Below, piece by piece: positions 1 through 64,000 of a stretch of 64,000 nucleotides of DNA (positions within the stretch are counted from its first letter, which is position 1; each line of letters begins with the position of its first letter). The notes beneath the pieces were generated by a model. The model was not told the origin of the DNA, made no database searches, and was given only the letters and a program-made list of their open reading frames with translations. The position numbers and the translations under genes are program-made. Origin of the DNA: Microglena sp. YARC (lineage: Eukaryota > Chlorophyta > Chlorophyceae > Chlamydomonadales > Chlamydomonadaceae); the NCBI GenBank assembly GCA_022414725.1, contig CM039466.1, forward strand, positions 34,539,506 to 34,603,505, in the 5' to 3' direction.

Positions 1-225
1 ACAGTATGTATGTGTGTATTGTGTGTATTGACAATATGTATGTGTGTATTGTGTGTATTGACAGTATGTATGTGTGTATTGACAGTATGTATGTGTGTAT
101 TGTATGTATTGACAGTATGTATGTATGTATGTATTGACAGTATTTATGTGTGTATTGACAGTATGTTTGTGTTTATGGATGTGTTTATTGACTTCCAGCA
201 CATCTACCAAAGCCAACCGCAATGA
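1..225. repeat. TG-rich minisatellite
   Basis: The first 180 bases repeat a roughly 20-30 base TG-rich unit ending in attgacag, with small variations. The short open frames here are low-complexity Cys/Val/Met translations of the repeat and not genes. Confidence 0.9.
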
Positions 226-593
226 TAGCCTACCAGCAGTACTGGCAGTCCTGACACCAGCACCATCACATACCCTTGCCTTGACAAATACATGAAACAC
301 TGCGTACTTCCATCATAGACAATAAGCAGTTGCCACAAGACAAACATAAAATAATGTACACCTACATTGAGGCAAACATTCAAACCCATGCCGACATGTA
401 TACATCCATCTTGTACCCCTTCACCTACACCTACACCAACACCTCTACAACCGCTACCACCACCACCATTGACATCAGCACTTGACTACCAAGATAATGT
501 ATCCACCAACTCACACCCTGCCACTACCACCACTACCACCACCACCACCATTGACACCACCACCACCCACCACCAACACCAACACCAACACCC
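226..593. other. Low-complexity intronic or 5' flank, no gene seen
   Basis: Bases 226-370 are ordinary unique-looking sequence. From about 400 the plus strand becomes an ACC/CCA-rich low-complexity run that grades into the 86-bp array. No exon of the downstream fibrillin gene is recognised here. Its N-terminal exons probably lie before the window. Confidence 0.5.
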
Positions 594-2373
594 ATGAAGT
601 TCTTGAGGGTCACTGGAAGTTGTTGTACACCTCAAACACCACCCACCACCAACACCAACACCCACCAACACCAACACCTACCAACACCAACACCCACCAG
701 CATTAACACCCACCAACACCAACACCAACACCCACCGACACCAACACCCACCAACGACCACCAACACCAACACCCACCACCCACCACCACAACCAGGCTC
801 TTGAAGTTCTTGAAGTTCTTGATGGTCGCTGGAAGTTGGTGTACACCTCAAACACTCAGACCTTGATGCTTCTGAACGCCATCGACTCCATCCCTCTTGC
901 GGATATTGGAGACGTGTACCAAGTGATGCCACCACCACTACCCACCAACACCACAACCAACACCCACCAACACCACCACCAGGCTCTTGAAGTTCTTGAG
1001 GGTCGCTGGAAGTTGGTGTACACCTCAAACACTCAGACCTTGATGCTTCTGAATGCCATCGACTCCATCCCTCTTGCAGATATTGGAGACGTGTACCAAG
1101 TGATGCCACCACCACTATCCACCAACACCACAACCAACACCCACCAACACCACCACCAGGCTCTTGAAGTTCTTGAGGGTCGCTGGAAGTTGGTGTACAC
1201 TTCAAACACCACCCACCAACACCCACCACCCACCACCACCACCAGGCTCTTGAAGTTCTTGAGGGTCGCTGGAAGTTGGTGTACACTTCAAACACCACCC
1301 ACCAACACCCACCACCCACCAACACCACCAGGCTCTTGAAGTTCTTGAGGGTCGCTGGAAGTTGGTGTACACTTCAAACACCACCCACCAACACCCACCA
1401 CCCACCAACACCACCAGGCTCTTGAAGTTCTTGAGGGTCGCTGGAAGTTGTGTACACTTCAAACACCACCCACCAACACCCACCACCCACCAACACCACC
1501 AGGCTCTTGAAGTTCTTGAGGGTCGCTGGAAGTTGGTGTACACTTCAAACACCACCCACCAACACCCACCACCCACCAACACCACCAGGCTCTTGAAGTT
1601 CTTGAGGGTCGCTGGAAGTTGGTGTACACTTCAAACACCACCCACCAACACCCACCACCCACCAACACCACCAGGCTCTTGAAGTTCTTGAGGGTCGCTG
1701 GAAGTTGGTGTACACTTCAAACACCACCCACCAACACCCACCACCCACCAACACCACCAGGCTCTTGAAGTTCTTGAGGGTCGCTGGAAGTTGGTGTACA
1801 CTTCAAACACCACCCACCAACACCCACCACCCACCAACACCACCAGGCTCTTGAAGTTCTTGAGGGTCGCTGGAAGTTGGTGTACACTTCAAACACCACC
1901 CACCAACACCCACCACCCACCAACACCACCAGGCTCTTGAAGTTCTTGAGGGTCGCTGGAAGTTGGTGTACACTTCAAACACCACCCACCAACACCCACC
2001 ACCCACCAACACCAACAGGCTCTTGAAGTTCTTGAGGGTCGCTGGAAGTTGGTGTACACTTCAAACACCACCCACCAACACCCACCACCCACCAACACCA
2101 ACAGGCTCTTGAAGTTCTTGAGGGTCGCTGGAAGTTGGTGTACACTTCAAACACCACCCACAACACCCACCACACCCACCACCACCCACCAACACCACCA
2201 GGCTCTTGAAGTTCTTGAGGGTCGCTGGAAGTTGGTGTACACTTCAAACACCACCCACCAACACCCACCACCCACCAACACCACCAGGCTCTTGAAGTTC
2301 TTGAGGGTCGCTGGAAGTTGGTGTACACTTCAAACACCACCCACCAACACCCACCACCCACCAACACCACCAG
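594..2373 (+). repeat. 86-bp minisatellite carrying a fibrillin splice acceptor and exon start
   Basis: Seventeen recognisable copies (near 797, 983, 1161, 1245, 1331 and so on to 2287, with the true exon at 2374), plus a degenerate one at 597, contain CCACCAG followed by the first ~45 bases of the fibrillin exon (frame ALEVLEGRWKLVYTSNT). An ACC-rich intron tail then leads to the next copy. The period is 86 bases from about 1588 to 2100. Two early copies (about 797-927 and 983-1105) carry a longer piece of the exon, as far as the codons for DVYQV, and both break at the same point. The long open frames on both strands are products of the repetition. Confidence 0.9.
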
Positions 2374-2526
2374 GCTCTTGAAGTTCTTGAGGGTCGCTGG
2401 AAGTTGGTGTACACTTCAAACACTCAGACCTTGATGCTCCTGAACGCGATTGACTCCATCCCCCTGGTGGATATTGGAGACGTGTACCAAGTGATCGACG
2501 GGAAGACACTGACGGCTCACAACAAG
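2374..2526 (+). CDS. Fibrillin exon a (last acceptor of the 86-bp array)
   Basis: This 51-codon, phase-0 exon runs from CCACCAG to a GTGCGC donor. It is the only array copy that continues uninterrupted past DVYQV into IDGKTLTAHNK and a donor. Confidence 0.85.
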
Positions 2527-4493
2527 GTGCGCCAAAATTGAAATTTTGAAAATGGTACGAGCTGCGTGAGTTTATGGTAACTAAGGCAAGACTCATGTTA
2601 ATGTCTACCTTCTAGTTAAGGCGTATCGTGTAAATGCAGTAACTCAAATTCAAATTCAAATTACCACCACTTCATGTGACTTCCATTTTTTGAACCTCTA
2701 AACATTCATGTGGATGACCCACCCACCCACCCACCCGCACCACCCACCCACACACCACCCACCGCCCCCTGACCCTGTGTAGATCTATATCGCTGTGCCA
2801 GTCGTGCTCGCATACCATGACTCCAATGTTTTTGCACCTGTATACATCCATGTGAATATACCCCTCACACTCGATGTTGCAGATTGACATCGCTGTGCCA
2901 GTCATGCTCTCACTATCTGCTGAGGCCGGCTTTGAGGTCCGCACACCCCGTCAGTTCAAGGTCCGATTCCACAAGATGGGCTTGGACACTTATATCCAGA
3001 CCCCCCAGCTCCTGGCCGCCATTGATATGCCTGACTCTATCACTGTGTTGGGTACCACCATTGACTTGACCATGCTCAGGTGCGCATGGTTGGTTGGCTC
3101 CCACCTAGGAGGGGGGGGGGGGGGGGGGGGGGCGGAGGGAGAGGAGGAGAGGACAGGAGAGGGGGGGGGGAAGAAGGAGAATAAGAAAAGACACTTTGGC
3201 ATGTCTGACTCGATAATTGTGTTGGGTAACACCATCCACTTGACCTTGCTCAGGTGCGCATGGTTGGTTGGCTCCCACCGAGGGGGAGAGAGGGGGGGGG
3301 GGGGGGGGGGGGGGAGAGAAAACCCATTGACATGCCTGACTCGATCACTGTGTTGGTTAACACCATCGACTTGACCACGCTCAGGTGCGCATGGATGGTT
3401 GGCTCCCACAAATGGGGGGGGGGGGGGGAGAGAGAGAGAGAGAGAGAGAGAGACTTGTGCTTTCTCTATAATAGGGTTGACTAGATGACTTACTCTTTAC
3501 GGAAGAGAGTGGGTTCAAAGTTCTTCACAGGTTCCCTCCAAAGGCTGGATTGATGCCCCACCCACCCAACCCCACCCAACCCCACCCAACCTCACCCAAC
3601 CCCACCCAACCCCACCCAACCCCACCCAACCCCCACTCCCACAGCTGACTGAGATGCCCTCCAAAGCCCTACTCATACCCTGACCTTGATGAATAAAGAA
3701 ATAGTACGCATTATTACGAGGCGTGAGGTTGAGGGGGCGAGCCCGTTTGCTTGCACTGGGACCAACCACGAAACCCCAACCCCAACCAATCTCACACATG
3801 CTCCTCCCAACCCTGTAGAACCATGCCCGTCAACCCCATGAACTCCACCACTACCACCTTTCTCCCCCCCCCCCCCCCCTCCCTCCGTGGGTTGACAGGC
3901 CTTCAAAGCCCTACTCATGCCCTGACTCTGAGCCATCTCACACATGCCATCCCCGACCCCCCCCCCCCCCCCCCCCCCCCCCCCTTTTAACTATGCGTGA
4001 GGTTGAGGGGGGCAGCCAGTTTGCTTGCACTGGGACCAACCACCAAACCCCGACCCCGACCCATCCCACACGTGCTCTCTCCCCCCCCTGTAGGACCATG
4101 AACCCCATCATCAACCCCATGAAATCTGCTGTGGCAACTGCCCAGGCCATGCTCCGGCAAGCCAGCCCGTTTGCTTGCACTGGGACCAACCACAAAACCC
4201 CACCCCCGACCCATCTCACACATGCCCCCCCCCCACCCACCCACCCCACACACACACACACCTCCCCCTGTAGGACCATGTTTATCAACCCCATGAATTC
4301 TGCTGTGGAGACTGCCCAGGCCATGCTCCAGCAGGCTGTGTCCCCACAGTTTGACATGAACCCAAGTGAGATGACCTCCCTCTGGATGCTCACCACCTAC
4401 CTGGATGGCACACTTCGAATCTCCCGGGACGATAGCGGACGTGTGTTTGTCATGCTCAAGGATGTTTCAATTGACAGCCTGGTCAGCCGATGA
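2374..4493 (+). CDS. PAP/fibrillin (plastid lipid-associated) protein, C-terminal part, 3 exons
   Basis: Three exons, 2374-2526, 2883-3079 and 4274-4493, join in phases 0 and 2 to give about 189 codons ending in TGA. The product matches the PAP/fibrillin domain: a Trp-rich start (EGRWKLVYTSN), a middle GFEVRTPRQFKVRF strand region, and the C-terminal signature TTYLDGTLRISRDDSGRVFV. Fibrillins are lipocalin-like plastid proteins associated with plastoglobules and thylakoids. The N-terminal exons and any transit peptide are missing and should lie upstream of the window. Each splice boundary is accompanied by extra tandem copies of itself, so the true boundaries were chosen by frame continuity. 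The family assignment is firm. The subfamily, and whether all exons are included, is not. Confidence 0.85.
2777..2813 (+). pseudogene. Partial copy of the fibrillin exon b acceptor and start
   Basis: GTGTAG followed by about 31 bases resembles the acceptor and first bases of the true exon at 2883 (frame IYIAVPVVLAY against IDIAVPVMLSL). It stops being similar after about 30 bases. Confidence 0.7.
2883..3079 (+). CDS. Fibrillin exon b
   Basis: Acceptor TTGCAG at 2877-2882, then 65 codons plus 2 bases, with donor GTGCGC at 3080. It encodes the central domain from IDIAVPVM to VLGTTIDLTMLR. Confidence 0.85.
3103..3452 (+). repeat. Two extra copies of the fibrillin exon b 3' end and donor, separated by G-tracts
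   Basis: Bases 3199-3284 and 3331-3416 repeat the exon end that begins near 3027 (MPDSITVLGTTIDLT...LR), the CAG/GTGCGC donor and the following GGTTGGCTCCCAC. Poly-G or G/A-rich tracts intervene (3110-3132, 3293-3313, 3415-3452). Donor positions are 3080 (true), 3254 and 3385. Confidence 0.85.
3554..3640. repeat. CCCAACCCCA-type minisatellite
   Basis: About eight copies of a 10-base CCCACCCAAC unit lie inside the fibrillin intron. Confidence 0.85.
3703..4195 (+). repeat. Repeated block: element A plus fibrillin exon c acceptor
   Basis: Three blocks each start with an element-A copy (gaggcgtgaggttgaggg... near 3718, 3988 and a part at 4163) and end with an intron tail, CCCTGTAG and the exon start (GACCATG...AACCCCATGAA). 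Acceptors are at 3818, 4093 and the true 4273. The second copy keeps about 65 bases of exon and the first about 35. C-tracts separate the blocks. Confidence 0.8.
4274..4493 (+). CDS. Fibrillin exon c (terminal)
   Basis: Acceptor CCCTGTAG at 4266-4273. The first base completes the split codon, and 72 codons and TGA follow. It carries the conserved C-terminal strand TTYLDGTLRISRDDSGR. The last codons (SIDSLVSR) are the seed of the array that follows. Confidence 0.85.
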
Positions 4494-6172
4494 GCAAACA
4501 GTCCATTGACAGCCTGGACAGCCAGGTCAGCCGATGAACCATCAGTCCATTGACAGCCTGGACAGCCTGGTCAGCCAATGAACAAACAGTCCATTGACAG
4601 CCTGGACAACCTGGTCAGCCGATGAACCATCAGTCCATTGACAGCCTGGACAGCCTGGTCAACCGATGAACAAACAGTCCATTGACAGCCTGGACAACCT
4701 GGTCAGCCGATGAACAAGCAGTCCATTGACAGCCTGGACAGCCGATGAACAAACAGTCCATTGACAGCCTGGACAACCTGGTCAGCCGATGAACAAGCAG
4801 TCCATTGACAGCATGGACAGCCGATGAACAAACAGTTCATTGACAGCCTGGACAACCTGGTCAGCCGATGAACCATCAGTCCATTGACAGCCTGGACAGC
4901 CTGGTCAGCCGATGAACAAACAGTCCATTGACAGCCTGGACAACCTGGTCAGCCGATGAACAAGCAGTCCATTGACAGCCTGGACAGCCGATGAACAAAC
5001 AGTCCATTGACAGCCTGGACAACCTGGTCAGCCAATGAACCATCAGTTTATTGACAGCCTGGACAGCCTGGTCAGCCGATGAACAAGCAGTCCATTGACA
5101 GCCTGGACAGCCTGGTCAGCCGATGAACCATCAGTCCATTGACAGCCTGGACAGCCTGGTCAGCCGATGAACCATCAGTCCATTGACAGCCTGGACAGCC
5201 TGGTCAACCGATGAACAAACAGTCCATTGACAGCCTGGACAACCTGGTCAGCCGATGAACAAGCAGTCCATTGACAGCCTGGACAGCCGATGAACAAACA
5301 GTCCATTGACAGCCTGTACAACCTGGTCAGCCGATGAACAAGCAGTCCATTGACAGCATGGACAGCCGATGAACAAACAGTTCATTGACAGCCTGGACAA
5401 CCTGGTCAGCCGATGAACCATCAGTCCATTGACAGCCTGGACAGCCTGGTCAGCCGATGAACAAACAGTCCATTGACAGCCTGGACAACCTGGTCAGCCG
5501 ATGAACAAGCAGTCCATTGACAGCCTGGACAGCCGATGAACAAACAGTCCATTGACAGCCTGGACAACCTGGTCAGCCAATGAACCATCAGTTTATTGAC
5601 AGCCTGGACAGCCTGGTCAGCCGATGAACAAGCAGTCCATTGACAGCCTGGACAGCCTGGTCAGCCGATGAACCATCAGTCCATTGACAGCCTGGACAGC
5701 CTGGTCAGCCGATGAACCATCAGTCCATTGACAGCCTGGACAGCCTGGTCAGCCGATGAACAAACAGTCCATTGACAGCCTGGTCAGCCGATGAACAAGC
5801 AGTCCATTGACAGCCTGGACAGCCTGGTCAGCCGATGAACCATCAGTTTATTGACAGCCTGGACAGCCTGGTCAGCCGATGAACAAACAGTTTATTGACA
5901 GCCTGGACAACCTGGTCAGCCGATGAACCATCAGTCCATTGACAGCCTGGACAGCCTGGTCAGCCGATGAACCATCAGTCCATTGACAGCCTGGACAGCC
6001 TGGTCAGCCGATGAACCATCAGTCCATTGACAGCCTGGACAGCCTGGTCAGCCGATGAACTATCAGTCCATTGACAGCCTGGTCAGCCGATGAACAAGCA
6101 GTCCATTGACAGCCTGGTCAGCGGATGAACAAACAGTCCATTGACAGCCTGGACAGCCTGGTCGGCCGATGA
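4465..6172 (+). repeat. 44/35-bp minisatellite grown from the fibrillin stop region, with a 545-bp higher-order period
   Basis: About 40 units derive from the last codons and stop of the fibrillin gene. The 44-base form is four 11-base blocks, and a 35-base form lacks part of the last blocks. Rare variants recur at a fixed spacing: gcatgg at 4811 and 5356, and the gttta variant at 5046 and 5591, both 545 bases apart. A higher-order duplication is therefore superimposed. The first unit contains the real stop codon, so the array is presumably 3' UTR or flank. Confidence 0.95.
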
Positions 6173-6219
6173 ATGAACAATAGGAACAAACAACAAACAA
6201 CAGACCGCTTGTTTCGTTC

Positions 6220-6302
6220 ACCACTGCAAATTGGTGGTTGGCCCCAGTGTAAGCAAACAGGCTGGCCCTCTCAACCTCACGCCTCATAATAAGGCGTACT
6301 AT
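6220..6302 (-). repeat. Interspersed element A
   Basis: Copy of a short repeat with the signature gcaagcaaac...ctcaacctcacgcctcgtaataaggcgt and a small ACGCCT/AGGCGT hairpin. Others lie near 3718, 3988, 17384 and 24496. Orientation is defined by the gaggcgtgaggttgag strand. Confidence 0.75.
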
Positions 6303-7665
6303 TGATTTAATTATTCATTTATTCGACACTGCGAAGGTGGCGAGTATACTGAGTTCATTACCTTGTTATGGGGCATGCAGCTATTGATTCCTACTTGTAG
6401 GGACGAGTTGCACTACTACAGTACTAACACTGAATCCCGGTGTTAGTTCACTAGTACTATCTTATTTAGCGCTACCTCATAACATGATGATTTTGTTAGT
6501 ATAATATAATGATTTGGATACTCTAATATAATAATTTGGTCACTATTATATGATAATTTGGTTACTAGAATCCAATAATTTGCCACTATAATATAATGAT
6601 TTCGTTTCATTATTGATTCATGTCATGCGTGGAAACGCTGAAATCGGTGAAGCTGTCAAGGCCAGGTTGCTGCACTATTGGTGTTCAGTCCTCTAGAATG
6701 TCTAAGCTTCAGGACATAACTCATTCATTTAGTTGCTGGTGTTCTAGTGTTACCAATATTGGATCATCTCATTTAATTTTTTGTTTGGTAGTGCACTGGA
6801 CTACTTGTGTTACCGAAGGGACCAGCCCATGTATCTGGTTGCTAGTTGCTAGTGTATTTGGGTCATCGATTGGTATTTGCGCCTACTCTTTTTTAGGAGT
6901 GGCAATGCCATTCAAACTGAATCCTCGGTGACGCTGGTTTGTTTAGGGAGACCCACCTCCTGGGGTGAAAATCCTTTCACAACTAAAAAACGACGAGAGG
7001 TGCTCCAACATTCTTGCTCCAGCTAAGACCGTTGGTTACCGTCCCCCTGTCAACCTTGAGAGCTTGGTAAAATTGCAGACGGTATTCTGCAGATTGATCA
7101 GGTTGAGTACATTTTGTGCTCTACCAGCCTTATTAAGGCTCATGGAGTCGTCGTCCGCTGGCAGGGTGAAGATGAGTTGTGAGATGAACTATTCTTCACC
7201 GCTTGAAATTGTATTTGGTTACGTAGCTCCAGCCTTTTAGGCTTCTCGTCAACTTTGGAAGCAACCTCAACATTTTAAACATTATGATCAAAATATACTG
7301 AAACTTGATCCTGGTTACATGTCTCTAGCCAGCAACTTCTTTACCACACTTGCATGCAGGCGTGATTTTAAATATGAGCGTATAGATAATGAATATATAA
7401 ATGCACTTATCTCTCGCACTTGTCCATGCATTCAGGCTGGGCAGTTGAACTTGAACTTGAGCTTGGTTACATGGCTCGAGCCTTTAAGGCTGTTCGCCGT
7501 TGACAGTTAAATGATGAATTATTCACCTCAAAGCATACATATCAAAATATATTTGATCCAATCTCTTCAGACTAGTGCAGGGAGACCCACCCTTCGAGGC
7601 GGAAATTCTTCCCCACCCCCACCTTCCGTAAGTCAGACATGGGCAGTTGGATATCATACTCTCAG
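6303..7665. other. Intergenic, AT-rich, with repeats
   Basis: There is no gene with recognisable homology. At about 6480-6620 five imperfect ~30-base AT-rich units repeat an ATAATTTGG core. At 6885-6985 lies element B. Fragments of a further repeat (ggttacat...agccagcaa...) occur near 7200-7350 and recur at 11890 and 12400. Confidence 0.6.
6885..6985 (+). mobile_element. Interspersed element B
   Basis: About 100 bases ending in CCTGGGGTGAAAATCCTTT. The reverse complement of the same element is found in each tandem unit downstream (31720, 37438, 43200). Shorter 3' tails occur at 7570, 18915, 19070, 19250, 26118 and 26785. A conserved 3' end with variable 5' truncation suggests a SINE-like retroelement. 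Confidence 0.7.
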
Positions 7666-7882
7666 CCCCTTTCAATGATATACGATGGTCAAGTGGTAGA
7701 CCAGATCGCTGTAGGATGAAGAGTCGGGGGTTCGACTGATCGACTCCCCATTCGGTTGCTCTTGGCGTTGTAGGTCGTCGTCAACCCCGATTGTAGCTTG
7801 TCCAGTTGAGGTAGAAGACAGCTCCCCACCCACGTACTACGGGCTCCCTGAACATCACGCCCCACTAGGCGTTCTCATTACC
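7666..7882 (+). mobile_element. tRNA-derived SINE, copy 1
   Basis: About 215 bases with a tRNA-like head: an A-box-like TGGTCAAGTGGTA and a B-box-like GGGGGTTCGA about 45 bases later. A non-tRNA body follows, with tail CACGCCCCACTAGGCGTTCTCATTACC. Three more copies with the same head, body and tail are at 18306, 22199 and 22971. No functional tRNA is implied, because the acceptor stem does not close. Confidence 0.8.
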
Positions 7883-8857
7883 ATACTCTCACAATTGCAT
7901 AACACGTAGGAAGCTTGGCAATCGGCAATCCCTTGCAGCGCTTCATTAAGCGTGTATCGCGCAAATACGTAAGTAATCTTGTAGCGCACAAGGCAGCATA
8001 GCGGGTAGCAAGTAGTAAGCTTGGCAATTGAAAAGCCCTTATGTAATCGAAAATGGTAGCAAATGGCAGAACAAATGGGAGTCATATAGAGAGTCTAACG
8101 ATCTCCATAGTTAGGTTTGGGTTGGTTTGATTACATGGTCTACCAGCTTGCAAGCTGCTCACATTCTACGGGCGTGCTTAACATGGGTATAATTGTGTAA
8201 TTAAATTATTAATGTAGCACGTACTCGGGGTCCTCGTAGGTAAAACGATTATTTGGGGGTCAGTTCATGAGTTTTTTTCTTTCTAACCCCTCCTGATACC
8301 GTTTTCATGTTTGGGCATGCCCCTTTAGCCTATTTGGCCACCCCTCGACTGTAACAAAGTACACATGGGTAGTATATAAAGGAACGGCAATATGATATCA
8401 TATGATGCCGGCAGTCTGAATAGGCCTAATTTACCATTTATATACAATATCATATGATGCAATGTGTATGATATATTGGTATCATACTCGCCTTTGGTCA
8501 ACATCATAAGATATGCCGGTCCCTAAGTATAAACTATGGATTCGAGTCCTTAGTCCATATCCCTCATGGGTACAACATTACAGATTAATCTACATCCACA
8601 TCGGGGTTTCCGTTTGCACGATTGAATCATTGATCCAGTAGGGGAACTGCTAGCTGCTGGAGGTCTGGCCAGGGGTCGGAAAGTCAATGTTGGCCGCAGC
8701 TATACCCTGTCCGCGCTAAACCACAGCCCCAGAAAGAGCAAGACCCGCGAAGACCCCGCCAAGACAGACCGGCCAGGACTCTTGATCACGCCCATCCACC
8801 ACGCCCAAACGCCCTAAGGTTCCAGGCACCACTTATCGTCCTCCTCTGATCACCAGC
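7883..8857. other. Intergenic and presumptive BPNT-A 5' flank
   Basis: Apart from the MITE at 8379-8525 nothing is recognised. The 200 bases before the ATG at 8858 are GC-richer than the preceding DNA. They would hold the promoter and 5' UTR of BPNT-A, but no TATA box or motif is convincing. Confidence 0.4.
8379..8525. mobile_element. hAT-like MITE family D, copy D1
   Basis: A 147-base palindromic element with ends AGGAACGGCAATATGATATC and ATATGCCGGTCCCTA. Flanking 8-mers AGTATATA (8371-8378) and AGTATAAA (8526-8533) look like an 8-bp target duplication with one change. An 8-bp duplication and TAGGG ends suggest the hAT superfamily. No transposase is present. Confidence 0.75.
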
Positions 8858-26406
<17,549 letters not shown>

Positions 26407-26460
26407 GTCCTGACATCATTTCTCTTAAGTTCTTGTCGTGATATCCATGAATCTGTTCAA

Positions 26461-26663
26461 CATAGCTTTCCTTTTCAGCTATGGGCAGCAGCTTCTAGGC
26501 AGCTTCCTGAGCCAGCCACTGGGCTAAGCCCCAATATTTCAACAGTGCTGGAAAGCTGATTTTGTCAGCTTCCTGGGGCACTACTTTGCTTTCGGTTTTG
26601 CTAGGTTGCAAGCCAGAGGAGATGCCTAGAAGCTGTTGCTCGTAGCTGAGAAGAAAAGCTATG
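26461..26663. mobile_element. hAT-like MITE family C, copy C6 with exact 8-bp target duplication
   Basis: 203 bases between CATAGCTTTCCTTTTCAGCT and AGCTGAGAAGAAAAGCTATG. CTGTTCAA is repeated exactly on both sides (26453-26460 and 26664-26671). Confidence 0.9.
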
Positions 26664-26862
26664 CTGTTCAAGCATGGAATGACAGCGGCCTGGCAAGCCC
26701 GCCTTTCCAACGGGTGAATACTTAGTAGGAATTACTCCGCCTTTCTTTCTGAATCCCTGGTGGGCGCTGTTTTGTGTACTGGGTCCCACTTCCTGGGGTG
26801 AAAATCCTTTTAATAAAAAAGTGGTGTCTTGGTGTATAATAATATTACTTTACGTTGCCACC

Positions 26863-26945
26863 GACAGGCCATTGTTGGTCCAAGGCAAGCCCGCTCCACA
26901 ACATCAGGGGGGGGTCTTCCAACTAATCCTCAAAATCTTACAGTA
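26863..26945 (+). repeat. Interspersed element H
   Basis: CGACAGGCCATTGTTGG to CTTCCAACTAATCCTCAAAA. It matches the reverse complement of 9629-9708. Confidence 0.65.
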
Positions 26946-27187
26946 GCCATGGAGTATGCAGAGCATGTAAGGAATATCTGTGGACTGGCGTGGCTAGTGC
27001 CTTACTGTATATCAGGTCTTGTAAATGAAATTGCAAATAATTTGAGTCAGGGATGGGATCATTCAATGGTGGTTGGAACTGGGAAGTGAAAATAAAGGAA
27101 CCAGAAACATAAGATTGGATCTGTTTGATGGCTTTTTTACTGCCACGACCATTGTACAGTAACCAACTAGCCATCGTGTATGTTTTA

Positions 27188-27340
27188 CAGGCTAGCCGAT
27201 TAAGGCATAGCCAAATAGGCTAAATATAGTTGCCTTACCTTAGTATTGGGAATGGCTGCCAACAAAACAAGCACTGGTGAACTGAACCCCAACAATTCGT
27301 AGACGACGGGGGGCGTAGTTCGTGCTATGTAGATGATTCA
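27188..27340 (+). mobile_element. Interspersed element E
   Basis: Contains AGCCAAATAGGCTAAAT, CAAGCACTGGTGAACTGAAC and CAACAATTCGTAGACG, the landmarks shared with 34497-34655. Confidence 0.6.
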
Positions 27341-29278
27341 ACTTCGATTTAGCCATTAAGAAGTCCGATCAGTTGGATGTCATCAGCAAAGAATAACTAC
27401 AGAGCTTAATAGTGTTTTATTTTTTGTTGCTGCACCAATCGGAGCCTACCGCGCATGCGAAGTTCTCTTCTCCAGCAAAAGGCGATCTCTGGAATGCATG
27501 ATAATAACCAACTTGCTCGTGCTGTATGCGTTGTGTGGCAAGTATTCCAAGGAGCCGACTTGCAATAATTATGAAAAACTCTGGATCATTGAATTAGGGA
27601 CGTATGCAATGATTGACTAATGAGCTCTGATCAGCTAACAGTTCATCGCAAGAGGGGAAGAAAGTCAATCTGTCGTTCAGTCAGCGATAAACGTGCGCAC
27701 ATGAGGTGCTGGGAATAGTGTTAGGGCCACTCACGGCTCAGAGAAACATGGCCCGAAAGAGCAAGCTTCAGGTGTGCAATCGAGACAGCAGGCGGGTGTC
27801 AAATTGTGCACCCATCTTCTCTGTGAAAAATCATTCTCAAACGAGGCTAAGGAGAAGCAAAATAATCGCAATCAACTTTTTGTCCAGAGTGACTGTGGGG
27901 GGCTTGGACTTGGACAACGTTGAGTACCGTATTCAGGAATTTGGAAAACTCGAAAATCTACAAGGCAGCATTGCCAAAAAAACTCGGAAAAGTCGAAAAA
28001 TCCACAAGGCTGCATTGCTAACCGCTCATTCTCCATGGTGAATTTGTGATGAGAACACCAAACGCCTTACATTTTGTGGTGTTCCTGGCTGGGGTATAGG
28101 GCTATCGGACACAACTCATCTTACCCGATCCAGGCCGCTACAAAAGCAACAAACAAACGCCGGAAATGGAAGTCTGAGCAAGAGTCTCGTAGATATTTGA
28201 TCATTTGGCGAAGGATACCTCACTTGGTGACTTGCGACTCGAGCGGTGATACGAACGGGTCTACTAGCAGTCAGCATGCTTCTACTGAACAATGGGAATC
28301 TGCTGTTGGTATCATCCCCTTCACGGATAAGGTAAAAAAATCCACACTGTCTTGGCGCCTCACTGACATACCATGGCGAACATGCCCCTCAGCCCTCGGC
28401 TGGGCCACGCCCAATCAATGGCAGTTGTTATTATACCTCACTTATTAATCCAACATCCGCTTTATCCATAAATTCCCTATGCCGCAACCGAAGAGACCCC
28501 TTAGATTTCGGCATCTCCAGTCTCGTAGTCCCATCCTTGCTCATTGTTCCACGTGCACCTGTTAAAACAGGTTGTTCAGCCGCCTGTGTATTCAATACGT
28601 TACAGCCTGGTTCAGTAGGTGGGTGCAAGGCCAGGGAGAGACCCAACTTGATCGCCACTGAATCAACTAAGTACGGTATTCGGCACTTGACAGGGCACCA
28701 CTGCTCGCCACTGCTGCTATTTTCCAGAGCTACGTTCCTCTTGAAAGTTTTCAACCGATTAGGCTCAAGCAGACGAAGCATGCAAGAAGGATGTGACCCG
28801 ATCGCCGATCGCTCGCCTCTGAATCATCACCTTATCACCTCATGACTTCATCGCTGCATCGCTGCATCAGCCATCACCCCTGGCCCTGGTCACCCACCTG
28901 GCCCTCTCCAGCTTCTCGCGTCTTCTCTCTATCTTCTCGGCAGTACCGGTCCACGTGAAATAGTAGTACCTGACCGGCCCGGGGCGATTATCACGAGTTC
29001 AGAAGCCACACTTTACGTTGCAACGCTGAGTGTTACACACTTCTGCGACCGCAGGATTTCCGCAAACAAGTTTCCCAAGCTCACTTCGGACAAACTCGAC
29101 CTCTTCATCCACCGACTATCCCCTCCTCACCCCCCCGACTCCCCTCTCTCTCCTTCCCCTCCTCCGTCCACCCAACGGCCTTAGGCCTTAGCTACTACAT
29201 CAAACGCTCATTACTCAATAGCAGCAACAATCTCCACCACCTCCCACCTCCAACAGCTTAACTGAACAAGTTTACAGC

Positions 29279-30708
29279 ATGGAGTACGCACCAACGCTAA
29301 TCGACGCTTCTGTAGGCTCGATCCTGGAACGGGTCGGGTCGGAGCCCCCTCTGTTGAGAAGCAGCTTCTCGGCAGCCCCGGCGGACCTGGTGGCCCTTCT
29401 GAGGTCCGCACCCCAAGCGGCTGAGCTCCATGCAGCCTACGATGCCGTTCGTCTAGCTGCTCGACTGTGCACGGTGAGTTCGGATAAGCTTTGAATGCGA
29501 GCGCAGAGTAATGACTTCGCTCGGGTACTTCCGAGCTGAGGGCCCATGCAATGACGAATAACATGTTCTTTTGTCTCAGTTTGCTGATAGGATAGACCAT
29601 GCAACATTTGCATGACACTGTGAGTTTTATGCATGCCTGTGATTGGCTGAAATTCTGAATTTGTGTGTTCTATCATTCGCAGACTGTCCAACACCAGCTA
29701 TCAACTACTGAGAAGATGGAGAAAATGGACGACTCACCTGTGACTGTAGCGGACTACGGCGCCCAAGCGCTTGTGGCCTGGTCCCTGTCAAAGTTCTCTC
29801 CCAATACCCGTCTGTCCATGGTGGCAGAAGAAGACTCTCATGCTCTAAGATCCCCCTCTGGCCAGGGTCTGGTGGAGCGCATCACTCAGCTGGTCAACTC
29901 AGTCCTCCAGGTTGAAGAGGGTGAGGAGGGTGCTAACCCCCTCACATCCAACGATGTGCTAGAACTTATTGACCAGGGTGATTCCCCTGGTGGTCCCAGC
30001 GGTCGTCATTGGGTGCTAGACCCCATTGATGGCACCAAGGGCTTTGTAGGAATGCGCCAGTATGCCATCTGCTTGGCACTGATTCAGGATGGTGAGGTGG
30101 TGGTGGGTGTGCTGGGTTGCCCCAACATCCCTCAGTCCACTGTCACTGAAGAAGACGGTGGACCCAGTGCTATGGCCAAGGCCAAAAAGAGTGATGATGT
30201 TGGGTCTGTGTTCTTTGCTCACCAGGGCTATGGTGCCTATGTGGCTCCCATGTGGGGGAACTACAGCCTGCACACCCTGCCCAACATTCAACGCATCCAT
30301 GTGGATGACGTGCCTGCCCCTTTCACCAATGCCCGCTTCATGGGGGCGTATGAGTCAGGCCACTCCAATCATGGTTTCTCCGCCGCCCTGGCTAGCAAGG
30401 TGGGTGTGAGCCTTCCCCCCTTCCTCATGGACAGCCAGGCCAAGTATGGCATCCTGTCACGGGGCGATGCCTCCGTCTTCATGCGCTTCCCACCTCCCTC
30501 GTACCGAGAGAAGATCTGGGACCATGCTGCTGGCTTTGTGATTGTTGAGGAGGCAGGTGGCAAGGTGACTGATGCACATGGCCAGCGGCTGGACTTCTCT
30601 CAAGGCCGGGAGCTGGATACGTATGGTGGTATTGTAGCGGGCCCCCCCTTGGTGCATAGCGCTGTGCTGGCAGCTGTGCTGGAGCTAGGTGGACCGCACA
30701 ATCAGTAG
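29279..30708 (+). CDS. 3'(2'),5'-bisphosphate nucleotidase, copy 1 (2 exons)
   Basis: Exon 1 29279-29473 (ATG, 65 codons) and exon 2 29683-30708 join in phase 0 to give 406 residues. Donor ACG/GTGAGT, acceptor CATTCGCAG. All family motifs are intact: SPVTVADYGAQ, VAEEDS, WVLDPIDGTKGFVGMRQY and IWDHAAGFVIVEEAGG. It should convert PAP to AMP and phosphate, and possibly PAPS to APS. The N-terminus (MEYAPTLIDASVGSILERV) is acidic and not transit-like, so a cytosolic enzyme is likely, unlike BPNT-A. It keeps only the first of BPNT-A's eight introns. It is the best-preserved of the tandem set and heads it. Its 5' half and promoter differ from copies 2-4, while its 3' half and 3' flank are nearly identical to theirs. 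Confidence 0.93.
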
Positions 30709-30717
30709 AGCTCCATA

Positions 30718-30915
30718 GCTTTTCTTTTCAGTTACAAGCAACAGCTTCTAGGCTTATCCCCTTTCGGGCCATTGAGCCAAACCAAATGCGACCTAGGGCA
30801 TCTTGAAGCAGACACGACCAGCTATTCAGAGCTGCAGAAATATTAGGTTTCAGATCAGTAGCTAGCTCAAGGAGCTACTTGAAGCTACTGCTCGTAGCCA
30901 TAAAGAAAGGCTATG
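30718..30915. mobile_element. MITE family C, copy after copy 1 stop codon
   Basis: Begins 9 bases after the TAG: CATAGCTTTTCTTTTCAGTT to the complementary AAAGAAAGGCTATG. Orthologous insertions follow the stops of copies 2, 3 and 4. Confidence 0.8.
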
Positions 30916-31719
30916 TATGGCTTGCCAGAGCCGCATATTATGAAAAGCGATGTTCTTACAATTCATCCAGACAAAGCATTTGATTAGTCCTACCTCATGC
31001 TCAGCCTGTAAAAGCCTTTTACATACTGGTACATGGCTTGTGATAGCCTTGTACGTACATGACCATAGTAATGACGTTGTCATTAAAGCTTTATCTTCTA
31101 ACATATACAGCCTGTTCTACGCTAGCATGTGCTTTGGACTATGATTATATGAATTGTGTTCTGTCCTTGGCGCAAGAAGACTTGAGAGGGTGGCTAGATC
31201 TATGACATCTGTCACCCCTCCACACCACATTACATTTCGGCGTTTCGCATGGTCAATGGCACTTCCGTTTAATTGGATGACCTCGCCGATTATTCGCCTG
31301 CATATGCTCAGCTTATGCATAAAAAGCATTAGATAGCAATACATCAGGCTTTTCTTCTTACCATACTCCCCCAAATTTCGGACTTGTTTCTTCATTGCCT
31401 GCCCAGGTTAGTCTAGCCGGGTACCCAGTTCTTGATTTCTATGGATAGACATCCATGAGCCAGGACAGATGGGATTCATAGGACATGGGTGTCGAACATA
31501 GTATAATTATATCAGAATTATGAACAACTTCATTTGTGCTGAAGATGTTTTACTAGCTTCTCTCACATTCCATTATTATAAGAAGCAGGATGTACCATAC
31601 ATACAACCATAGTTCTAGATATAGCTGTGCACGTACGTCCTCTCAGCCCAGTTTTGAGGTTGAAGGTCCTTAGCGCCTCTCTTATGTGCGATACACGAGT
31701 TTGTTTATTTTTATTATGT

Positions 31720-31830
31720 ATGAAAGGAATTTCATCCTAAGAGGTGGTCTGCCCGACACAAACCAGCGGCACCAAGGATTCAGTTTGAATGGTGTTGCCA
31801 ATCCTACAAGAGTAGGCACCTTTAGGGTGG
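31720..31830 (-). mobile_element. Element B, reversed copy in U1
   Basis: Reverse complement of 6885-6985, with landmarks AAACCAGCGGCACCAAGGAT and CAGTTTGAATGGTGTTGCCA. Orthologous copies are in U2 (37438-37548) and U3 (43200-43310). Confidence 0.75.
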
Positions 31831-33072
31831 GCGGGAGATACAAGATGAATGTATGAATTAACACCGCCCCTAATTTGATGGACTTATCCGGACTACTGGT
31901 ATGCAGCTGGGCAATTGGAGTTTTTTTTATTTATTTTGGTGCTGTGTTGGGCACATATTGTCCAATTTAGCATTTTAGGGTTTGCAATACTCATTTGTTA
32001 TATAATTTGAAACAAATGCTTTATCCGTCACATTAAATGCCCTCTCTCGAGTTGCACACCAATTTGATCAGTCCTGCCGACTGGAATGCGCCTAAATTCT
32101 GCGATGTGATAGTAACAAAACCATGACTAAATACGGATTCATTATTAATATTATTTCCTGTATTGCCCTTTCTGCTTCCTGGATTATTAGGCTAGCGCCC
32201 TATCGTGTTACTACTTCGAGTTCTGAACAACGAGAAGCAGTCTACCTGGTTTAAACCTTATTAAGTCGTTTCCCATGAAAAATAGAATGCTGAGGCACCA
32301 ATCAATGCTACAAAATTGTTTTGTATCAAGTAAAGGGTTTGCCTGGTTTTCGACTTCCAGCCATCGTGGCCGTAACTTGACAGGAGGTATCTAACCCATC
32401 TAACCGCCCCGTGCGTTAGCTGTTAGCTGATCCACGGCAGCTGATCGCATGCCGTCCTCGCTTTCAATTTAGTCCACGATTTGCTAGCGAGCATTCACCT
32501 CGAACATACTTACTCACCATACCCGGCTGGCCCCGGCACCCAGCCGAAGACACCACGACCCCTTGGATTGACAGTGTGGCACACCACTCCCTTGCCTGCC
32601 TGCTTGCTTCATCCTACCCCTACACTCCGGCCCTACACCTCCGACAGTATATTCTACTCGTCGCGAACTTTAAGACCACTATGGAGCACGCAACCACGAT
32701 GTTATTTGACTGGCCATAATCGGACTTTCCGGACCCCCCTTTTCAATACCATTCACGACTCCGCCCGACTCCGCCCTCCCCGGGGCCCTCCGGGGGGCCC
32801 TCCCCCCTGGCCCTCCCCTCCCCCTCACCCCGGCACGACAATTTCTGAGTACCATTTCTTGGCCAATCCGCCAACTCCCGCGTGCTGCTCGACTTCAGTG
32901 CTCGCATATTCAAAACCTTGCTGCATCAGCTGTCACACGCATCTTGCCCTGCGATGTTCGAGAAATAACAACAGACCAATCCCAGGCTGCGATGGAAAGG
33001 CTTGGGATGCCCCTATGCACAATATGTACCTGGATTCAGCTTCTTTTGTTGATCACAGTCGAAACTAGATTT

Positions 33073-33097
33073 GACCCTGTGTTCCGAACACAGGGTC
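33073..33097. other. Leader hairpin of copy 2
   Basis: GACCCTGTGTT-CCG-AACACAGGGTC, perfect 11-bp arms. Conserved at 38789-38813 and, with one mismatch, at 47223-47247, about 9 bases upstream of an ATG (33106 in copy 2, 47256 in copy 4). Confidence 0.75.
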
Positions 33098-33126
33098 GTC
33101 GGAGTATGACCAGTCGAATGATATAA

Positions 33127-36100
33127 TCGAATGCCGACCCCTTGCCAAGGCGGGTCAGAAAGGCGAGCCGGCAAAGCAGCTTCTTTTCAGCCCCGATCGA
33201 CCCCATTGCTTGCCTCAAGGGAGCCCCCTACGCACGTGAGATGCAAGCTGCGGTGGACGCGGTCCGCATCGCAGCCCGACTGTGCAAGGTATGCTAGGGG
33301 TTGCCGGTCGATATGCCATGTACTCATGTGGTAGGGCCGCGTGTGGCTCGGGACGGGATGCGAGGCTAGGCGTGGTGAAGAGGAATGTGGTGTGGGAGAT
33401 GTGGTGGGCTGCGTGGTGGTAGGAAGGGTAGAGTGAGCCTGTTGTTTTTGATGATGACCTGGATGCGTTGGCATTATTAGTTGGGGGTGGTTATAGTTTG
33501 GAACAGTTGGGTGCACTCGAGGCTGTCGGCATGTTCATGTTCTAGAGAAAGGTTAAGCCAGAAGGTCCAGCACAGGGCAAGTTGCATCCCAATTCAAAGG
33601 ATGGAGGAGGATAGATAGATAGATAGGTAGATAGATAGATAGATAGAGATAGAGGAAATTGCCAGCGCCCCTTGAATCGGAATGTAGAGAATTCATGAGG
33701 CCAAGACGTACCAACATACTCTGTCTTGAATGTTAAGAATGTAGGTTAGGGATTACTCATGTCTAGGGACCTGCATATCATATTAGATCATAGAAATTGA
33801 ATCACATGATTTGTATATAAATGGTAACTTCAGCCTAGTCAGACTGTCGCATTCATATGATATCATATGATAACATATTGCTGTTCCCTACTCATGACGG
33901 GGTCACTTGTTCACTTGGTTGCATGTCAGGGGGCTACCACCTGAAATGCGTCCTTCACTCTACAGTCTCTGGATATTCCCTGAACAGACTCCCTCCTGAT
34001 GCCAACAAGCCACACTTGAATGCGACTTAGAGGAGTATGCATAAAACAGGATGCAAACACTAAAACTCATACAGTTCTTGGATGAGATTGTTTCCCCCTC
34101 CCTCCTTAGTGTTCATCTACATGAACTGAAATCCAGGAAGTACAACACCATCTGCGTTCGATGACTGAGAAGATGGAGAAAGTGGACGACTCACCGGTGA
34201 CAGTAGCAGACTACGGTGCACAAGCGCTTGTGGCTTGGTCCCTCTCTAAGCAAGATCCTCACAACCGGCTGTCCTTGGTTTCAGAGGAAGACTCACGAAC
34301 CCTTAGGTGGGTGCTTAACATATTTATTTCTCTGTTCAAACTGTATGCATGTATGTATTTTAGCCAGTACACCATGGGCAGCAGACAACTAGGAAAGGTC
34401 TTATCAACAGAAGCACGTCAGGATTCACTCATTTTTGTTTAGGTTCATGTTTCACTGCTCACTGTGCATTGTTCTGCCCATTCAAATATATGTACTTTAC
34501 AGTCTAGGGGTAGCCAAATAGGCTGGAGGGACTTGCCCAATCTTCAAAATATGAAGGGCGGCTAAGAAAAAACAAACACTGGTGAACTGATCCCCAACAA
34601 ATCGTAAACGTCGATTGTCTGGAGTTCCTGCTATGCCGATAATGTAACACTCGACCAAAATGTATGAATACATTATGTAGTCCTATGGCAAATTGGCCAA
34701 GGGTTCTTGACATGATTGGATGCGACTTGGAGAGGGTTCTGGGGCACCCATGGCAGGGCATGCAGCAAGATAACCACTGCTTTTCCTTTCCGCTACGAGC
34801 AGCAGCTTCCAGGCAGCTCCCCTGGCTTGCTATTCAGCCAAACCTAACGCGACCTGGTGCACCTTGACACTGCCACGATCAGCTTTCCAGAATTGCTGGA
34901 ACATTTGTGTGTAGCCCATTGGCTGGCTCAGTGAGCTGCCTAGAAGCTGCTGAGAAGCTGATGAGAAAAGCCGAAAAGAAATACCCTGTTAGCCGTCTGT
35001 GCTGGAAATCTAATCCCTTTCTGACTGCATGCCATTCCCTGCTGCTAGTGGCAGGCTTTGCGTGTGAAAAGCCGTTAATAAAGCCGTCAATAAAGCCATA
35101 AACCCTATGGTCTACCCCCTTGCTTAACTTGAGACTACTGGCTGCCATGTAATGCTTACTTCCAGACTTCTATCGAGTCTCCTCGTTATCACGACAATGC
35201 TGATAACTGTACAAGTGATCGTAAATCTGTCTGCCAGCTCTGTCATTGACTGGTCATGTCTTACATACATTTACCAAGGAATAGATAGGGGACTTGTCAT
35301 GGTGTCTTCTGAAGGTCTTGTTTTAAGTGAAGCTATTACCGGTTACTTGAGCAGTCTCCTCCGAGGTTAGCCATGCATCTGTTCATGTGCTTGGCTGCTT
35401 GATTGTGACATGTAAGCTTGTCCCTCCATTCAGGCCGCCATGCATCTGATCATGTGCTTGGCTGTTTGATTGCGTATTGTACTCATGTAAGGTCGTTCCT
35501 CAATTCAGGGCACAATGCATGTGCTTCTATATGTATGTTAAGCCAACACAATGATCCCATACACCTTCCCTTGTAGATCCCCCTCTGGCAAGGGTATATT
35601 GAAGCGCATCACTCAGCTGGTCAACTCAGTCCTTGAGGGTGAGGAGGGTGCTACCCCCCTCACAGCCAATAAAGTGCTAGAGCTTATTGACCTGGGTGAC
35701 TCCCCTGGTGGTCCCAGCGGTCGTCATTGGGTGCTGGACCCCATTGATGGCACCAAGGGCTTTGTAGGAAGGCGCCAGTATGCCATCTGCTTGGCGCTGA
35801 TTCAGGATGGTGAGGTGGTGGTGGGTGTTCTAGGTTGCCCCAACATCCCCCACTCCCCTGTCACTGAAAAAGACGGTGGACCCAGTGCTATGGCCAAGGC
35901 CCAAAAGAGTGATGACGTTGGGTCTGTGTTCTTTGCTCACCAGGGCTATGGCGCCTATGTGGCTCCCATGTGGGGGAACTACAGCCTACAAACCCTGCCC
36001 AACATTCAACGCATCCATGTGGATGATGTGCCTGCCCCTTTCACCAATGCCCGCTTCATGGGGGCGTATGAGCCAGGCCACTCCAATCATGGTTTCTCCG

Positions 36101-36426
36101 CCGCCCTGGCTAGCAAGGTGGGTGTGAACCTTCCCCCCTTCCTCATGGACAGCCAGGCCAAGTATGGCATCCTGTCACGGGGCGATGCCTCTGTCTTCAT
36201 GCGCTTCCCACCTCCCTCGTACCGAGAGAAGATCTGGGACCATGCTGCTGGCTTTGTGATTGTTGAGGAGGCAGGTGGCAAGGTGACTGATGCACATGGC
36301 CAGCGGCTGGACTTCTCTCAAGGCCGGGAGCTGGATACGTATGGTGGTATTGTAGCGGGCCCCCCCTTGGTGCATAGCGCTGTGCTGGCAGCTGTGCTGG
36401 AGCTAGGTGGACCGCACAATCAGTAG
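33127..36426 (+). CDS. 3'(2'),5'-bisphosphate nucleotidase, copy 2 (3 exons, start uncertain)
   Basis: Exons: open from 33127 to 33288, then 34137-34306 and 35577-36426. Phases 0 and 2 are consistent and all motifs are present (SPVTVADYGAQ, VSEEDS, DPIDGT, WDHAAG). Intron 2 lies at the same codon and phase as BPNT-A intron 3. Introns are 848 and 1,270 bases and hold a (GATA)n tract, MITE D4, element E and a MITE C. The frame upstream of exon 1 is closed by TAA at 33124. The only in-frame ATG of exon 1 is at 33241 (EMQAAVDAV), so either translation starts there, giving a shortened protein, or a 5' exon is unseen. GRRQY replaces the GMRQY of copies 1 and 4 just after DPIDGT. Probably functional, but the N-terminus is unresolved. 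Confidence 0.82.
33609..33655. repeat. (GATA)n microsatellite in copy 2 intron 1
   Basis: About ten GATA units. The same site is 39326-39374 in U2 and expanded to about 30 units at 47815-47940 in U3. Confidence 0.9.
33764..33890. mobile_element. hAT-like MITE family D, copy D4
   Basis: TAGGGACCTGCATATCATAT to ATTGCTGTTCCCTA. Flanks CTCATGTC and CTCATGAC (7 of 8). Confidence 0.82.
34497..34655 (+). mobile_element. Interspersed element E in copy 2 intron 2
   Basis: TTTACAGTCTAGGGGTAGCC to GATAATGTAACACTCG. Orthologous at 40227-40380 and 48812-48965. Confidence 0.65.
34774..34978. mobile_element. MITE family C in copy 2 intron 2
   Basis: CACTGCTTTTCCTTTCCGCT to GAGAAAAGCCGAAAAG, with the subterminal GCAGCTTCCAGGCAGCTCCC and its complement. 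Orthologous at 40498-40705 and 49088-49280. Confidence 0.75.
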
Positions 36427-38842
36427 AGCTTCATAGCTTTTCTTTTCAGTTACAAGCAACAGCTTCTAGGCTTATCCCCTTTCGGGCCATTGAGCCAAAC
36501 CAAATGCAACCTAGGGCATCTTGAAGCAGACACGACCAGCTATTCAGAGCTGCAGAAATATTAGGTTTCAGATCAGTAGCTAGCTCAAGGAGCTACTTGA
36601 AGCTACTGCTCGTAGCCATAAAGAAAGGCTATGTATGGCTTGCCAGAGCCGCATATTATGAAAAGCGATGTTCTTACAATTCATCCAGACAAAGCATTTG
36701 ATTAGTCCTACCTCATGCTCAGCCTGTAATAGCCTTGTACATACTGGTACATGGCTTGTGATAGCCTTGTACGTACATGACCATAGTAATGACGTTGTCA
36801 TTAAAGCTTTATCTTCTAACATATACAGCCTGTTCTACGCTAGCATGTGCTTTGGACTATGATTATATGAATTGTGTTCTGTCCTTGGCGCAAGAAGACT
36901 TGAGAGGGTGGCTAGATCTATGACATCTGTCACCCCTCCACACCACATTACAATTCGGCGTTTCGCATGGTCAATGGCACTTCCGTTTAATTGGATGACC
37001 TCGCCGATTATTCGCCTGCATATGCTCAGCTTAGGCATAAAAAGCATTAGATAGCAATACATCAGGCTTTTCTTCTTACCATACTCCCCCAAATTTCGGA
37101 CTTGTTTCTTCATTGCCTGCCCAGGTTAGTCTAGCCGGGTACCCAGTTCTTGATTTCTATGGATAGACATCCATGAGCCAGGACAGATGGGATTCATAGG
37201 ACATGGGTGTCGAACATGGTATAATTATATCAGAATTATGAACAACTTCATTTGTGCTGAAGATGTTTTACTAGCTTCTCTCACATTCCATTATTATAAG
37301 AAGCAGGATGTACCATACATACAACCATAGTTCTAGATATAGCTGTGCATGTACGTCCTTTCAGCCCAGTTTTGAGGTTGAAGGTCCTTAGCGCCTCTCT
37401 TATGTGCGATACACGAGTTTGTTTATTTTTATTGTGTATGAAAGGAATTTCATCCTAAGAGGTGGTCTGCCCGACACAAACCAGCGGCACCAAGGATTCA
37501 GTTTGAATGGTGTTGCCAATCCTACAAGAGTAGGCACCTTTAGGGTGGGCGGGAGATACAAGATGAATGTATGAATTAACACCGCCCCTAATTTGATGGA
37601 CTTATCCGGACTACTGGTATGCAGCTGGGCAATTGGAGTTTTTTTTATTTATTTTGGTGCTGTGTTGGGCACATATTGTCCAATTTAGCATTTTAGGGTT
37701 TGCAATACTCATTTGTTATATAATTTGAAACAAATGCTTTATCCGTCACATTAAATGCCCTCTCTCGAGTTGCACACCAATTTGATCAGTCCTGCCGACT
37801 GGAATGCGCCTAAATTCTGCGATGTGATAGTAACAAAACCATGACTAAATACGGATTCATTATTAATATTATTTCCTGTATTGCCCTTTCTGCTTCCTGG
37901 ATTATTAGGCTAGCGCCCTATCGTGTTACTACTTCGAGTTCTGAACAACGAGGAAGCAGTCTACCTGGTTTAAACCTTATTAAGTCGTTTCCCATGAAAA
38001 ATAGAATGCTGAGGCACCAATCAATGCTACAAAATTGTTTTGTATCAAGTAAAGGGTTTGCCTGGTTTTCGACTTCCAGCCATCGTGGCCGTAACTTGAC
38101 AGGAGGTATCTAACCCATCTAACCGCCCCGTGCGTTAGCTGTTAGCTGATCCACGGCAGCTGATCGCATGCCGTCCTCGCTTTCAATTTAGTCCACGATT
38201 TGCTAGCGAGCATTCACCTCGAACATACTTACTCACCATACCCGGCTGGCCCCGGCACCCAGCCGAAGACACCACGACCCCTTGGATTGACAGTGGCACA
38301 CCACTCCCTTGCCTGCCTGCTTGCTTCATCCTACCCCTACACTCCGGCCCTACACCTCCGACAGTATATTCTACTCGTCGCGAACTTTAAGACCACTATG
38401 GAGCACGCAACCACGATGTTATTTGACTGGCCATAATCGGACTTTCCGGACCCCCTTTTCAATACCATTCACGACTCCGCCCGACTCCGCCCTCCCCGGG
38501 GCCCTCCGGGGGGCCCTCCCCCCTGGCCCTCCCCTCCCCCTCACCCCGGCACGACAATTTCTGAGTACCATTTCTTGGCCAATCCGCCAACTCCCGCGTG
38601 CTGCTCGACTTCAGTGCTCGCATATTCAAAACCTTGCTGCATCAGCTGTCACACGCATCTTGCCCTGCGATGTTCGAGAAATAACAACAGACCAATCCCA
38701 GGCTGCGATGGAAAGGCTTGGGATGCCCCTATGCACAATATGTACCTGGATTCAGCTTCTTTTGTTGATCACAGTCGAAACTAGATTTGACCCTGTGTTC
38801 CGAACACAGGGTCGTCGGAGTATGACCAGTCGAATGATATAA

Positions 38843-41800
38843 TCGAATGCCGACCCCTTGCCAAGGCGGGTCAGAAAGGCGAGCCGGCAAAGCAGCTTCT
38901 TTTCAGCCCGATCGACCCCATTGCTTGCCTCAAGGGAGCCCCCTACGCACGTGAGATGCAAGCTGCGGTGGACGCGGTCCGCATCGCAGCCCGACTGTGC
39001 AAGGTATGCTAGGGGTTGCCGGTCGATATGCCATGTACTCATGTGGTAGGGCCGCGTGTGGCTCGGGACGGGATGCGAGGCTAGGCGTGGTGAAGAGGAA
39101 TGTGGTGTGGGAGATGTGGTGGGCTGCGTGGTGGTAGGAAGGGTAGAGTGAGCCTGTTGTTTTTGATGATGACCTGGATGCGTTGGCATTATTAGTTGGG
39201 GGTGGTTATAGTTTGGAACAGTTGGGGTGCACTCGAGGCTGTCGGCATGTTCATGTTCTAGAGAAAGGTTAAGCCAGAAGGTCCAGCACAGGGCAAGTTG
39301 CATCCCAATTCAAAGGATGGAGGAGGATAGATAGATAGATGGATAGATAGATAGATAGATAGATAGATAGAGATAGAGGAAATTGCCAGCGCCCCTTGAA
39401 TCGGAATGTAGAGAATTCATGAGGCCAAGACGTACCAACATACTCTGTCTTGAATGTTAAGAATGTAGGTTAGGGATTACTCATGTCTAGGGACCTGCAT
39501 ATCATATTAGATCATAGAAATTGAATCACATGATTTGTATATAAATGGTAACTTCAGCCTAGTCAGACTGTCGGCATCATATGATATCATATGATAACAT
39601 ATTGCTGTTCCCTACTCATGACGGGGTCACTTGTTCACTTGGTTGCATGTCAGGGGGCTACCACCTGAAATGCGTCCTTCACTCTACAGTCTCTGGATAT
39701 TCCCTGAACAGACTCCCTCCTGATGCCAACAAGCCACACTTGAATGCGACTTAGAGGAGTATGCATAAAACAGGATGCAAACACTAAAACTCATACAGTT
39801 CTTGGATGAGATTGTTTCCCCCTCCCCTCCTTAGTGTTCATCTACATGAACTGAAATCCAGGAAGTACAACACCATCTGCGTTCGATGACTGAGAAGATG
39901 GAGAAAGTGGACGACTCACCGGTGACAGTAGCAGACTACGGTGCACAAGCGCTTGTGGCTTGGTCCCTCTCTAAGCAAGATCCTCACAACCGGCTGTCCT
40001 TGGTTTCAGAGGAAGACTCACGAACCCTTAGGTGGGTGCTTAACATATTTATTTCTCTGTTCAAACTGTATGCATGTATGTATTTTAGCCAGTACACCAT
40101 GGGCAGCAGACAACTAGGAAAGGTCTTATCAACAGAAGCACGTCAGGATTCACTCATTTTTGTTTAGGTTCATGTTTCACTGCTCACTGTGCATTGTTCT
40201 GCCCATTCAAAATATATGTACTTTACAGTCTAGGGGTAGCCAAATAGGCTGGAGGGACTTGCCCAATCTTCAAAATATGAAGGGCGGCTAAGAAAAAACA
40301 AACACTGGTGAACTGATCCCCAACAAATCGTAAACGTCGATTGTCTGGAGTTCCTGCTATGCCGATAATGTAACACTCGGCCAAAATGTATAAATACATT
40401 ATGTAGTCCTATGGCAAATTGGCCAAGGGTTCTTGACATGATTGGATGCGACTTGGAGAGGGTTCTGGGGCACCCATGGCAGGGCATGCAGCAAGATAAC
40501 CACTGCTTTTCCTTTCCGCTACGAGCAGCAGCTTCCAGGCAGCTCCCCTGGCTTGCTATTCAGCCAAACCTAACGCGACCTGGTGCACCTTGACACTGCC
40601 ACGATCAGCTTTCCAGAATTGCTGGAACATTTGTGTGTAGCCCATTGGCTGGCTCAGTGAGCTGCCTAGAAGCTGCTGAGAAGCTGATGAGAAAAGCCGA
40701 AAAGAAATACCCTGTTAGCCGTCTGTGCTGGAAATCTAATCCCTTTCTGACTGCATGCCATTCCCTGCTGCTAGTGGCAGGCTTTGCGTGTGAAAAGCCG
40801 TTAATAAAGCCGTCAATAAAGCCATAAACCCTATGGTCTACCCACGAAGTACAGTCTATTGTCTATTGTCTGCTATTCGTAACTTGCTTAACTTGAGACT
40901 ACTGGCTGCCATGTAATGCTTACTTCCAGACTTCTATCGAGTCTCCTCGTTATCACGACAATGCTGATAACTGTACAAGTGATCGTAAATCTGTCTGCCA
41001 GCTCTGTCATTGACTGGTCATGTCTTACATACATTTACCAAGGAATAGATAGGGGACTTGTCATGGTGTCTTCTGAAGGTCTTGTTTTAAGTGAAGCTAT
41101 TACCGGTTACTTGAGCAGTCTCCTCCGAGGTTAGCCATGCATCTGTTCATGTGCTTGGCTGCTTGATTGTGACATGTAAGCTTGTCCCTCCATTCAGGCC
41201 GCCATGCATCTGATCATGTGCTTGGCTGTTTGATTGCGTATTGTACTCATGTAAGGTCGTTCCTCAATTCAGGGCACAATGCATGTGCTTCTATATGTAT
41301 GTTAAGCCAACACAATGATCCCATACACCTTCCCTTGTAGATCCCCTCTGGCAAGGGTATATTGAAGCGCATCACTCAGCTGGTCAACTCAGTCCTTGAG
41401 GGTGAGGAGGGTGCTACCCCCCTCACAGCCAATAAAGTGCTAGAGCTTATTGACCTGGGTGACTCCCTGGTGGTCCCAGCGGTCGTCATTGGGTGCTGGA
41501 CCCCATTGATGGCACCAAGGGCTTTGTAGGAAGGCGCCAGTATGCCATCTGCTTGGCGCTGATTCAGGATGGTGAGGTGGTGGTGGGTGTTCTAGGTTGC
41601 CCCAACATCCCCCACTCCCCTGTCACTGAAAAAGACGGTGGACCCAGTGCTATGGCCAAGGCCCAAAAAGAGTGATGACGTTGGGTCTGTGTTCTTTGCT
41701 CACCAGGGCTATGGCGCCTATGTGGCTCCCATGTGGGGGAACTACAGCCTACAAACCCTGCCCAACATTCAACGCATCCATGTGGATGATGTGCCTGCTC

Positions 41801-42189
41801 CTTTCACCAATGCCCGCTTCATGGGGGCGTATGAGCCAGGCCACTCCAATCATGGTTTCTCCGCCGCCCTGGCTAGCAAGGTGGGTGTGAACCTTCCCCC
41901 CTTCCTCATGGACAGCCAGGCCAAGTATGGCATCCTGTCACGGGGCGATGCCACTGTCTTCATGCGCTTCCCACCTCCCTCGTACCAAGAGAAGATCTGG
42001 GACCATGCTGCTGGCTTTGTGATTGTTGAGGAGGCAGGTGGCAAGGTGACCGATGCACATGGCCAGCGGCTGGACTTCTCCCAAGGCCGGGAGCTGGATA
42101 CGTATGGTGGTATTGTAGCGGGCCCCCCCTTGGTGCATGGCGCTGTGCTAGTGGCTGTGTTGGAGCTAGGTGGACCGCACAACCAGTAG
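38843..42189 (+). pseudogene. 3'(2'),5'-bisphosphate nucleotidase, copy 3 (frameshifted)
   Basis: Exon 1 to 39003, exon 2 39862-40031, exon 3 41341-42189, all with the same splice sites as copy 2. Relative to copy 2 it has single-base deletions in exon 1 (CAGCCC for CAGCCCC, near 38908), at 41344 (ATCCCCTCT) and near 41468 (GACTCCCTGG), and an insertion near 41668 (CCCAAAAAGAG). The reading frame therefore breaks before DPIDGT, and the N-terminal half is not joined to the C-terminal half in frame. All four changes are in homopolymers of an otherwise near-identical duplicate. They may be genuine decay or uncorrected assembly errors. Confidence 0.75.
39488..39614. mobile_element. hAT-like MITE family D, copy D5
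   Basis: Orthologue of D4 in U2, with flanks CTCATGTC and CTCATGAC. Confidence 0.82.
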
Positions 42190-44566
42190 AGCTCCATATT
42201 TTTATTTTCAGCTACGAAGCAACAGCTTCAACGCTTATCCTCTTTCATGCCATTGATCCAAACCAAACGCAACCTAGGGCACCTTGAAGCAGACACGACC
42301 AGCTGTCCAGAACTGCAGAAATATTGGGTTTCAGATCAGTAGCTAGCTCAAGGAGCTACTTGAAGCTACTGCTCGTAGTCATAAAGAGAAGCTATGTTGG
42401 GCTTGCCAGAGCCGCATATTATGACAAGCGATGTTCTTACAATTCATCCAGACAAAGCATTTGATTAGTCCTACCTTATGCTCGGCCTGTAATAGCCTTG
42501 TACATACATGGCTTGTGATAGCCTTGTACGTACATGACCATAGTTATGACGTTGTCATTCAAGCTTTATCTTCTAACATATACATGCTGTTCACCCTAGC
42601 ATGTGCATTTGACTATGATTAGATGAATTGTGTTCTTTCCTTGGCGCAAGAAGACTTGAGAGGGTGGCTAGATCAATGACATATGTGTCGACCCTCCATA
42701 CCACATCACATTTCGGCGTTTCGCATGGTCAATGGCACTTCCGTATAATTGGATGACCTCGCCGATTATTCGCCTGCATATGCTCAGCTTATGCATAAAA
42801 AGCATTAGATAGCAATACATCAGGCTTTTCTTCTTACCATACTCCCCCAAATTTCGGACTTGTTTCTTTATTGCCTGCCTAGGTTAGTCTAGCCGGGTAC
42901 CCAGTTCTTGATTTCTATGGGTAGACATCCATGAGCTAGGACAGATGAGATTCATAGGACATGGGTGTCGAACATAGTATAATTCTATCGGAATTATGTA
43001 CAACTTCATTTGTGCTGAAGATGTTTTACTAGCTTCTCTCACATTCCATTATTATAAGAAGCAGGATGTACCATACAAGCAACCATAGTTCTAGATACAG
43101 CTGTGCACATATGTCCTCTCAGCCCAGTTTTGAGGTTGAAGGTCCTTTGCGCCTCTCTTATGTGCGGTACACGAGTTTGTTTATTTTTATTATGTATGAA
43201 AGGAATTTCATCCTAGGAGGTGGTCTGCCCGACACAAACCAGCGGCACCAAGGATTCTGTTTGAATGGTGTTGCCAATCCTACAAGAGTAGGCACCTTTA
43301 GGGTTGGCAGGAGATACGAGATGAATAAATGAATTAGCGCCTCCCCAAATTGGATGGACTAATCCTGATTACTGTTATGCAGCTGGGTGATTAAAAAATT
43401 GTTTATTTTGGTGCTGTGTTGGGCACATATTGTCCAATTTAGCATTTTAGGGTTTGCAATACTCATTTGTAATATAATTTGAAACAAATACCGTTTTCGT
43501 CAGATTATATGACCTCTCGAGTTGCACACCAATACGATCAGTCTTGCCGACTGCAAAGCGACTGAATTATGCGATGTGATAGCATCAAAACCATGACTTA
43601 TTATTTTATTAAGGACTTATTATTAATATTATTTCCCTTACTGCCCTTTCTGCTTCCTGGATTATTCGGCTAGCATGTTACTCCTTCCAGTTCTGAACAA
43701 TGAGGAAGCAGTCTACCTGGTTTAAACCTTATTAAGTCATTTCCCATGAAAAATAAAATGCTTAGGCACCAATCAATGCGACAAAATTGTTTTGTTTCAA
43801 GTAAAGGGTATGCATGGTTTTCGAGTTCCAACCATAATGGCCGCTAGCAAGCATTCACCTCGAACATACATACCCACTACACACGGCTGGCCCCACATAC
43901 CGGCACCCAGCCGAAGACACCAAGACCCCCTTGGATTGACAGTGAGGCACACCACTCCCCTACCTGCCTGCTGCTTGCTTCATCCTACCCTACACCCCGG
44001 CCCTACACCTCCGACAGTATCTTCTACAAGTCGCGGACTTTGAGACCATGTGATGGAGCACGCACCCACGTTGATATTTGACTGGCTTAATAATATAATC
44101 GGACTTTCTGGACCCCTTTTTTCATTACCATTTGACCCCCCCCCCCCCCCCCCCGCCCCCCCGGCAACTTGTCGAGTACTATAACTGTCCGTTGCTTCCA
44201 GTACGTCATCGTTCGCAAATCCGCGTCCACAAATCCTCGTTCGGGCGTCCGCGTCCGTGTCACCAGCGTCACCATCATCCCATCACCAGCAGCAGTCTTC
44301 AAACTTCACCTCGTCACATAAATTCGAGCACGAATGTAGCAGAAGAGCAATGATAACGCGATGGATGCAATTTGTGGCCAGACTTGTCAGCCTGTTTTGC
44401 CTGGGGAACGGCTTTTCACACAGATTTGAACTGTGGGCTTGAATTCAAACGGTGAGCCACGTGCGGGCGTGCGCGTGCGTTCGACCAGGAGATCCGATTT
44501 GCCCTGGATTCACCTCGGGAGTGGCTCCTCGGGAGTAGCTTCCCCCCTGCCAACTTGAACTTATAT

Positions 44567-44928
44567 AAGGGCCCCGAATCGCAGGTTCGCTGAATCGCAG
44601 GTTCAAAGGAGTGACCAACGTGCCAGCTCATAGGTCGTGAAGCGCCACCTCATCACATTGATTTGCCGGCTCAAAGGTTGTACAACGCCACCTCATCGAA
44701 TATCTGTGGCGCCTGCTAGCTCCAGGCGCAGGGCGAATCAGAAGTGGGGAGCAAGGGCGAGCATGAGGCGAATTACTCGCAACCTCGGATTTCCGGGTCA
44801 GTGTGGGTGAGAGAGTGCGGGTGTGGCTGAGAGGGTGTGGGTGGGTGAGACATTGGGTGTGGGTGAGAGAGAGTGTGTGTGTCTGTATGTGTGTGTGTCT
44901 GTGTGTGTGCTGAAGTGTGTGTGTGCTG

Positions 44929-44971
<43 letters not shown>

Positions 44972-45690
44972 TGTGTGGGTGTGTGGACATGAGAGGGACA
45001 GATCCTTCACATCGAGTTTGTCAGGTCCATGCCGTGGTATTCTGCACGATCTGCGTATATCAAGAGGTGTGTTATCTAGTGCACAATAGGGGACAGAGAC
45101 AGAAGCCGGGACATAGACAGAAGCAGGAGCAGACTTCAGCTGGGGCAGCAGCAAAAGGAGCCGGACGATAGGACGATAGGACCCCCACCTTGTTGCGCTC
45201 GGACAGCCCAGTAAGCATGTAACTATCCTATCCCCAAGCGCTTCCAGCTTCAATACCAAATTGCGGCGCGCTTTCTGCTGACAGCGCACCACCCTGAAAC
45301 CCACTCGTTGTGGGCACCATGAGGGCTATCAAATTGTTGATGGGCCCCGCTGTGTACGAGGTTGGATACCGGGAGCCAGAACTGTGAAGGAAAGGAAGAA
45401 AGAATGCGGATAATTGTGGAAGAAAGAAAGGAAGCTGTTCGCATCATTGGGCAGATATTTCCCAAAATTCCGAGGTTGCGAGTAATTCGCCTCATGCTCG
45501 CCCTTGCTCCCCACTTCTGATTCGCCCTGCGCCTGGAGCTAGCAGGCGCCACAGATATTCGATGAGGTGGCGTTGTACAACCTTTGAGCCGGCAAATCAA
45601 TGTGATGAGGTGGCGCTTCACGACCTATGAGCTGGCACGTTGGTCACTCCTTTGAACCTGCGATTCAGCGAACCTGCGATTCGGGCCCTC
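44567..45690. repeat. Long inverted repeat, ~225-bp arms
   Basis: Left arm 44567-44797 (GAATCGCAGGTTCGCTGAAT to CGCAACCTCGGATTTCCGGG) is complementary to right arm about 45468-45690. The spacer (44800-45467) contains a (GT)n tract at 44870-44985 and no recognised gene. Confidence 0.85.
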
Positions 45691-46390
45691 TTAGGCGTGT
45701 TTCCACAGACGAGTTTGGGCCTTCCCCCGGATTGGGGTTCGGGGATCTACCTGGCAGCGAATTTTCATCTACGTGGATTCCCCGGGATCGTTGGGTTGAA
45801 CAGCTGCGCATTCCCCGGGGCATTCTGGTGCCACGCTGCCCTACGCTGTCTGCCACGGCAAGGCAGGCCACGTTCACGCCCTTTTTTTGTTCCCACTGTC
45901 ATTTCGCTACAGGATCAGGCCGTCTTTTCGTTTGTTCTAAGCAGTCTCCATCCGTCTCCCAACCCCCGCCGCAGTGCGTTCCCTCCCTTCATTCCTTCCT
46001 ACCCTCCTTATTTTCTTCCTTCCTTCCTTCCTTCCGGCCTTCCTTCCTCCCTTCCTTCGTTACGCCCAATCCGCCGAAAGGCATCAACGCCCTGGGCACA
46101 CCAGACGCTACTGCACCAACGGCGGTAGACTTCCTTGGATCGGGATGTAGCTGCGCATCACTTGCTCCCCCGACAATGGAGGCGGACTTCCCTAGATCTC
46201 GGTTTTGCCCCCAAAACAGGGAGATCAGCAGACGTCTCCATGCTACAAATAATAGTTGTAGCGAAACATAGACAATCTTGGTGTGGAAGCAACAGAAGTC
46301 TCACAACGCAGAGAGTGTACGTGCTGTTGTATTTTTGTGTCACGCTGCATACGTGGATTTCGGGGGAATTGCTGATGTGTCACCCGGAAA

Positions 46391-46442
46391 GCCGCGAAGA
46401 ATTCCAGATGGGGGTCGACCCCCATCTGGAAGTCTTCGCGGC
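46391..46442. other. 52-bp near-perfect palindrome
   Basis: Arms GCCGCGAAGAATTCCAGAT and the complement meet at GGGGGTCGACCCCC, with one mismatch and no loop. Confidence 0.9.
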
Positions 46443-46714
46443 AATACCTGTTTTTCGCTCGTTTCTGCCTTGAAACCGTTGCTTTTTCAAATAATACGAA
46501 ATATTTAAATATATCCCTGGGATGACAAATCGCCGACCTGTCGCCTACCTGGATCGCCGGAAAGACCCCCGAGGAGACCCCGAATACCCCTGTGGAAACA
46601 AAAAATGCTGACCTGGCCCCCCTTAGGGTTAACTTGGGAGTTCGCGGCAAGGGAAAAGTCTCTGTGGAAACACGCCCTTATATGCCCTGGTCACCCACCC
46701 CAGACCATATTGAA

Positions 46715-46961
46715 CAGGAATCAGGATTGCCGGGTCTAGTCCACTCTTATCCACTCCATCTGAAGAGGGAATCGAGTGGGTAAGAGTGACACGCTGGCGA
46801 AGTAAAGAGGACAGGGGGGGGCGGGGGCACGGCAACTTGTCCAGTGCTGCAACCTGCTGCAACTGTCCACTTAAACTTCGCCAGCGTGTTACTCTTGCCC
46901 ACTTGATTCCCTCTTCAGATGGAGTGGATAAGAGTGACTAGACCTGGCTTCCTGATTCCTG
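46715..46961. mobile_element. Fold-back (MITE-like) element with ~87-bp terminal inverted repeats
   Basis: CAGGAATCAGG... (46715) and ...CCTGATTCCTG (46961) are ends of arms that include CCACTCCATCTGAAGAGGGA and ACACGCTGGCGAAGT. The 70-base middle contains a G-tract. Confidence 0.8.
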
Positions 46962-47222
46962 TTCCTGATTCAAGTTGGCAGCTGACATGGGGCCCCTGGC
47001 AGGCACGAGTACCATTTCCGGCCAATCCGCCAACTCCCGCATGCTGCCCGGCTTCAGTGCTCGCACATTCATAACCTTGCTGCATCAGCTGTCACACGCA
47101 TCTTGCCCGGCGATGTTCCAGAAATAACAACTGACCAATCCCAGGCTGTGATGGAAAGGCTTGGGATGCCCCTATGTACCTGGATTCAGCTTATTTTATC
47201 GAGTACAGTCGAAACTAGATTT

Positions 47223-47247
47223 GACCCTGTGTTCCGAATACAGGGTC
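47223..47247. other. Leader hairpin of copy 4
   Basis: GACCCTGTGTT-CCG-AATACAGGGTC, one mismatch, 8 bases before the ATG at 47256. Confidence 0.7.
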
Positions 47248-47255
47248 GTCGGAGT

Positions 47256-50719
<3,464 letters not shown>

Positions 50720-50721
50720 AG

Positions 50722-51056
50722 CACCGTTTTTCTTTTCTGCCACCAGCAACCAGCTTCTAGGCAGCTCCCTGAGGCTGCCTCTGGGCCAGATCCAGGAGCA
50801 CTGGAAAGCTGAGGATATCATCTTCCAGGTGCCTAGGTTGCTTAAGGGTTGGATGAAGAGAGAGCCCAGGGAGCTGCCTAGAAGCTGCTGCTTGTAGCTG
50901 AAAAGAAAAACACTGCAGTAAAGCTCTCCCAGAGCCCAGGGAGCTGCGTAGAAGCTGCTGCTCGAAGCTGAAAAGAAAACCACTGCAGTAGAGCTCTCCC
51001 AGAGCCCAGGGAGCTGCCTAGAAGCTGCTGCTCGTATCTGAACTGAAAAAACACTG
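50722..51056. mobile_element. MITE family C at the copy 4 stop codon, right end triplicated
   Basis: Left end CACCGTTTTTCTTTTCTGCC at 50722. The right end (AGCTGAAAAGAAAAACACTG) is present three times, at 50915, 50985 and 51056, in ~70-base tandem steps. The 8-mer CAGTAGAG, whose TAG is the copy 4 stop, precedes the element (50714-50721) and follows the second right end exactly (50986-50993). The other two ends are followed by CAGTAAAG and AAGTAGAG. Confidence 0.85.
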
Positions 51057-51565
51057 AAGTAGAGCTCGTCCGGAGCCACATATAATAATAAACGATGTTC
51101 TTACAATCCATGGAGGCAAAGCATTTGATTAGTCCTATCTTATGCTCAGCCTTTGATAGCCTTGTACAACCATGACCATGGTTATGACGTTGTCAGTAAA
51201 GCTTGATCATCTAGCATATACATGCTGTTCTACGCTAGCATGTGCGTTGGACTATGATTAGACAAATTGAGTTTACTGTGAAAGAAGATTTGAGAGGGTG
51301 GCTAGATTTATGACATATCTATCACCGATCCACACCACATCATCTTTGGGCATTTCGCTTTGTCATTGGCACTTGCGTATAATTGGATGACATTGTCAAT
51401 TATTCGCCAGTATATGCTCAGCTTTTGCATAAGAAGCATAGGAGCACTCACAGCTTTTCTTTCATTGTATCTGAATTGCCGGTATATACAACTTTATTTT
51501 TGCCGAAGATGTTTCACTAGCAGATCTCACATTCCATTACTATTATACGCAGGATGTACCATACA

Positions 51566-51715
51566 TAGGCACCGGTATATCATATGATGTTGACTAAAGG
51601 TGAGTATGATTTCATATGATATCATACAAATTGCATCATATGATATTGTCTATAGATGGTAACTATAGCCTAGCCAGACTGCCGGCATCATATGATATCA
51701 TATTGCCGTTCCCTA
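51566..51715. mobile_element. hAT-like MITE family D, copy D7, with empty site in U1-U3
   Basis: TAGGCACCGGTATATCATAT to CATATTGCCGTTCCCTA. ACCATACA flanks both sides (51558-51565 and 51716-51723). U1 has a single copy at 31604-31611 with no insertion, so the boundaries and 8-bp duplication are direct observations. Confidence 0.93.
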
Positions 51716-51810
51716 ACCATACATGCAACCACAGTTCTAGATATAGCTGTGCACATATGTCCTCTTAACCTAGTTTTGAGGTTGAAGGAGCTTTACATCT
51801 CTCATATGTA

Positions 51811-51964
51811 TAGAGACCAGCATATCATATGATGCTAACCAAGCTTGGATGATATCATATGGTATCATAAAAACTGCATCATATGATATTGGATATTAAT
51901 GGTAACTTTAGCCTAGTCAGACTGTCGGCATCATATGATGACATGATATACAATTGCCGATCTG
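51811..51964. mobile_element. hAT-like MITE family D, copy D8, degenerate
   Basis: TAGAGACCAGCATATCATAT to CAATTGCCGATCTGT. It is absent at the corresponding place in U1-U3 (gcctctcttatgtgcg). Flanks CTCATATG and CTCATGTG, the left one separated from the element end by two bases. Confidence 0.75.
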
Positions 51965-52213
51965 TGCTCATGTGTGCATTTGTGCAATAGGGGATGAATA
52001 TATGAATTAACGCCTCCCCAAATTTGGTGGACTTCTCCGGACTACTGGTATGCAGCTGGGCGATTGGAAATTCGATTTATTTGGGTACTGCTTAGGTTCC
52101 CATATTGACATATTTGTAGGGCTGTCGAGGACTCGGGCGGTACATTTATCGGGTGATTATCATGCGATATAAAAACTGACATGATATTACACGGTCAGTC
52201 TTGACAACTGTGT

Positions 52214-52439
52214 GAATAAGTTACAAGCACAGGAGACCCATTAAGGGGCACCAGTGGAGGAAAGGGGGCGGTAGCCTGGAACCTGATCAGGGTACAGGCT
52301 AGACAGCGCGTGTCAGAAGAACCGATGACGCAGTCAACAGGAAGCTGACATAGTACTGTCAGGACCGATAGTTCTAAGGGAGTACACAAGGAGTCACCAA
52401 GACATAAAACAAGCGAGAGCACCGCTATTCATGCTGATA
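52214..52439 (-). repeat. L1 left LTR (truncated)
   Basis: Ends in ATTCATGCTGATA on the plus strand. It lacks the outer TATCAGCTTGGATAACAC part that the right LTR has. Confidence 0.85.
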
Positions 52440-53920
52440 CTCCACCTATGACGCAGGTGACATACAATACTAGTACTCCACCTATGGCACTGGGGACATA
52501 GAACCATAAACTGGTAGCAAACAAAAATTATTAAGGAACGGCGGAAAAACAGGAAACCAGAAGAAAGCCTTGTCTAAAATAAAAGGATGAGAAAGGATGA
52601 ACCAAAAACCACTGTAGTACTCCGAAAATGTAGCAGCAAAAAACTTGGGTCATACCGAGCTGAGCTGAGACCAAAATGGAAATGTAACCATCCATGGTAA
52701 GCGCAAAAATACTATTCATCCAGAATAGGAGGCACCAAACCAGAAAATCACAGGGAGGCCAAACAGAAATCAATCCTAATACCAAAGGAAGGGGAACAAC
52801 GGTGACTGAAAGAACCGAGAACTTAACCTAAGGAGAAGACTGAAAAAATCGTATATCAAAGTTGGGGAACAACGGTATAGAAAACCCGATCCGGGAATAG
52901 GAACCTAACGCCAATCAATGATAACTAAAGAGACGGATTGAAATATCGTGTGAGCGCAGCACACGAGAGAATCAAAGCCTAAAGGACGCAGACAAGAGGA
53001 CACTAAAGACTACGATGGAAAAAAAAAAAGTCGATGGAAAAATCCACTACCTTAAAAACTATTCTTAGCATAGAATTCATGACTAGGTTGGGATGAAAAA
53101 ACCATGATGAACTGGTTTCTCACTCAAAGATGGAAGTAAGAAAGATTTATGAAAGTTAATTATCATAAATCCCCAGTTACGGCACTAACTAAAACATTCT
53201 AGGAGGTGGGTATCGCACCGCAAAGAACTCATGCACTCAAGACAAACCAAGCGCCTAACTAAAGCAAACCAAACTTGCAGCAACTGAAAAAATCCAAAGG
53301 ATGCGAAGTTAAAATTTTCAAGAAACTTGTAACCAACAAAGGAAACACAGTTCAATGAACAATAGAAGGGTAGATGTACAACCATAGTACATAAAACCTA
53401 TTGTCCACCTGAAAAATAGTAAACGCATAAAAAGGACTTCAAAGAATTTACTGCAAAGGATGGACTGTAAGGCGCTTGAAATACACTCGGAAAACAAGAA
53501 AGAGGTGAGCGGCGGTACATCTGCAAGTACAACTGCAAGATTACCCAGCCCACCAATTCACAGTATAATCCGAAGGGAAACAACTACTACACTCCACAAA
53601 AAGTTCCAATCACATGAGGGGCTGGTGATCTAAAAACAGTGTGGAGTAAAAAGAAATAGCTAATCTATGATGAGCTCCACCGAACGAACCATCTGCCTAT
53701 GGAACTAAGAGTCAGAAACCATCAAGACGCTATAACGGTGGTCTGAATTAAGTACCACCTTCCACCAAAACCAAGAAAGACAGCTGAAAGGAAGCTGCCT
53801 AAACAAAGCGTCGTAACGCTCCACCAATCTAGACTACCCTATAAGTCAGTCTAGGAGGTGCTGAGGAATAGGCACTCACACATAGGGCCATGTTAACCTA
53901 CGTATGAGAACCAGCAGCAC

Positions 53921-54900
53921 CTAAAACAATGAATCCTGGGTTGACTGTAACACCCCAGCCATACGCAGTATCAAGCTAGACCAGTGTTCAAGATCATCAC
54001 TTACCCATTCGGCAACGGCTACATCATCACATGGGCTTGACCCGAGTAATCCACCAGGGACGACAGGAGGCGTCGGAATTATCGACACCCGCGAGCCATC
54101 CGAGGTGGTCGGAGGTTGGCGACTATTAGTCAATGGACCTGGTCCAGGTACCACTATGATCGAAGGCTGTCTAAATCCTAAAGCTTCACCGCTAAAACGT
54201 GGCACAGAGGAGGGCCTGGCGACCCCCTGAGATTCGGCTAAGATTATAGTTGGATATCCAACTCCCCCCCGCCCTAAAACTTCACACACAATACAGCAAG
54301 ATCAGGCCCTGGTCTAGAATGCAACAATGATACATCCAGCCAGGCCAGCCAACAACAATTGGGGTTGTTAAAGGGCGTAGGGAATTACCGGTAACACGTA
54401 ACATATCACCGTTTGATGACAGGAGGGATGCAAGCGGGCACGGGGACCCATACTAAAGGGAGAACCCAGGAAGACAGTTTAGAACTGAACTGGAGATAGA
54501 GAGTACATCACTACTCACTACTAACTGGCGCAACATTGGAAACCCAAAATATAATAACCCTTACTCACCAGGGAATACCCAACCAGTCTACCAAATAATG
54601 CCTTTCTAACTAGCTTGTTGCGTGACTGCCCAATACTAAGATTACATAGCAAGGGCAACCAAACAAACGCAACAACGACACATCAGGTGCAACCCCAAAG
54701 AAAAGCTCCGAAGGAGTCTTGTCTCCCTAGATGAACACGCGATTGCGAAGATAACACACTAGCATGTGAGTAGTGTCATCATCAACAACTCATGCATGCC
54801 CCAACTAATCGAGATCAACCATGCCTCTATACCACTTAACTAAAAAATTCCTAAGCCCTATCAGAACTCAAACACTTGAAACCCAAACTCACGTAGCTAA
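53921..54900 (-). pseudogene. L1 pol relic (integrase region and linker)
   Basis: 53921-54289 translates to a linker with SRQPPTTSDGS, GSSPCDDVAVA and DDLEHWS, all shared with L2 pol. 54360-54900 aligns at DNA level with the L2 integrase region (about 59650-60300) but has many stops and gaps. Confidence 0.8.
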
Positions 54901-55779
54901 GGCATACACCTAAGGGGGGAACCAGGGGCACGGGAAGACAAAGTAGTAACCTCTGTCGAACCACGGAACGCACCCAGGGGTCACAAGGAGCCTAAGAGAG
55001 AAAAATATCCACCAAGATATCATGCCAAAGATCCTCCACGGCCGCTGGACTAGGGCCAGGACGGCGTCCACGTCGGCCTGTAGCATGGGCGAAGTCCGGC
55101 GCTGCGAGACCTGGGATCACAGAAGGTGGGGAAGCGTTAGGTCGAAGTCGAGATTTGAGGTATGGGAAAAAGGAGACGAGAATGACAGTGCAGCAAGTCA
55201 CACCTGGTGCAGAAAATCGCACCAATGGCAGAAAATCGCAAATCGCAAGGGCAGAATTCGAACATTTATCGCTAGGATGCGAAGAGCAGAGCCGAGGCAT
55301 GTAAAGGTCCTAATATCCCGCCGTCGATGATCAGTCAATCCCAAGTCCCCCCCTCTATCGCTCGACTCACCCGGTTGGGGGTAGAGGGAGCAGCACCCGT
55401 AGTGGTGCTGACCATACCCCCCTGCTTCCTACCACCTCCAGAATCTCCAGGTCCAGACGCGTAGGTCGTCCTCCTCTGGCGAATCCTACGGCAGTGCCGG
55501 CGATCCGCCAGTTTTGATCGAAAAATTTCTCCAGAAGGTAGCACAGAGCCACTAGAGCGCAAGCTCATGCCAGGAGCCGACCGTCGGCTGGGCAGAGCAA
55601 AGGGGGCAAAGACGACGTAGACATCAGCAGGGAGCTTGGTCGGCTTGGCAACCTCCGGTATGCAGGCAGAGCCTCAAACACCGGAGAAAGGTTAGCGACG
55701 TCAAGGACGCGAGCAGACGAAGACGGGGTATCTCCACCGATGTCCAGGCTAGTCGCCGACTTGAGTCTGCACGTCACAG
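54901..55779. other. L1 interior without recognised coding
   Basis: About 0.9 kb with short open frames on both strands. It may be degenerate gag, but I see no motif that proves it. Confidence 0.4.
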
Positions 55780-56073
55780 TCATCTACGACAGACGGGAGG
55801 AGGCGACAGACGGCAGGGGAGGAAAAGGAAGAGAAGATGGAGGAATGACCGGGGGGGGGTTACTTCCACGATGGCGGAAGGACTCTCATGACCGCTAGCA
55901 GAGGCAGCTGGTGCACAAACGTCTAGCCAATCATCAAGAGGAGCCGTTCCTCCGTTGGAAGGATTGGTCGCAGCCATCGCTGAGAATGATACTGCGCATC
56001 CCGCGCGTCCAGGAAAGACCATCCATGTCATGGAGTTTCTCAAAATGGCGGGAGGTCCTCGCGGAAGTTGCAT
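55780..56073 (-). pseudogene. L1 gag N-terminal relic
   Basis: Starts MQLPRGPPA and carries DWLDVCAPAASASGHESPSA, matching MQLPRGPAAG and DWLDDCAPAASAAGEESPSA at the L2 gag start. Between the two, the best match to L2 jumps frame. Confidence 0.75.
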
Positions 56074-56110
56074 CGCAAAGCAGTGGTAGTAAATGAAGGG
56101 CCGTATAACC

Positions 56111-56408
56111 TATCAGCTTGGATAACACTCCGGAGAGTGGACTTTGTGTGTGCAGCACGCCAATCTATAAATGCGGAGACGAGAATAAGTTACAAGCACA
56201 GGAGACCCATTAAGGGGCACCAGTGGAGGAAAGGGGGCGGTAGCCTGGAACCTGATCAGGGTACAGGCTAGACAGCGCGTGTCAGAAGAACCGATGACGC
56301 AGTCAACAGGAAGCTGACATAGTACTGACAGGACCGATAGTTCTAAGGGAGTACACAAGGAGTCACCAAGACATAAAACAAGCGAGAGCACCGCTATTCA
56401 GGCTGATA
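56111..56408 (-). repeat. L1 right LTR
   Basis: TATCAGCTTGGATAACAC to CAGGCTGATA, 298 bases. The ends are inverted (TATCAGC / GCTGATA), and it is clearly homologous to the L2 LTR. Confidence 0.85.
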
Positions 56409-56855
56409 TCTGCTTCCTCGACTTTTTGGCTTGGATTTGACTCCTTCCAGTTATGAACAGCGAGGAAGCAATCAAATTGGTTTAGACCTCATTTTATCAT
56501 TTCATCATGTGCCTTCAAACAAAAATATTTTTGAGGCACCAATCAATGCGACAACATTTGTTTCAAAAAAGGGTATGCATGGTTAGCCACTTGCCGCCTC
56601 ACATCACATCACATCCATTGGGTGACTGTTTTGTGACAGTAGTCCCGTAGCTACCACCCCCACCTACTTGGGTACTAAACCGAGTAACAGTCATATTATT
56701 GTAACATTTGTTGTCTGTCTTAACGCAACTAGATGGGCGACTTGCCCACCTCTCCCTTTTTCATCTTCACGAGCTTAGCTTCAAACAATCACTGATTTGA
56801 TATTTGATAACACTCTGTTTGCACATGCATTGAGCAAATGAGCAATGCTCATATC

Positions 56856-57186
56856 TATCAGCTAGTAAGCACTCCGAAGAGTGGACAGAGATGTTGCAGC
56901 GGAACAGACGCGCCAATCTATACACGGAGACGAGAATAGCATTACAAGCACGGGAGACCCATGAAGGGGCACCAGTGGTGAAAGGGGGCGGCAGCCAGGA
57001 ACCTAACAGGGTACAGGCAGACCGGTGACGCAGCCAACAGGAAGCTGTCACTGAGTCACTCAAAGGATGACACAGTCTACGGGAAGCTGTCACCACGGGA
57101 AGCTGGCAGAGCCGATAGTTCTAAGGAAGTACATAAGTAGTCACCAAGTCATAAAACGCGTGAGAGCACCGCAATTCATGCTGACA
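56856..57186 (-). repeat. L2 3' LTR (left on the plus strand)
   Basis: 331 bases, TATCAGCTAGTAAGCACTCC to AATTCATGCTGACA. Preceded by ATATC. Directly inside lies the purine-rich CATAGGTGGAG (element sense), a plausible polypurine tract also present in L1. Confidence 0.92.
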
Positions 57187-57496
57187 CTCCACCTATGACA
57201 CAGGTGACATACAATACTACTTCTCCACCTATGGCACTGGGGACATAGAACTATATGTAACAGATTAAAAAAAAATCAAAGGACGCCGAAAAATCGAGAG
57301 AACTTCAAATGGAACCCAAAGGGTTATATGAAGGAATGAAACAAGGCAAAAACCAAAAATTTGCCAAGTTAGAAAGAGATGAAAACCGAATATCAAAGAT
57401 GGGTAACAACGGTATAGAAAACCCGATCCGGGAATAGGAACCTAATGCCAAACAATGATAACCAAAGAAACCGATGTAACCAGAAAAAAAATGACC

Positions 57497-60400
57497 CTAA
57501 GGAGAAGCGGTCATTCCAAGCATTCGGACAAACCTCCAGAACACAGCAGGATCAAGGGGCTTGGTGAAGGGGTCAGCACAGTTGTCCTTAGTGTTAACAT
57601 AGGCAACATCCAGTTGGCCATCCTCCACCAGCTCCTTGATGTAGTGATGAATAACATCAATGTGCTTGCTGCGAGGGGGGAGCTGCCAGTCATTGGCCCA
57701 ACTCAGAGACCCTAAGTTGTCACCCTGAATGGTAACCAGATCACAAGGCAGACCCAGATCTACCCTCAACTTCTTCAACCATTGCACCTCCCTGGCAGTC
57801 TGAGACAGGGCCTGATACTCAGCTTCACTAGAGCTAATGGCAACAGTGGGCTGCCTCTTGCTCATCCAGTTCACTACACACCCCCCAGCAAGCACAGCAA
57901 AGCCAGTCTGAGACCTCCTGTCAGACCCATCATCAGCAAAGGATGAGTCACTAAAGACAGTAAAAGAGAACTCAGGGCTGTGGGTGTAAGTGAGTCCCAG
58001 GTGGGAATGTGATCTCAAATACAAGAGCAAACGCTTGGCTGCCCCCCAGAGGGGGACGGTAGGGTGAGCAGAAAACCTGGACAGGTAGCTCACAGCAAAA
58101 GAAATATCAGGCCTGGTGCAAGTAGCCAGGTATAGAAAAGCACCTACAAGAGAGAGGTACTGGCTATTAGACGGCAGGGGGTCTCCAGGGGGGTCAGTAA
58201 CGGTGGACTTGGCCATGGGGGCAGCAAACTTGGGCTTGGCAGCAGCAGTAAGACCAAACTGCTCCACCAGATCAACAATGTAGGAGTGCTGGGAGAGGTT
58301 GATCTGAACACACCTGCCTTCAGAGTCAAGTGTAACAGCCATGTCCAAAGAGAGGAACTGAACCGGCACACCCATCTCTTTGACCTCCCAGCCAGATTTC
58401 TCCATAGCCTTGATCAGCAAAGCATACCTATCCAGCTCACTAAAAGCACAGATAAATCATCAACATAGGTCAGGACATAGCTCCACCCACCAATAGAATC
58501 CCTCCTAAAATACAGAGCAGGTTCTGCCTTGCACATAGTAAAGCCATGTGCAACCAAAACCCGCTTGACATCCCTACTCCAAGCCCTGGGCGCCTGCTTC
58601 AAACCATAAAGGGACTTGATCAGTTTGCACACAAGGGGAACACCGTTAGGACCAAGTACCTTAAAGCCCTCAGGCTGGTGGCAGTACAGGTCCAGACCAG
58701 GTTCAAGCTTAGCATTCAGAAATGCAGTCTTGATGTCCAGCTGCCGAACAAACATCTTCCTATGAGTGATGGCAGCCAGGAGCACCCTCAGACCTGCTTT
58801 AGAGGAGACGGGGGCATATACGTCATGAAAGTCCAGCCCAGGACGCTGCAGAAAACCACGGACCACAAAACGTGCCTTGAAGCGCAGAGAACCATCAACC
58901 CCAACCTTCTTCACAAATAACCACCTGCCAGACAGGATCCTCTGCTTAGGAGGCTGTGGAGTGAGTGCCCAAGTACCATGGGCATGAAGGGACGCCATCT
59001 CATCCTTCATAGCAAGGAGCCATTGATCCCTGTCAGGGTTGGTAGGAAGCATGGCAGCTTTATAGGTTAGTTCAGTGGAAGTGGAAATAGATGCTCCCAC
59101 GTACAAGCAGTTTACTTGTACATGAGCAGCGGGGGTATCAGCAGTATCAGCAGTAACCGGTAGTATAGCCCCCAGCGCAGAACTACTGCCCGGTTGAACA
59201 AGGCCGGCCTTATTTGCCTCTATCTCAACGAAGCCTGGGTCGACCGGAACACCCCAGCCATACGCAGTATCGGAACCAGACCAATGTTCAAGATCATCAC
59301 TTGCGCTATCGGCAACGGCTACATCATCACATGGGCTTGACCCGAATAATCCACCAGGGATGGCAGGAGGCGAAGGTACTAACAACACCTGCGAGCCATC
59401 CGAGGTGGTCGGAGGTTGGCGACTATTAGGCAATGGACCTGTAACAGGCTCCACTATGATCTGAGACTGCCTTAATCCTAGAGCTTCGCCGACGGAACTT
59501 GGCGCAGAGGAGGGCCTGGCGACCCCCTGAGATTCGGGTAAAATCTTATCTGAAGGAACTGCAGAATCCCGCCCGCCCAGTGCCTTCACACGCAATGCAG
59601 CACCATCAGCCCCTGACCTGGGACGCAAGGTCATCCCATGACCAGGGCAGCGGTCGACAATTGGGGTTAGCAAAGGGTCTAAGGAATTAACCGCAGACTC
59701 AGGCATGTGTCCGTTGATAGCGGCAGGGATGCGAGAGACATACGGAGACCCGTCATAAGGGGACAGCCCAGGAATACAGTTATAGCTAAACTGTTCATAG
59801 AAGAGTACATCACGATTCTCTACTACCTGGCGCAACTTAGGAACCCAAACAAAATAACCCTTACTCACCAGGGAATACCCAACTAGTCTACCAGATAACG
59901 CCCTTTCGTCTAGCTTGTTGCGCTTTTTCCCATTGACTAACGTGACGTAGCAAGGGCAACCAAACACACGCAACAACGACACATCAGGCACGACCCCAAA
60001 AAACAGCTCGTAAGGAGTCTTGTCTCCCTGATTGGGCAGCCGATTACGAAGGTAACAAGCAGCTAGGAAGGCATAGGGCCAAAAAGACTTAGCTAGTTTA
60101 GACTCCAGGTGGATGCTTCTAGCTACAGACTGCAAGACCCCATTGTACCTCTCCACAGTTGCATTCTGCTGTGCAGTGTATGCCAACGATAACTCATGCA
60201 CTGCCCCAACCGATATCAGCCAATCCTCGAACCACTTAACAATAAACTCCTTGGCCCTGTCAGATCTCAGACATTTAAAGGCAAACCCATGCAGCTGATT
60301 CATCCATCTGAGGATGATAGTTTGGACTGCTAAGGGAGCTTCATCCCTGGTCCTCAAGCACAATACCTCAGCATAGCCAGAGTATTGGTCTGTGAGGCAC

Positions 60401-61203
60401 AGAATATAAAACTCCCCACGCAGGCCCCTAATATGAACCGGTCCCATGATATCCAAGTGAAGCCGTTGGAGAGGTGCACGGATCTTAGTTTTGCTTTCTT
60501 TAGGAAAAGGGAGACGTTTGCCCTTAGCCTTCTGACAAGCATCACAAGGGATCTTAGCCAGTCTCTGCACTTGACCGAGAGTGAGGGGTAAGTTCTTAAC
60601 CATACCTTTCTTGACAAGGTTGTGCATGGCATCATAGCCGGGGTGACCCAACCGCCTATGCCACAGCCATGCAGGAGTGGTAGGGATAACAACTCCACCG
60701 TCCTCATCAACATCAAGTGCAAACGCTGGATAATCGTCAGCAACCCTGAAACAGCGACGGGTGGTGCCACAAGGCCTACATGCAAACTTGTAAACACCAT
60801 CACTGGAGGCAGGGAAAGACCAGAGAACAGAAGAGCCCTGAGTGGCAGTGCAACTAAGACTATCAAAAGAAACCTGGCAGTGGAGAGAATGAGCCACAGC
60901 ATTTACTGACAGGAGGTTCACCGGACAGTGAGGTATGTAGAGAACATCAGTGAGAGTGATTGATGTTGGTAACCAATCACTACATAACACAATGGATCCC
61001 ATACCCTCCGACCGTTGAACCACCCCATCACCAAATCGAACTGCAGGACCATTTGCAGAAGCCTTATACACAGTGAACAAAGACTTATCACCTGTGATGG
61101 ACATTCCAGCTCCAGAGTCCACATGCCAGACACCCTCAGATAGGCTCGGGCTACACACATTAGAGAACTTCGTAGTGCAAGAGAATAGGACAGAGCGTAC
61201 CTC
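57497..61203 (-). CDS. L2 pol: protease, integrase, reverse transcriptase, RNase H (one frameshift)
   Basis: Continues in the gag frame after the UAG at 61204. Order: aspartic protease with WHVDSGAG near 61120, GAG-pre-integrase with HRRLGH and CDACQKAKGK, and an integrase core with LHLDIMGP, LRSDRAKEF and NATVERYN (D, D, E). A Ser/Pro-rich linker follows, then reverse transcriptase with VRQLDIKTAFLNAKLE and TYVDDLSVLL. The frame shifts just after YVDDLSVLLV (near 58443) and continues to RNase H with FSDSSFADD, ISSSEAEYQALS and SKHIDVIHHYI, ending TAG at 57497. It encodes replication of the element through an RNA intermediate. The frameshift would stop synthesis before RNase H unless it is a sequencing error. 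Confidence 0.93.
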
Positions 61204-63375
61204 CTAGTTCTTGGACATGGCGTACCCGTCAATCTGAGCCTGCAAGGAGGACATCTGCTTACGAGTCAGCGAACCTGGAAGGGCCAAGGCAATGGGCACG
61301 GGTTCACTGCCCGGTACACCAGCCTTGGTCTTTCGCAGGTGCGGATGCTTCGTCCAGCATCGTTCCTCCGAGTGGGTCGTTTTGGAAGGACAGGGGCCCC
61401 AAGCGCAATCCAGGCGTCTCTTGGTAGCCCCGGAACCCTGAGCACCAGGCCCCCGGCCACGCTGGAAAGCAGCATTGGCAGGGACATGGGGAGGGTCGCG
61501 GGACCAACCAGGATGCCTGGGATCCGACTTGGGGAGAGACACATTCAAGAAATCTAACGACCTATATGCTGCAAGACAGGTCCAGTAATCAACAGGCAGC
61601 TTCTGATACAGCAACGTACCAAATTGTAGCCGCAGAGAGTCGAAGCGGGGGTGAGTGATACCCTGAACAATAGTGTACATGGCATGACGCTGAGTCTGTG
61701 GATACCCAGCACTGCGGAGGTCAGTGCACAAACAGCGGACCCTGCAAAAGAAATCATCCACATGCTCAGAATGGTCCATGGACGCACGTCGAAGCTCGAC
61801 GAGCATGAGAGGGACACGAGCGGCAAGGGCATCAGATTGCTGCCTCCGGATATGCAAAAAGATATCCCGAGGAGTGGCAAAGTCCTGATACACCTTGACC
61901 ATCGCATCCGTCATGTTCGCAAGCATCATGGTGAGACACATGAACTCCTGACGGTCCAGGGGCAGAGCACTAAAACCCAACAGTGCAGGATCTACACGAG
62001 ACTCACCATGAGAGGCCGAAGTTCCAGCAGCAGGAGCAGGGGAGAGAGATGCTAAAGACTTACGAACAGACAGAAAATACTCAGCCGCAAGACCAGCGTC
62101 ATACGCGCGCTGGTCATCTATGTTCCTAACCTCAGGCAGGGACCGCGCAAAACTCACTACCAGCTCGAAATCAGGCTCTACAGGACAGAGATGATGGGTA
62201 ACCTTCAACCACTGGTAACCCTTCAGATCAGCATTCCTACGCCCCACACCGCCAAACGTAACCCCATGAGCAGGAGGACATCTAATCCCCTCCGGAACAG
62301 GCCCTAGAAAAGACCGGCACTTGAGACCTAGCTCAGTGAATGCCATCACACGTCGAACACGACCCTTGAGATCAACATTAGCCTGAGTGGCGTGATAATC
62401 CATCCTACCGTACAAGATGCCATCCAGAGATCCAAGCTCGGATTGAGCTCGGCAGACAAGACGGAAGTCCCGCAGCAGTAGCACAGGAGGAGGTCCACCA
62501 GAGAGCAGATGCTCCCAAGAATCGCGAGACCGCGAAGTCAAGACTGGAGGGGGTGGGGGCCCTGGAGGGGGCAGATCCACAGGCGGGGAGAGGGGGGGCT
62601 CCATGGAGGGGCCAGCAGCAGAAGTGCGGGAAGCCGTAGCAGCAGCTTCTCGAGTACGAGTGTTGTAGCCAGAAAGACCTCGCTCCAGAGGGTTGGTGGT
62701 GGTGAAGGACGCAGAGCGTTGCAGCAAAGACGGCTTGGCCACCTCCGGGTAGACCGGTGGAAGTGGCACAAGCAGAGGTGCATGCAAAGGCGCTAGCGTA
62801 GGTGCAGGTGTAGGCAGAGGCGCCGACGGAATAGCAGGCTCAAACACTGGCGAAACAGGAGAAGTCTCAAAGACTCGAGTAGCAGTAGTCGGAGTCGCTC
62901 CACCGAAGTCGCCACTCTTAGCACTCTGCAAGTCCTCATAGTCGGAACGGTTGGCATCACAGTAGTCCTTGAACTCCTGCTCATCTTCAGTCAGGTAATC
63001 GTCAGACTGGCAGCCACCCCAGAACTGGGCAGTTGGCGGCACAGGACCCGAAGCATACTTGATGGACTGTGTCTGGAATTAGAACGTCCTCAACCTCAGC
63101 TGAGAGGCGTTGGACAAAAGGAGAAGGAGTCGGAAAGATGGAGGTATGACTGGGGGGGGGGTGGCTTCCACAATGGCGGAAGGAGACTCCTCTCCGGCAG
63201 CAGAGGCCGCTGGCGCGCAATCATCAAGCCAATCAGTAGGACGCCTAAACTTCGGAGGAAGAATAAGGTCGCAGCCATTGCTAATAATGACGCTGCGCAT
63301 GCCGCGCGACCAAGAAATCCCATTGTGTTCATTGAGTTTCTCAAAGCCGGCAGCAGGCCCTCGCGGAAGTTGCAT
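61204..63375 (-). CDS. L2 gag (with internal UAA)
   Basis: ATG at 63375 begins MQLPRGPAAGFEK. The frame meets UAA at 63079-63081, then stays open from about 63078 to UAG at 61204. The long part contains a retrotransposon gag region (QEFMCLTMMLANMTDAMVKV, FFCRVRCLCTDLRSAGYP) and a CCHC-like knuckle near the C-terminus (CAWGPCPSKTTHSEERC, spacing C-X4-C-X5-H-X4-C instead of the usual C-X2-C-X4-H-X4-C). A Pro/Ala-rich stretch precedes the gag core. The L1 relic supports coding upstream of the UAA. The true start of the functional gag is uncertain. Confidence 0.85.
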
Positions 63376-63411
63376 TGAAAAGCAGTGGTAGTAATGACGA
63401 ACCCAGTAACC

Positions 63412-63742
63412 TATCAGCTAGTAAGCACTCCGAAGAGTGGACAGAGATGTTGCAGCGGAACAGACGCGCCAATCTATACACGGAGACGAGAATAGCATTA
63501 CAAGCACGGGAGACCCATGAAGGGGCACCAGTGGTGAAAGGGGGCGGCAGCCAGGAACCTAACAGGGTACAGGCAGACCGGTGACGCAGCCAACAGGAAG
63601 CTGTCACTGAGTCACTCAAAGGATGACACAGTCTACGGGAAGCTGTCACCACGGGAAGCTGGCAGAGCCGATAGTTCTAAGGAAGTACATAAGTAGTCAC
63701 CAAGTCATAAAACGCGTGAGAGCACCGCAATTCATGCTGACA
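63412..63742 (-). repeat. L2 5' LTR (right on the plus strand)
   Basis: 331 bases, identical by eye to 56856-57186 and followed by ATATC. It carries the promoter of the element, but no TATA box is clear. Confidence 0.92.
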
Positions 63743-63747
63743 ATATC

Positions 63748-64000
63748 CGTTTAGGGTTTACATAAATTGCTGGAGTACCTAAAAAGCTAAAATACAAAAG
63801 TTATAAATAGGCTTTCAGCTCTTTTCAGTGATAAATTTGTTGTAGTATTCCGGAGCGTGTGCAAAGCACAGAGACGAGGGGAAGACGGTAAGGATAAGGT
63901 CTTTACAATTAGATAAGCATTCGATCAATGCGCTAGGAGAAAGTACTGGGATGCAGCGGTACCTCATGGTACCGGCATTAGTGTCCGTGCCATAGCTGGC
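63748..64000. other. Flank after L2, nothing recognised
   Basis: About 250 bases with no open frame over 60 codons, no recognised repeat and no clear match to the tandem units. Confidence 0.4.

Follow-up and report, generated by a model that had tools for sequence, protein, structure and literature searches.

Head-to-tail arrays within introns form a known class, the intronic minisatellites, and introner elements are a known process by which intron content is enlarged. The arrays described here resemble the former in their head-to-tail arrangement, with units in the window (the whole stretch of 64,000 nucleotides that was analyzed) reaching 186 nt, but they differ in that 40 of 80 repeat families include an exon edge and that local repeats are present in 44–47 of 55 sampled introns. 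They resemble introner elements in that intron content is enlarged, but the copies are local and not dispersed. When probes from the exon edges were compared with introns of other loci, none of 550 control searches found a match, and at the level of these edge probes there is thus no introner-like dispersed family.

In intron gain by tandem genomic duplication, as outlined in PMC3296678, the duplicated stretch also holds a splice signal, whereas the copies counted here are intronic and leave the spliced exons whole. In mouse cells, fill-in of 46-nt overhangs followed by end joining yields tandem duplications, according to PMC5730883 and PMC7407515, which also cite work on such duplications in Arabidopsis and rice, as well as Schiml 2016 and Vaughn & Bennetzen 2014. 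The duplications that arise by fill-in of overhangs or offset nicks, as outlined in PMC5730883, are, like the present ones, short direct tandem copies, and no inverted copies were found here at the edges tested. The present copies differ in being concentrated in gene bodies, where roughly between one quarter and one third of intron length is made up of them, and in having units longer than the 46-nt overhangs of that account.

A literature survey at the level of titles and the first lines of abstracts, covering few subscription journals, returned no report of genome-wide splice-junction-spanning arrays and none of gene-body-confined tandem duplication in an alga, which is weak evidence of novelty on both points. 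The new elements are the breadth across genes, the intact decoys, and the contrast between gene bodies and other DNA. We consider it likely that stretches of gene bodies are repeatedly duplicated in tandem, in direct orientation and beside themselves, and that introns lengthen by this route.

Junction copies in two neighboring genes

The window comes from a chlorophyte genome of 568 Mb, where it spans positions 34539506-34603505 of its contig, and contains the following genes.

2374..4493, + strand: fibrillin gene (PAP_fibrillin, PF04755), exons a–c at 2374-2526, 2883-3079, and 4274-4493 (gene model, Pfam)
8858..26406, + strand: BPNT-A, a SAL1-like 3'(2'),5'-bisphosphate nucleotidase gene, PF00459 (gene model, protein hits, Pfam)
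8858-9049, 13297-13372, 15636-15726, + strand: BPNT-A exons 1–3 (gene model)
17506-17618, 19504-19698, 20677-20891, + strand: BPNT-A exons 4–6 (gene model)
24099-24221, 25766-25816, 26257-26406, + strand: BPNT-A exons 7–9 (gene model)
29279..50716, + strand: four paralogues, BPNT-B to E (tblastn; intron bounds from tblastn ends)

The fibrillin gene starts upstream of the window, which contains three of its exons, and its Pfam match is to PF04755 (E 1.6e-27). In the gene model, the nine exons of BPNT-A combine to an open frame of 401 codons, and the introns are of the GT-AG type; the protein matches PF00459 (E 6.2e-42) and is nearest to those of chlorophyte green algae, the best-named hits being Edaphochlamys, Pleodorina, Raphidocelis, Tetradesmus, and Chlamydomonas. 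Two introns, positioned like introns 1 and 3 of BPNT-A, are retained in BPNT-C, D, and E, and one is retained in BPNT-B; BPNT-A introns 2 and 4–8 are absent from BPNT-C to E and may have been gained in BPNT-A or lost from these paralogues. Identity reaches 96.5% in blocks common to BPNT-B to E, and few local duplications are seen there. By eye, Copia-like retrotransposon frames were recognized at 57497-63078 on the minus strand, and a dispersed element was seen in introns and spacers at 7670-7870, 18310-18500, 22190-22400, and 22975-23170; it has a tRNA-like B-box (ggttcga in three copies, ggtttga in the fourth) and is possibly a SINE.

Copies in fibrillin and BPNT-A were counted by searching each exon against its own surroundings, and the resulting features are listed below.

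560..2373, + strand: fibrillin exon a acceptor, 17 copies of intron tail plus exon start (exon search, TRF)
2778..2812, + strand: fibrillin exon b acceptor, one decoy copy (exon search)
3201..3409, + strand: fibrillin exon b end plus donor, two copies (exon search)
3793..4162, + strand: fibrillin exon c acceptor plus exon start, two copies (exon search)
4467..6173, + strand: fibrillin stop-codon-region array, ~40 units with a period of ~44 nt (TRF, exon search)
12543..13177, + strand: BPNT-A exon 2 acceptor plus exon start, four copies, unit ~151 nt (exon search, TRF)
13613..13675, + strand: BPNT-A exon 2 end plus donor, one copy, 98% identical (exon search)
15526..15577, + strand: BPNT-A exon 3 acceptor, one copy (exon search)
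15844..16399, + strand: BPNT-A exon 3 end plus donor, two copies, the second without GT (exon search)
18247..19439, + strand: BPNT-A exon 5 acceptor plus exon start, three copies (exon search)
19698..20188, + strand: intron-start arrays 3' of BPNT-A exon 5 (TRF, exon search)
20287..20624, + strand: BPNT-A exon 6 acceptor plus exon start, four copies, unit ~98 nt (exon search, TRF)
20971..22712, + strand: BPNT-A exon 6 end plus donor, 11 copies (exon search)

The counts given in a preliminary description of this DNA were recovered for the acceptors of fibrillin exons a, b, and c and the donor of exon b, for the acceptors of BPNT-A exons 2, 3, 5, and 6, and for the donors of BPNT-A exons 2 and 3; at the exon 6 donor, where about 11 copies had been reported, 11 were found, 10 of them mappable at the junction and 4 with GT intact. 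The acceptor AG is intact in 2 of the 4 copies at BPNT-A exon 6 and in 16 of 17 at fibrillin exon a, where the unit is ~86 nt and two longer copies contain 122 exon nt. The many donor copies described for BPNT-A exon 5 proved to be real arrays of a different content, in which the intron start (GTGAGTAC...) alone recurs, accompanied by no more than 4 exon nucleotides. Amplification of the fibrillin stop codon region was borne out by 39 further copies in 4561-6172 (40.5 units by TRF); the first stop is retained in this array, which sits at no splice site.

Copies in the window are 71–100% identical to the true edge. Because most are less than 100% identical, the frames are intact, and six large contigs show the same pattern in genes unrelated to one another, an assembly artifact, which the preliminary description had raised against its own observation, is an unlikely source of the arrays.

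Of 46 nearest copies, 25 tile 75% or more of their offset, and the remainder may be diverged or non-adjacent. The copy of the BPNT-A exon 2 end (13329-13675) is 63 nt long and 98% identical at an offset of 284 nt, which it does not tile, hinting at a later deletion or a templated insertion and not at a simple tandem event. Some high-identity copies are untiled in this way, which a single simple tandem event does not account for and which counts against the reading favored here.

Breadth across genes and contrast with flanking DNA

The sample comprised 55 introns with 110 splice edges: 10 from the window (fibrillin and BPNT-A), 19 from CCT/Cpn60 genes, and 26 from kinesin genes. The CCT and kinesin loci were found by a Pfam-family search of the alga's own genome, and their splice sites were modeled from the HMM matches. 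Among 64 CCT matches, the 52 inside fetched regions were used and gave 41 consecutive pairs, of which 16 were skipped (HMM gap or distance), 5 were without a splice model, and 20 were modeled; one of these was dropped for a poor acceptor, leaving 19 introns from 9 of 11 regions. The 128 kinesin matches gave 31 pairs, 30 of which were fetched, and after removal of 2 without a model and 2 that scored low, 26 were used; these introns were picked without regard to whether they had edge copies, and their length was restricted to 60–3,200 nt. The incomplete intron 5' of fibrillin exon a, with its 17 copies, is outside the count, its donor lying beyond the window. Coverage and edge counts skip repeats with an offset below 15 nt or above 3 kb.

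A direct junction-spanning copy was present at 41 of the 110 edges with dust on, at 46 with dust off, and at 40 in a probe search, in which none of the 110 edges had an inverted junction copy. Depending on masking, such copies were found at 7–8 of 20 edges in the window, 10–11 of 38 in the CCT set, and 23–28 of 52 in the kinesin set. The 550 control searches exclude chance or dispersed repeats as the source of the edge copies. The kinesin HMM table (128 matches) contains 10 partial exon copies, all 10 on the expected side of the main exon and 9 with an end no more than 4 residues from its edge. These data demonstrate that the arrays are not peculiar to two genes, since four kinds of gene show them, and they support the earlier suggestion of a recurrent local duplication process. 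By eye, one similar partial copy was noticed in a tRNA-synthetase table of 29 matches.

Local duplications cover 34–46% of gene bodies or introns overall, compared with ~2–4% of flanks or neighboring DNA. With dust on, coverage in the window is 38% for BPNT-A, 3% and 0% for the intergenic stretches 6180-8857 and 26407-29280, 3% for the BPNT-B to E region, and 2% for the copia side. The 11 CCT bodies are covered over 28,365 of 82,472 nt (34%), their 11 upstream flanks over 357 of 15,873 nt (2%) with dust on or 701 of 15,873 nt (4%) with dust off, and the downstream flanks of the 7 loci at which the match reaches the domain end over 248 of 8,791 nt (3%). Downstream of all 11 loci the figure is 2,348 of 14,955 nt (16%), to which L046 and L048 contribute the most. 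Covered downstream lengths are 134 nt in L041, 1,360 nt in L046, 472 nt in L048, and 134 nt in L050, four loci whose matches stop before the domain end and in which the gene probably runs on past the match, in L046 and L048 because the match stops short of the HMM end (at positions 374 and 473 of 490). At 90% identity or more, coverage is 16.6% in window introns, 1.1% in CCT upstream flanks, and 0 of 40,272 nt in neighboring window DNA.

Based on these results, duplication is rare beyond the sampled gene bodies, the out-of-gene sample being small (one window and 11 gene flanks). Location within a gene body is not enough by itself, because the BPNT-B to E introns (355 of 6,697 nt covered, 5%) and 2 of the 11 CCT bodies (coverage 0.02 in L039 and 0.00 in L040; 0.25–0.51 in the nine others) are nearly duplication-free.

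The alternative that survives best is neutral tandem duplication, by slippage or unequal crossing-over, that occurs everywhere and is seen in introns through tolerance and at edges through exon anchors. The small size of the out-of-gene sample leaves room for it, but we regard it as unlikely, because mere tolerance explains the contrast poorly: intergenic DNA should tolerate copies equally well or better, yet it has the low coverage given above, with none in the 40,272 nt near the window genes at 90% identity or more. Rapid intergenic turnover is another alternative, yet young duplications should stay visible. Should the sparse genes (BPNT-B to E and the two CCT genes) prove to be young or silent, a link with transcription would fit. 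We put forward, tentatively, a more specific form of the gene-body reading, in which duplication is limited to transcribed gene bodies (transcription-dependent and perhaps strongest at splice junctions) and builds introns, whereby silent or young genes, perhaps BPNT-C, D, and E, would be spared.

Layout of the copies and their frequency at exon edges

All 105 of 105 junction copies in the 55 introns lie on the intron side, a test that is full for the window and CCT loci alone and weaker for kinesin because the fetched stretches end just past the exon pair. This layout, which the preliminary description had noted, is what direct tandem duplication together with survival of the gene produces. 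If a stretch from an intron point x to an exon point y were duplicated, the product would be [x..y][x..y + rest of exon]. Duplication over one exon edge would thus give an inner copy with the complete exon and leave in the intron a truncated copy with its splice signal, and donors and the fibrillin stop codon would obey the same layout rule, the first stop being retained. As the coding sequence would survive an edge-crossing duplication, the event could be fixed and re-amplified. None of the 22 internal exons has a complete second copy. Because the truncated copy is forced to the intron side, registration needs no splice-directed mechanism, and we conclude that registration to exon edges is largely geometric. 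The side bias, being purely geometric, fits neutral duplication as well.

Local repeats cover 34% of intron interiors with dust on and 46% with dust off. Since arrays inflate themselves, each site was weighted by 1/copy number. After this de-duplication, 14% of interior sites (with dust) or 21% (without) were duplicated, compared with 37% or 42% of edges. The resulting edge/interior ratio of 2.66 (2.08–3.34) with dust and 1.96 (1.56–2.42) without is biased upward, as exon-anchored copies stay recognizable longer and one family may hold several events. Families spanning an edge numbered 40 of 80 against 19.1 ± 3.5 expected with dust and 45 of 85 against 25.6 ± 3.7 without; at 90% identity or more, the corresponding numbers were 16 against 8.9 ± 2.5 and 15 against 7.2 ± 2.2.

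Anchor-free detection, which takes pairs of copies both within the intron and undercounts edge families with one decoy, gave at 75, 85, and 90% identity 23, 11, and 1 edge families against 11.2, 6.5, and 3.5 expected with dust on, and 25, 8, and 1 against 15.3, 6.5, and 3.2 with dust off. At 95% identity or more, 2 of 110 edges had a copy, a ratio of 1.24 (0–6.87), and at 90% or more none of the 38 edges in the CCT set had one. The small number of edge copies at 95% identity, and the anchor-free counts near or below expectation at 85 and 90% (dust off), also speak for neutral duplication. We conclude that the rate at which edges are struck lies between approximate parity with random sites and a two- to threefold excess. 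The preliminary description had asked whether array boundaries cluster at splice sites beyond random placement; across the 55 introns there is an approximately twofold edge excess, but without the anchor it fades or reverses at 85–90% identity. Its caveat that registration may partly be what one can recognize was apt. Intron-side placement is geometric, and the edge excess depends on detection.

The edge/interior ratios and the excess of edge families, including that at 90% identity or more, are in line with a mechanism in which splicing or its intermediates (splice-site R-loop breaks, RNA-templated repair) steer duplication and make the edges true hot spots. The base composition of the introns points the same way: in 55 introns (window, L039–L072) the mean skew is 0.31 over the first 50 nt past the donor, which are rich in G, and -0.60 over the last 50 nt ahead of the acceptor, which are rich in C, and the trend persists at 300–450 nt (31 introns). 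Such steering is not needed for the edge copies, and we judge it improbable. The excess fades or reverses in the anchor-free counts at 85–90% identity, subject to their undercounting of junction families with one decoy, families with several events inflate the ratio, the CCT edges are without copies at 90% identity, and the fibrillin stop-codon array lies away from any splice site. Skew was rejected as a predictor of copies, being alike at edges with and without them (p 0.22, 0.13).

Decoy splice sites and intron growth

The mapped copies provided 121 decoy sites, 95 of them with the dinucleotide intact. Donor decoys retained GT in 28 of 44 cases, compared with 32.5 expected from flanking identity, and acceptor decoys retained AG in 67 of 77, compared with 56.1 expected. 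Intact decoys scored 7.07 against 7.39 for true donors and 5.25 against 5.27 for true acceptors. Decoys are neither clearly purged nor clearly retained, and, as they decay like their flanks and score like true sites, sequence alone barely separates the two.

If used, 4 of the 95 intact decoys would leave the frame open, and the other 91 would lead to a frame shift or an added stop, which does not support the earlier suggestion that the spliceosome is free to pick any copy. Selection that maintains decoy arrays as spare or regulatory splice sites is very improbable, because the retention of AG above expectation is set against a retention of GT below it and against this small number of frame-compatible decoys.

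The true splice site is always the one that gives the shortest exon. Because this inner pair always yields the shortest exon, exon definition would reject decoys on both sides; a choice of the shortest intron would favor decoys. We infer from this arrangement that true sites are picked and decoys ignored through exon definition. Internal exons are 51–372 nt long, and the median intron is 1,032 nt in this non-random sample, compared with medians of 198–343 bp in six core-Reinhardtinia species as given in PMC8226300. A study of Volvox (PMC4378016) associates exon definition with long introns and predicts intron definition for the short introns of volvocine algae.

The minimum repeat offset is 60–220 nt in 65 of 80 families, with a median of ~140. 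These offsets, the direct orientation, and the repeated rounds fit a process in which offset nicks or overhangs are filled in and the ends then joined, and we propose such an origin for the events. The transcription or chromatin state of gene bodies may promote duplication. Unit-end microhomology was compared in 24 arrays, in which the end overlaps are not interpretable. The sampled introns have 65,868 interior bases; once the arrays are collapsed, 50,755 remain with dust on and 45,227 with dust off. Intron interiors thus become 23–31% shorter, which makes local duplication one of the main contributors to the length of the sampled introns.

For Chlamydomonas relatives, a group that may not include this alga, the discussion of intron length in PMC8226300 describes the benefit of long introns as unknown and regards whatever drives intron length there as likely ancient. 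The present findings bear on two open questions: by what route introns become longer, and by what means the spliceosome distinguishes genuine sites from nearly perfect copies that lie a few hundred bases off. With natural decoys of measurable divergence at 36–42% of sampled splice sites, these introns are ready-made tests of exon definition versus intron definition. If the gene-body contrast is true genome-wide, it points to a mutational process tied to transcription, and if duplication is indeed limited to transcribed gene bodies, intron length would be a by-product of expression history.
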